Of a stretch of 64,000 nt of DNA, positions 1 to 64,000 are shown one piece after another (the first letter of the stretch is position 1; each line of letters opens with the position of its first letter). Where the stretch lies: assembly GCA_032718865.1 (NCBI GenBank), contig JALUTQ010000038.1:1364001-1428000 (forward strand). The letters run 5' to 3'. Both the position numbers and the translations under genes were made by a program. This DNA is from Tilletia caries. Taxonomy: Eukaryota; Basidiomycota; Exobasidiomycetes; Tilletiales; Tilletiaceae. Below the pieces are notes generated by a model that saw nothing but the letters and a program-made list of their open reading frames with translations, had not been told where the DNA came from and ran no database searches.

Positions 1-392
1 TCGAGACCATCGCAACTGAGCAACGCCTTGGGCAAAGTCAGCGTCAGGCGCAAGGCAGGTGCACCTTGCTGGTTGATGAGGACACGAGCGATCTCCTCTG
101 CCAAGTGCTCGATACCGTCCCATCCTTTCTGGGCCTGGCTTCCCGACGCTAGGGCGAGGATGGCTTTGCTGGCTGTGCCGTAGTTGACCGTACCGGCGAG
201 AGAGTCTCTGCCATCGGTCAAGGCTGTATTTGCAAGGTCGGTGGAAATGGCAACGGTGACGATGGCAGGCTGGGGTGAGATGTCACTGGTGCGATCCCAG
301 AGGTCGTTGAGGTACCGGAATCGTTGTGGAGGCAGCTGAAGGTCGGCGAGATGAATGGTGTCTGGGAGCTCGTCCCGGGTGGACAATGACAT
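1..392 (-). CDS. FOL1: Dihydroneopterin aldolase-like N-terminus of a folate-synthesis protein (partial)
   Basis: The frame is open from an ATG at 390-392 to the left edge, 130 codons without a stop. The protein resembles a FolB-type dihydroneopterin aldolase: a starting DLQL strand, then PAIVTVAIST, DSLAGTVNYGTASKAIL, a helix around EHLAEEIARVLI, and a final strand ending LPKALL. In fungi this domain usually begins the trifunctional folate enzyme FOL1 (aldolase, HPPK, dihydropteroate synthase); here only the first aldolase-like repeat is visible, so the fusion is inferred from the family. The enzyme would act in tetrahydrofolate synthesis. The start is chosen because it is the first in-frame ATG before the conserved region. 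A shadow frame at 218-613 overlaps but shows no family features. Identification rests on motif pattern only. Confidence 0.7.
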   Translation of the reverse strand, partial: MSLSTRDELPDTIHLADLQLPPQRFRYLNDLWDRTSDISPQPAIVTVAISTDLANTALTDGRDSLAGTVNYGTASKAILALASGSQAQKGWDGIEHLAEEIARVLINQQGAPALRLTLTLPKALLSCDGL

Positions 393-1967
393 GGGGTGAA
401 ATCGAGCCAGTGACGATGAAGGGTTGCAAGTAGGAGGTTGGAGAGCGGGCCGAGGTCGAGTCCGAAGTCTATGGAGGTGAAGATGGTTGCAGATCGTATC
501 TGCTTTTGCAAGTCGGAAAGATGAAAAGGCGGAAGAGGAATGGAAGAGGTGAAGACGACAACTGGCAGATCTGAGCACCGAGACCATTCAGGACTAACTC
601 TTTCCCCCTTCACGATGGAAGCAGAGGGAAGGGGAGAGGGTTACCCCCAGCCCTGTTGAACGCAGAGGGGCGAAAAAGGAAGAGAGAGAGAAGCAGAAAT
701 CTGCTTCAGACTTCAGTCCTTTTGAACGAAGCCCTTGCTGACTGCAGAAATGCGAAGAGTAATTCAGCTTCCCGGTACCAAAGCGCCACATCAGGGCATC
801 AACTCACCGACACTACTTGGCCTTCGAACGGCGAGGGGAGGGCAGGAGACGGAAGGCCGACGGACGGGTTGTCAGCGCCGTCGAGGTTAAACAGGTACGA
901 GTATACGAATATGTGAACGGCCCTGTGTTCCCGTCACGCGAGCGATATTCCCCAGACTTTAGTATGGGGTTATATCTGCCCCTTAGATCTTACGGCCGAG
1001 ACGAATGTTGCAACATCCCTCGAATAAAATCTTTCAAAACTTCTTGAAATCTTCTCAAACTTCGCCTGGGTGTCCGTGTTCTAAGCATCCATCGACGCTC
1101 TCGATTTCTCCCAGTTTTATCTGTGAAGATAGCAATTTGCTGTTCACATGCCGTCCTTCCGCCGTTCGTTGCCCGTTTCTGCCTCTCTTCCACCTCCACT
1201 TTTCCCACGCCTTCGATAGCCATGGTCAAAAGTCAAAACCCTCCGAGGAAGTTCATAGCCATATGTAGTCAAAACTCAAAACCCTCCGAGAAAGTTGAAA
1301 GGTCTTCAACTTTTTGACCAACGCATTACGCAGCTACCGCCTACCGCCTACCAAGTACCAAGTACCAAGTACCAAGTACCAACTGCCCAACTTACTCCAG
1401 CGTTTACTAACCTTCAACCCTGACCTGCCTACAACTCATAAGTTGTGCCAGTGGCAAGTTGCTTGAGATACACGCCTACATCTACCAGGTGATGGTGCCC
1501 CAAAATGCTACTGACTACTGAGTACTGACTAGTGAGTAGTGACTACTGAGTACTGACTACTGACTACTGACTAGGAGTACTGAGGTCTGACTCTCTGAGT
1601 GCTGACATTCCTGCGTTCTTTCTATTCCGATTTTATTCTTGCTGCTGGTACTTGGTAGATGGTAGTCCGGACTCCGGGGTCCTGAACCCTGATCAGTTTC
1701 ATTGCTTCTATTTTAATCTCCTACGTTCTACCGGACTTGGCCTTACAATATTGACCCATTGTCATATGCATTCATGCTGCATGCTGCATGCATCATCGCG
1801 GGCAGCATTGCTTATTTCTGACTTCTCAGAACACTCTTGCAAGAACGAATGCACTCACACACTGAGCGCCATTCTATCAGATGAATGAGATACTGATCTG
1901 CTCATCAGCTCATCTGCTCATGGGCTCATCCGCTCATCATATACGTCATGTGTGACAACGTACGGCG
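393..1967. other. Gene-free region with simple repeats
   Basis: No coding frame with family features is seen. It holds the presumed promoter of the folate gene, a roughly 45-bp imperfect duplication around 1218-1300 (shared core CAAAACCCTCCGAG), four GTACCAA units near 1349-1382, a TGACTACTGAGTAC-type microsatellite at about 1505-1580, and five GCTCATC-type units at about 1899-1940. Confidence 0.6.
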
Positions 1968-1993
1968 GAGAGCTCGAAGGGTAGCGAAGCTAC

Positions 1994-2703
1994 TAAGGTT
2001 GTCCCCGGAGTAACGCGGAGGGCTCCGCCTCCGCACTTCCAAATTCCGCCGGAATTTTGACTTTTTGAGGCGAGCTCCGCCTCCGCAGACTAAGACAGAG
2101 CTGAAAAAAACCAGCTCCGCGTTCCGACGGAATTATACAAAAGTTGAAATCCCAGCTCCGCGCTCCGCGTTTTTTCTGTGCGTTTTCATAATGCTCCTCC
2201 GTGCTCCGTGTATGCGGAATTCCGTCGGAGCGCAGTGGTGGTATAATTCGCTCTCAGAATGATTCTAACACAATCAGAGCTATACATTCACCATCCGACA
2301 TTGTTGCGGTATTGACCGCAGTGCTATTCTGAAGCTCTCAACGGATGATGACGCCTGTTTTATCCCCTGCGCGTGTCTCGACGATGCCTATTTTCTCGGA
2401 ATTCCGCACATTTCCGCGGAACTTGGACGGAATTCCGGCGTAGCGCACCCAAAATAAGGTCACGTGACCCCTATTCTCGACTATCACGTGACCTCACAGC
2501 TCCGTCGGAATTCCGCGGAAATTCCGCCGGAATTCTCACACAATTTTGACGACTCCGCGCTCCGTACCTTTGGCTAGTGGGCTCAGGATTGGGCTCCGCG
2601 CTCCGCGTAGATTCCGGCGGAGTCCTCCAGGCGGACTCCGTGCTTTTTTAAGATCAAAAATTTCTCAAAAGTGAGCTCCGCGTCAACTCCGGGGACAACC
2701 TTA
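1994..2703. mobile_element. hAT-like MITE, 710 bp, with 8-bp target duplication
   Basis: The ends are perfect 18-bp inverted repeats: TAAGGTTGTCCCCGGAGT at 1994-2011 and its reverse complement at 2686-2703, extending imperfectly to about 27 bp. The element is flanked by the direct repeat GAAGCTAC at 1986-1993 and 2704-2711. A related uninterrupted copy of the target lies at 2884-2921, serving as a paralogous empty site. The inside has no convincing ORF but many copies of AGCTCCGC and of the palindrome-like GGAATTCCG, resembling subterminal binding arrays. An 8-bp duplication with short TIRs is the pattern of hAT transposons; the superfamily is inferred, as no transposase is present. Confidence 0.85.
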
Positions 2704-2883
2704 GAAGCTACCCTGAAAGCGAGGCGCGATAGGCGTAAGTCTATATTGATCGATGAACTGTGGCCCGTGGGTCACCGATCAGGTATTCAGGTACGTACAT
2801 AGTACATACACATGTCACTTTACAACTTTGGGGAGATCTATCTGCATTCTGCTCATCATCTATGTTGTGTGGAAAATCATGGC

Positions 2884-2921
2884 TGAGAGCTCGAAGGGTA
2901 GCGAAGCTACCCTGAGAGCGA
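2884..2921. repeat. Second, uninterrupted copy of the MITE target repeat
   Basis: This copy reads through GGGTAGCGAAGCTACCC, a 7-bp-arm hairpin, without insertion. The copy starting at 1968 is the same but interrupted by the 710-bp element just after the hairpin loop. Weak similarity continues about 100 bp downstream of both copies, so they are diverged duplicates of a longer unit. Confidence 0.75.
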
Positions 2922-3215
2922 GTCGCGGAGGGCGTCTATGTGATTTGAATAATTGACTGTGCTTCTGGGCCATTGTTTAGGTATGCAATCCACATCCGAC
3001 AGGTCACAGCATTGAGCACGCCTTTTGAGAATTCGAGTCTAAGATATCCAGACCAAGCATCAAGCAACATCAGTCATCAAGAGTCAAGACATGCATGTTT
3101 CTTGGTACTTTTCATTTCCCGTTCATATTCCAATTTCTATAAACTCATGGCCTCCAAAAGTCTGGGGAACACTCTGGCTCAAAAGCCAGGCCGGTGGGAT
3201 GACTGTTCGAAATAA

Positions 3216-3220
3216 TCCTT
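3216..3220. other. Left outer Crypton crossover site, TCCTT
   Basis: Left flank ending CGAAATAA, then TCCTT, then the element start ATGTTCATC. The pentamer is the only sequence shared with the right outer boundary. Confidence 0.75.
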
Positions 3221-3520
3221 ATGTTCATCTGGGCCACGTCGGACCACGCCCAAATCGGGCGGACCACCGTGGTCCAAACACATTTCCGCAACTTCTCTTC
3301 CTTTTCCACCGCAGAGAAGTAACTTCTCTGCGCTTTCACTCCTTCCACTCACTGCGCAGCGGTCACGTGTCTTGACTGCCTACTTCAGTGGCTGAGCTGG
3401 CCACTGGCAGCTGGATGCCTTTCCCGTTTGAGTCGTTTTCACTGTATCTACCTGCATCATCCTTAATCAACAACGTCTTCCTTTCTGCTTTCACTTCCTG
3501 TCAGTGCCGCTGGAACTGGA

Positions 3521-6500
3521 ATGGCTCGCGGTCCGAAGTCGAAATCAAAAGGAGCTGTCGTCGGTGGCACTGTCGTCGGTGGCAATGGCACGGTGAGCGG
3601 CCCCGCCACGGTCTATACAGCGGTTCAAAATGCGACAGACTTGGCCGGCGCCGTGAACACCGCGGTCCAAAAGAAGATCGAGTCGCGGCCAAAGGGTACC
3701 TCTTCAAGCTATGACCCCAAGCAGAAGAAGTGGGCAGTGAGTAGTATCCCGATTCCCTTTCGCGTCTTTGCGATCCTGGCGGCCTGGTGGGCGGTGATCA
3801 CTATTCACTATACTGACGTTAAGTACCTCTTGCATCACGTTCACTTTGCATCCAGTCATTCTGTGCGATGCGCAAATTTGACGATGGCCGATGGGACGAT
3901 TGTTTCGGAGGCCAAGCTGCTGCTGTGGCTGCAGACAGTAATTGTGCCAACGGGGAACAGCAGGAAGCAGGAGAGAAAAGATGCGGCCGACGGTACTGCG
4001 CCGGCGAAGAACGCGTCCCTTGCTGCAAGCACAATCGAGACCTACGTCAGTGGTGTTCTCGACCTCTACAAGCAGCAGGTCTCCCTCGGCACCAATCTGC
4101 ACACCAACCCTCGAGGCGGGGCGCTCACGAGCTACATGGACTCTCTTGGGCGCGAGGAGGCGACACGGAAGCGGGATGCGATGGACGATCGACAGGGAGG
4201 AACGATCCAAGACGGCTACTCGCACCACATCTTCAGTCGCATCAACAACCACTACCTTGCTATGACCACCATCTCGTCCAATCGCTCCCGAAATCGGCTC
4301 GATCATCTGCTCACACACGCCCTCATGTCGAGAGGAGAGACTATACGTGGAGCCCAGCTCGCCGACATGTTTGTTCTGCCAATGCCCAACGAGGGCGCTC
4401 AGCTTTGCCATGCCGTTGTCCTCATTACTGCCCAGGGCAAGACGAATCAGTTCGGCCGTCTCGAATACGCCGGCTGCTTGCGGTACAAGAACGTCCTCGA
4501 ATGCCCCCAGTCCGCCCTTGCCATCTATCTGTTCGAGCGCTTCCAGTGCGCCAACGAACCTTTTTCCCTCATTTGCGCGTCGAGAGGATTGGTACCGGAT
4601 CTATCTTCTCAAGCACCAGGACCTCGGTCGCGAGGTGCCGGTCACCTATCGAATGCAGTACGACAACATGTGCAAGGTCCTGGACGCCCTTCACATTCAG
4701 AGCAGCAAGAAGACCCATCTCAACAGAGGAGGAGGTGCGCGAAGGGCGGAGGACAACGGCGCGAGCGAAGCTCAGATACGAAGAGCAGGTAGGTGGTCGG
4801 TGGAGAAGATGCAGGGGTGCTACCTAACTGGTCTTCCACGAGAGTCGATGCGCGCAATGGCCGGATTTTTCGATACATCCCGGAGGGTTTTTTTCCTGCC
4901 CAGAGGAACCACCACTCCCTCCAAGTCCCTTCAGCAGCAGATTTTTCCCAGGAGTGGACGACATTCTTCTCCAGGTCGAAACGGGCAAGCTCGAGCGTGA
5001 TCTGGCAGCCCAAGGATTCCTCAGGTTGCTTCAGTACCTGCGGGTGGTCCTGATTCAAGATGCGGTCGTACTTCGACAATCTCAGCCGCACATGCGCTTC
5101 CTCGCGCACCCGGTCTTCTCCTCCGCCGAGTTCGGCGCGTTCGCGAACGAGATGAAGCCCGCACTGGAGACTCCGGAAAAAGCCAATCTCTGTCGCCATT
5201 GTCGAGGCCCTTCCCGAGCTCACTAACTTCCTCGACACCGTCCAGACGAATCAGATCGCCCAGTCCCAGCTCGCGGAGCACACGAACGACCGGGTCGAGC
5301 AGCTGGCGGCGCTCACTCAGCAAGCGTACGTCAGCCTCAGCGGGCAGATACAGGCCGTCGCGCAGAAGCAGGTAAGGGTGATTGTCACTGTCCAGCACCA
5401 GTCTCTCCCTTCTTCTCCGCCTCCGACCTCTGGTGCGCTCGTGTCTTCCCCTCCGTCCAGCCATGCGCCTATCTCTTGGACATCGTCATCGTCTACACCA
5501 CCAGCATCAGCCTTCACCAGCAGCTCCAACAGCACCGCGAACCCCGCCAGCCCCGCCATTCCAAGTGCGCTCCTTCGCCTCGTAAGTACACTTGCTGCAC
5601 ATCACCGCATCCACGTGCTGAATCTTGCTTCCCTCCTCTTCTTCCTTCCTTCCTTCAGCAGCAGCAGCATCAGTCATCCCAGCAGCAGCAGCAGCAGTCA
5701 TCCCAGCAGCAGCAGCAGTCATCTCAGCAGCAGCAGCAGTCATCCCAGCAGCAGCGGCCTCGGCCTCTTCCTCTTGCCCTGCCGGAAAGCAGCAGCAGTC
5801 TGTCGGGCCTGGGCACAGTAAGTACAACACATCTCTCTCCGGTGCTGTGGCCTTCCAGTCTCACATATCTGACATCTCTCTGCCTTTCTGTCTTCGCCTT
5901 CAGCATCAGCCAATAGATTGCGACTATGACGAGCGCGAAGGTGAAGAAGATGTGAGTCCGCTCCCCGCTCCTTATCTCCTTTCACGTTCCTGTTCCTCCC
6001 TTCCCCTTTCCTCCATTCGTTATCTCCCGACCCCGGCCCCTGGCTCCCGGTCTGCTCTCAGTCTCTGCTCGCAGTCCGCGCTGTGCGCTGCGCGCACACG
6101 GTCGAGCTGCAAGCAGCAGATTGAGCGGCAGGCTAGGGGGAAGGGGCTGCCGGACTCTAGAGGCTGGACGACTGTGCACGCGCATGCAAGTCTCCCGGTT
6201 CTCTGTTGCAGTGCACGTGCTGCGGCTCAGCTCTTTGGAGCTCTTGGCTCTCGAACCCTCTCAATCCTGATCCTCTTCCCGTCCGTTGTTCCCTTTCCCG
6301 AGCAAGTGCTGACCCATCGTGCATACCTAATATTACCAGCTGCAAATGGTTCTGTCAACGGTTCGGCCACAAGCTCAGCATCGGCTCCTTTTTCGGACCC
6401 AACGTTTGCCCTTCCCGCGCTCCCTGGGACACTGCCACCCCCGCCACACTCTGTCCCTTCCGTGCCCATCTACCAGCTCAGTCGAAGTCTTTCGACAATC

Positions 6501-6786
6501 GCTGAGGTCTGGATGGAATGGGACGTCGGCGTGAACGGCTGTGCTTCCGTCAAAGAGCTCGAGCGCCTCTACGGGGCGAGGTGGAGACCCAGCCCCACGG
6601 AGCGGAAGTTCTTTTTCCAACAGGAAGCGACTCTGGGACGCTGTGGAGAAGCTTTCCAAGCACAGAAGGGTTGAAGGCAAGGCGGCTGCGATGGAACTGG
6701 AGCGTCGTAGGAAAATTCTCAACAAGAGCGTGGACTGGGTCCAAAAAAAACACATCTCAAGTTTGGACGAAGTATCATTGTTGTGA
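3521..6786 (+). pseudogene. Crypton tyrosine recombinase with GCR1_C domain, copy 1 (frame-broken)
   Basis: Starts MARGPKSKSKG and contains a first region ending YDPKQKKWA, an intron opening GTGAGT at 3737, the tyrosine-recombinase core, an Ndc10-II-like region, a Q-rich linker in small exons, and a GCR1_C-like end (ELERLYGARWRP). The 22-bp intron deletion happens to leave the frame open across the intron, giving a spurious continuous ORF to 4792. Compared with the other copies it is frameshifted by an extra T at 4561-4565, three extra T in two runs at 4866-4894, an extra T at 4942-4946, an extra A at 5177-5181, and an extra T at 6612-6616. It is the most damaged copy. All these are homopolymer changes, so sequencing error is possible. 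The recombinase would cut and rejoin DNA through the tyrosine; as read, this copy cannot make the full protein. Confidence 0.85.
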
Positions 6787-7990
6787 AGTGTAACCCCCTC
6801 CCTCCCCAAGTTTCCATAACCCAGTCGCTCTCACTCTACTCTCGTCCCGCACTCACTCTCTACTCTCGGTCGCTCTCTGTCTCTCTCAGGCTTCCTGATT
6901 CCGACTGTCTCGAGTCTCGTTCGCGCTCGCCCCTGTTATCTGTACATTTTTTGTATCATATTTGTCCTTGGATTGTTTACTTTACTCCTACCTCATCCGC
7001 TGTCACATTATTTGTATCCTCTTGAATCGATTTCCGCTCTATCTCTATCCTAACGCAACGCTTCTGATTGATGACCTATCCCTATCTCGATGGAAAGGGG
7101 TCGATGGAAAGGGGACCGGAGAACAGCTGTGGGCACTGGGCCGTGGAGACTGGCGTGGTTCCGCTGGCTGCAGACAGAAAAAAGAGAGAGGAAGTCAGAC
7201 AGACAGACCTTGAGGGTGATCAGTCGATCACTCGGTCCACCCACCTTGCTGGCTGCTGCGACGACGTCCTGTCCCGGTATTTATATTGCTGGTTTCGTAT
7301 TGTACAGATGACTGCTGCTGTAAGAATGAAACAGGTGAAAAATTCAGCGTACATCATCCGCTAAGCTGTTCCAATCAATCTCTCAAGTCCCAATTCCTCA
7401 GACACAGACGCTTGGTCACGCATACAGGTCCTTCATTACATCTTGTGCTTGCGCCGTCGAGAATCGAGAATCAAGCGACCCGGACCGAGGAGAGCGATGA
7501 ATCTTCTGGAAGACAGAGAGCTGAAAGAGTAAGAGAGCGCAAGGGAGGGAGAGAGACTATAGAGAGATCAAAGCAAAGATTCAAAAACGGTAGAAGTGTC
7601 AGCAAGAGCATCAGCAGAAGCTAGCAGAGCCTGAAAGGAGGGAATCAGTATCTTGATGAGGAGCAAAGAAAGAGCTGTCAGAGTGTCAGCTATGCCTGTG
7701 CGGTGAAAAGTCAAGGAGGCTCTTCCGCCCTTCCTCCGGTGAAATGATCAGTAATGAGTACGGCTGCAGCACAGCAGAGCGCAACGCAAGCCAGATAGAC
7801 CTGCCACTTGAAAGGAGGCGGCTTGTGGAAGCAGTCTGGTCTCTGGGAAGCAGACAATCCTGATGCTGATCGAAGTTAGAGGATGGGAGCAGGCTGGAGG
7901 CGTTGGTTTTTTTACGGTGAGACCACATGTGGGGTGGGCCACATGGCTGTGGTCTAGGCCACATCACCACCCTCCACCACATAGAAGCTC

Positions 7991-7995
7991 TCCTT
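7991..7995. other. Crypton copy 1/copy 2 junction, TCCTT
   Basis: Right end of copy 1 (ATAGAAGCTC) joins the left end of copy 2 (ATGTTCATC) through TCCTT. Confidence 0.8.
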
Positions 7996-8264
7996 ATGTT
8001 CATCTGGGCCACGTCGGACCACGCCCAAATCGGGCGGACCACCGTGGTCCAAACACATTTCCGCAACTTCTCTGCGCTTTCACTCCTTCCACTCACTGCG
8101 CAGCGGTCACGTGTCTTGACTGCCTGCTTCAGTGGCTGAGCTGGCCACTGGCAGCTGGATGCCTTTCCCGTTTGAGTCGTTTTCACTGTATCTACCTGCA
8201 TCATCCTTCATCAACAACGTCTTCCTTTCTGCTTTCACTTCCTGTCAGTGCCGCTGGAACTGGA

Positions 8265-11200
8265 ATGGCTCGCGGTCCGAAGTCGAAATCAAAAGGAGCT
8301 GTCGTCGGTGGCACTGTCGTCGGTGGCAATGGCACGGTGAGCGGCCCCGCCACGGTCTATACAGCGGTTCAAAATGCGACAGACTTGGCCGGCGCCGTGA
8401 ACACCGCGGTCCAAAAGAAGATCGAGTCGCGGCCAAAGGGTACCTCTTCAAGCTATGACCCCAAGCAGAAGAAGTGGGCAGTGAGTAGTATCCCGATTCC
8501 CTTTCGCGTCTTTGCGATCCTGGCGACCTGGCCGCCGATTCTCGGCGGCCTGGTGGGCGGTGATCACTATTCACTATACTGACGTTAAGTACCTCTTGCA
8601 TCACGTTCACTTTGCATCCAGTCATTCTGTGCGATGCGCAAATTTGACGATGGCCGATGGGACGATTGTTTCGGAGGCCAAGCTGCTGCTGTGGCTGCAG
8701 ACAGTAATTGTGCCAACGGGGAACAGCAGGAAGCAGGAGAGAAAAGATGCGGCCGACGGTACTGCGCCGGCGAAGAACGCGTCCCTTGCTGCAAGCACAA
8801 TCGAGACCTACGTCAGTGGTGTTCTCGACCTCTACAAGCAGCAGGTCTCCCTCGGCACCAATCTGCACACCAACCCTCGAGGCGGGGCGCTCACGAGCTA
8901 CATGGACTCTCTTGGGCGCGAGGAGGCGACACGGAAGCGGGATGCGATGGACGATCGACAGGGAGGAACGATCCAAGACGGCTACTCGCACCACATCTTC
9001 AGTCGCATCAACAACCACTACCTTGCTATGACCACCATCTCGTCCAATCGCCCCCGAAATCGGCTCGATCATCTGCTCACACACGCCCTCATGTCGAGAG
9101 GAGAGACTATACGTGGAGCCCAGCTCGCCGACATGTTTGTTCTGCCAATGCCCAACGAGGGCGCTCAGCTTTGCCATGCCGTTGTCCTCATTACTGCCCA
9201 GGGCAAGACGAATCAGTTCGGCCGTCTCGAATACGCCGGCTGCTTGCGGTACAAGAACGTCCTCGAATGCCCCCAGTCCGCCCTTGCCATCTATCTGTTC
9301 GAGCGCTTCCAGTGCGCCAACGAACCTTTTCCCTCATTTGCGCGTCGAGAGGATTGGTACCGGATCTATCTTCTCAAGCACCAGGACCTCGGTCGCGAGG
9401 TGCCGGTCACCTATCGAATGCAGTACGACAACATGTGCAAGGTCCTGGACGCCCTTCACATTCAGAGCAGCAAGAAGACCCATCTCAACAGAGGAGGAGG
9501 TGCGCGAAGGGCGGAGGACAACGGCGCGAGCGAAGCTCAGATACGAAGAGCAGGTAGGTGGTCGGTGGAGAAGATGCAGGGGTGCTACCTAACTGGTCTT
9601 CCACGAGAGTCGATGCGCGCAATGGCCGGATTTTCGATACATCCCGGAGGGTTTTTCCTGCCCAGAGGAACCACCACTCCCTCCAAGTCCCTTCAGCAGC
9701 AGATTTTTCCCAGGAGTGGACGACATTCTTCTCCAGGTCGAAACGGGCAAGCTCGAGCGTGATCTGGCAGCCCAAGGATTCCTCAGGTTGCTTCAGTACC
9801 TGCGGGTGGTCCTGATTCAAGATGCGGTCGTACTTCGACAATCTCAGCCGCACATGCGCTTCCTCGCGCACCCGGTCTTCTCCTCCGCCGAGTTCGGCGC
9901 GTTCGCGAACGAGATGAAGCCCGCACTGGAGACTCCGGAAAAGCCAATCTCTGTCGCCATTGTCGAGGCCCTTCCCGAGCTCACTAACTTCCTCGACACC
10001 GTCCAGACGAATCAGATCGCCCAGTCCCAGCTCGCGGAGCACACGAACGACCGGGTCGAGCAGCTGGCGGCGCTCACTCAGCAAGCGTACGTCAGCCTCA
10101 GCGGGCAGATACAGGCCGTCGCGCAGAAGCAGGTAAGGGTGATTGTCACTGTCCAGCACCAGTCTCTCCCTTCTTCTCCGCCTCCGACCTCTGGTGCGCT
10201 CGTGTCTTCCCCTCCGTCCAGCCATGCGCCTATCTCTTGGACATCGTCATCGTCTACACCACCAGCATCAGCCTTCACCAGCAGCTCCAACAGCACCGCG
10301 AACCCCGCCAGCCCCGCCATTCCAAGTGCGCTCCTTCGCCTCGTAAGTACACTTGCTGCACATCACCGCATCCACGTGCTGAATCTTGCTTCCCTCCTCT
10401 TCTTCCTTCCTTCCTTCAGCAGCAGCAGCATCAGTCATCCCAGCAGCAGCAGCAGCAGTCATCCCAGCAGCAGCAGCAGTCATCTCAGCAGCAGCAGCAG
10501 TCATCCCAGCAGCAGCGGCCTCGGCCTCTTCCTCTTGCCCTGCCGGAAAGCAGCAGCAGTCTGTCGGGCCTGGGCACAGTAAGTACAACACATCTCTCTC
10601 CGGTGCTGTGGCCTTCCAGTCTCACATATCTGACATCTCTCTGCCTTTCTGTCTTCGCCTTCAGCATCAGCCAATAGATTGCGACTATGACGAGCGCGAA
10701 GGTGAAGAAGATGTGAGTCCGCTCCCCGCTCCTTATCTCCTTTCACGTTCCTGTTCCTCCCTTCCCCTTTCCTCCATTCGTTATCTCCCGACCCCGGCCC
10801 CTGGCTCCCGGTCTGCTCTCAGTCTCTGCTCGCAGTCCGCGCTGTGCGCTGCGCGCACACGGTCGAGCTGCAAGCAGCAGATTGAGCGGCAGGCTAGGGG
10901 GAAGGGGCTGCCGGACTCTAGAGGCTGGACGACTGTGCACGCGCATGCAAGTCTCCCGGTTCTCTGTTGCGGTGCACGTGCTGCGGCTCAGCTCTTTGGA
11001 GCTCTTGGCTCTCGAACCCTCTCAATCCTGATCCTCTTCCCGTCCGTTGTTCCCTTTCCCGAGCAAGTGCTGACCCATCGTGCATACCTAATATTACCAG
11101 CTGCAAATGGTTCTGTCAACGGTTCGGCCACAAGCTCAGCATCGGCTCCTTTTTCGGACCCAACGTTTGCCCTTCCCGCGCTCCCTGGGACACTGCCACC

Positions 11201-11545
11201 CCCGCCACACTCTGTCCCTTCCGTGCCCATCTACCAGCTCAGTCGAAGTCTTTCGACAATCGCTGAGGTCTGGATGGAATGGGACGTCGGCGTGAACGGC
11301 TGTGCTTCCGTCAAAGAGCTCGAGCGCCTCTACGGGGCGAGGTGGAGACCCAGCCCCACGGAGCGGAAGTTCTTTTTCCAACAGGAAGCGACTCTGGGAC
11401 GCTGTGGAGAAGCTTTCCAAGCACAGAAGGGTTGAAGGCAAGGCGGCTGCGATGGAACTGGAGCGTCGTAGGAAAAATTCTCAACAAGAGCGTGGACTGG
11501 GTCCAAAAACACATCTCAAGTTTGGACGAAGTATCATTGTTGTGA
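8265..11545 (+). pseudogene. Crypton tyrosine recombinase with GCR1_C domain, copy 2 (catalytic core intact)
   Basis: Exon 1 begins at 8265; the first intron starts at the GTGAGT after KKWA and probably ends at TTAAG, after which one frame is open to 9762. This frame holds the complete catalytic set: the arginine in SRGETIRGAQLADMF, a lysine in AQGKTNQFGRL, HLNR at about 9479-9490, GRW, and the nucleophile tyrosine in MQGCYLTGLPRESMRAMAGF. The frame then breaks at a T run (9704-9708, one T more than copy 3). The next part (VETGKLERDLAAQGFLRLL to QIQAVAQKQ) is open from 9716 and has the correct A4 run at 9939-9942. In the GCR1_C exon it carries an extra T (11373-11377) and an extra A (11473-11477). 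It also has a Ser-to-Pro change (SNRPRN). This is the best template for the recombinase half. Confidence 0.85.
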
Positions 11546-12745
11546 AGTGTAACCCCTCCCTCCCCAAGTTTCCATAACCCAGTCGCTCTCACTCTACTCT
11601 CGTCCCGCACTCACTCTCTACTCTCGGTCGCTCTCTGTCTCTCTCAGGCTTCCTGATTCCGACTGTCTCGAGTCTCGTTCGCGCTCGCCCCTGTTATCTG
11701 TACATTTTTGTATCATATTTGTCCTTGGATTGTTTACTTTACTCCTACCTCATCCGCTGTCACATTATTTGTATCCTCTTGAATCGATTTCCGCTCTATC
11801 TCTATCCTAACGCAACGCTTCTGATTGATGACCTATCCCTATCTCGATGGAAAGGGGTCGATGGAAAGGGGACCGGAGAACAGCTGTGGGCACTGGGCCG
11901 TGGAGACTGGCGTGGTTCCGCTGGCTGCAGACAGAAAAAAGAGAGAGGAAGTCAGACAGACAGACCTTGAGGGTGATCAGTCGATCACTCGGTCCACCCA
12001 CCTTGCTGGCTGCTGCGACGACGTCCTGTCCCGGTATTTATATTGCTGGTTTCGTATTGTACAGATGACTGCTGCTGTAAGAATGAAACAGGTGAAAAAT
12101 TCAGCGTACATCATCCGCTAAGCTGTTCCAATCAATCTCTCAAGTCCCAATTCCTCAGACACAGACGCTTGGTCACGCATACAGGTCCTTCATTACATCT
12201 TGTGCTTGCGCCGTCGAGAATCGAGAATCAAGCGACCCGGACCGAGGAGAGCGATGAATCTTCTGGAAGACAGAGAGCTGAAAGAGTAAGAGAGCGCAAG
12301 GGAGGGAGAGAGACTATAGAGAGATCAAAGCAAAGATTCAAAAACGGTAGAAGTGTCAGCAAGAGCATCAGCAGAAGCTAGCAGAGCCTGAAAGGAGGGA
12401 ATCAGTATCTTGATGAGGAGCAAAGAAAGAGCTGTCAGAGTGTCAGCTATGCCTGTGCGGTGAAAAGTCAAGGAGGCTCTTCCGCCCTTCCTCCGGTGAA
12501 ATGATCAGTAATGAGTACGGCTGCAGCACAGCAGAGCGCAACGCAAGCCAGATAGACCTGCCACTTGAAAGGAGGCGGCTTGTGGAAGCAGTCTGGTCTC
12601 TGGGAAGCAGACAATCCTGATGCTGATCGAAGTTAGAGGATGGGAGCAGGCTGGAGGCGTTGGTTTTTACGGTGAGACCACATGTGGGGTGGGCCACATG
12701 GCTGTGGTCTAGGCCACATCACCACCCTCCACCACATAGAAGCTC

Positions 12746-12750
12746 TCCTT
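12746..12750. other. Crypton copy 2/copy 3 junction, TCCTT
   Basis: Same junction sequence as between copies 1 and 2, base for base around the pentamer. Confidence 0.8.
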
Positions 12751-13050
12751 ATGTTCATCTGGGCCACGTCGGACCACGCCCAAATCGGGCGGACCACCGT
12801 GGTCCAAACACATTTCCGCAACTTCTCTTCCTTTTCCACCGCAGAGAAGTAACTTCTCTGCGCTTTCACTCCTTCCACTCACTGCGCAGCGGTCACGTGT
12901 CTTGACTGCCTGCTTCAGTGGCTGAGCTGGCCACTGGCAGCTGGATGCCTTTCCCGTTTGAGTCGTTTTCACTGTATCTACCTGCATCATCCTTCATCAA
13001 CAACGTCTTCCTTTCTGCTTTCACTTCCTGTCAGTGCCGCTGGAACTGGA

Positions 13051-16000
13051 ATGGCTCGCGGTCCGAAGTCGAAATCAAAAGGAGCTGTCGTCGGTGGCAC
13101 TGTCGTCGGTGGCAATGGCACGGTGAGCGGCCCCGCCACGGTCTATACAGCGGTTCAAAATGCGACAGACTTGGCCGGCGCCGTGAACACCGCGGTCCAA
13201 AAGAAGATCGAGTCGCGGCCAAAGGGTACCTCTTCAAGCTATGACCCCAAGCAGAAGAAGTGGGCAGTGAGTAGTATCCCGATTCCCTTTCGCGTCTTTG
13301 CGATCCTGGCGACCTGGCCGCCGATTCTCGGCGGCCTGGTGGGCGGTGATCACTATTCACTATACTGACGTTAAGTACCTCTTGCATCACGTTCACTTTG
13401 CATCCAGTCATTCTGTGCGATGCGCAAATTTGACGATGGCCGATGGGACGATTGTTTCGGAGGCCAAGCTGCTGCTGTGGCTGCAGACAGTAATTGTGCC
13501 AACGGGGAACAGCAGGAAGCAGGAGAGAAAAGATGCGGCCGACGGTACTGCGCCGGCGAAGAACGCGTCCCTTGCTGCAAGCACAATCGAGACCTACGTC
13601 AGTGGTGTTCTCGACCTCTACAAGCAGCAGGTCTCCCTCGGCACCAATCTGCACACCAACCCTCGAGGCGGGGCGCTCACGAGCTACATGGACTCTCTTG
13701 GGCGCGAGGAGGCGACACGGAAGCGGGATGCGATGGACGATCGACAGGGAGGAACGATCCAAGACGGCTACTCGCACCACATCTTCAGTCGCATCAACAA
13801 CCACTACCTTGCTATGACCACCATCTCGTCCAATCGCTCCCGAAATCGGCTCGATCATCTGCTCACACACGCCCTCATGTCGAGAGGAGAGACTATACGT
13901 GGAGCCCAGCTCGCCGACATGTTTGTTCTGCCAATGCCCAACGAGGGCGCTCAGCTTTGCCATGCCGTTGTCCTCATTACTGCCCAGGGCAAGACGAATC
14001 AGTTCGGCCGTCTCGAATACGCCGGCTGCTTGCGGTACAAGAACGTCCTCGAATGCCCCCAGTCCGCCCTTGCCATCTATCTGTTCGAGCGCTTCCAGTA
14101 CGCCAACGAACCTTTTCCCTCATTTGCGCGTCGAGAGGATTGGTACCGGATCTATCTTCTCAAGCACCAGGACCTCGGTCGCGAGGTGCCGGTCACCTAT
14201 CGAATGCAGTACGACAACATGTGCAAGGTCCTGGCTGGACGCCCTTCACATTCAGAGCAGCAAGAAGACCCATCTCAACAGAGGAGGAGGTGCGCGAAGG
14301 GCGGAGGACAACGGCGCGAGCGAAGCTCAGATACGAAGAGCAGGTAGGTGGTCGGTGGAGAAGATGCAGGGGTGCTACCTAACTGGTCTTCCACGAGAGT
14401 CGATGCGCGCAATGGCCGGATTTTCGATACATCCCGGAGGGTTTTTCCTGCCCAGAGGAACCACCACTCCCTCCAAGTCCCTTCAGCAGCAGATTTTCCC
14501 AGGAGTGGACGACATTCTTCTCCAGGTCGAAACGGGCAAGCTCGAGCGTGATCTGGCAGCCCAAGGATTCCTCAGGTTGCTTCAGTACCTGCGGGTGGTC
14601 CTGATTCAAGATGCGGTCGTACTTCGACAATCTCAGCCGCACATGCGCTTCCTCGCGCACCCGGTCTTCTCCTCCGCCGAGTTCGGCGCGTTCGCGAACG
14701 AGATGAAGCCCGCACTGGAGACTCCGGAAAAAGCCAATCTCTGTCGCCATTGTCGAGGCCCTTCCCGAGCTCACTAACTTCCTCGACACCGTCCAGACGA
14801 ATCAGATCGCCCAGTCCCAGCTCGCGGAGCACACGAACGACCGGGTCGAGCAGCTGGCGGCGCTCACTCAGCAAGCGTACGTCAGCCTCAGCGGGCAGAT
14901 ACAGGCCGTCGCGCAGAAGCAGGTAAGGGTGATTGTCACTGTCCAGCACCAGTCTCTCCCTTCTTCTCCGCCTCCGACCTCTGGTGCGCTCGTGTCTTCC
15001 CCTCCGTCCAGCCATGCGCCTATCTCTTGGACATCGTCATCGTCTACACCACCAGCATCAGCCTTCACCAGCAGCTCCAACAGCACCGCGAACCCCGCCA
15101 GCCCCGCCATTCCAAGTGCGCTCCTTCGCCTCGTAAGTACACTTGCTGCACATCACCGCATCCACGTGCTGAATCTTGCTTCCCTCCTCTTCTTCCTTCC
15201 TTCCTTCAGCAGCAGCAGCATCAGTCATCCCAGCAGCAGCAGCAGCAGTCATCCCAGCAGCAGCAGCAGTCATCTCAGCAGCAGCAGCAGTCATCCCAGC
15301 AGCAGCGGCCTCGGCCTCTTCCTCTTGCCCTGCCGGAAAGCAGCAGCAGTCTGTCGGGCCTGGGCACAGTAAGTACAACACATCTCTCTCCGGTGCTGTG
15401 GCCTTCCAGTCTCACATATCTGACATCTCTCTGCCTTTCTGTCTTCGCCTTCAGCATCAGCCAATAGATTGCGACTATGACGAGCGCGAAGGTGAAGAAG
15501 ATGTGAGTCCGCTCCCCGCTCCTTATCTCCTTTCACGTTCCTGTTCCTCCCTTCCCCTTTCCTCCATTCGTTATCTCCCGACCCCGGCCCCTGGCTCCCG
15601 GTCTGCTCTCAGTCTCTGCTCGCAGTCCGCGCTGTGCGCTGCGCGCACACGGTCGAGCTGCAAGCAGCAGATTGAGCGGCAGGCTAGGGGGGGAAGGGGC
15701 TGCCGGACTCTAGAGGCTGGACGACTGTGCACGCGCATGCAAGTCTCCCGGTTCTCTGTTGCGGTGCACGTGCTGCGGCTCAGCTCTTTGGAGCTCTTGG
15801 CTCTCGAACCCTCTCAATCCTGATCCTCTTCCCGTCCGTTGTTCCCTTTCCCGAGCAAGTGCTGACCCATCGTGCATACCTAATATTACCAGCTGCAAAT
15901 GGTTCTGTCAACGGTTCGGCCACAAGCTCAGCATCGGCTCCTTTTTCGGACCCAACGTTTGCCCTTCCCGCGCTCCCTGGGACACTGCCACCCCCGCCAC

Positions 16001-16338
16001 ACTCTGTCCCTTCCGTGCCCATCTACCAGCTCAGTCGAAGTCTTTCGACAATCGCTGAGGTCTGGATGGAATGGGACGTCGGCGTGAACGGCTGTGCTTC
16101 CGTCAAAGAGCTCGAGCGCCTCTACGGGGCGAGGTGGAGACCCAGCCCCACGGAGCGGAAGTTCTTTTCCAACAGGAAGCGACTCTGGGACGCTGTGGAG
16201 AAGCTTTCCAAGCACAGAAGGGTTGAAGGCAAGGCGGCTGCGATGGAACTGGAGCGTCGTAGGAAAATTCTCAACAAGAGCGTGGACTGGGTCCAAAAAA
16301 AACACATCTCAAGTTTGGACGAAGTATCATTGTTGTGA
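13051..16338 (+). pseudogene. Crypton tyrosine recombinase with GCR1_C domain, copy 3 (GCR1_C intact)
   Basis: Tentative exons: 13051-13266; then from about 13376 through the recombinase and Ndc10-II-like regions to 14922; 15012-15132; 15210-15368 (Q-rich, from CAG runs); 15455-15502; and a last exon from about 15893 to the stop at 16338. The segment 15503-15892 may hide a further small exon because phases do not match. The terminal domain (SLSTIAEVWMEWDVG, ELERLYGARWRP, NRKRLWDAVEKL, ILNKSVDWVQ) fits GCR1_C, a DNA-binding domain found downstream of the recombinase in fungal Cryptons. Defects: a CTGG duplication near 14231, just before the HxxR, and an extra A at 14728-14732. The T runs broken in copies 1 and 2 are in frame here. 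A Cys-to-Tyr change lies at 14100. Confidence 0.85.
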
Positions 16339-17542
16339 AGTGTAACCCCTCCCTCCCCCAAGTTTCCATAACCCAGTCGCTCTCACTCTACTCTCGTCCC
16401 GCACTCACTCTCTACTCTCGGTCGCTCTCTGTCTCTCTCAGGCTTCCTGATTCCGACTGTCTCGAGTCTCGTTCGCGCTCGCCCCTGTTATCTGTACATT
16501 TTTTGTATCATATTTGTCCTTGGATTGTTTACTTTACTCCTACCTCATCCGCTGTCACATTATTTGTATCCTCTTGAATCGATTTCCGCTCTATCTCTAT
16601 CCTAACGCAACGCTTCTGATTGATGACCTATCCCTATCTCGATGGAAAGGGGTCGATGGAAAGAGGACCGGAGAACAGCTGTGGGCACTGGGCCGTGGAG
16701 ACTGGCGTGGTTCCGCTGGCTGCAGACAGAAAAAAGAGAGAGGAAGTCAGACAGACAGACCTTGAGGGTGATCAGTCGATCACTCGGTCCACCCACCTTG
16801 CTGGCTGCTGCGACGACGTCCTGTCCCGGTATTTATATTGCTGGTTTCGTATTGTACAGATGACTGCTGCTGTAAGAATGAAACAGGTGAAAAATTCAGC
16901 GTACATCATCCGCTAAGCTGTTCCAATCAATCTCTCAAGTCCCAATTCCTCAGACACAGACGCTTGGTCACGCATACAGGTCCTTCATTACATCTTGTGC
17001 TTGCGCCGTCGAGAATCGAGAATCAAGCGACCCGGACCGAGGAGAGCGATGAATCTTCTGGAAGACAGAGAGCTGAAAGAGTAAGAGAGCGCAAGGGAGG
17101 GAGAGAGACTATAGAGAGATCAAAGCAAAGACTCAAAAACGGTAGAAGTGTCAGCAAGAGCATCAGCAGAAGCTAGCAGAGCCTGAAAGGAGGGAATCAG
17201 TATCTTGATGAGGAGCAAAGAAAGAGCTGTCAGAGTGTCAGCTATGCCTGTGCGGTGAAAAGTCAAGGAGGCTCTTCCGCCCTTCCTCCGGTGAAATGAT
17301 CAGTAATGAGTACGGCTGCAGCACAGCAGAGCGCAACGCAAGCCAGATAGACCTGCCACTTGAAAGGAGGCGGCTTGTGGAAGCAGTCTGGTCTCTGGGA
17401 AGCAGACAATCCTGATGCTGATCGAAGTTAGAGGATGGGAGCAGGCTGGAGGCGTTGGTTTTTTTACGGTGAGACCACATGTGGGGTGGGCCACATGGCT
17501 GTGGTCTAGGCCACATCACCACCCTCCACCACATAGAAGCTC

Positions 17543-17547
17543 TCCTT
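17543..17547. other. Right outer Crypton crossover site, TCCTT
   Basis: Right end of copy 3 (ATAGAAGCTC), then TCCTT, then unrelated flank CCAGCGCCGG. The predicted empty site is CGAAATAA-TCCTT-CCAGCG. Confidence 0.75.
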
Positions 17548-17648
17548 CCAGCGCCGGCTCGTCGTCTCCGACCTGCCTTCAGTCACGTGAGCAAGGCACA
17601 GCTGGTTCGAATAAATAGATAAGAGTTTGGGATTGCCCTGTCTCACTC

Positions 17649-18244
17649 GAGTTATTTGACAGAATGCCCCTCCCTTGGGGCGAATTGGACAGAATGCCCT
17701 CCTCCACCCGATTTGACAGAATGCCCCTCCCAAAAAAACCGCAACAACTGACACACCCAGAGATCAGCATCAGCAACCAAAGAATCATCGCGGGAGCCTC
17801 AAACTTGGCATGTAGGTAGAAGGGGCTATGATCAGTCCTCTGCGCTTTTCTTGTTTGAAGTCGATTGAGCCATTATGGAGCATTCCGTGTTCAAGCAAGG
17901 GCCAAAACTTCGACATAGCTTCGTTCTCGGCCGAGAGACCCTGAGACTTCGTCTGATCTCACCAAGTCGCCTCTTCTTCGAAAGCAGATATCTCTACGAT
18001 GTACTTATAGAATGGACTCAAAAGAGATGGAGTGCGTTGAGCGTGTGCAGTAGTACACATGGTTGAGATTGCGGCGGTCTGTTTTGAGGACTTCTGGCTG
18101 TGATGGTGATGCCTGTGGCAGGGGGATATTGTGGTGTATCACGTGGTTGGTTATAGGAAGGGCATTCTGTGATCTGTCAAATCGGGTGGAGGAGGGCATT
18201 CTGTCCAATTCGCGCTGAGGGAGGGGCATTCTGTCAAATAACTC
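17649..18244. mobile_element. MULE-like MITE, 596 bp, with 10-bp target duplication
   Basis: The two ends are inverted copies about 85 bp long, starting GAGTTATTTGACAG at 17649 and ending with its reverse complement at 18244. Each arm contains three spaced copies of an ATTTGACAGAATGCCC motif. The element is bounded by the direct repeat TGTCTCACTC at 17639-17648 and 18245-18254. Long TIRs with a 9-11-bp duplication are the signature of Mutator-like elements. The inside shows no gene. Its TIR differs from that of the 5.3-kb MULE at 22,936, so that element is not its obvious source. Confidence 0.85.
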
Positions 18245-18254
18245 TGTCTCACTC

Positions 18255-19216
18255 ACTGTAACCTTAAGTTTTCCATGGTCTTTTCATGCTGTCCCTCGAC
18301 ATTCTCCAAAGCCCGGACCACCTTCAGGCGGACGGCTCTGGGCCATCGACGGCTCTGCAGCCTCGTTATACGATCCGTAGTCTCGACACTCGAACGTCGG
18401 GCTTGGCCTTGGCCGCCGACGGTCTCGCGAAATTAGGGCCAAATTCTGAGTGTACCCTTCATCGAAATTCACAAAACAGCCTCTTTTCGTTTATTATCGA
18501 AGTCGGTCGTTTCTAAGACGATTCTACTCAAAAAACTTGGAGGCTCGAGATCCTGGGCAGACGTACAATCCTTTCTGAGTGTTCGCGACAGGTTGTCAGA
18601 GTGGTTGGTGAGCTATGGTGGTGTCTGCCCGTTTTGTTTCCTGCAATTCTCGATTTTTACTATGTGATTTGACCATTTCCTCGGTTGCCACTATGAACCT
18701 ACCCTCCATCGGATTCAAGGTGAGGAAAAAAGTACATGCACTAGAGCAGTGTTTTACCGTCCCGTCAAACGTTTCTCTAATTGAGCTTAAGTTAAGCACG
18801 TGGCATCGCCTCTGACAGCTCGATTTTTCTGCCCTTCAGGAGATGATCGCTGGACACCAGACAGATGATTCAAATGAGTTGAACGTCACCAGGGTGAGAG
18901 CAGGAGGATATATCTGTATTCTGCAGGTGATTTCAGTACGATTGGTTGCGATGCGGCTTCGCTATGGTGGTGCGAAGATGCGTTAGGAATGCGAGGCCGA
19001 TGAAGGGTACAGCCAAAATCGGGCACTAATTTTGTGAGACCGCTTTCGCGCAAACGGTGTTTGACTGCGACGCGGTCTCTGTTGAGACTATACGATCCGT
19101 CCTCTCGCGAGATCTCGTCGGTGCACTTCGGGACGGCGGCGTGAACGAGCTCAGCCTTGCGAAGGGAAAAGGCAAAGTTCTTGCCCTCATCGCCTCATGC
19201 CTCATGCCTCATCTCA
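18255..19216. other. No gene recognised
   Basis: Short ORFs on both strands (for example 18615-18815) show no family motifs. A partly repeated phrase, ACTATACGATCCGT/ATACGATCCGTAGTCTC, occurs near 18366 and 19087, suggesting old repeat DNA. Confidence 0.4.
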
Positions 19217-19226
19217 CTGCTAGCAG

Positions 19227-20324
19227 GGGGGGTGTTTTAAGCTGTGTGGAACAGCGATAAAACAGGCGAGTTATGTCTACATTATTATTTTTGCATTTTT
19301 TCCCGATTTTAGGCCATCTAAACCCAAGGTGTAAAACAGTGTAAAACATGCGTGTCCTAATTAGAGCTCCTCTCCCTGACGAGCGGCACCCGTTTGACAT
19401 TCGTACGTTCCCCGTCCTGCACAGAGTGGAGCCCCTGTACCCCTTCGCCCCCAGCGCACGCATCTTTGCGGTGGGAGGGTGCCCTCACCACGGTCGTGCT
19501 TGCGTAAAATTTGCTTCAAACGACGTTGTTGCGTCTTTTTTTTCTCAGTCACCTTGCTCACTTTTGCGGTAGGGACGACTCGAGAGAGTGCACGTGACTT
19601 ACTCTCGGGCGGAGGTACAGCTGAACGGCTTCCAACCAAGGACCGTATCGCCCTCGTCAATTTTCCACGTGGATCCGGCAATTCGGAGTTTGAGCGCGCC
19701 TTGACGCGCTTTGATTACTATCTTTTCACGCGATCGTGTAAGGATTGTTTATAGTGCGTCACAAATCAAACTCTGCATCAACTTTCCCTCAAAGCTGTGC
19801 GGTTAGTGATATTGCTTGCTATTCTGCAGGTCCACGGTTAGAATCCTTCTGCTATCATTCTTTTTTTCCCTTTTTTTATCGACTTGGTTGCTAAGTTAGG
19901 ATCGTGTTGACCATTTATTTTTGCGGGTTAGAGTTAGCGCGTAGCGAACAGGATTAAGCATGACAGCAATGGAGACGGAGAGGTTGTCCTTTTGGTTGGG
20001 GGGGTTCCGGGGGGGCAAACCCCCCCCGCCGAGCTGGAAGTGGGGTTGAATGGACAGTGGGGTCACGTGATCCAGTTTCGCCGCCACGTGGAAAAATGAC
20101 GAGGGCGATACGGGCGTCCCTTCCAACCGAGGCGAGCACTGACCCCGATCGAGACATTACGTCATCGTTTTAGCATTGCATTTTACGGGTGCTAAAGTCA
20201 CCCTAATCAGCCCTGTTTTAAGAAAAGTGTAAAACAAGTGTAAAACGCCTGTTTTACACCAAATCCTAAAACCGGCGTAAAACATTTTTTTAGCGTACCT
20301 TTTGACCCCGTTAAAACACCCCCC
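19227..20324. mobile_element. 1.1-kb inverted-repeat element, superfamily unclear
   Basis: The ends are inverted repeats GGGGGGTGTTTTAA (19227-19240) and TTAAAACACCCCCC (20311-20324), flanked on both sides by the palindrome CTGCTAGCAG (19217-19226 and 20325-20334). Because the flank is palindromic it may be a 10-bp target duplication or part of the TIR. GTGTAAAAC-type motifs are dispersed near both ends (19331-19347, 20226-20290), as in subterminal transposase-binding arrays. A second, inner inverted repeat (CGTATCGCCCTCGTCA...CCACGTGG) lies at about 19647-19673 and 20082-20112. No transposase is seen, so it is non-autonomous. Confidence 0.65.
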
Positions 20325-20334
20325 CTGCTAGCAG

Positions 20335-20736
20335 TGTCTGCGAAAGAGTGCGGGGAAAATGTGGGGCGAGAGCGCAATCGTGCAATCGTGCCTTCCTTGG
20401 ACTTTGGAGCGCTCGCTAGGACCTCGGAGCGAAAGGACCCCGACCTGGGAAACCAGAGATAAGAGGAGGAATGCCCGAGTTGGACGAGAGTCACGAGCAT
20501 CGGCTGGCCGACGGCGGCGGGCTGCTTGGGCTACTCGTGACGCGTTAGTGGTGAGTTGGATCGCGGTCCGCAGCTTAAGAAGGACAGGATAACGCTATGA
20601 GAACCTTCATCTGCTTCCTCCCCACCCAGTTTCTCTGTTCCCATCATTCCAGATCATCGACTCTGGGCTTCTGGCTAACGACCATCTTCCCCGTTAACCT
20701 GTCTCTCTGATATCTGATCCCCAGAATAGGAAAGGG
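20335..20736. other. Upstream region of the permease gene
   Basis: About 400 bp between the inverted-repeat element and the permease start. No gene is seen; pyrimidine-rich stretches before the ATG fit a fungal promoter and 5' UTR. Confidence 0.4.
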
Positions 20737-22711
20737 ATGAGTTCCTCAACGACGGCAAACGGAGCCGACAGCAAAGACATCAGAAGCGATGATAAGCCTA
20801 CCGTCACTCAAGGCGAATACGACGACGGTGCTGCCACGCACAGCTCCCGCGCTGCCCATCCTACCCAGCGTTTCTCGCCCTTGGCCATCGTCGGACTGGC
20901 GTACAGCATCCTCAACAGCTGGGTATGTGTCTCTCATCTTCCATGCAAAAGTCCCTCGAAAGTGCCATTTCTTATCTTTTCCTCCACAGGTCGCCATGGC
21001 CGGCTCTCTGAGCGTCGTCCTGCCATCGGGTGGGCCGAGTGCAATGCTCTGGGGCCTTATCGTTTCTACGATCGGTACCTTCTGCATCACCGCCACCATG
21101 GCCGAGGTTGCAGCCGTATGGGTATCACCTGGAGGTCCCTGCCATCACGCCTACCTGCTCGCCCCTCCACGGTACAAGCGGTCGCTCTCCTTTGTGGCTG
21201 GCTGGTCGAACACCGCTGGATGGTGGGCCATCACCGCGACGGCCTGTAGCATTGCCGGTCAGTATGTGACGGGGATCATCAGCCTTCTGAATCCGGGCTA
21301 CGTTCTTCAACGGTGGCATCAGTTTCTGGTGTATGTGGTCTGGAGTGTGGGCGCGTGGACGATCAACGTGTTTGGATCGATGCTGCTCGACCCTTTGAAC
21401 CGGTTCAGCATCTTCTGGTCGATGGCGGGTGCACTGGTGATTTGCGTCGTCTGTCTGGCACGGACAGGCACAGGGCCCTCTCGCTTCCAGTCGGGTGACT
21501 TCGTGTTCCGACAGCTGGTGAATCGGACGGGGTATCCCAACGGAGTGGCCTGGATGCTAGGCTTGCTCCAGTCCGACTTTGGACTGACCGCGAGCGATGG
21601 TGTGCTGCATATCGTGGAGGAGATGCCTCGTCCTCACATCAACGCACCGCGCGCCATGCTGTTGGCGGTCGCGATCGGTGCGTCGTCAAGCTTCATCGTG
21701 CTGATCGTCCTACTCTTCGTCCTCACCGACTTGGACGCGGTCATCGAATCTGGCTCGGGTCCATTGCTGCAGATCATCTACCAGGCCACACGGAACAGCG
21801 GAGCCGCGGTGACCTTGCTAATGTTCCCGCTGAGTGAGTTAGACCCCCCAGCCCTTCTAATGTCGCCACCGTGACAGTCTGCCGATCTGAGGACTCACAC
21901 CACATCTCCACCCAGTCTCGATGGGCATTGCTGCCACTGGCCAACTATGTGCTGCCTCGCGGCAGACGCACACATTCGCCATGGACGGCGGCCTGCCGTT
22001 CTCGCGCTTCCTCAGCCGAGAAGCGTCGCCCAGACTCGGAGGCGTGCCATGGACAGCGCTCAGTCTGACCACAGCGCTCGTCATCATCTTCGGCTTCGTC
22101 TACCTGGGCAGTTCTTCGGCGCTGAACGCGATCCTGTCGTCCAGCGTGGTCACGCTCGAGGTGTCGTATGCGATACCGGCGGCACTATTGCTGATTCGCG
22201 GGCGAGGCGTGCTGGATGCGGACCTGGACGAGGCCCTGACTACAGATTCAGACGTCGGTGCTGTGCTGGCGAAGGAGCGGAGTCAGCGAGGGAGGAAGAG
22301 GAGGCACTTCAATTTGGGACCATTTGGGTACGCGGTCAACTTTGGTGCGGTGATCTTCTGTGTGGTGACGATCGTCTTGTGAGTTATCCCATCTGAGCAC
22401 CTCTTTTGCACTCGGCACGTCGAACTGACGCTTTTTGCTCTCTATCACACGTCTTCTACGATACCGGTGCCAGCTTCCTGCTGCCGCCGGAGGTTCCAGT
22501 GACGGCTTCGAACATGAACTACACCTCGGTCGTCGTGGCACTGGTGATGGGGGCGGCCGGCCTGACCTGGATCATCAACGGAAACGAGTTCGAGGGACCG
22601 ACAGGGTTGCGGGAGACGCTGTCCAAGCTGAATGCGAGGACTGGCATGCACCAAGCAGACGCTGTGGCGGATGCATCGAGCAGCGCGGGAGAGAAGGGGG
22701 AAGGACGATGA
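20737..22711 (+). CDS. Amino-acid/choline permease, APC superfamily
   Basis: Four exons keep frame throughout: 20737-20922, 20990-21833, 21916-22378, 22474-22711 (576 aa). Introns are 67, 82 and 95 nt with GTATGT or GTGAGT donors and CAG acceptors. The protein has a hydrophilic N-terminus, then about twelve hydrophobic segments. Family features include FSPLAIVGLAYSILNSW in TM1, AGSLSVVLPSGGPSAMLWG, GGPCHHAYLLAPP, WSNTAGWW, FGLTASDGVLHIVEEMPRP and MDGGLPFSRFLS. These match fungal GABA/choline/polyamine permeases of the UGA4/HNM1 type, plasma-membrane proton symporters. The substrate cannot be fixed from sequence. The start is the ATG in GGGATGAGTTCC; no upstream in-frame ATG gives a better N-terminus. 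It lies between two transposable elements but has no disruptions. Confidence 0.88.
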
Positions 22712-22935
22712 TGACCAGTCAATTTGCCCTGGGGATGCTGGGACGCAGCAACACACATCACACTGTATTTTTACCATTCAATTTGCACATACACCACCTT
22801 TGCTACATGCCTCGAGTCTCGACAGTCGACCCTGTCCATATGTGAAGCGTGAAGCCGTGAAGCGTGAAGGGTGAAGGTGAAGGGGGCAGGCATTCTGTGA
22901 CGATGCTGCCCGGAGATCGCAGGCCGAGTTGTATG

Positions 22936-25900
22936 GGACGCGCTTATATCGTCGAATCGGAGATTCCGAAAGGCAGCAATCGGCGATTGAAAGTCTTCAT
23001 TCGCCTCCCTCAACCGCAGCAACGAGCAGCGTGTCACCACTTCTGTATGTACCCAGCGTGCCGCCATCGCATATCACGCATGTCCAAGACTTTGCACCGC
23101 GTCTCGGGAAGACATGGCGCTCTCTGCTCGCTGCGCAACATGGCTGTATAGGTATCTACCACTGCTTTGTTTGCTTTGCTGTTAATCTCGTGCATTGACA
23201 GACTCTCCAGCGCTGCGGACCTGCCAGTGCTCTGCAGTCTGCTCACCGTAGTCTTCTCACCGCTCACATCTTATCTCCTGATTCCCAGGCCCTAGCTTAC
23301 TTCGTTCTTCCTGATCTTGATTGACTTCTTACCCAGTCGACAGCTCATGCTCGCCGCTGGTTGCCGTCTCAGAACTCAATCGATCTGATCTTCTTTTGCC
23401 CTTCTTCGTTCACTTCCTCACCTTCTTCTTCCACCCATTACGCTTCCACTGCTATGTCTCCTCCAGCGTCTACCGTTCACAGTGGCACACCGCCTGTCCG
23501 TTCGCCCCTGTCCTTCTACCAACGCGAACCCCTTTCAATCAACACAAAATTTCGTCCGACGACGGGGAAAGTAGTCCAGAACTCCAGAGGGCAGAATCCA
23601 GTTAATCTGTCAGGCATCAGGGTACTAATCACTGTTAAGCAGCACTGTTAAGCAGTCGGAAGTATTTGGGTTTTTCTTTCTTTGACATCAGAGCGAAAGT
23701 GGTGTATCTTTCCACCCCGTCAACATAGTGAATAGATGCTCACGCTCACAAGTCACATCCATTTCCTTTCACAGTATAGAAATACCCAAGAGGTCTCTGT
23801 CCGCCGCATCGTTGCTCCCTACTCTGGAACTCAAGACGGGGAAGAAGGTCGACAGTCGAGACGACCGACAGACAGAAGGGCTTATGAGTCTTGATCGAGA
23901 CCAGCGGTATATGTTATCTTTCTTAACATATCCCATCACCCATGCGTACCAGCGTACTCCCAATAACCTCTCCCAGTTAATGGATTTCAACACACTTGCG
24001 GGCATCCAGACGAGACCAATGGTGAGGACTGCCGACCAGTAGAAGAGGACGGCAGCCAGGCAGACAAGGAATAATAACAGAAATAAATTACGGATCACAG
24101 TAGCCCAAGAGCGATACAAAAATTGCAACTATGCGCACAGCCGATTCATCCCCTGAGATTCAGAAGGCAGGGGGGGGGGAGTATGCTGAAGATTGAGTCG
24201 TTTGAGACAGAGCGCAGGCGGCAACGAGACGTCGACGAGAGTGGGTAATGGGTTATGGAGCCTGCGTATCTTGGTTCCTGCTGTTGAGGACGGAGAACGA
24301 GAACACGGGGAGCGGAGACTGCACCTGTGACTCTGTGTGCCATGGAGAAAGGTTCAGCTAAAATTGAGATCAGGACACAGCGAGCAAAAAGACAGAGTCG
24401 AAGTGGATAGGCGTGAAGCTATATGCCGAGCGTGCCATGCTGGAAAGGAAAGGGGTGGGGAAGGCCGTAACTCACAACTCACTCGGCTGTAGCGTATATG
24501 CCTGCGTGACACAGCGGCGGGAGCGACTTCACTTCAAGACTGTTGTTTCGCGTGGGCGCATGGCTAGAGCTTGATTGACACCGGTCCGGGGACGACGCGT
24601 GCGTCCCGAGTGCTGAAAAAAGAGAAGAGGGAAAGGAAGAGCGGCCGGGCGGGAGCGGGGCAACCGCAAGTCGCGAGCAATGATGAAAGGGAGCTGCGCG
24701 AGAAGTCTGCGCGAGAAGTGAACAAAGCAATCAAGCAGGTCAGCAACAGAACCTGGGGGACGACCGGTCAATGGAAGACATACCAGTGCCGTTTGCGATT
24801 GCACTGCATATGGAGTCTGAGAGGCAACGACGAAGGTGTGGACAAGGTCTGGGCAAGGGGCCAAGGGCTGGGAGCCCGAAAGGAGAATCAACGGGGCGCG
24901 GGCGAGGTGAAGATGTGGTCGCCTGTTGGTGAACCTGCGAACCGTACCCGCCTTGATCTGTTGCTCCAGCTCAACTAAGGCACCACAACTGATGACGCAA
25001 GTAACGGGACATGCCAATTCAAGGTTCAGATACAACCAGTGACCACAACCACGCGCTCCACATGTATCAACTCACCAAAGCTAGATCACTGCCTGTTGTG
25101 CATCGGTCTAAGTTGCACAATGTCGGTTAATAGATGTCGAACGACCTCCAGACGACTGACCAGCTCTGCTGCCGTATCTCGACTGCACGTGAAGGTCTGC
25201 CGATTAAGCTGAGAGCGCAACTCCTCTCCCAGAGTGTGAAGCCGGGCTATTTGGTCCAGTCCGCGCAACAGGGTCTGATCGCGCTCGATGCGGGTGCGCT
25301 CGATGTCACCCTGCGCAGCCTCTCCGACTCTGAGAGCAATCTCTTGCGATGCTGCTGCCGATATCGCCGAAGCAGCCTCTCCTCTGATTGCGTGGGAGAT
25401 GGAGGGAAGTGGTGCAGGCGCTGAGAGTGGGGGTGAGGCCAATGTCGCCGAACCGTCCTCTCCAATTTCCGGAGAGGACAACGGCGATGATGAGGGGAGG
25501 GGCAGTGGTGCTGGTGCTGAGAGCGCTGGGAGTGGGAGCGCAGCTCGTGGTGGAGGCGGTGCTGGAGGCCCGAGTGCTGCTGGTGCTGGGGGTCCGAGTG
25601 TTGCTGGTGCAGGGGGGTCTGGCGGCGCTGCTGCTGATTGTGCCAGTGCTGGGGGAGGAGGAGGGAGTGGGAGAACTGCTAGTGCCGACGCTGGGGGTGG
25701 GAGCGCTGCTGGTGCTGGGGGGGCCTGGGGGAGGAGGTGGTGGTGGCACCCGTGCTGGTGCTGCATCGGCAGCCGACCCTAAGACAGGTGGAGGGGCCGC
25801 GTTGATAGGCCCTCTGAGCGGAGCGGGGAGGTTGCCAACTTTGGGCTTCCTGGAAAACTGCGCCAGAGGCAAACCAAGGACACGATGCGCGAGCCACATG

Positions 25901-28219
25901 TGCTTGCAGGGAAACGTCCGCATGCGGAACGCTTCGCAGGAGCAGGATACCAACTCGGCTTCGTCCCCAAGGACGTCCATGCGATGCTGAAGTCGGTATT
26001 CTTGACCAGATGACGAGAAAGACTTCACCGTGATGGAATCGTCTGTGTCATGGACCACCAACGCCTGAGCGTTCAAGAAGGTGACGGCGTCGGCGTGCTT
26101 CTTTGCGTCGCGATCCGCTTTACTCAGCGCGCACGACTGAAGGCCAAGGCAGACCCTCAGCTCGCTGGCTCGGTGATCTTGAATGCACTGCTTAAGTAGA
26201 AACCAAAGTAGGACGTCAACACCTTGTTTGCGCATGAGCCCGAGGTAGACGGACTTGAGCTGGTTGTGCCATGATTCAATGAAGTTGTTCGTGTCTACGC
26301 CCCGATGCGACATTGTCCGCCACGCTCTCGCCCACATCGCCCGTTGCGGGAGCCATTCCTTCTGAATATATGCTTGCCACGCGGGGCAGCAACTCCATGT
26401 CTGCAAGTACGCCGCTGCTTGCGTTTCGAATGCTGCCTGATCCGGAGCGTTCATCAAGACGATGAAAGATTCTCGAGCCTCCTTTTTGAGCCAGCTGGTT
26501 GGCAGCAATCTTTTGAGCGCCGCGGGTATGTTGCGAATGTCCGCGAACCTTCTTCTTGCTTTGATCTGACATTGCCTTCAACATATGCCAGTCGCAAAAC
26601 AGGACCGTAGGAAGGTTGTCTGGCGGATATGCCATTCGTATGGCGCTGAGTTCCGTAGAAGAGCAATCGATCATTATCTGCTTCGGAATGAACCGCACTC
26701 GAGGATCTCTGCGGAGGGCTTGTAGCCAGAAAACAATGGGCTGAGCATGCTCGCCATTCGTCAGCATGAACGCGGCAGGAATTCCTCGCCCAGTGATTGA
26801 GCTGCGCACAACCAGGCTGTACAACCACACCTTCTCCTTATGTTCGAAGCCGAAGCACGTGTTGTGGGTCGCATCCAGGGAGACGATGCTGTCGTGGCCG
26901 TGCATCAGAAGCATTTGCTTTTGCCAACTGGTCATGAAGCAAGCCGCCCACGTGGCCTCGCCCACCGCACAAGGAATGTCCGTTTTCACTGCCGCCATAC
27001 CACCCTCCTCCTCAATTTCGACCGCCCACTTTTGCAGACTCTCCTTGCGATCGGTGGCCTTCCGTGCGACTTTGAGTAGCTGCTTCCTCAGCTCGTTGTA
27101 GACGTCCATTCGTTTGACGCGAAGAGCCTCCGGCAGCATCTCCAATCCATCCACTCCCTTCTCCAACCTCTCCAGATCCCCCTCGTCCAGCCTCAACAGG
27201 TTCCGAATAGCCTTCCAATCTCTTCCCTCTGACACACGATCCCGAATCCAATGCCTAACCCGTGCAGGAAGTCTCGATTCCGCCATGCTGGCGATTGAGG
27301 TGACGGTGTGACCACTGTGAGCGTGTGACCATTTGACAAAGATGCGATCGTCGCCAAGTCGTTGCCACGAGACGAATCTTGCGCGGCAGTTCACCTTGAT
27401 CGAAGGCAGCCGCTTTCGTTTCTTGGATGGGCTGAGATCGGTATTGCGCTTGGATGGTTCCGGCTTGCCTCCATGATCGCAATCGTGTCGATGCCTCCAA
27501 ATGAGAAGATGAGACGGAGGCATTCGTCCAATGTCGTCCAGATGAGATATTTGCCGGGCGTTTCCGGCGGCTGCGCCTTCTTCCGCCTCATCTTCAGAGA
27601 ACCCCGCAGTACCTCGCCCACGCGCAGCATCTTCCGCCAGCAGAGCCGACGCAACCCTGTCATCCTCATCCACAATGCCATCCAGATCGTCTTCAACAGC
27701 TCCATCCGCACGTCTTCCTGTTGGAGTATCTCTTGAAGCTTCTGCGGCCGGAGCTACGTCGCTTCCGCCAACCTTGTCGCGTCTTTTTGAGTATCCAAAC
27801 GCCCGGTAACTCCGCCATCCATGTTTGGTATTCCTTCTCGTTGTCCAATACCATCCATACGTTCCCTTTTTGATCTGGGGCAAAGGGGAGATGTTCTTGC
27901 AAGGATCTGCAGAGGCGCAGACTCACAGATCCAAGTGTATTCGCCATGGGTGCGCAGGCGCGTGAGTCGTGACGCGTTTGCGCGTTCGCGTAGGAGCACA
28001 AGTTTGAGGAGTATTGAGGACGTGAGGAGACAGCGAGTACGCGCTGGCGGGCCGGAAAGAGCGAGAGGACCTATGGAAGGCAGGAGAAGGGATGCGGGAC
28101 GCGTCCAGACGCGTCTGCTGCTCTCTCGTCTCATCTCATCTCAGCGTCACCACGTGACGGACAAGTTTGGCAGAGAGCGCAAATCGCCGAACCTCCGGTT
28201 CGACGATATAAGCGCAGCC
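22936..28219 (-). mobile_element. Mutator-like element (MULE), 5.3 kb, with TIRs and target duplication
   Basis: Imperfect terminal inverted repeats of about 27 bp: GCGCTTATATCGTCGAA near 22940-22956 and its reverse complement near 28199-28215, followed inward by similar CGGAG-TTC bases. Direct repeats GTTGTATG lie outside both ends (22928-22935 and 28221-28228), giving an 8-9-bp target duplication. The right half carries a MULE transposase on the minus strand. The left 2.1 kb (22,960-25,080) has no recognised gene; a 119-aa hydrophobic ORF at 23769-24128 on the minus strand is unidentified. The element lies between the permease and the SYLF-SH3 gene without interrupting either. Confidence 0.82.
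25086..28001 (-). pseudogene. MULE transposase with SWIM zinc finger (frame-broken)
   Basis: Reading on the minus strand, the N-terminal piece (to about 27790) contains DNEKEYQTWMAELPGVWILKK. The frame then shifts into a long ORF (to 26276) with HRHDCDHGGK, a helical region ARVRHWIRDRVSEGRDWKAI, and the DDE core: VSLDATHNTCFGFEHKEKVW, GRGIPAAFMLTN, IMIDCSSTELSAI, VLFCDWHMLKAM. A second shift at an A5 run near 26490 leads into FIESWHNQLKSVYLG and the SWIM finger CSCEAFRMRTFPCKHMWLAHR. A third shift, at a G7 run near 25717, leads from a Pro/Ser-rich tail into a coiled-coil end (ALRVGEAAQGDIERTRIERD). In-frame the protein would exceed 900 aa, normal for fungal MULEs. The breaks at homopolymers could be decay or sequencing error. 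The N-terminal join is the least certain. Confidence 0.8.
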
Positions 28220-28380
28220 GGTTGTATGTAGCTACGTCACAGGCTGTCTTATGCTCGCTCATTCATTTATTGTCGCGGACCATGAAGGGATGAGGATGAC
28301 CATCTGCCAGCATCCTGCGTCCCACTCGCCACCTTGCTCTCCTGCTCTCCTCCCACCAGCACAGCGAGTGACATCGAGAA

Positions 28381-31201
28381 ATGGGTGCGCCTCTGCCGAA
28401 CGAGCTCCCGAAGGAGTGTCAGAAGGCAACCAAGATCCTCAACAGCTTCGTGGACCCGATCGACGGCCTCGACAAACTCGTCCCCATCTCCGTCCTCTCC
28501 AAGGCGCGTGGCTTCGCCATCTTCTCCGTCATTCGCGTCGGCTTCATCCTCTCCGCACGCGCAGGCTCAGGCATCGTCATCGCACGCACTGACACCGCAC
28601 CCGATGGATCCGGCGGACACTGGACGGCACCCACCGCCATCGGCATCGCGGGCCTCGGCGGCGGCTTCAATGCTGGGGCTCAGATCATAGACTGTCTCGT
28701 CGTCTTGAACTCGTCCTCCGCCGTGCGCGCCTTCTCAACTACAGGCTCCCTCCAGCTCGGCGGCAATCTCTCCGTCGCAGTCGGGCCCCTCGGTCGATCC
28801 GCAGAAGCATCCGGCTCGCTCAACTCCAAGGGCTCCGTCGCCGCCATGTTCTCCTACTCTCGCGCAAAGGGTCTCTACGGCGGCGTCTCTCTCGAAGGAA
28901 CCGTGCTTGTTGAGCGAACGGATGCCAACATCGCCGCATACGGAAAGGGCGCCACAGCAGCTTCCATACTCGGTGGCCGAGTCGAGCCTCCGCTCTGGAG
29001 TCGAGGTCTCATCGATGCCATCGAAAAACTCACAAAGACCGGCCATTTGGCCAACCGGCTCGACCGAGCTCGACAAGAGGAGATCGATCGCGAGTATGGC
29101 ACCGGATTGGAGAGCGGTGGAAGACAGTCGTACTCCTCACCACGCCGTTCCTCGGACCTGGGGCGGATCAGCTCAGCAGAGACCTCTTCTGGCCTAGGAC
29201 CGGCTCCCAAAACCAGGAGAGAGAGGGAAGGGAGTGGATCCCTGTGGGATGAGGATGAGAACGAGCAAGATACCCTGGCTAGTCTGTCCCGAAGAGCGGG
29301 ACGAATCATGTCGAATGCTTCAGCAGCATCAGCGGCAGCATCATCATCGTCGTCGTCCGCATCCACCGCTTTCCCGCGCCGGGACAGCGCAGCCACGGGC
29401 ACTCTCTTTGACGACGACTTCAGCAACTCATTCACTCCGACACCTCCGCGACCGACTTTTGCGCAGAGCAGCAGTACGGGAAAGATCAGGACACGAGGCA
29501 CGCCTCCGCCTCCTCTCAGCACGAAAGGCGACTACGCTTTTGGCAGTGACGCCGGAGGATCCTTCACCAACTCGCCTTCAGCAGGCCGTCGAACACCAGC
29601 CGCACGTCCTCCTTCCTCCGCCTCGGGAGAACGAAGGACCCCGGGAGGGAGCATGTCCCTCTTCAGCCGCTCCTCAAACCGGACCCCGGCTGCCACCACA
29701 CAGCACGATCCATATGCACACTACTTCAACTCAAATCTTGACGATGGAAATGGCCCTGCCGCCGACTCATCCGGCATGCTCGCCTCCACGCCTGGTGGAA
29801 CACCATCCAAGCGTCCCGGCTTCTTGCGTCATCGTACCCGGAGCAGCGTGGGCAGCAAGAAATCATTCAGCCTAATGCCCGCCGCTTTCAGACGGGACAC
29901 TCCGCCCGTTCAGGGAGGCTCGCAGGCGCTCGCGGAGGAAGAGCTCGAGCGTAAGTTGCGCTTGTACGACGAGGATCATCGGTCAGGAGGTGGGATGGAG
30001 CGAAGCGGCTCGGCGGCGGGGACGACCTCTGGTACACCTGCATATGCCAACTTCAACCCCAGGAGGAAGCCTTCGCCTGGACCTGCCGCCTTCCAGGCCA
30101 ACTTCCAACAGGACTCGTCCGGCATGGGTTTCACTTCCGGTGAAGACGACGACTATGGTGCTCCGACGCGCTCCCATGCGGCAGATCCGAACAGCTTGCA
30201 CGAGTCGTACGAGGAACGTCTAGCACGCGACATGGCACTCGCCCGACGTGCCTCACCTCCCTCCAGCTCTGCCTGGCCACGTTCCTCCGAAATGATGGGC
30301 AGCAGCGCCGGCGGCGGACGCAATGAGCATGATGACGATGATGATCTGCGACGGATTGAGATTATCGCTCGACGGCAGCGGGCCATCTTGGATGCGGAGG
30401 AACGTGGGGAGAGCGGCCGGGACTCCTTGGATGAGTTTGATCGGGAGCTTCAGCAGGAACGAGCGAGACTGTCGTCGAACTCTCGATATGCGCGCGGCGG
30501 TGCCGGTGGAGGAGCAGGTTTCGCAGGAACCAACCCGAACCCGAACTCGACCCTCGCTCGCTCACTCTTGTCGCGGACGCCCTCCCTTTCCGGGAACGGT
30601 GCGTCTGCTGCTGCTGGATCCAACTCGGACCTCGCTCGATCGGGCAGCTTCACCCTCAACGGCGGTACCTCCCGCAAGATATCCACGGGCCGGGACGACC
30701 CCTTCGCACAGCTGTACGCCTCCCAGACAGGCGCGTCTTCCATCGCCTCGCCCGCCTCGGCTGCGTTCGGGAGTGGGAATGGGTTGAACAGGAGGCTTTC
30801 CTCGGTGCGCAGTAGTGGGGAGACGTCCATGTTTGACTCGTCTGCCTCGCAAGCACAGAGTCAGCTCACACCCGCGTCTTCTGTCGGTGGGCTGCCGCAG
30901 CTGGATAAAGGTGATGGAATTAGTAGTGGTGGTGGAGGAGCGGGGGCTGGTCTGGTCCTTGCGCTCTTCCCGTTCCAGGCTCAGATGCCTACGGATCTCG
31001 GCTTCGCGAAGGGCGATGTCGTTCGAGTGACGAAGCGGACGGCAAGTCGGGATGATTGGTGGGAGGGCATCAATGCGTCCGGCCAGACGGGAAGGTGAGT
31101 TTTACTGTTGGGGCTCCTTACAGACTCGAAAATGAAGTTCTTCTCTGACTGAGATTCCCTTCGTTTGCAGCTTCCCGGCCAACTATACCTCCGACCTCTG
31201 A
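28381..31201 (+). CDS. SYLF and SH3 domain protein, Ysc84/Lsb3-like
   Basis: Two exons, 28381-31094 and 31171-31201 (914 aa), joined by a 76-nt GTGAGT...CAG intron that splits the last serine of the SH3 fold. Residues about 1-220 form the SYLF domain: LPKECQKATKILNSFVDP, SKARGFAIFSVIRVGFILSA, GSGIVIART, FSYSRAKGLYGGVSLEG. The C-terminal 55 residues form an SH3 domain with ALFPFQAQ, DLGFAKGD, WWEG and SFPANY. Between them lies a long Ser/Pro-rich, poorly ordered linker with acidic and helical stretches (DEDENEQDTL, RRIEIIARRQRAILDAEERG). Yeast Ysc84/Lsb3 act at cortical actin patches in endocytosis, the SYLF domain binding actin and phosphoinositides. The linker makes this protein much longer than the yeast forms (about 450 aa). 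The start codon lies directly before the conserved N-terminus. Confidence 0.9.
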
Positions 31202-31751
31202 TGGACCTTACCCACGGCCAGAGACCTGTTCAAGACGTATGTGGCAAGGAGCTCGCGTCTTCTGACCCACAACGTCCCGCAGGCGAATCGCGCAACCTAA
31301 ATAAACTTCCCAAATGGTCCTCATGCGCCTCGTTACTCCCCCGTCTTCAGATTGCCCCCTGCCTGTACATGTTGTAACCCTACTTTATGGCTCTCCCATG
31401 CGGGGTCCCTCGCCGGTTCGCCCCCTTTCGATTTCTGTCTGTCGCGGTTCGGATTTCCCACCCGTGGCAGAAAGGCCTGGACACTTTCCCCGTCACTCAC
31501 GTCGCGAACCTTCACCTACCTCGGCGACTGCTCCGCGTTGGGAACCGACGTTACCAGATGGATCGCCTCGGGAGCGGTCGCTTGGGGGCAGTCTTCCCTA
31601 CGGTCCTGCTACTTTGCTCTTGAGCACGCCGAAGCCTTTCTCCCTCTTATGTTTGAACATTCTTCGCTGCCATTTGACATTTCGAATTACTGAAGCCTGA
31701 TAAGCTTGAGGATGGACCGATCGGACATGTGGGTGGCCGCTGTCGATCCGT
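31202..31751. other. Convergent 3' region between the SYLF-SH3 and NOSIP genes
   Basis: Two genes end toward each other across 550 bp. No further gene is recognised; AATAAA at about 31299-31304 may be a polyadenylation signal of the upstream gene. Confidence 0.5.
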
Positions 31752-33290
31752 TCAACCCTGGAAAGCAGTACCCTGCTTCTTGGCCTCCGCATTCCCTGCG
31801 GCTGCGAACCCAGTGCCTTCCCTGTCGAGGGCGAGGATAGCAAGGTCGAGTGAGGTAGACGAGGCCAGAGGCTTGTCGCATGCTGGACATGAGCTCGTCC
31901 CCGCTTCCGCATCCGTCTTCTTGGCGGTGGCAGCTTTGGATCCGTCTGCGCCGGCGGCGTTCGAGGGGAAGCTCGGCTTGAGGATGGTGTCGACACATCG
32001 TGAGCAGATGACGTCGCCGCAGCTTCTGACGACTTTATGGAAAGGCGGAAGGCAGAGAGCGTGAGTAGTGGGCGAGCGTCGTGGATAGATGATGCTTTTG
32101 TTCGATGTTTAGATTCACGTACCAAATAGGTTGGAAGAGTTGCTCAGACCCTTCTTGCACGATGGACAGATTGCCTGGCCTTTGTCGTTGCCCTTGGCGG
32201 GTCCATCCGCTTTATCGCCATCTTGTAGTCGTGCAAACTTGACGTCGATGAGGTTCTTCATCCTGTACAGGAATCAAGACAGAAGGGTCAGCAATTTCCT
32301 TGCAGAGTTCCACCCCCCATATCCCGACTACCCCTGCTGGGAGATACGCACTTGAGTTTATGCCCCTTCTCACTTCCTGCGCGACACAGCGTGTGCAGCT
32401 TGATATCCTTCGGTCTTCCTTCGACTTCGGAAGGGGTCAAGCTGGGCAACCAGAACGCTGGCAGTTTGGATCGACGCGCGTCTCGTTGTTCTGCCTCGAT
32501 CTCGGCCAGGGCTGAGTCTTCGACCTGTCGGAGCTTGCTGGCGATGACATCGGGCAGGATGGAGAGTCCTGCGCCGCCAACCTTGGGGACGCCATCATCG
32601 GTTGCCTTTCTCTTCAATGTGAGCGCTGGGAGGGGAGGTCAGAGGGAATAAGAGCAAGCGCATGAACTCGCCGTGTCGCAGAATGAGGAACATACCCAGT
32701 TCTTCCTCTTTCCTCTTCGAACTTTCCGCGACGTCCTCCCTCCGCTTGTTCTCCGACCGTTCCCTTCTCTCCCGCTCGCCCTCGATGATCCTTCCTGACA
32801 GGCTCGAGCTACCGCCCTCGACATCCTCTCTCCTCCGAACGCCGGTCTGTTCGGCCTCGAATTGCCGCAGGATGCGCGCCCGTGCCTGCTCCCGAGCCCG
32901 TTCGCGCGCTGCTTGCTCCTCTGTGTCCAAGTGAGCGAGATATGCCTTCTGAGCGGTGATGTCCTTGCTCTGCTGGAGGAGCGAGTCGAGGATACATTCC
33001 TGTAGTTCCTCACGATAGGTTCAGCACTGGGGGGGAGCGCTACAACAGCATTCTCGCACAGAGAGACGAGCACACACACACAATCACACACCCACCTTGC
33101 AGAAGAGATGGCCTTCGTTGCAGACTGCTGGATTGCGCGCTGCGGCGAGACAGAGACAGCACATGTCGAATGCCCTCAGGCTGTGCGCGGACAGGCGGGA
33201 TGACTTGGACCCCCACAGGTCTCGGGTCATCGAGCGCTCCGCATAGGTGAAGTTCGCGCCTGCGGTGTTCCGCTTGCTGTGTCGCGGCAT
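31752..33290 (-). CDS. NOSIP-like RING/U-box E3 ubiquitin ligase
   Basis: Five exons on the minus strand keep frame: 33290-33096, 32999-32696, 32625-32352, 32262-32123, 32032-31752 (397 aa). The N-terminus MPRHSKRNTAGANFTYAER followed by RLSAHSLRAFDMCCLCLAAARNPAVCNEGHLFC is the hallmark of the NOSIP family, whose N-terminal zinc-finger half is split by a helical insertion. Here the insertion is a long charged coiled coil (HLDTEEQAARERAREQARAR). The C-terminal half has MKNLIDVKFA, AICPSCKKGLSNSSN, SCGDVICSRC and CPACDKPLASSTS, the second half of the U-box-like fold. NOSIP proteins are nuclear/cytoplasmic E3 ligases also found with spliceosomes. The fungal copy is about 100 aa longer than the roughly 300-aa animal protein. 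It diverges from the serine-rich protein gene. Confidence 0.87.
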
Positions 33291-34647
33291 CGCTCCTGCG
33301 TTCTCCCGTGTCGTGTGCTTGCCGCTGCTGAAGCCGTCCTTCTGATTCGAGGTCGTCCAATGTCCATCCATGGGCATGTCCCAAGCTGAGTGTGGGAAAA
33401 TCGCTTGCCTCCACTTTCCAACACTTCGCCGCCTTGACCTCGACTTCGACGCGTCTCCCAACTTCGCGACCCGTATCACCACAACGCGAGGCGGCCCCTC
33501 AGCAGCATGGAACGTGGCGACGCGTGCGGGTGGGTGTACCTTCGTGAGTGTGAATGACGCGCTGAGTTGCGGCTGTTGAACAGGAGACCGTTGGCTGGCA
33601 AAGCACAAGGATCTGCACCCATGCGTTGGGGATCAGCACTCAGCAGCATGGTCAGATCGCTCGCTGGTGCTTCTCGCTCTGACTGACTCGTTGTCTCTTC
33701 TCTTCTCGCCCGCTCTGCGAGTCTCGACTCTCGCTGCCTCCACAATCCCAACGGCTCCCATTCACGACCTCTTGCGCTCAAGGCTTCTTGATATGTACCG
33801 CACTGACATTTGTTTGCTTTCCGTGCCAGTGATTTTGGGACTCGACCGTTGGGACAGAAATTTCGATGGCCGCTACCACGATCTCCAGCATTCGACTTGC
33901 TCAGCATTGCTGACTCTTCTTTCTTACGCTCACGTTGACATTCTTACCGCCTTACCAGATGGGCTCCATGCCCCACAGAGAACGTGTCGGAGATGCCCAG
34001 CACTTAGCGATCAGGGTCGCTCAAATCATGTGTCCACCGCGTTAGGGCACGCGAACAATGACCGACAACGGAACAGTCCTTTACTTGTCCTACTTGCTCA
34101 GCTATCGCCGCTGCCATCTATCTCCACCCACTGTCCTAAAAACAAGCCCCTTTCCAGAGCCCGTACCGGCGCGCGCGGTGTGCTGAATCAGAGAAGCCTC
34201 CAAACAAGGTTCTGAGGTATGCGGAACGAGGGCGTCTTGCGTCGACTAACTGTGTACTCGTGAGCTGTCTGACCGTCCCTCTTTTGTCTACTCTCTGCAT
34301 ATCTTTCTGCCTCTCTCCACCGTCCTCCTCTCCCCCACCTTTCAACATCCCCTCCAGCGCCGACGACCACCATCGACCTCGTTGCTCACGGCCGGATTCA
34401 ATCGCGTTCCCCTTTCGATTCCATTTGCTTCCGCTTTATTGCATCACACACTCTTTCACTTTCACTTTCTCCCATACATCTCCCCCTTTTCTGCAGCCAG
34501 GATCACAATCGTCTCACAGAACGCCAACTCCATCGGCCTCCATGACATCCTGAGCTTACGGTATCAAGCCTCATACATCCGTCCTTTCTCACGTCTCAGC
34601 ATATATACCCTGGCTGCACTAGCAAGGTTACTCAACAAGATCTCGTC
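33291..34647. other. Divergent intergenic region
   Basis: 1.36 kb between divergent genes. Contains small ORFs without family features, and a pyrimidine-rich stretch from about 34270 to 34500, the likely promoter and 5' UTR of the serine-rich gene. A 5'-UTR intron is possible but not proven. Confidence 0.4.
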
Positions 34648-37600
34648 ATGGCTTCCGCAGAGTCGCAACAAGCAGAGACTCAAGCGGGCTCCATAGGAGA
34701 CGCTCTCCAACGACCACCACTCTCTCTTCATCGTGTGTCCAGCAAACATCTCGGCAGCGGAAGCGGCGCAGGTCTTTGGCTCAGCACCGGACACTCTCCC
34801 TCCGACCAAGCCGTTAGCCACAAGGCCGAACACTCCAGTGATAATGAAGGTGGCTCAGATACGGACAATCCCGCTCGCGTCCGATTTCACGACTCGGCAA
34901 AACCACAGGCCGTGTCTCCAACAGCAGCCACACCCACAAGTGGAGGCTCGAAACTATACCACTTCCCAGCCACCCTGGCGCGAGGACTCCGTTTCTTGAC
35001 AGCTGACAACTCGGAGGGAACCGGAGCCGAGAAGGCCGACCCGGTCGCCAAACTTCAAGAACATAACCTGCTACGGATGAGCTCCAAAGAAGAGCTCGAA
35101 CAGAGCGTGGACTTGGATCTCAGCTTCGACTTTTTCTCCACTGCTGAGCGGCCATTGCCCCCTGTAGATGGGCAGAGACCTGTTTTGGCACCCCTTGATC
35201 TCCAGAGCGCATTCACGCCGTTGCCATCATCAAAGCATGCGGAGGAATCTAACGACAAGTCTGAGAAGACGGTTGCCTCCACTCCTAGTACTCCCGGAAG
35301 GAGCTCACCAGGCCGAGGCATGTCGGCGACAAATTGGAAGGCGCGAGCCGCCAAGCAGCCTCCCGCCCCCCTTGACCTCTCCGCCACCAACCCCGCCAAA
35401 TTGTCTTCTGACAGCACCTCAATGGACATCATCCGTCATTCCTCAAGTACCGACGTGGCTCGGACTGGTTCGATCCGGACCATGAACAGCTTGGACAGCG
35501 GGAGACTTCCAGGCACGGGCGAAAGCGAGCCTCGCACATCCACGTCGGAGTCTATGAGCTTCGTATCGCACCAAAGCAACCAAAGTCGCTCATCTCGCGG
35601 TTCTCGCGCTCCACCCAGCCTTCCTCCGAGCGTTCCATTGCCACCGATTCCCGACAGCTCGTCCTCAGCCAGGGGCTCTTTGGCTTCGAACCGTGGCAAC
35701 AGTACCCTGAAGCCTATCGAGAACATCATCAACTATTCCGGCGATTCGCAGGAGTTCTCGGGGGACGAGTATCGGGAGGAACTCAGAGATTCGGAGAGCG
35801 AGAAGTTGGATGAGAATGGGAAGCGGACTAGTGGCGGAAGCAATTACAGTGGCGAGAGCGGAGAGTCCTTCAAGACGGCCGGTGTTGGCAGCATGGCTCA
35901 CTCATCGACGGACAATCTCTCCGGTTCCGCCTCCCAGCATTCGACCCTGCCGCCTCTGCCCCCCGTTCCTTCCGTCATCTGGAGACAGCGACAGCAGAGG
36001 ATTGAAAGACAGGTTGCAGCTGCGGCAACGACGAGAGCTAGTGCGGTACCTGCTGCCTTTGCTATTGACTCTGTGGTCATGGACAAGTCTGCCCTACCGC
36101 TAGCTGCGCCCGCTCCTCCTTCAGAGTCGCCTCGTCTGTCCTTTGGCTTCCAATCACCGACACCAGAAACACTCAAGCGGTGGTCGTCGATTCCCAGTCA
36201 GCTCGCTGCCCTTGTGGTCGGTGCCAGTGGGCCGATCCAACCGGTTGTACCACCTATGCCGATCCGCTCGAACTCGAGCGTCAGCCCTCAAAAGGACGCT
36301 CTCAGCCCACAGAGCAACGCTCGGCTGAGCATAGTCACCACCCCCACCACCGATGCGTCCTCACCCTTCTCTCCGCTCTTTTCCGATCCTGGAACAGCGG
36401 TGTCTGTTGGGACGACGATGTCTCGAACTTCAACGCAGCAGAGCACTGGCGTTCACAAGAGTGGTGCAGCCCTACCGTCGACATTGGAACGTTCCGGTTC
36501 TATTGTTGAGGAGGACTCCATGGATCGGACTATGACTCAGCTTGTCGTATCTGCATTGACACCCGTCGCTGCTGGCCCCCAAAAACGAGGCAGCGTAAAC
36601 ACCGCCCAATGGATCAAGGACCAGTCGAGTCAGCCCGTCTCGTTGGAACGAGAATCCCAGGCACGAGACAGTACGGCCTCGTCGGTCCACCTTGGCGCGA
36701 ACCACACTCGCCACAATAGCAACCAAACGGGAGGCGTGATCACCTCGGATTCGGAAATCGAGGGGGACATGGAGCGAGCGAAGAAGCGCCGTTTGCCGAT
36801 GCACATCAGCACGAGCAGCGAGAGTTCGCACGCCGGTGCATCGTCGTCCGCCTTGCATCTTCCGAAGGCGGATCTGCCCTCGGGTCCCTGGCCGCAGAGT
36901 CCGCTGCTTCTCACCTCGGATCCAAATCGAGCTTCGAGAGAGTATGCGCTCAGCCAGACCAGTCGTCCGTCCATGACGTTGCGAGCCCATCGATCGACTC
37001 AGCTTACCAGCATGTTTGGTCTCGGTCTCGGGCTCGACCTCGGTCTGAGTGGCGATCTTCAAGCGCCGAAGGATGCCCGTCTCTCGTTGGGGGCTTCCAC
37101 CCACTCCGGCAGCGTGCGCGATTCCATCCTGAGGAAGGCCGCCAGCGACTCGGGATTGGCAAAGCCGAACAGTCCACACACTGAGCTTGACATGACGATC
37201 TTTGCGGATCAAGGCCCGGAGCCGACAGTTGTGAATCTTCACAGTGCGATGCATGCCGGAGACAAGTCCGAAGGCAATCTTCCCAACAGGCGAAGTCGAC
37301 TACTCGACATGCTACACTCCGATGCCAAGTCTGGTCGTGCCGATGCAAGCACTGCAGTGGCTGTTGACAACTTCAGAGGATCACGTCCTGACGAGAAGAA
37401 GCCTCGCGCCCTATCAGTGGCCAACACTCCCTCGACTCTACCCATGCTGAGCCCTCGACCAATCAGCTCTCCGTACATGGGACGACTCGGCATAGACATC
37501 AGTGCCGCCTCAAGTGTCGAGGCCTTCGCGTGCAACGTGACTCCGCCCATGCCCAGCATCTCCTTTGCGGAGCGCGAGCCTGCAATGGTGAAGAGGGCTG

Positions 37601-38500
37601 GAGAGAGGAAGAGCGACGGACAGTTCATCGGCTCGTCCTGGATGAACAAGGCTCAGAACGTCCCGCTGAGACTTTCGTACAGGATTGCAACGGCTTCGTG
37701 GATGCCTAACCATGTTTTCAAACATGATCTTGCTGAGGTATGTACATTTTTGTTTGCCCATTCCTTTGACACTACCTCATCGTTGCTGATCATGTCCTTG
37801 CTCCGAATCTGTACAGCCCTCGTCCCGGCCCGTCAAGGAGAAGCAGAGTCCACTGCCGACGCCGATTGCCATCTTTGAACCCACTTCCGAGGGGGGATCG
37901 AACCAACGGGCTTCGATGGCCAGTGCGATCTCCAATACGGAGTCTCGAATGCGTCGACGACGGTCTACGATGACGACCACGTGGTCTCCAGTCTCCGACC
38001 CGTCTGCCACGCTGCGGAGCGAGCCTCGCGTGATGGCCTCTATCAAGGGCAAGCCAAGACGGACGAAGGCCGTGTTCGGAAATGCGGCTTACAACTCGCC
38101 CGCTCGAACTCCGGCGACGACGAACATGCTTCCGAACGGGACGCTGCTCTCGAAGAGTCTCTTTTTCGCCGGCTTCTGCGGCATGCCCTGGCTCTGGCTC
38201 ATCGGAGGCTGGTGGGTCGAATTCGAAGGACTGCTGGTTACCGATGTGATGGTCAAGACTGCTGCCAGTGCCGATGTGACTGCCGATACGGATTCGGACA
38301 CGGACTCGACTTCGGATTCGGATTCGAGCGGGGAGAGCACGATTCAGCAACAGGTTCAGTACTACGACGTCTTGGTGCGCAAGGACTGGAACGGCTTGGA
38401 GCAATACGTCCGGTATAATCGTGTCGCCTCTGTCGTTGGTGCCGTGTTCATCTTGCTGGCCTTCATCCTGGCAATCTGGGGAGCGGCTGTGTTTTGGTAG
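34648..38500 (+). CDS. Large serine-rich protein with two C-terminal membrane segments
   Basis: Two exons, 34648-37737 and 37817-38500, with a GTATGT...CAG intron of 79 nt (1257 aa). Roughly the first 1,080 residues are low-complexity, Ser/Pro/Thr-rich and apparently disordered, with clusters such as SSDNEGGSDTDNPARVRFHDS. The C-terminal 150 residues contain a first hydrophobic segment, SKSLFFAGFCGMPWLWLIGG, an acidic loop (DSDTDSTSDSDSSGES), QYYDVLVRKDWNGLEQYVRYNR, and a second hydrophobic segment, SVVGAVFILLAFILAIWGAA, ending close to the stop. This suggests a cytosolic tail anchored by a helical pair, probably in an internal membrane. I do not recognise the family; it has the look of conserved but uncharacterised fungal serine-rich proteins. 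The many SP/TP sites suggest phosphorylation, an inference only. Confidence 0.8.
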
Positions 38501-39026
38501 AGCCTCAGTTTCATTCCCTTCTACCCGTCGGCCAGCATTCGGACTCGTCAGATTCCGATGCGAGTCACGGTAGTCGACCTTTACAACATTCCAGCGCGTG
38601 CGGGAACCTCGTCTTGCAGCTCCGGACTCGTTCTTCCGGACGCATACCCACATTCTTTCATTACACTCACCCTCTCCTATACTCTTTCGCACGCAACTGT
38701 CTCTTGTAGTTGTTCCTCCCCCTTTCCCGTCTTACTCGATCTCAAGAGTATGCCAACCACACTCCTTTATTGCCCATACACGGCCTGTTCCCTTCGATCC
38801 TCCCTCTTTTGCACTCGTATCGCCCGGTTCGCTTGCAAACTTCTCGCCTTTGGCCGTAATTCACCCATACACACACTGTGAATTGCAGAATCTGGAGAAC
38901 CGAGGTGTATTGCTGAACGAGTGCCGTGTAGAGTGGAAAGAGCTGGACTGTGCCCAGACAGCGTGTCCCGTAAGGATGTTCCGATTGCAGAAGCGACAAA
39001 GATCAAGCTGCAATAGCGGTCTCCTT
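38501..39026. other. Convergent 3' region
   Basis: 526 bp between the stops of the serine-rich gene and the complex I subunit gene. Pyrimidine-rich sequence; no gene seen. Confidence 0.45.
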
Positions 39027-39848
39027 TTACTCGTTGTCCTTCTTGATCTTCAAGTCGGAGAGGTCCACCTGAGAACCTGGCCTGTTGCTGTGTGGTGAGT
39101 GGGCCTCAAATGATCTGCAGAGGGCGCATGTAGAAGTTATATCTTTCAGCACTCGCCGACAATGTGGCAGCAAAACCCCCGGCCAGAACAAGGGCTTCGC
39201 AAGGCTGCCTTGGTTTCCCAAGAAGTGACGATACTCACCCAACGAATCGCAACCTGGGCACAGGCGCCCGCTCCGCATCCTGCACCAGCAGCTTAGACTC
39301 CGCGGTCTTCGCCGCCGCCTGGAGCCACTGCATGTTGGTCTCCTTGTATTCAGAAGTTGGTGTGGTCCAGTGCTGGATGTAGCGTGTGATCCAAGGCATG
39401 GTCTTCTCGGCGTGCTCGGCGTCTTGGTAGGATGACTTGCCGCTGCTCGAGGCGCGGGATGCGTGCAGGTTCTCGTTGATGTCGGAAATCTTGTAGATGA
39501 AGGCGCCTACTGCCAGGACGATAATGCTGTTTCGGAAGAAGGGGTTCGAGAAGTCTGCAGGGCGGGGAGAGGAGAATCACACAGTGAGCCAAGGCGCGTT
39601 GCAGCAGAGGTGAGAACGAGGGGCCTTGATGAGAGCCACCTTTGACACTCACCTTCCCGTGGGTACTCCTCGTGTGTCTCCTCAGGCTGAGCTCCGCCCG
39701 GCGAGCCCAGGGCAGGCCGCGAGGTGGTGAACGCCCGAGCTGTGGTCAGTTGCGTCGCAGCAGGAGCAGCCGCTGATGCCGCACCAGTAGATCGCACTGC
39801 GAGAGAGCGCAGAGACATAGCAGACCGGGGTAGCGCCATGGTTGCCAA
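39027..39848 (-). CDS. Mitochondrial complex I accessory subunit, NUO-17.8-like
   Basis: Three exons on the minus strand: 39848 (or 39839)-39653, 39554-39239, 39114-39027 (199 or 196 aa). The N-terminus MALPRSAMSLRSLAVRSTG with a following ARAFTTSRPALG is a typical mitochondrial presequence. A single hydrophobic segment follows (FFRNSIIVLAVGAFIYKISD), then PWITRYIQHWTTPTSEYKE, AAAKTAESKLLVQDAERAPV, and the end SFEAHSPHSNRPGSQVDLSD. This layout matches the small single-span fungal complex I subunit of the 17.8-kDa class. The third exon start was chosen because it restores the conserved SFEAHSPH block; a nearer acceptor at 39082 would drop it. Expected site: inner-membrane arm of NADH:ubiquinone oxidoreductase. 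The family call is from remembered motif layout, so moderate. Confidence 0.65.
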
Positions 39849-40012
39849 GGTATCGACGCGAATGGAGGAGGGTGCTGGGATCGTGGAAGTGATGAGGTGG
39901 GTAGCTATGTACGTCTCGCGTCGTCAGTGGGAGTAGAGTCTACAAGTCATCATTTACAAAATGGTATATGTATATATTTTAGAAAAGCGAACCGCTGCCA
40001 CATTCAACTGGT

Positions 40013-40103
40013 GTTCTCTTGGTACAGTGGTAGCATGCTTTCTTAGGGATGATCCACACATCTAAGATGGAAGAGGTCTCGGGTTCAATTCCCGAAGAGG
40101 ACC
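40013..40103 (+). tRNA. tRNA-Pro (AGG) with a 19-nt intron
   Basis: Acceptor GTTCTCT pairs with AGAGGAC (one G-T). D arm GTAC-AGTGGTA-GCAT is weak (one mismatch). Anticodon stem CTTTC/GGAAG, loop TTAGGG...T with anticodon AGG, interrupted after position 37 by about 19 nt (40052-40070). T arm TCGGG-TTCAATT-CCCGA is perfect. A T-rich run, AATTTTTG, follows as a pol III terminator. The CTTAGGG loop and AGAGGTC variable/T region match eukaryotic tRNA-Pro. Confidence 0.78.
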
Positions 40104-40164
40104 AATTTTTGTCAAGTTTTCTAATTTTTAGTTTAATTTTTTTTTTTGAATATTTTCCTATTTC

Positions 40165-40690
40165 ATTTTTTCAAGGCGAGGGCTCCCCATCCAGCTTGTC
40201 CATGGTGCCCGCAGCTCGCCGTCGTGCTCGACAGCAAGGCGAACCGCGAGCATGGCGGGGTGCATGATGGTATGCGGTGTATTAGCACCCAACTGACGGG
40301 GGAGCTGCGAATCTGCGACCATGCGTTTGCGTTGAAGTCTGCACACATTACGGCTGAGCGGCCGGAGAGCATGGGTACCCAAAGGTTGCGGAAGATGCCT
40401 CCAAGGTGAAAGAGGGGAATCGTGTTACCTGCTTGAGATAGAGAACGATGGGTCAGCAAGAATGTATAAAGAAAAAAAAAAATAAAGAAAAAAAAACTGG
40501 AGAAGACTGACTGTTGACAGACTCTGGTCGACATCCCAGGACTGGACGCAGCACGACACAGCATGTTCCGAAGATGGCGGAAGGAGTACGGGACGACGTC
40601 CTTCTCCCCGGATGTGCCTGAGGTGTGAAGGCCGACCAGTGAGTGATCCTGAGAGTTGAGACTCGCAGCGACGGCCAACTCGCTCGGGGC
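40165..40690 (-). pseudogene. Fragment of an AMP-binding (adenylation) domain
   Basis: Minus-strand pieces in different frames line up with an adenylate-forming enzyme core: VGLHTSGTSGEKDVVPYSFR (the A3 phosphate-binding loop), SCCVQSWDVDQS in a second frame, then after a T-rich stretch resembling an intron GNTIPLFHLGGIFRNLWVPM and SGRSAVMCADFNANAW, and finally NTPHTIMHPAMLAVRLA in a third frame. The segment covers only the middle of the domain; the N-terminus, the C-terminal subdomain and any carrier domain are absent, and frames shift at least twice. It is a dead fragment of an acyl-CoA synthetase or NRPS-like gene, about 60 bp from the tRNA gene. Confidence 0.7.
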
Positions 40691-40799
40691 TCAGCTCGTG
40701 GACGACGGGCGGTGGAAAGAACGGTACTATTTGTGTCGATCGCTTGGGCAGGTTGGATGAGGGGCGAGTTCCTTCATTGCTGATCCTGATCAGGTTCAT

Positions 40800-40856
40800 G
40801 GGAATTGAACCCGAAATTAAATGATTGGGGATTCCAAAGTCTCGGGTTCAATTCCC
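40800..40856. repeat. tRNA-Pro T-arm relics in inverted arrangement
   Basis: GTCTCGGGTTCAATTCCC at 40839-40856 is identical to the T-arm region of the tRNA-Pro gene (40076-40093). The reverse complement of its core, GGGAATTGAACCCGA, lies at 40800-40814. No complete cloverleaf can be drawn around either copy. Confidence 0.65.
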
Positions 40857-41646
40857 AGGACTCGATTCAGGCTGCGGTGCGATGCAGAAGAAAATACCAT
40901 GTCGCGTTGATCCTGCGCTCCTTGTTGGCCTGATGTCGAAGTCGATGAGAAAGACGGAAGTTTGGCTGAAATCCTGAGCGGGTTGCCTGGGTGGCTGCGG
41001 CTGACTGAGCAGAGGGCAAAGTGGGGAACAAGGTTCAGCAGATGCAGAAGTCAGGGCCCCTGGAACAAGGATGAAGGAGCAGGGAAGAAAAAGGACAGAG
41101 GCTGTCAGCAGATCGCTGATCACGCCCGTCCACGATGCTCCCTGTTAGCTGTTGCGTGAGTTGATGGTTGGCGGCTGCCGGTTGCCCTGTCGCATCCCGC
41201 TGAACATCTTGTCACCCGGACCTTCGAGAGCGAAGGAGAAGCCGTTGACATGCGCTCTGCGTGCTGCATGCGCGGCAACGAGAAGATAAGTATGTTGGAC
41301 GGCGAGATGAAGAGGAGCGAACCGCACTTGTCGTGGTGTGGTTTGTTGGATTGTGGTGTGGTGGTCAAGAAGAGCAAAGTCCGCTCTGGTCAGAGCTCGA
41401 CTGAGGTTATTATTATGCAGCAAGACTTTTGATGGTGATTGGTTTGCGACGATTGCTCTAAAGGTACAAGTAGTTGAGAAGTGGGGAAGTGAAGTGCGTG
41501 TAAGAACCTAAGGTGTAGTGAAGTGAGGTGAAGGGATGGCAGAAAGAATGATGGAGAAAGGAGGTCGAAGTCGCTCGCCGATCGAGAGTCCCGTCCTGCC
41601 CCTTCCTGCGACCTGAGCTTGAGCTTGTGAAGAAGTTGAGCAAAGC
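40857..41646. other. No gene recognised
   Basis: About 790 bp between the tRNA relics and the end of TBP. Short ORFs without family motifs; part is presumably the 3' UTR of TBP. Confidence 0.4.
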
Positions 41647-42517
41647 TCAAGGCTTTCTGAACTCGGACAGCGTCGGGTAGATTCGATTAAATGCCTCGTA
41701 GATCTCCGCCCGCTCCTTCGCGCCTGTGAGCACGATCTTGCCGGACACGAAGATGAGCAACACGACCTTGGGCTTGACCATCCGATAGATCAGACCGGGG
41801 AACAGCTCGGGTTCGTACGAGGAGAAGACACCGTGCGAGTATGCCAGACCTTCCAGTCGGATCGGGAACTTGACATCACATCTGTGGTGAAGAAAAGGGA
41901 TAAAGTCAGCACCGAGGAAGAAGACAGGCGAACGCAATGAGAGATGTGATACCCACGATCCGACGATGTTCTGAATCTTGAACTCGGTGAACTTGGCCTC
42001 GAAGCCGACCTTCTGGATGATACGAGCGTACTTCCGGGAAGCCAACCGGGAGTCGTCCTCACTCTTGGCACCCGTGACAACCATCTTGCCCGAGGCGAAG
42101 ATCAGCGCCGTCGTCTTGGGCTCACGAATGCGCATGATGACAGCGGCAAAGCGCTTCGGATTATACTCCGCATTGCGAGCATGCAGGGCAATCGTCTTGA
42201 GATCCAGTCGGACGTCGAGATTGACTGTTGCGACGATGTTTCTGTAGGCGGGAAGGGAACAGTGAGCGCAAGAAGGGACATGTCAGTGCCAACGACCCGC
42301 AGTGTATGAGAGTAGACCGCGAGCACACTGACTGTAACGTTGGCACGATGCCGTGAGCAGGCGTCTCAGGCAGAGGGGCTGCGGCTGTTGTCGATCCAGT
42401 CGAAGCAGCCACCGTTCCTTCTCTCTCCTTTCCCTTCGATGCTGCCGCAGCGCCGTACGAGGGTGAGCTGTTGCTGCTGGGAAGAGCCAAAGCGCCGCCT
42501 CGACTTGTGTTCATCAT
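41647..42517 (-). CDS. SPT15: TATA-binding protein (TBP)
   Basis: Three exons on the minus strand: 42517-42333, 42241-41957, 41881-41647 (234 aa). The N-terminal 55 residues are variable and Ser/Ala-rich. The core is two direct repeats: [72 protein letters not shown]; then [53 protein letters not shown] and a final helix ending LSEFRKP. Both introns lie where splicing rebuilds the exact conserved core. The protein is the DNA-binding subunit of TFIID and part of the pol I and pol III initiation factors. The start is the MMNTSRGG methionine pair. Upstream lies a non-LTR retrotransposon, 658 bp from the start codon. Confidence 0.96.
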
Positions 42518-43174
42518 GATGAGTGTAGAGAGCACTAGGGAATTGAAATCAAGATCTACGCTCTGGAGAAGAAGGGGGGCAAAAGGGCGAGAGTTGAGTC
42601 AACGATGCGATGAGAAAGAAGGCGAAGGCACGGTTGGATACCCACTGCGTTGCTTTTGCGAACAAACAGAGGGGACAACGGGGACACGATGATGCAGAAC
42701 GAGAAGCTTGATTGCGTACGTCTGGGTGTTTGCCAGCGTTTCGACCGAGCCTGGTTTCCTGTGTAAAGGAGGGCTGTGTGGTACTCGAATGCTGCTGCGG
42801 AAGGAAAAAACAAAGGACAAAGGGGGAGAAACAGTGGGAGGTGGGTAAAGAGAACGGCAAGTGAATGCGTCCGCTTGAATCGATCTCGATGAGGAGAGTG
42901 GCGATCCGCACCAACGACAGCGACCACTTGAAACTTGACAACGAGGTTCGTAGAGGACGGAACTCCCTTGACCTGTGTGTTGATGCTGACGGTGTTGTTG
43001 AGCTGGTGGTGGTGTTTGCTGTTGGTGTGGATGATGCCTCAGTCGAAATGAGAGGGGAGTGTGCGAGGGGGGGCTGCGGGTGAGGTGGCGGTGAAAAGGT
43101 GGATTGATGTTGGTGGTTATGAAGAAGTACAAACGGAAGACAAGAAGGGGGGACAAAAGGCTCAAATGAGGGAC
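42518..43174. other. TBP upstream region
   Basis: 657 bp between the TBP start and the retrotransposon ORF stop. The TBP-proximal part is pyrimidine-rich on the coding strand and probably holds its promoter and 5' UTR; no gene is seen. The 3' end of the retrotransposon must also fall here, but I see neither poly(A) nor a target duplication. Confidence 0.4.
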
Positions 43175-45997
43175 CTAGTATAGACGGAGCGCAAATGTCT
43201 CTGCTCTGGACCTAAGGAGAGAAATAGAAATAGCGTTGAACATGTAAGAGAAAGAGTGCATAACCCCGCGCCAGTACTTGAGCACCTCCGTTGCCTCGAT
43301 ATGGGCGGCGCCCTCCAGGGTAAATGCCAGGGGTGTGAATGCCGTGCACCGCTCCTCCAGACGACTTTCGTAGGTGTCACGCTTGATGGCGGCCTTGTGC
43401 TCCAAGATAGCATCCAACGCAGCCTTAGCGATCGCCCACCGGTCCTGTCCTGTGGAAAGCAGCTGGCGCTCGATTCGGTGGGCAATCGCCTGTGCCTCCT
43501 TTGAGGTGGTGGAGATGAAGGTGAGGTCGAACTCGGTGAGGACCCCGCGAGGAGCCCCCGGACCCGAGACACGCAAGTCGGTGCGATGGTTGTCACCGAT
43601 CAAATGAGGTTCACGGATCACCATCGTCCCAGGCACACGCTGCAGACCATCGTCCATGAAACGAGCAGCTGTATTATGCCGCTTGACCCGTCGATGTGTG
43701 ACCATGGCACATATGTCGTCGTGTCCATGCGATGCGCGCTGTCCACAGTCCAAGCAGCGAGCGTGTGGCATCGGCTGCAGAGTTCGGAGCTGCAGGCCGA
43801 CCTGTACTTCTCGATCAGAAAGTTGTGAGTTGATGTCGAAAGGGAAGACAGAGAGCCAACGCCGGCCGAGTGGGGAGCTGTGGCCGAGGACGGTGACGAG
43901 CTGGTCGATGGAGCGGGGAGGCGAATCCTCACTTGGGCCAACGGCCAAGAAAGCGAGCATGCCGGCCCACACCGGCTTCAGCCGATCTCGTTGACGAGGG
44001 CCCCTCTCCTCATCCGCAGTGTCGTCTAAGGAGGCAGGGCGGGGGAGGACTGGGGAAGCGCATGGTTGGAGCAGCTGGCGAGTCGCCAAGGTGTGATCCG
44101 ACTCCGCGCGCATAGCGGCACGCGCGTGGGGGGCAATGTGGGCGTACAGGGGGACCGCGCAGCCGCCCAGTCGTGCCGGTAGCGAAAACAGAATCCGATC
44201 AACCTCCTCGTCATGGGCACTGGAGCCACGAACAAAGACGAGCGCGTCGTGAAGGGCATGGTCGAGATTGTGCCAGGGATTTGTGATGCCGTCCGTGTTG
44301 AGTGTGCGGAGTAGGTGGCGAAGGGTGTGCTGAATTGATTTGGTGAGAAGGAGCAGCGCATCCTGTCGTCCCAGTGAGCGCAAGCGACCCAAGACTTCGA
44401 CTTCATCCGCGACCTTCTCCCGCAGGAACCGCGCGCGCGCCTCCACACCGCCGATCATCGTCCCCAACACCTGCACTCCGTCCCGCTGTACCTCGTCCCT
44501 GCTCAACTCCCGACACTTGGTGCTGCTGAGGTCGAGACCACACGACTGTCCGGCTGACGCCTTGCGGGCAAAGAAAGCTTTGACCTTCTCGAGCACACCG
44601 GGATCCTTGGCGAGGATGGTCCAATCGTCGAAGTAGCAGACGAGGCGCGCATTCTCGCCGAGGAAGTCTTGCAGCTCCGCCGCCAGATCTCGCACTGTAA
44701 CCGAGAAGAAGAGCGGGCCAAAGGGGTCGCCTTGGGGGAGCCCTTGGGAGGACAGAAGGTGATGGTCGGTTGTGCTGCCGCTGGGGAAGAGTGGGGAAGG
44801 CTGGTTGTAGCGCCACTTTGCGAAGTGGTGGAGGGTGTTGCAATGCTTGAGGATGGCTTTGCTCATCGTCGCCCGACACAAAGCGTTGAACGCATTTGAG
44901 AAGTCGAGCAAGATGAGGAAACCAAATTCGCTTTCACCCTCAACCCCGTCCACAAACCTTTCCAATAGACGAACAATCGGCTCAACGCCGCCAGGAGATC
45001 CAACACCGAGCTGAGATGGCAACAAAGCGTCCGATGGCGGGAGGACCTTGAGGAGTATCTTTGCGCAGAGCCTGTAGAGAAGCTCACCAGCGGCAATGGG
45101 GCGCACCCCGCCGCCAGTCTTGTTGAGAGGCGTGAGGCTGGCCGCCCCCAGCAGTACTCGTCCGGGTGCCGATCCAAGCGCCATCTGGCGGCAGAGGAGC
45201 TGAATGAACTGGACGAAAAGGTCTTCTTCGAGCGCGATTTTGAGGAGAGGCTGAGTCCACCCTGAGCAGCCGCCGCTGACCTCGCGGTTGAATGACTTGA
45301 AAACGCCCAGGACATCCATCTTCTCTGCCGCCAAGTGGTGCTGCCGCGGATTCCGCCCCTCTGCCTGAAACGCGTTCACCGGACCCTCGGGGTGCTTATT
45401 GCGGAGTTGAGCGAGGACATCTTCCGTGAGAGGCGCGATGGACGACTCGGCACGGAGGACCCTCGCCGCACGCCGCGCGTAACCCTTCTTCAGTTGGCGA
45501 TGCACAAGCTCGGAGACTTGGCGGTCGGAACTAGGGCCGAGAGAGCGTTTGCGGGGAGGAGGGCGGGGAACGTCCGGGTAACCGTGCATCCGGGCGGTAA
45601 TTTTGTGTTGGGGGCGAGGAGAGCGAAGGCGGGCGAGGGCAATCTTTGGTGCCGCCAGGATGTCGAGCAAGGCGCGGGTGCTGGGGTTGTTCATATACCG
45701 TTGGGCCAGTTTTCCGCAAAGCGCGCGCCAATCCTTGGTGAGGCCGGTTGGGAGGGTGGTGTTGGCCATGCCGAGGAGCAGGACAAACTCCTCAAGGGCG
45801 GCCTCGTCCGACAGATCTTCAGCCGGAGGAAACGCCGGACCAGGAGCTGCTGGTGATGCTGCCGCCGGTGCAGGAACTTCTCCGCCGAGGAAAGCGGCCA
45901 CGTCGGCCTCGTCGAGAGCGTCTTGTGTAGTACCGGGGTGGGCACTGTCGGGCAAGCTGCAATCGTGAGCGACCGCTCGTCCACGTCCAAGATCCAC
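43175..45997 (-). CDS. Reverse transcriptase/endonuclease polyprotein of the non-LTR element
   Basis: One uninterrupted frame of 940 codons. Reverse-transcriptase motifs in order: GCSGWTQPLL, SLTPLNKTGGGVRPIA, LLDFSNAFNAL (about residue 366), SSQGLPQGDPFGPLFF (about 419), and the catalytic CYFDDW (about 457). The C-terminal part has CLDCG...HDDIC (about 747), a CCHC zinc knuckle, then RHN, RTDL (about 807) and EFDLTF (about 822), fitting the PD-(D/E)XK-like endonuclease of R2/CRE elements. The true protein probably starts upstream in another frame: a finger CPAPVCEGATF...HIRHWH is encoded at about 46130-46226 and joins through CPACQ at a five-A run near 46064. One base there separates the two frames, either a real break or a sequencing error. 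Function: target-primed reverse transcription. Confidence 0.85.
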   Translation of the reverse strand: MDLGRGRAVAHDCSLPDSAHPGTTQDALDEADVAAFLGGEVPAPAAASPAAPGPAFPPAEDLSDEAALEEFVLLLGMANTTLPTGLTKDWRALCGKLAQRYMNNPSTRALLDILAAPKIALARLRSPRPQHKITARMHGYPDVPRPPPRKRSLGPSSDRQVSELVHRQLKKGYARRAARVLRAESSIAPLTEDVLAQLRNKHPEGPVNAFQAEGRNPRQHHLAAEKMDVLGVFKSFNREVSGGCSGWTQPLLKIALEEDLFVQFIQLLCRQMALGSAPGRVLLGAASLTPLNKTGGGVRPIAAGELLYRLCAKILLKVLPPSDALLPSQLGVGSPGGVEPIVRLLERFVDGVEGESEFGFLILLDFSNAFNALCRATMSKAILKHCNTLHHFAKWRYNQPSPLFPSGSTTDHHLLSSQGLPQGDPFGPLFFSVTVRDLAAELQDFLGENARLVCYFDDWTILAKDPGVLEKVKAFFARKASAGQSCGLDLSSTKCRELSRDEVQRDGVQVLGTMIGGVEARARFLREKVADEVEVLGRLRSLGRQDALLLLTKSIQHTLRHLLRTLNTDGITNPWHNLDHALHDALVFVRGSSAHDEEVDRILFSLPARLGGCAVPLYAHIAPHARAAMRAESDHTLATRQLLQPCASPVLPRPASLDDTADEERGPRQRDRLKPVWAGMLAFLAVGPSEDSPPRSIDQLVTVLGHSSPLGRRWLSVFPFDINSQLSDREVQVGLQLRTLQPMPHARCLDCGQRASHGHDDICAMVTHRRVKRHNTAARFMDDGLQRVPGTMVIREPHLIGDNHRTDLRVSGPGAPRGVLTEFDLTFISTTSKEAQAIAHRIERQLLSTGQDRWAIAKAALDAILEHKAAIKRDTYESRLEERCTAFTPLAFTLEGAAHIEATEVLKYWRGVMHSFSYMFNAISISLLRSRAETFALRLY

Positions 45998-46025
45998 GCC
46001 GCACGAGGCGCATGTGCAGTTGTGG

Positions 46026-46226
46026 TCATTGGGCGTGCCGTCGGCGGCGCGACGGTAGTAGTTTTTGGCAGGCGGGGCAAGATACGTAGCTGATGCTGGC
46101 GAGTTGGGTGTCCGTGAGGCGGTCGCTTCGACCGCTGCTATGCCAATGTCGAATATGAGAACCGAGGTCGTTGAAGGTGGCCCCTTCGCAGACGGGGGCG
46201 GGGCAGGCCCTGCGCACAGCCGGCAT
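46026..46226 (-). CDS. N-terminal zinc-finger segment of the retrotransposon ORF (frame-shifted)
   Basis: From the methionine MPAVRRACPAPVCEG at 46226 the frame encodes a CCHH finger (C-x4-C...H-x3-H) and then SYVSCPACQK, where the frame is lost. In the downstream ORF's frame the sequence continues NDHNCTCASCGVDLGRG, supplying further cysteines. The two parts read as one zinc-binding N-terminus split by a single-base change. Such fingers in R2-type elements recognise the target DNA. Confidence 0.6.
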   Translation of the reverse strand: MPAVRRACPAPVCEGATFNDLGSHIRHWHSSGRSDRLTDTQLASISYVSCPACQKLLPSRRRRHAQ

Positions 46227-47411
46227 ACCGGGTGACGAAGGGCTCGAGACTTGCTTAGGGGAGCTTCCTCTTTTTCTTGTTTTTTCTTTGCTATGCAAGA
46301 TCGTCCGATGACGTGCGGATGGAGGCCCTCTATTTATTATACCTTTCGCTCTGCCAATTTCAAATTTCAAACTCCGCCCGCTTCTCGAAAAGCCGGCACA
46401 AAAACACGACACCACACATCAGCCTCAGCTTCACACCGACGCGTCTCCTCACACGACGCGCTTCGACAGGAAAGGTGGCACACCGGGGACCATTGCGCTC
46501 TAGGTGAACAGGGTATTGACGAACTACTAGCTGAACATGAGGAAGTATGGTGGTGGAGAAGGACGCGGTCTTTCTTATCCTCACAGCGCGCAGCTCAACC
46601 CTCTTTTCCTTTCCTTATACTCTCCCATTTGCCCCTCTCTTCCTTTCTCTTCATCTTTGATACTCCCAGGAACAGGCCTCTCGTTCTCCACGGTAGCGAG
46701 GCCTATCTTTTATCAGACCGCCTCAAGAACTTGCCCCCTCCAAAAAGATCATCCTCCCTGGACCGTGGACGACAACAGCAAGCACAACCGGCAACGAGTA
46801 CTTCCGTCAAGAACAGGAATCTGAGCCAAATCCGGCAACAGCGGGGGCTATGCGCACCCAACCTTTGGCTTGCCTCAAGTGGCTTATGGCTATCTCACGA
46901 GACCGGACCGCGCGTCCGATAAGTCCGCTTCAGACTTCTATTCGCACTCCAGATCACTCGGTGCGGGTGTGGACCAGTGATGAATCGGCCTGTACACATT
47001 CACAGGCACGGATGCCAGCGGGTAATTTTCATATTCACCTGACCTTTCTCCACGCTGACATCTTGTTTTTTCCCCGCTGCTTTTCCTGCCTCCCCTTCGT
47101 CACTCGTCAGCGTCTCGAGAATAGATGCCTCGGGAGTCCTCGCGGGAGCCACAGCGCTAACGGAAAAAAGCTTGGCCAGGCACAGAATCATGGAAAGCTC
47201 GTGAGATGGCCGACCCTTCCGGTCAAGCAGGCGACTGACACGATTTTTTCCTCTCTCCGCTATAGACACAACGCTCGGAAGGAAGGGTATAAGTGCATGT
47301 ATGCCGCCTACACTCTCGAGAAAGGTCCCTCCATATCCACCACGCACTACGAAAACTTCCACAGCCTTGCCATGCTGCGCATGTCCAGCTGCTCGTCAAC
47401 TTTACCTGACA
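46227..47411. other. No gene recognised
   Basis: About 1.2 kb. The part near 46227-46330 may be the retrotransposon 5' UTR. A TATA-like GGGTATAAG occurs near 47287, about 125 bp before the next candidate start codon. Confidence 0.35.
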
Positions 47412-48075
47412 ATGATTCACCCTTGCCTTCTTCTGCCTCTCCTTTCTCTTCTCCTTCTCGCCACTCTTTCCGACTCTGCGCCTGTTCCTGAGACGGTCTG
47501 CTCTTCCTGCCACGCTCTGCCTCAGCCACCAAGTGTGAGTGGCCTCAACGATCCGGAAGATGATTTGGGTGCCTCCGATCAGGCTTCTGAACCTATCTTT
47601 GTGCTGTGCAGCCTGTAGCCCGCGCAGGGCCCCCAGTCGCACAGACATCCGATATTGTGACCCACATATACAGTGAGTGCTGTCGCATGTCCGGAACGCG
47701 ACCCTTCGCTCACGTGAAGATGTCTCTGACAACAAAGATGCCTCGCCTGGAGTGTCCGCGGAACAGTGTCCCACCTCAACGACTGGCAGCGCTACCTGCT
47801 TGAGGCGGAGCGCGCAGGAGCCCTTCGACTCGATCGTCTGCCGCCCGCCGGTGCGGAACGCGTCCGGCAACTGCTGGCGCAGGCACGCCTTGCTAAGGGC
47901 CGGGTTGACCGTATCTGGCTGGAGATGGATCGACTTCTCCGGCAGGAGGACATGGCCAGGCTCCATCACTGAAGCCACCTTCGCAATGAACCGTAGCTTG
48001 AGGATGATGCACCTGTTCCCGATCCTCGGGCATGCAGGCGTGGGTTCTCACTTTGAAATCGACAAGCAGCGTTAG
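47412..48075 (+). CDS. Candidate small secreted protein
   Basis: Proposed exons 47412-47534, 47612-47672 and 47738-48075 keep frame across two introns (GTGAGT...CAG and GTGAGT...AAG) and give 173 aa. The N-terminus MIHPCLLLPLLSLLLLATLS followed by DSAPVPETVC is a clear signal peptide with a plausible cleavage after the hydrophobic core. The mature part is short with scattered cysteines (VCSSC, EQCP, ATCLRR, SIVCRPP, GNCWRR). No family is recognised. Neighbours are a retrotransposon and repeat DNA, a setting where fungal effectors are often found, but that is context only. Alternative reading frames of the third exon are also open, so the exon model is uncertain, and the gene could be spurious. 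Confidence 0.35.
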
Positions 48076-49775
48076 CTATGTAGTTTCCATATGTACGAGT
48101 ACTTCGCGATACATGCGGCCATGCCTGCCTGGAAATGTGCAAATGTGGAGGAGGACGTCGACGCCTCGACCGCTGCTGTGTTGTCGCCGAGCAGCACGAA
48201 CGTCTACCCGAACAGCATGCTCACGCTACTGCCCACTGCTCACTGCTCACTGCTCACTACTCACTGCTGGCGGCCGTGCATCCATCCGTTCCCAACGGTC
48301 AGGCATGTCCTCTCTCACGCTCAAGCGATCCCATCTCGAAATGCAGCTTCGATCAGCGCATGGCGCAACTGAAGCAAGGCGGCGCGAAAGGGAATTCGTC
48401 ACGTCAAGGACTCGCGGTCGCGACTCACCATTCCAATGCTTCTCTTGCATACAGCAAACAGGCCAGTCGTTATCTCTCTGATTCTGCGCAGCGAGCCAGC
48501 GGACACACACGTGTAAGCATTCTTCTTGCGATCTGCACGAGCAAAGACGTCCTCTGAAGTTCGGGCGCGTACAGCTGACCATGCTCGTATCCACCACGCC
48601 TTAGATGTCCTCGTTCTGACCCACAAACGACAGCATTCTTACGCATCTCTGAAAGCTGCATGCTGCTGTCAGATGATAGCGCAGAGCCGACTGACGTGTA
48701 CATGACATGGAAACTCACTGACCATCGCTAGCTCATGCTTCTCAACAATGCCTTCCTGCTTGCTGATTACCCTCTACCCACTTGCATCGTTCTGGTGTCC
48801 CTCTGTCCCTTTCTCGTCGGATCGCACGAAGGCGGCCGCAGTCCGCAGGTATGCCAAAGGAAAAGGCACCTCACTGCTAACCTCTAAGCATGAACGACGG
48901 ACCAGCTGATCTCTCTTTCGCCTTATGCATATTAGCTGATTATTTCCATGTCCCTTCCAATGCACCTAGATGCTCGCATAGCGGCACACGTTCCATAGAC
49001 CTTCGACGAGCAGCTTCCCTTCGTTATCTGCCGATGCCTGCCGAAGCGCAAGGTAACTAGTCTGCCAGCGGACAGGTGACAGGCAGACTCGCCTGCACTT
49101 CCTTGGCGTGTCCCTGACCACCAGCACCTGGCCGAATACAACACGGGCATTCCTGACCTTTTCATCTCAACATCACACGACAGCAACTGACCTTTCCATT
49201 AGATGACGATCCTGCACGCATGCCGCTCAAAGCCAACGGCTTGTCTGACCTTACGATTCCAGCATGTTGCGAGATGATACACCCGGCTGCTGACCCTTTC
49301 CTCCCTGCTTTCCTGATCCAGTACAGTGGCAGGATGCCGCCAGTTCCCTCCTGCTCACAACACGACACAGTCAAAGATTCTGCTTCCGAAGCATCTTCGA
49401 AACAGGTCGTCCAACGGACGGGAAAAGGCATAAAAGGAGGGCTTCCGGACGCTGATTCGTCCCCCTTTTCTCTTCACCCTCATCTTCACCCTCACCTTCA
49501 CCTTCACCTTCACCTTCACCTTCCACCTTCCACCTTCACCTTCTACCTTCACCTTCATCAAGCTCTCCTCCTCAAGTCTCGGTGGACCTCTCCTCAAGCT
49601 TCGGTGGACCTCTCCTCCTTCGGTCATCTCTCCTCCTTCGATCAACCTCTCCGCCTCAAGTCTCGGTCGACCTCCCCTGCTCAAGCTTCGGTGGACCTCT
49701 CCCCCTTCGGTCACCTCTCCTCCTCGAGTCTCGGTCCGACCTTCCATCCTCAAAGCTTCGATCGACTCCATGTGG
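48076..49775. other. Gene-poor region with simple repeats
   Basis: No gene with family features. Contains a CTCACTG-type microsatellite at about 48232-48270, a CACCTT hexamer array at about 49483-49555, and a purine/pyrimidine-biased minisatellite (units around TCGGTGGACCTCTCCTC) at about 49560-49760. Confidence 0.5.
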
Positions 49776-50607
49776 GTTAGATCGATGATACCATGCCACA
49801 TCGATCTAGTGCACATTTCACTTGCTTTTTCTCTACCTCCAGCCTCGCACGCCACACTCCCCTCCGGGGGGATCGAGCTCCGCTAAAACCAGGTCTTGCA
49901 AACCCTCGCGACCAACTTCGTACCCTGGAAGACCCATCACCGTGCCAAGCACTCTCAATCCTTGTCCACCCCCGTACGCCCCGTGGGGGGTAGCGGCCGG
50001 GGTCCGCGGAGGGCAAGAGGCGAGCGTGGCGGGGAACGAGCGATGCTCGGCACATCGGTGGGTCTTGTAGGGTGGGAGGGTGGCCGGGGCAGCCGGGCCT
50101 GGTTGGTGACGGCGGTCTTTCTCCTGAGGAGGGGAGTGTGGCGGACGAGGTTGGAGGCAGGAGACCAAGCCTCGGTCGACCTTCTCTGTGAGTTAGGTCG
50201 ATGATACCATGCTACATTGATCTAGAACACACTTCACTTTTTTCCTTTTACCCCCAGCCTCGCACGCCACACTCCCCTCCGGGGGGATCGAGCTCCGCTA
50301 AAACCAGGTCTTGCAAACCCTCGCGACCAACTTCGTACCCTGGAAGACCCATCACCGTGCCGAGCACTCTCAATCCTTGTCCACCCCCGTACGCCCCGTG
50401 GGGGGTAGCGGCCGGGGTCCGCGGAGGGCAAGAGGCGAGCGTGGCGGGGAACGAGCGATGCTCGGCACATCGGTGGGCCTTGCAGGGTGGGAGGGTGGCC
50501 GGGGAAGCCGGGCCTGGTGGGTGACGGCGGTCTTTCTCCTGAGGAGGGGAGTGTGGCGGACGAGGTTGGAGGCAGGGAACCATGGCAAGGGGGGCCATGG
50601 TTCCCTA
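49776..50607. repeat. Two tandem 416-bp units, each with inverted-repeat termini
   Basis: The units begin at GTTAG 49776 and 50192 and are almost identical. Each encloses a 308-bp core (49843-50150; 50258-50565) whose ends are 23-bp near-perfect inverted repeats around CCACACTCCCCTCC / GGAGGGGAGTGTGG. The cores look like a small non-autonomous DNA element caught in a tandem duplication. ORFs here are shadows in GC-rich repeat. Confidence 0.75.
50575..50605. repeat. 12-bp perfect hairpin
   Basis: GGGAACCATGGC (50575-50586), a 7-nt loop, and GCCATGGTTCCC (50594-50605), directly at the end of the second 416-bp unit. Confidence 0.7.
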
Positions 50608-51427
50608 TTCCGCTCTTCTCTCATGATCTACCCGCCGCTGGGCAATTCGGAGCTTGCTCTGATGCGCCCTGGCCCCCGTGGGGAAGAGAAGAGCGGGACC
50701 CGCAAGGGGTGAGTTTTCTCGGTCCCCTTACCCTCTCCACTTGCGGACTGTCATACTGATCACCATGACTTCTTCTCGTTCTCTCTGCTGCCTTTTCGCT
50801 ACGACTTCGCCTTCGACTCACTTCGCCCTTCGACGCTTCAACCTCTTCTACTTTCCGACGTCCTCGCCTTCCGATCTCCTCGCCCTCGACATCGCCTCCC
50901 GTTCCGACCTCGTGCTCACAACCTCGCCGTCCGATCTCCTCCCCTCCGACGTCCTCGCCTTTCGCCACTGTCACCCTCATTTTCGACCTCTTCACCCTCC
51001 AACCCTTGTCCTCTCCAACCTCTTCGCCTTCCGACCTCATCGCCCTATAACGATGTCACTTGCTTTCCACCGCTTCCGTCATCCCGAGCGACGAACGCAA
51101 CTCGCGACCTCGTCAAGGTGTGCAAGCTTTCTTCCCATGTACATATCTTTAGACCTTACTTGCAGTTCAACTTTGTTTTCCATCAACTCCTCCTTCGTTT
51201 GCCTGAAGTGCCCCTGTGCGCGCCGAGGACGTCTTGCGCGGCGATGGCGATGCGGAGATGTGGACGACCCGCTGTGCTTTCGGTAACGAGATGACGAGTG
51301 CACAAGCGCCAGAGTTATCTGAATATGTAGAACATTTTTCGATTGATAAGACGAAGTTGTTCAAGGACCTTGGAGACATGATTCTTTGGGAAGCAAGAAG
51401 GTGCGGTAACCGGAATGTCGCATGATT
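50608..51427. other. Degenerate repeat region downstream of NUP98-96
   Basis: 50790-51050 is a degenerate periodic repeat of phrases such as TTCGCCTTCCGACCTCCTCG. No gene is recognised. The part nearest 51427 is presumably the NUP98-96 3' UTR. Confidence 0.5.
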
Positions 51428-54400
51428 TTAAGGATGGAAGAGATCGTTGAAGTGGTCTTGCGCGAGAGACTGCGAGAGGGACGGACGGTTAGAGCAAGAA
51501 CTGGCGGCATGTAGTGCAGGAAAGCAGATTGTCTCACCTGTACAACTTCGACAGCGGGCGGGAAGTCGACGTCCCACCCTGGTCCACTCGGCCCTATCTC
51601 GGGGCGAACCTTGGTCACATCCCGGCCAAAGTAACTCAGAACCGAAAGCACTGTAAAGATGCAGATCGATGCAAGTCAGATATCAGGGATCACGAGCCAT
51701 CCATGGCACTCAATAAAGTCAAACTCACTTTGACTCCGAGTCATCTGCTGCGTTGCCCGGATGCAAGCCAGTGAAGGGTTCTTCTCCAGGTCCGACGGGT
51801 CGTCACCCAGGGGAAGCAATTGGGGCAGTCCCACCTGAATCCTCTCGATGCTTGCCGCTATGTTCAAGAACTGCTCTTCCCCTTCGTCGTCGAGCGTTCC
51901 TGCCAATCGCCGATTTAGCAGTGAACTAAGGTGCCAAACGCAGGCCACGTAGTCCACGTACAGCTTGCCGCCGTAGTTCCACTCCGGCAAGTTGGCCCCG
52001 CCTCGATGGGTCAGGAAGCCCAGGATGCGCATGACGAGCTGGTGGTCCGTTCGAACGATGGCCTCCGGGATGAGTATCTTGGTGGCCACGTCGTGGGCTT
52101 CCGACAGTAGGTCGGCCTTCGCGAGGGAGAGGAACTCTTCGTATCGATCGTCCCTGTAACGCTTGAGGTACGCTCGCGCTTCGTGCACCCACTCCTCCGG
52201 CACACAGAGCTCGTGAATGACAAACGCGATCTCGGCCTCGCTCGCACCCTCGACGCACCGCGCCAGTACGTCCCGGATGGCACGTCGACGAGCTACCGCA
52301 CTTTGCAGATGCAAGAGCACGAACACCGCTGAAGTCCACTTGCCAGCAAGCTCCAGCTCGTTCGCGAAGTCCGCCGTAAGTGCATCGGAACGCGCACTGT
52401 AGCCTTGTAAAGAAGCTGCGTCATCCGCATCGAACGTGTACCGAGTCTCGACCACACCCGTCCGATCCTGGAAATGCCGCACCTTGAGCGCATGCGAGAG
52501 CAGGATGTGCAAATGCCAGGGCAGTCGATAATCCGTCTGACTCGGTCCAAAGTTGCAAGGCCCAAGTGCTGTCTCCAAATCATGCGAAGGGTCCACCGCA
52601 AGCTTGATGAGCTCAAAGAGCACGTCACGATCGTAGCTCCGCGCCTTGACCAGCTCTCGCAGACGTAACTCGCCGATGTGGGCCTTTTCGCGGTATGCAG
52701 GCATGGGGGGAGCTGCTGTTCGCAGTTCATGAACGGCACGGTCGTACGACGCCAGTGACTCGTTCAGATCGGCCTCGTGCGGAACACCGTACCACAAGTG
52801 CAGTCCGAAAGCTCGCTTCCAGTCCAAGCCAGCTCCAATGTCGATGGCCTCTACTTGCTCGGATGGGTCCCGATTGCCGGCCTTGTTCGCCTCGGAGCGG
52901 TTGACGTTGCCAGAAAGTAGCTCATACAGTCGGAGATGCTGTTTCGAGATGTGTGCATCCACCCCTTCCTTGCGCCAGGTAGCCAACTGGTCAGCGAGAT
53001 CGTCGCCGTGCTCGTCGTCTCCCGGAACTTGCGCGATGAGTGTCGAAAGGTGCAGATCACCGGAGTCTATCGCGGCCATGCAAGCACGTTGCAGCTGGTA
53101 GCCGGACAGGTAGCTGAAGAGAGTGTCACTGGTGCGACTCATGGCGACGTGAGATCGAGACTCAGCTTCGACGGTCTGTTGCACAGCCTGCTGGAGCCAG
53201 TCCGACAACGCCTCCTTCCGCTTGAGCGCGGTCACTCGCTTCTTGAGCTCTTGTGAAGGATCGCCGGGCAGCTCAAGATCAATCTCGTCGAATAGAGCGT
53301 GCCCAAGACGCCAGATCGTGGCTTCTTGGGAATGGTCGCCGATGTCAAAGAGTCCGGAGAAGTGGTAGAATCTTGCAGTCGGCGCGATCTGCGCCGCGGG
53401 ACAGTCGTCTTGCTCGTAATACTCGACGATCGAGTTTTGGAGCTGGACATCCATGATCGGATCGAGAATGCCATCGTACGCCTGGGAAAGGAAAGGATGA
53501 AACGAGTCACTTCTGGGTTCCATGTCCATCTCTGCCCTGTACTGTCGATGTCACATACCGGAGTGTTCGATGTCAAGACCTTCTGCAGCCGGACAGACGT
53601 AATAGATTGTTCACTCGCACGCTTTGACCCTTGAGACGGAACGAGATTGGAGCTGTAGAAGCGGTCAAGAAAAAAGGAAGAAGCTGATTCATGAGTTCAA
53701 GATTCGATTGCGGAAGGCGAAGGGGACGAAGGAGGAGCGCCCATACGCTCTGTACAGTGGCGTTGATAGATCTCCGTGTAGACGATTGCGGTAGAATCAT
53801 CGCATGTCCAGGAAAGTGGAGAAGGGGGAGAAGGGAATGGGGGAAAGGGGAAGTTCTCGCGTGCACCTACCTCAAAGCAACCCCAGCGAGGACACCGTTG
53901 TGCACAAGCAGCCCGCCAGGACCCCAACCGACTCGAAAGGATCGTCCCATGCAGAGCCCTGCATCCGCGCGGATGCTCTCCTGGCCGTGGCTGATCGACT
54001 GTGCTAGATCCGTGCGGGTGAACTTGCGCGCTCGCGGTCCGGAAGTCGGCATGGTGGCTGCGGGAATTCCCGTGGTGAAGTTCGGGCGCTAACGATGTTC
54101 GGAAGCGTCAAGAAGGGGAAAGTGGTACGGTAAGAGGGGAGTGAGAAACAGGACCGAACCAGCAGCGGTATCTCAAAGCTTTCAGAAAACACTCACGCTT
54201 CCATTTCGTGCCTCAGGAGAGACTGGACCTGTCTCCGGCTGGACCGACGAGGCCCGAGGATGCTTCCGCACCGCCACAGGCCCAACAGCAGAAACATTCT
54301 GGGCCTGAGCGCCGACCTTTCCGTCTCCGTCTCCGGCCCCAGTCCGCCGAGCACCGAACAGACTGGCTTGCATGACTTGCACCTTCTCGGGCTGCACACC

Positions 54401-57400
54401 CCGCTCCGTTGCCCATGCCTGAAGATCGTTGGGACGGGCGACTTCGGGTGCAGGGCTGGCGCGGACGATGCGGACGCTTGTTGTACCTCTGCGAACAGGT
54501 ATCTCTCGAGCTTGGAACGTATCGTCGGCATCGACGTCATCCTCATTGGTGGTTGACATGATCGAATCACCCTCTGTGGTGCTGTCACCAAGTCCTTCAT
54601 TAGGAGGGGCATCGTCGTCGTCTTCGTCGTCATCATCGTCGTCGTCCTCTTCGATGTCGTTCATAGACTTTGACGTCTTGCGGGCTTGCGAAGGTGAAGC
54701 CTCGATCGGCTTCAGCTTGGGCTTGTACGTGTCCTTGCTCTGCGTGACCGCCGTCGCCGCTGCGTCTTCGCTATCCTCATCCTCGCTATCAAGACCGTAG
54801 CGACTGAAGTGCTCGACCTGGAATTGCCAGGCGCCTGTCGGAGCATGGAAGTCGATGAACTTGGTCTCCGGGATCTTCTTGAGCTTGGCGATGTGCTGCT
54901 TGTAGCGAGGATGTTCGGGATCCTTGATCGGCTCTCGGGTGGCCCGGTCGAGGGGCCAGCACTTGTCAAGGGTCACCACCGCAGGAACGTTGAGAGCCTC
55001 GCCTTGCGCAGCCTTCGGCCCGGGGACGTAGCCAGCCTTCATGCCGTCCGTTCCAGGCGTGCAGTCGGCCTTCTCGGGATAAACATAGCATTCTTTGGCA
55101 CGGATCTGAACGACGCCTCCAGCAATCGAGGTCAAGTCAGAAATGCCGCTCAGATCCACGGGAGGGAGGAAACGGATCGATCCGAATCCAGAGCGGGAGA
55201 CGGTGAAATCGCGGACCGTCTGGAGCTCCGTCTTCGTCATGCGGCGCAGCTCGGAAAGCGTGGGCGACATCTTGTATCCGCCCGGGAGCACATCCGCATC
55301 GTTGTCATGAGCCGAGGTCCGCGTGTTGGAGGTATCGCCAAGCGAGCGATCGCCAAAGAGGTTCCGGGACGCACCATCACCCTTACTGGGGCTATCGTCC
55401 GCAACGCCCCGGGGACCGCGGCCAGCGAAACTGAAGCTTGCGTCCGAATCGGCAGCCCCAGCTCGGCTGAGTCGACTCTGACTGGCAGAGACCTCAAACG
55501 CAGGACTGAAGTTCACACCACGACCAGGAGGCACCGTCCCAGAACGACGAGCGCCGCCAAACTCGCGCGAAGGACTCTCGAAAGGGTTGACACTGCCCGT
55601 GCGATTCGCACTCGGCGAACCCGCAACACTACCTCCTCCATCGTTCAGCACAAGACGCTTCACGCTCGGACGGCTGGTGAAAGCCTGACTGGGCAGTCCG
55701 CTGTCGTTGCCGAGAGCACGGAAGATGCTGGGGCTGCCGGTGCGCAGCGCAGCGGGGGAACCAGGTCCGATCGATCCCTCGCGGGTCGCTCCCGGCGTCG
55801 ATTCGCGGTGAGTACCAGCACCGACACTGGCTGTGCCGGCGAACAGACCGAGGCTCGGAGTAGCACTGCGGTAGCGGAGCGTCTTGGCCGAAGAGCGTGC
55901 CGTGGGACGGAAAGGAGATTCGCGGCCATTACTGGCGGTAGAAGCGCCCAATCCGAAGCGAGGCTGATGTTCCTTGGCGACCGAACTGAAGGGCAGGAAG
56001 GGTTGATGTCCGAGGCTAGCACCCATCGTACTGTTGCCAAGACTAAGGCCGTTCATCGAGGACCCATTGGTGCCCGCCGTAGAGCGGAAGAGAGCCTCCG
56101 TACCGTATGGGTCAGCATCGATGCCCTTAGCCAAACCCTGAGCGACACTTTGCGCGAGAATCTGAGACTGGGTGAGATTCTGCTGACCAAAGTTCAAGCT
56201 CTGACCAAAACCAGGGACTCCTGCGCCAGCACCGAACCCGGGAGCAGCTCCACCTGCAGCAGGCTGTGCGTTAACCAGTGTCGAGCCAAATAGTCCGCCT
56301 CCTGCCGTGGATTGGCCAAAGAGACCACCTCCGCCGCCCGCAGCACCCGCCTGTCCAGCATTATTGCCAAACAGTCCACCTCCACCGGCGTTGTTCGTGC
56401 CGAAGAGTCCACCAGGCTTCGCCTGCGCCTGCTGGCCAAAGAGGCCACCACCACCAGCACCAAAGCCCGTCGCAGCCCCAGCAGCAGGCTGCTGCTGCTG
56501 CTGCGCGCCAAAGCCACCAAAAAGACCGCCAGTCTGCGCCGCAGCCGGCTTCGCTCCAAACAGACCCCCACCTCCAGCAGCGTTGTTGTTGTTGTTGCCA
56601 AAGAGACCGCCGCTGGCGGGCTGCGGTTGAGCCGTGTTGCCTGCGTTGCCAAAGAGGCCACCTCCAGCGGGCTTGGCACCAAAGGCGCCTCCACCGAAGA
56701 GACCTCCGCCGGCGGCGGGGGCTGCAGCCGTGCTGGCCGCACCGAAGCCGGGAGCCGAGCCCGTTGCGCCTCCGCCGAAGAGACCGCCCCCTGCGGCGGG
56801 CTGGGCACCCGTGTTGGCACCGAAGGCACCGGGCGCGGGCGTCGTGGCTGCCTGTCCGAAGGAAAACGCAGGCTTGGGTTGGTTGGCAGCTGCAGCAGAC
56901 GTGGCTCCAAATCCGCCAAACCCAGTGGAAGCCGGAGTGGCAGTGGCGCCCGCGTTCCCGAAAAGACCGCCCGGCTTGGCCGCGTTGTTCGCAGCTCCGA
57001 AGCCGAATGCGCCGGCAGCCTGACCTTGCTGGGTGTTCTGACCAAAGCCGCCAAAGGTGTTGGTGGTAGCAGCAGGCGCTCCGAAGAGACCTCCTGGTTT
57101 GGCCTGGTTGTTATTGGCTGCGGCGCCAAAGGTGAAGCCTCCGGTAGAGGCAGCGGGCTGGGCAGCGGCGGCGGCCCCGCCAAAGCTGAAGCCGGTCTGG
57201 CCCTGTTGCTGTTGTTGAGGCTGCTGCGCACCGAAGAGACCACCGGCCTGCTGCGCCGGCTGCTGCGTGTTCTGACCGAAAAGGCCACCTGGCTTGTTCT
57301 GGCCAAAGAGACCGCCAGTCTGCTGTTGCTGTGCGTTGTTCTGGCCGAAGATGCCGCCTGCAGCTTGGGGTTGCTGACCGAAGAGACCGCCGGTCTGAGG

Positions 57401-58483
57401 CTGTTGTTGCTGCTGTTGACCGAAGATACCTCCGGTGTTGGCCTGTTGGGCGGGCTGGCCGAACAAGCCACCCGTTTGAGCAGGTTGGCCAAAGGCTCCA
57501 CCGGCCTGACCAGCTTGCTGCGGTTGTTGTTGTTGCTGTTGTCCGAATCCACCGAAGGTAGCGCCTGCTGCGGGCCCAGCATTTCCGGTCTTACGTCCTT
57601 GTTGATAGTCTTGAACGCGGAGTTCTTCGAAGGAGGCGTTGCGGTAGGCGGGCAGACAGGTGATGGACTGATAGGAGAAGTTTGAAGTTGTGTTGTTGTT
57701 GTCCTTTTCTGTGACTACGTGAGGTTGGTAAGGGGGATTACTGGAGCCTTGCGTGGGCATGGCGCCTGCGGCTGATTGTGTGTGTGTGTGCGTGTGTGAG
57801 AGATCAGCGTATGGAATCAGATACTGTGGTGAGGACGCGACACTTACCAGCTGTGTTTGCTGTGCCGAACATTCCACCTCCGGTCTGTCCGACTGCGCCG
57901 AATGTGTTTGTCTGTGGCTGCTGCGCGGCAAAGAGGCCTGAGCCTGCGGGCTTGGCACCAAAGGCACCGGTTGCTGCCCCGCCGCCGCCGAACAAGGCAC
58001 CGGTCTGTGCCTGTGCTGGCTGCATCGCGCTTCCTGTTTGGATGATAGGTGAGAGAGTAAGTCAGTACGGCGAATGATAGGTTTGTGATTGATGGGAGTT
58101 TGACTGACCGCCTGCGCCAAAGGTGAATCCTCCTCCTGCTGGGGCCGTAGCATTGTTGACGGCGCCGAACCCGCCAAAGCCGGTGGGGGCAGGCTTGTTC
58201 TGCTGTGCGCCGAAGAGACCTCCTCCGCCGGCAGCTGTGTTGTTTGCCTGTCCGAATGCGAAGGGGGCGGACTGTGTGGATGGAGCGCCGAAGAGGCCGC
58301 CTGCTGCTGGCTGCTGTGGCTGCTGCTGCTGGGGCTGCTGAGCGCCGAAGCCGAAGCCTGTGGGAGGGAAGCGAGAGGAGTCAGTTGGTAAGAGACAGGC
58401 TCGAGCTGTGATTGAGAGATGCGCACCTGTCTGTGCTGGCTGTGCTGCTCCGAATGCGCCTGGCTGCTGCTGCTGCTGCTGTG

Positions 58484-58515
<32 letters not shown>

Positions 58516-58559
58516 CCGAAGCCGCCGAAGCCGCCCGTCGCGCCGCCGCCGCCGAACAT
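51428..58559 (-). CDS. NUP98: NUP98-NUP96 (Nup145-like) nucleoporin precursor
   Basis: Nine exons on the minus strand keep frame exactly: 58559-58427, 58357-58109, 58033-57848, 57765-54197, 54088-53871, 53652-53559, 53481-51729, 51650-51538, 51469-51428 (2118 aa). Start MFGGGGATGGFGGFG, then polyQ and dozens of GLFG/FG repeats to about residue 700, with a Gle2-binding (GLEBS) motif near 215-245 (YQSITCLPAYRNASFEELR). The autoproteolytic domain runs from MSPTLSELRRMTK to the cleavage triad HFS in VEHFSRYGLDSE (about residue 1176). An acidic linker follows. The NUP96 part starts about 1380: RADAGLCMGRSFRVGWGPGG, then a long alpha-helical region (AYDGILDPIMDVQLQ, HLHILLSHALK). Cleavage yields an FG nucleoporin and a Y-complex scaffold protein. 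It is divergently paired with RCC1. Confidence 0.95.
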
Positions 58560-58892
58560 CGATCAAGTTGAGCCCAGCGAGCGCGTCTGTGTGGGAAGAG
58601 AGAGAGAGCGAGCGAGCGAGTGAGGGACGCGTGCGGACTGCGGACTGCGAAGGTGGTGGTGGTACACGCGCACTCGAGAAGATCAGCCAGGCGGGTACAG
58701 AGGATGGGGAGTCTTGTGCTGAGTCTGGGTCTCGCTACGAGAGTCTGAGTCTGAGTCTGAGTCTGGACGCTGTCCGTGTCACGTGCGCTGCAGCCAGGGC
58801 GCGCGTGCTCCTCCTCATAAAAAGCAGCGGAAGTGTTGTTCTCGATCACCACTCGCTCCCATCACACACACACACGCGTCAAGGTCAACACG
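58560..58892. promoter_or_regulatory. Shared divergent promoter of NUP98-96 and RCC1
   Basis: 333 bp separate the two start codons. Contains GAGCGAGC-type and GAGTCTGAGTCT repeats and CATAAAA near 58815, a possible TATA-like element for RCC1. Regulation is inferred from position only. Confidence 0.55.
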
Positions 58893-61295
58893 ATGCCGAC
58901 TCGCTCGTCTGCTGCTGCTGCTGCCTCGACTTCCACGCGCGCGCCACGCAGGAGTGCACCCGCGCCCGCTCCAGCGAAGGCAGCGTCGGCCACCAAGCGC
59001 AAGCGCGCCTCCACGCCCACAAACGAGGTCCCAGCGCAGCCAGCCACAGCAGCCACAGCACACGCAGACCCAGACCCAACCACAACCACAACCGCAGAGG
59101 AGCGCAAGGCAGCACCCAAGTCAGCGCCCGTCTCGCGAGGACGAAAGAAGCGCGCGTCAAGCGTCGAGCCGAGTCCCTCATCAGCTCACCCAGAGGACGA
59201 AAGCTTGCCAGCCATCAAGCGCGCGCGTCGCGACTCCATCGTCTCCGAGGCAGGCTCACTCGCGTCCAATGCCACCACAGCCTCCGTGCGGGGCCGTCGA
59301 CCCAAGGGCTTCGTCCTCCCGCACCAACCCCGACTCGGAATGAACCCACTCCCTCGCGCACTGCCCCTCCTCCCCTCCGACGCGCTCAATACAAAGAGCG
59401 CAGGCCGTCTCAGCACGGCCGCACTTGCTTTCTCCGACACGACTGAAAAGCTCCTTTCCACCTCCACCTCAAACGCGAACGGGGACGCCACCTCAAATCA
59501 TCTCCCGCGTCACCTCCTCGTCTGGGGATCCGCCGACAGTGGCCAGCTCGGTCTCGGTCCCGATGTAACTGACGAGATTGCTCGTCCCAAAATTCACCAG
59601 CCTTTGGCCGACGCCATCGCTGCCGGCGACAGCTGGTCCAAAAATGGCATCGAAACTGCCGTCGCAGGTGGCATGCACACCCTTGCCATCGACACCGCGG
59701 GTGTGGTACGTCCCTCCTTCCCTCGCTCTTCCATTACATGCACACCTTCTGAACCAGCACTCACATCCCCTTCCCTCCATCTATTAGCTCTGGTCATGGG
59801 GCGTCAACGACAACGCTGCCCTGGGTCGTCAGTGCGGACGCGACCCTGACATTCCCGTCGATGTCGCTGAGTCCACACCCGCACGCATCGAAGGCCTCAG
59901 TCCAGATGGCCACGGCATCAATCCCAAGACAGGTAAAGAGGGCGCCGTCACCACCTTCCGCGCCACACGCATCGCAGCCACAGACTGCGCTTCCGTCACC
60001 ATCTCAGATGTCGGAGAGCTTCGTTGCTGGGGCAGCTTTAGAGTACGTTCCTCATTGTTCTCGACATTCTCCCGCAGTCTGGTATCCACCATCCTGACAT
60101 CTTTCCCACTTCAACAGTCCAACGAGGGTCTCCTCGGCTTCGAGTCTCAAGAAGGCGCGTCCAAGATGCAGTACATGCCCGTAGCTATACCCGCCCTCAG
60201 CCGACACACCTTCTCTGCCATCGCGTCCGGCGAGAACCACTTCCTCGCTCTCACCACCGAGGGCATCATCTTCGCCTGGGGCAACGGCGAGCAAGCCCAA
60301 CTTGGCCGCAAGGTCCTGGCGCGAAGGAAGCTCAATGCTCTTACCCCAGAGAAAGTCGGAGTCAAGGTCAGTCCCAACCCTATTCCCTTTTTCAGTGTTC
60401 AGTCATTGACAATCATCTCCGCTTGCGGGGCTTCCAGAAAGTACGCCTGATCGGAAGCGGCGCGTATCACTCCTTTGCTGTCGATAGCTCAGAAGTCGTC
60501 TGGGTCTGGGGCCTCAACATGCGCCATCAGACCGGCCTCAACCTACCCCAAGGAGACCTGATCGAGACACCAATGATGATCCCCTCCCTCTCCCGTCCAC
60601 ACAAAGACTGCAAGCTCCCCAAGGGCGTCACCATCGTCCAGATCACCGCTGGCTCGGCCCACTCGCTCTTCCTCCTCAGCAATGGCGAAGTATGGGCCTG
60701 TGGCCGCAGTGACGGCGGCGAGATCGGACTTGCGGACGACCACGAGGTCATGAAGGACATCCAGGCCAAGAAGGACGAGTGGAAGGCGGAGCGCTCGAAG
60801 GAGCTCGAGAAGGAGATGGAGGAGTGGAAGACGCGGATGGCGGAGCAGAAGGCGGAGGCTGCTGCCGCCAATGGGAACAACCCCAACGGGGACGCAGGCA
60901 CCGGCTTCACCTTTGGCGCGGGAGCCGTGGCCAGCGTGGACGACTTGCCCCCGGTGATGGGCGCCCCGCCGGACGAGTACGTAGGCATCCCCACCAGAGT
61001 CCCCTTCCCCTCCGAAGAAGGCGTCGCCGGCCCGACGGAGATCGTGCAGATCTCATGCGGGAGCCGGTTCAGCATGGCCGTCTCGTCCACGGGGAAGCTG
61101 TACGCCTGGGGCACGGGCCCTTCGTGTGAGTTGGGTTTGGGGCCGGAGGAGGATATGGTGGTTGTGCCTACGGTTGTGCGGAGTGTGGAGTTTAAGAAGA
61201 AGGGGTGGGTGCCTGTTGCTGTTAGTGCGGGTGGACAGCACTGTGTTGCGCTTGCTGTGAACCCTGGTGGGGATGCTGCTGCTGCGGCGTCGTAA
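58893..61295 (+). CDS. RCC1: RCC1-type Ran guanine-nucleotide exchange factor
   Basis: Four exons keep frame: 58893-59705, 59788-60042, 60118-60366, 60438-61295 (724 aa). The N-terminal 170 residues are basic and Ala/Pro-rich with bipartite nuclear signals (ATKRKRAS, SRGRKKRAS, AIKRARRDS). RCC1 blades follow: LLVWGSADSGQLGLG, LWSWGVNDNAALGRQ, LRCWGSFR, IIFAWGNGEQAQLGR, VWVWGLNMRHQTG, VWACGRSDGGEIGL, LYAWGTGPSCELGLG, with the SxH/GMH signature steps (AGGMHTLAI, SGAYHSFAV, AGSAHSLFL). A charged helical insertion (KDEWKAERSKELEKEMEEWK) interrupts the late blades. The protein loads GTP on Ran at chromatin and so drives nuclear transport. Length exceeds yeast Prp20 (482 aa) because of the tail and insertion. 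Confidence 0.93.
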
Positions 61296-61788
61296 AAGGA
61301 GGGCAGGGGTCTTTTTCTCTCTATACAGGGCCCGCCTTCCAAGCTTCTTCTCCCGGAACGCTTCCTCTTGTCTTTTCACTCCTTTTGTTCTCTCACTCTG
61401 GCTCTCTCACTCTCTCTTCGCATAACCTGACGTTTTGTCTCAATCCAACTCACCTTCAGTCTGTTGATAAAGCAACATCCCCGCGAAGCCGTGCTGGTTG
61501 ACCGTTGTATCATCACCACCTGAGGACAGCCCGTTCACTGCAGCCGTCGAGGCACGGAAGAAAAGTGAATATGAGCAGCCGCGTCTCCTCGAAGATAGAA
61601 GTCGAGCAGCATTCTTTTTTACGTTCTTGATTACAGATGGAAGCCGTGGTGATATAGTCGATATTAGTAGTATCTTGCTGCACGCATGCAATTGGTGGAT
61701 TATATCGATGCTGGATAGAGGCCGATTTTCTGTGCAAACGGGGGCAGGGGTGCCGTGCCGTTCAGTGGATTCTTTCTTTTTTTGTTCT
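61296..61788. other. Convergent 3' region between RCC1 and the aldo/keto reductase
   Basis: About 490 bp; no gene seen. Both genes end into it. Confidence 0.5.
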
Positions 61789-63034
61789 TCACGGCTCATC
61801 TTGACTGAGCACTTGTGTTTCCACCCATCCGTGTTTGCCCCGGTCCAGGGCGTCCAAGGCGGCCATGTCGTTTTCGTCCAGGTGGGCCGAGGACGCTAGG
61901 CTGGCGAGATTCTCGCGCTGTCGTTCCAAGCTTGCGCTCTTGGGGATGGGTATGAGGCCGGACTGGATGGACCATCGGAGGAGAACCTGTGCCTTTGTGA
62001 GATGTTTTCTGGCTGCGATCCTTGCGACGGTTGGGTCGGCTTTGTATTGGTTTCGTGCCAAGGGACAGTAGGCCTGGAGCACGAATGGATGGAAGTTAGG
62101 TTGATTCCAGCTCGAAAGGAGGGCTAGATACGATGCTTACCTGCATGATGATACCCTTCTTCTCGCAGTGCTGGCGGAGCTCCCTCTGCTGGAACCAAGG
62201 ATGTACCTCGCACTGGTTCACCACCGGCTTGACATCCTTGGCCTCTTCGGACTCCCAGAGCTCGTCGATGTGGTGCTTGCCGAAGTTGGATACGCCGAGG
62301 TAGCGGATCTTGCCTTCCTTGACAAAGTCGACGAGGGTGGCCCACGATGCGAGACGGAAGTCCTTTCCGCCGTCGGGGGCATGTACTAGCATGAGGTCGA
62401 TGTATTCGACGTTGAAGCGGGTTAAGGAGTCTTCGACCGCGTACCGGGTGTTTACGCCCCCTCCGAGATCGTTGGTAAAGAGCTGCAAGAGAGACGGGAC
62501 GACGGGGTCAGCCAGCGACTGGACCTGAGCGAGAGAGAAGGCCCATTTGATGTACCGACCTTGTCGATCAAGAAGATTTCCTCGCGCTTGAGCTTGCTCG
62601 CCCTGATTGCGCTCCCGACTTCGTCAGCGTTTCGATCTGAGCGCAGAGAGACCGTCAGTGTCCATCTCTCCCCTTTGTGTTATGAGTGCTGAATGCTGAA
62701 TGCTCACAGTATCTGGCCGTCTGTGGGATGGGGGGAAGAGGGGCTACGGACTCAGTACATAATTGATGGCCTACCTATAGCGATTACTGTAAACTGGGCC
62801 CAGACTCACATCGACGAGGCGGTATCCGGCGTCTGCGATGGCGGCCTGTACGGCATTCTGAGCGGTGCTGCCGACCATCTCCCAGGAGCCGAGTCCGAAG
62901 CGGGGCATGGTGGCGAGCGGGGTGCCGTCGGCGGCAGTGCCAGCGGCGGGCAGCGCAATGGTCGAGGCCGCATCGAAGCCCTGGGCGCACGCGGGCGCAA
63001 ACGGCGAGATGTACGAGTACGCGGGCCCGACCAT
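61789..63034 (-). CDS. Aldo/keto reductase
   Basis: Five exons on the minus strand: 63034-62810, 62720-62708, 62636-62560, 62482-62141, 62073-61789 (313 aa). Exon 2 is a 13-nt microexon; splicing it in builds RLVDTARYYRNADEVGSAIR, which carries the catalytic Asp and Tyr of the family. Other family features: PRFGLGSWEM near the start, LMLVHAP (with the catalytic His), GKIRYLGVSNFGKHHIDEL, VVNQCEVHPWFQQ, AYCPLARN and LIPIPKSASLERQRENLA for cofactor binding. The catalytic Lys would lie in EEIFLIDK, where most family members have TSK. These NADPH-dependent enzymes reduce carbonyls; the substrate is unknown. The N-terminal 45 residues before PRFGLG are longer than usual. It is divergent from the Kelch gene. 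Confidence 0.88.
62708..62720 (-). other. 13-nt microexon of the aldo/keto reductase
   Basis: ACGGCCAGATACT on the minus strand, preceded by CCCACAG and followed by GTGAGC. It supplies T-A-R-Y and the first base of the next tyrosine codon. Confidence 0.85.
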
Positions 63035-63288
63035 CGTCACACGCGACCTGACAAGCGCGGGAAGGCGGGGCGGGGCGGGGCGGGGCGGGGACTGGGGGAG
63101 AGCGGGAGAGCGGCGGGATGGATGGCGGCGCGCTGAGCAAGCGAGCAAGCGAGCAAGCGAGGAAGCAAGGCAGGCAGGAGCACGATGAGGTCGACGTCCA
63201 TCGGGCCAGCGTCCGCATCCAGCTCTTCCCTTTTTTCATCCTTCCTTCCTTTCTTCCTTTGTTCTCAAGCACACAGAGACACGCTGCG
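63035..63288. promoter_or_regulatory. Divergent promoter with a G-tract array
   Basis: 254 bp between two divergent start codons. Five GGGG tracts separated by single C occupy 63067-63090, followed by another G5 run and by GCGAGCAA repeats (63136-63165). Confidence 0.5.
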
Positions 63289-63962
63289 ATGGGCAAGAAG
63301 GGCAAAGGCGGCAACTCGGCGGAGAAGGCGCGCGCAAAGGCAGCCAAGAAGGCCAAGCAGGAGAACAGCGCAAACAAGAAGGCGGCCAAGTCGCAGACAA
63401 AGCGCGACAACCAGCTGCTCAACACGGCGAAGACGGGAAAGGGAAGCGGCAAGGCCGGCGGCAAGAGCGGCAACGGCAGCGGCAAGAAGCACGTCGACGA
63501 CGAGCACGGCCTCGACGCCCTCCTCGAGCAGTTCCGCCAGTCCTGGGCCGCCGAACACGCCGTGTCCGAGGAGAAGCTCTCCGGCCCGCCCTCCCGCAGA
63601 GCCAATGCCACCTTCACCGCATGTCCGAACGGAAACGACCTCTGGCTCGTCGGCGGAGAGTACTTCGACGGCGACCGCGCAAACTTCTATGCCGGTGAGT
63701 CCGCCTCCGAACTGTGACGCGTGACGGATGTATGCGCCGGCCCGGCCCGTCGCGGGCTGACTGACTGTATGCGCTGTCTCTTCTGTCCAGATGTGTACCG
63801 GTACGCTCCGGACAAGAACGAATGGCGCTCGTACTCGTCTCCCAACCAGCCAGGTCCACGCTCGGCCCACCAGGTCGTCGCCACCCCTCAGGCTGGCGGT
63901 CTGCTCTGGCTCTTCGGTGGAGAGTTCGCCAGTCCCCGTATGACCTCCTTCCATCACTACCG
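63289..63962 (+). CDS. Kelch-repeat protein, KLHDC4/Kel3-like (partial)
   Basis: Exon 1 is 63289-63694 and exon 2 is 63791-63962; a GTACGT donor follows and the gene runs off the right edge. The N-terminus is a lysine-rich tail (MGKKGKGGNSAEKARAKAAK) followed by GLDALLEQFRQSWAAEHAV. Kelch motifs start with PSRRANATFTACPNGNDLWL, VGGEYFDGDRANFYADVYRY, EWRSYSSPNQPGPRSAHQVV and LLWLFGGEFASPR. This N-terminal tail plus the GGEYFDG and GGEFASP signatures is characteristic of the KLHDC4/yeast Kel3 family, cytoplasmic proteins of poorly known function. At least two blades are visible; the remainder lies outside the window. Confidence 0.88.
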
Positions 63963-64000
63963 GTACGTATGCGCGTCCTTTCCTTCTCACTCCCAGTCAA

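Follow-up and report, generated by a model that had tools for sequence, protein, structure and literature searches.

A head-to-tail array of three Crypton copies joined at a short common core in Tilletia caries

The window is the whole stretch of DNA analysed here, 64,000 nucleotides of Tilletia caries (assembly GCA_032718865.1, contig JALUTQ010000038.1, positions 1,364,001–1,428,000). At 3216–17547 it carries a Crypton array of three near-identical units, each of about 4.8 kb, arranged head to tail; the copy number rests on the assembled sequence. The triple array had been proposed in the initial annotation, and all four of its boundaries are indeed exact to the base. TCCTT is situated at 3216–3220, 7991–7995, 12746–12750 and 17543–17547. 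The left flank reads AAATAA-TCCTT-ATGTTC, both internal joints read AGAAGCTC-TCCTT-ATGTTC, and the right flank reads AGAAGCTC-TCCTT-CCAGCG; as claimed earlier, TCCTT is the longest sequence common to the left flank, both internal joints and the right flank. The features of the locus are the following.

3216–7995, plus strand: Crypton copy 1, 4780 bp, counting the joint at each end, from the boundaries
7991–12750, plus strand: Crypton copy 2, 4760 bp, counted likewise, from the boundaries
12746–17547, plus strand: Crypton copy 3, 4802 bp, counted likewise, from the boundaries
3216–3220, no strand: left chromosome/element joint, T plus the core CCTT (3217–3220), the core narrowed via dispersed copies
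7991–7995, no strand: internal joint 1, comprising the right end of copy 1, the core and the left end of copy 2
12746–12750, no strand: internal joint 2, from the boundary comparison and a genome-wide joint search
17543–17547, no strand: right element/chromosome joint, from the boundary comparison
3883–3896, plus strand: 7-bp duplication, common to all array copies (near 8649 in copy 2 and near 13435 in copy 3)
4082–5133, plus strand: recombinase-like domain of copy 1, with NDC10_II matches spread over several frames (Pfam)
8848–9895, plus strand: recombinase-like domain of copy 2, motifs RGE, GKTN, THLNR, GRW and CYL in one frame (also Pfam)
13634–14684, plus strand: recombinase-like domain of copy 3, its frame interrupted by a 4-bp duplication
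6471–6620, plus strand: GCR1_C domain of copy 1, partial match (50 of 80 positions)
11232–11381, plus strand: GCR1_C domain of copy 2, partial match (50 of 80 positions)
16024–16263, plus strand: GCR1_C domain of copy 3, 80 of 80 positions
7900–8085, no strand: GACCAC/GGCCAC-type motifs clustered to the left and right of an internal joint, putative arm sites for the recombinase

The identification of the units as Cryptons is supported by Pfam. The element frames match NDC10_II, a recombinase-like domain (E = 7.3e-39 in copy 2), and GCR1_C (E = 9.9e-23 in copy 3), and hence the element is of the CryptonF type. CryptonF-type transposons of fungi are reportedly the subject of Goodwin et al. 2003. 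The motifs RGE, THLNR and CYL, which we take to be tied to the catalytic R-H-R-Y set (the catalytic residues being putative), are readable in copies 1 and 3 only across frame breaks. They are also found in the dispersed copies L001, L002 and L034 and in the paralogs L008, L009, L011, L012 and L015; L033 lacks the RGE stretch through a deletion. The central part of Cbf2 (Ndc10) is described as similar to the CryptonF recombinase domains (Kojima and Jurka 2011, PMC3212892). A comparison of the recombinase with solved structures gave no relative by sequence at E up to 10, and the fold predicted from the single sequence was useless (mean pLDDT 34.9).

The direct terminal repeat CCTT is present at both array ends and likewise bounds the dispersed copies C3 and C40 on either side. 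There are no long terminal repeats, and the direct repeats are within the 4 to 6 bp expected of CryptonF. In positions 1–24000 of the window, the sole inverted pair of at least 60 bp lies beyond the element, at 17649/18173. A Pfam scan of five reading frames of the element yields only NDC10_II and GCR1_C, that is, neither the captain domain PF11917 or cargo of Starship elements nor a match to the reverse transcriptase of DIRS/Ngaro tyrosine-recombinase retrotransposons. The Rfam scan of window positions 2000–19000 gave no match, and rRNA repeat identity was rejected, five loci giving no Rfam match.

The array copies are 4–6 substitutions apart from each other, plus indels, and 25–111 substitutions apart from three dispersed copies. 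Each of the seven variable substitutions is private to one copy (three in copy 1, one in copy 2, three in copy 3). Copy 1 is without a 22-bp stretch near 3777 and has several homopolymer insertions, copy 2 has a 31-bp deletion near 8064, and copy 3 has a 4-bp CTGG duplication near 14231. Thus the copies, differing in both substitutions and indels, are not mere repeats of one assembled copy. Eleven substitutions are fixed in the array relative to the three dispersed copies compared, and the 7-bp duplication, which shifts the frame upstream of the recombinase domain, is absent from the three dispersed copies aligned. The array copies descend from a single founder. The recombinase frames are broken in all three, at some positions by homopolymer insertions that look like poor consensus. 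At ten alignment sites, a homopolymer run in one or two array copies is longer than in all three dispersed copies. Some of these insertions are common to copies 1 and 2 and others to copies 1 and 3, a pattern that fits no simple tree of the copies.

The initial annotation considered TCCTT to be the crossover core. It is present at all four boundaries, but the core should be narrowed to CCTT, since the dispersed copies, which have the same ends as the array copies, carry g, a, a and a before CCTT at the left end (four copies). The T before CCTT in the left flank of the array is probably a coincidence, and the joint of right end, core and left end is AGAAGCTCT-CCTT-ATGTTC. Conservative site-specific integration, also claimed earlier, is supported for two dispersed family members, each having three paralogous empty sites with a single CCTT: L063, L064 and L065 for the C3 insertion, and L068, L069 and the more diverged L073 for the C40 insertion. 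For the array itself, a search of the same assembly yielded no second copy of the right flank (17548–17648); the left-flank stretch 3201–3219 is too short for a search of this kind to be decisive. The closest left-flank relative, L038, was rejected as an empty site, as its similarity stops at window position 3200 and it has none to the right flank. The C35 copy at 1.22 Mb has no right-end CTCCTT. It was dismissed as a counterexample to the core: its flanks are rearranged relative to the paralogs L076 and L078, and hence it is uninformative on integration. The right-end fragment C40:1533523 is not an independent insertion: over 745 bp it duplicates, at 99%, the end of the other C40 copy together with its flank.

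The 22-base joint AGAAGCTCTCCTTATGTTCATC has two exact matches in the 38.1-Mb assembly, both inside the array (7991 and 12746), and two further matches, each with three mismatches. The GACCAC/GGCCAC-type motifs beside it occur in similar numbers at the ends of each of the six copies compared.

Arrays are also formed by two other Crypton families of this genome. The C25 array consists of at least five copies, one of them partial, of a 5.97-kb family; its internal joints fall at the positions where single copies end, and the contig begins within the array. The C39 pair belongs to a 4.48-kb family, and its internal joint is situated where single copies end. In all three array families, family-specific short motifs cluster on either side of the joint. 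The observed clustering of 5-mers was reached in none of 2000 shuffles in each family, and that of 6-mers in 0, 0 and 3 of 2000. The clusters beside the core are likely to be recombinase binding arms, a putative role. That a 12.9-kb repeat in C31/C26 is a Crypton array is not supported: compared with L008, L009 and L011, its recombinase match has a later start, and no overlap is seen between the two ends sampled from contig C26. The recurrence in at least two more families suggests that Cryptons repeatedly insert beside themselves by site-specific recombination.

In our explanation of the array, excised circles integrated in tandem and site-specifically, and unequal exchange may have added to it; we assign to this explanation a probability of about 0.78. 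One element would first have integrated conservatively at a chromosomal CCTT, by analogy with the empty sites of the two dispersed copies. Subsequently, circles excised from elements of this lineage, or else a single multimeric circle, would have integrated at the core beside the resident copy, each internal joint thereby becoming right end, CCTT and left end, with the flanking motif clusters acting as binding arms. As the founder of the array already carried the frame-shifting duplication, another copy may have supplied the recombinase. Unequal exchange may later have altered the copy number. The process as a whole would likewise have acted in at least two further Crypton families of the genome. 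Repeated use of the same core in the array is the best reading. Three routes would leave the same sequence: circles integrating serially, a multimeric circle integrating as a whole, or a single site-specific event with unequal exchange after it. A broader generalization, made tentatively and at somewhat less than even odds, is that the recombinase acts in trans and repeatedly inserts circles beside residents, that arrays are a normal stage of the life cycle, that subfamilies sharing core and target may build mixed arrays, and that the motif clusters at the ends are binding arms.

The strongest competitor, possible but in our opinion rather doubtful, is that one site-specific step, or a dimeric circle, made a pair, and unequal homologous exchange then gave three copies. 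Going from two copies to three by exchange between long direct repeats is well established, and the joints would look alike, because such exchange preserves them. The array copies are nearly identical and group together, and their few private substitutions reveal no order, both consistent with exchange. However, exchange alone cannot create the first pair, since a single insertion is flanked by a repeat of only 4–5 bp.

That the array is an assembly artefact, a single chromosomal copy with reads of circles or other copies unrolled by the assembler, is improbable. It could account for the longer homopolymer runs at the ten sites, and the start of contig C25 inside its array shows that such arrays are hard to assemble; on the other hand, the copies can be told apart by substitutions and by three larger indels (31, 22 and 4 bp), and the sequenced DNA must contain the joint. 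Finally, recombinase-independent duplication through microhomology, by replication slippage or end joining, between the TCCTT repeats flanking a single insertion would yield identical joints with TCCTT on both sides of the array, but we give it hardly any credence, as a one-copy locus offers 63,764 five-base microhomology pairs able to produce a 2–8-kb duplication, and chance joints at element ends, observed in all three arrays with joints examined, are thus very unlikely in three families.

CryptonF elements of fungi and oomycetes are proposed to be excised as a circle and integrated elsewhere (Kojima and Jurka 2011, PMC3212892), the mechanism being a proposal based on element ends and the analogy with bacterial elements. 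The T. caries elements resemble CryptonF as described there in having a tyrosine recombinase with GCR1_C and short (4- or 6-bp) terminal direct repeats; unlike that description, which is without head-to-tail arrays, here arrays are seen in three families and conservative integration is documented by empty sites. No head-to-tail Crypton arrays are among the literature matches listed, as far as titles and abstract openings go. Tandem arrays are already known for bacterial islands: repeated site-specific integration of SGI1 is described to produce head-to-tail arrays of up to six copies (PMC2297512), similarly with an attP-type joint between copies. However, SGI1 is bacterial, mobilizable between cells and has an 18-bp attP, whereas the T. 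caries element is a eukaryotic transposon whose core is 4 bp long. Starship elements, as described in PMC12134995, are likewise fungal tyrosine-recombinase elements with short direct repeats, but they are often large and cargo-bearing with the captain PF11917, while the present element is 4.8 kb long and has NDC10_II. Here a single genome has occupied as well as empty sites, attP-type joints preserved in the arrays of three families, and candidate arm motifs, which makes the cutting position, trans-mobilisation and copy gain by a cut-and-paste element testable. Crypton arrays can, at that, be assembled or counted wrongly. Among 82 recombinase loci, 11 of the 12 neighbouring pairs less than 7 kb apart are on the same strand.

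The array comprises three head-to-tail CryptonF-type elements (window 3216–17547), in agreement with the triple Crypton array of the initial annotation, and TCCTT occurs at 3216, 7991, 12746 and 17543. The joints are as follows:

3216, left flank joint, AAATAA-TCCTT-ATGTTC
7991 and 12746, internal joints, AGAAGCTC-TCCTT-ATGTTC
17543, right flank joint, AGAAGCTC-TCCTT-CCAGCG

The copies are 4780, 4760 and 4802 bp long (the joint being counted at both ends). Besides substitutions, they are told apart by three larger indels (31, 22 and 4 bp) and numerous homopolymer indels of 1–3 bases. In the 38.1-Mb assembly of 40 contigs, the exact 22-base internal joint occurs twice, both times within the array; two more matches, with 3 mismatches, lie outside it.

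Single elements of the same family are dispersed over contigs C3 (one copy), C35 (two) and C40 (one), with the following ends:

C3 copy, left end, gggCCTTATG
two C35 copies, left ends, cgaCCTTATG and agaCCTTATG
C40 copy, left end, ccaCCTTATG
C3 and C40 copies, right ends, CTCTCCTT, followed by unrelated flanks

Since only CCTT is common to the array and the dispersed-copy sites, the core is CCTT rather than the TCCTT suggested earlier. We then joined the two flanks of an element at one CCTT and searched the assembly for such empty sites. For the C3 copy, uninterrupted sites are present at C3:34760, C33:1247626 and C21:1093439 (C33 being the contig of the array), with 99, 98 and 89% identity over 513–524 of 524 bases; near the joint they are gapless, 123/124, 122/124 and 112/123 bases matching. 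For the C40 copy, the sites C36:1722970 and C36:1729255 match across the joint at 96 and 95% over 400–401 query bases (123/124 near the joint, with a single gap lying 22 bases left of it), and C4:997934 matches across the joint at 86% over 308 query bases (91/101 near it, one gap, a single CCTT). Hence at C3 and C40 the target gained the element and one CCTT and lost nothing, and the proposed conservative integration is upheld for these two dispersed copies by paralogous empty sites. In the same comparison, the C35 copy at 1.22 Mb has a right end without CTCCTT and rearranged flanks. The right flank of the array, up to 17648, was not found a second time in the assembly, and the left flank beside the joint, 3201–3219, is too short for searching.

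The array copies differ pairwise by 4, 6 and 4 substitutions, and from the C3, C35 and C40 copies by 25–27, 51–53 and 107–111, respectively. All seven substitutions variable in the array are private to a single copy (three, one and three), and another 11, identical in all array copies, set them apart from each of the three dispersed copies aligned; together, these private and fixed substitutions indicate that a single founder was amplified locally. At ten alignment sites a homopolymer run is longer in one or two array copies than in all three dispersed copies, which suggests to us that the consensus of these near-identical repeats was poorly polished. Some of the longer runs are common to copies 1 and 2, others to copies 1 and 3, a pattern that argues against a simple tree of the array copies; one-base indels are also private to dispersed copies. 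It is possible that the array itself is an assembly error. Several 7- to 9-bp insertions in the six-copy alignment, each confined to one copy or to the array, resemble footprints that other transposons leave.

The array elements encode NDC10_II and GCR1_C domains (Pfam, five element reading frames scanned), and the combination of an NDC10_II-type recombinase with GCR1_C is the one that Kojima and Jurka (2011, PMC3212892) describe for CryptonF elements. The recombinase motifs RGE, GKTN, THLNR, GRW and CYL are common to the array family and paralogous loci of the same genome, with protein identity of about 48–63% over aligned pieces. These motifs presumably hold the catalytic residues of the tyrosine recombinase signature. 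The recombinase frame is open in the C3 and C35 copies (684 and 657 codons), and a 7-bp duplication in all three array copies shifts the frame upstream of the recombinase domain. If this duplication is real, the array was amplified with recombinase supplied by another source or through ordinary recombination. The same duplication brings an ATG into frame with the domain (MADGTIV), from which a shortened protein may be made.

The assembly contains 121 NDC10_II matches (Pfam search), clustering into 82 loci. Twelve pairs of neighbouring recombinase loci are less than 7 kb apart, versus about 1.2 expected at random by our arithmetic, and in 11 of the 12 both loci share a strand; pairs of one array are non-independent. 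The close pairs form eight clusters, and the joint was checked in three, that is, the window array and those of two other Crypton families, C25 (5.97 kb) and C39 (4.48 kb):

C25 array, recombinase matches (Pfam NDC10_II) at 2714, 8685, 14653 and 20623
C39 array, two copies, 4476 bp apart
C12 cluster, three copies, 5687 and 5677 bp apart, by spacing only
C4 cluster, two copies, 5774 bp apart, by spacing only
C23, 182958 (minus) and 188909 (plus), the sole pair under 7 kb in opposite orientation

A 2-kb probe spans the C25 joint, AACACG-AAAACTCTGA-GGGTTCC, at three places and matches from query 368 on at the contig start; hence this array consists of four or more full units plus a partial unit at the contig edge. 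In single copies of the family elsewhere (98–100%) the match ends at query 894–898 or begins at 883–891, the exceptions being one copy cut at 1441 and two distant copies (84 and 88%) ending at 901 and 896. Identity to the probe is 100% for the array units and 98–100% for the single copies (rounded); closer kinship among the units within the array is only suggested. For C39, a 201-bp probe matches in full at the joint only, with an 87% partial match on C40. Left ends of this family begin at probe 66–68 and right ends stop at 70–71 (C13, C27 and the array edges), which places the core within ACAACA. In the C12 cluster, the GCR1_C matches are 5723 bp apart, not quite equal to the recombinase spacing, and the C25-family right-flank motif occurs once, at the right edge. 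The C3 and C36 neighbours each include one C25-family copy beside a different recombinase locus, and these are possibly mixed arrays. Near-identical 3.5-kb loci on C31 (60842 and 73725, 12,883 bp apart), C26 (a contig spanning 12,888 bp) and C1 contain a Crypton recombinase that lacks part of its start.

All six C25-family right ends read, including the array edge, are followed by (A/G)AAGAGTTCGGGGAA, after which the flanks diverge (on C25 and other contigs). CTCTRAAGAGTTCGGGG has 21 exact and four one-mismatch occurrences in the assembly, versus none for the reversed control, and appears to be a partly palindromic target that the family prefers. Eleven of the 21 exact sites are at most 5 kb from a recombinase locus and one, C33:768195, adjoins a C25-family right end. 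The other nine, with neither a recombinase match within 5 kb nor a known right end, may be unoccupied sites or else defective copies.

The simplest account of the window array is that circles, or one multimeric circle, would integrate site-specifically at the core, next to a copy already in place; unequal exchange may have changed the copy number. Head-to-tail arrays arising by site-specific integration, of up to six units, are documented for the bacterial island SGI1 in the relevant passages of PMC2297512 and are proposed here for Cryptons. A microhomology duplication is formally possible, but out of 63,764 five-base options it would have had to hit on the element ends, and in three families at that. 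No Crypton array is reported in titles and abstract openings among the matches listed in the literature searched, nor are such arrays mentioned in the Crypton passages of PMC3212892, PMC7175516 and PMC12134995.

Clusters of short motifs adjoin the joint on both sides and are putative binding arms. In copy 3, the outermost 90 bp of the two ends contain 5 and 9 CCAC/GTGG motifs, compared with 0.74 per 90 bp inside (interior maximum 3), and the end counts hold across the six copies compared (4–5 and 8–9). The best 5-mers common to both joint sides in the three families are ACCAC, GGCCA and AGTCC. The observed 5-mer counts are reached in 0 of 2000 shuffles in each family, and the 6-mer counts in 0, 0 and 3 of 2000, the shuffles being single-base and the families possibly related by descent.

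Left of the array, 2214–2682 is a high-copy repeat with at least 38 other matches at 94–100%. Starting 101 bp to the right of the array, a short element (17649–18244) is bounded by inverted ends of 72 bp that are 96% complementary, and it has relatives in several other places at 95–98%. Two overlapping frames at 25306–27883 (minus) have weak SWIM and ZSWIM RNaseH-like matches, under curated cut-offs, and we take them to be perhaps a Mutator-like transposase; a 940-codon frame at 43175–45997 (minus) contains a reverse transcriptase domain.
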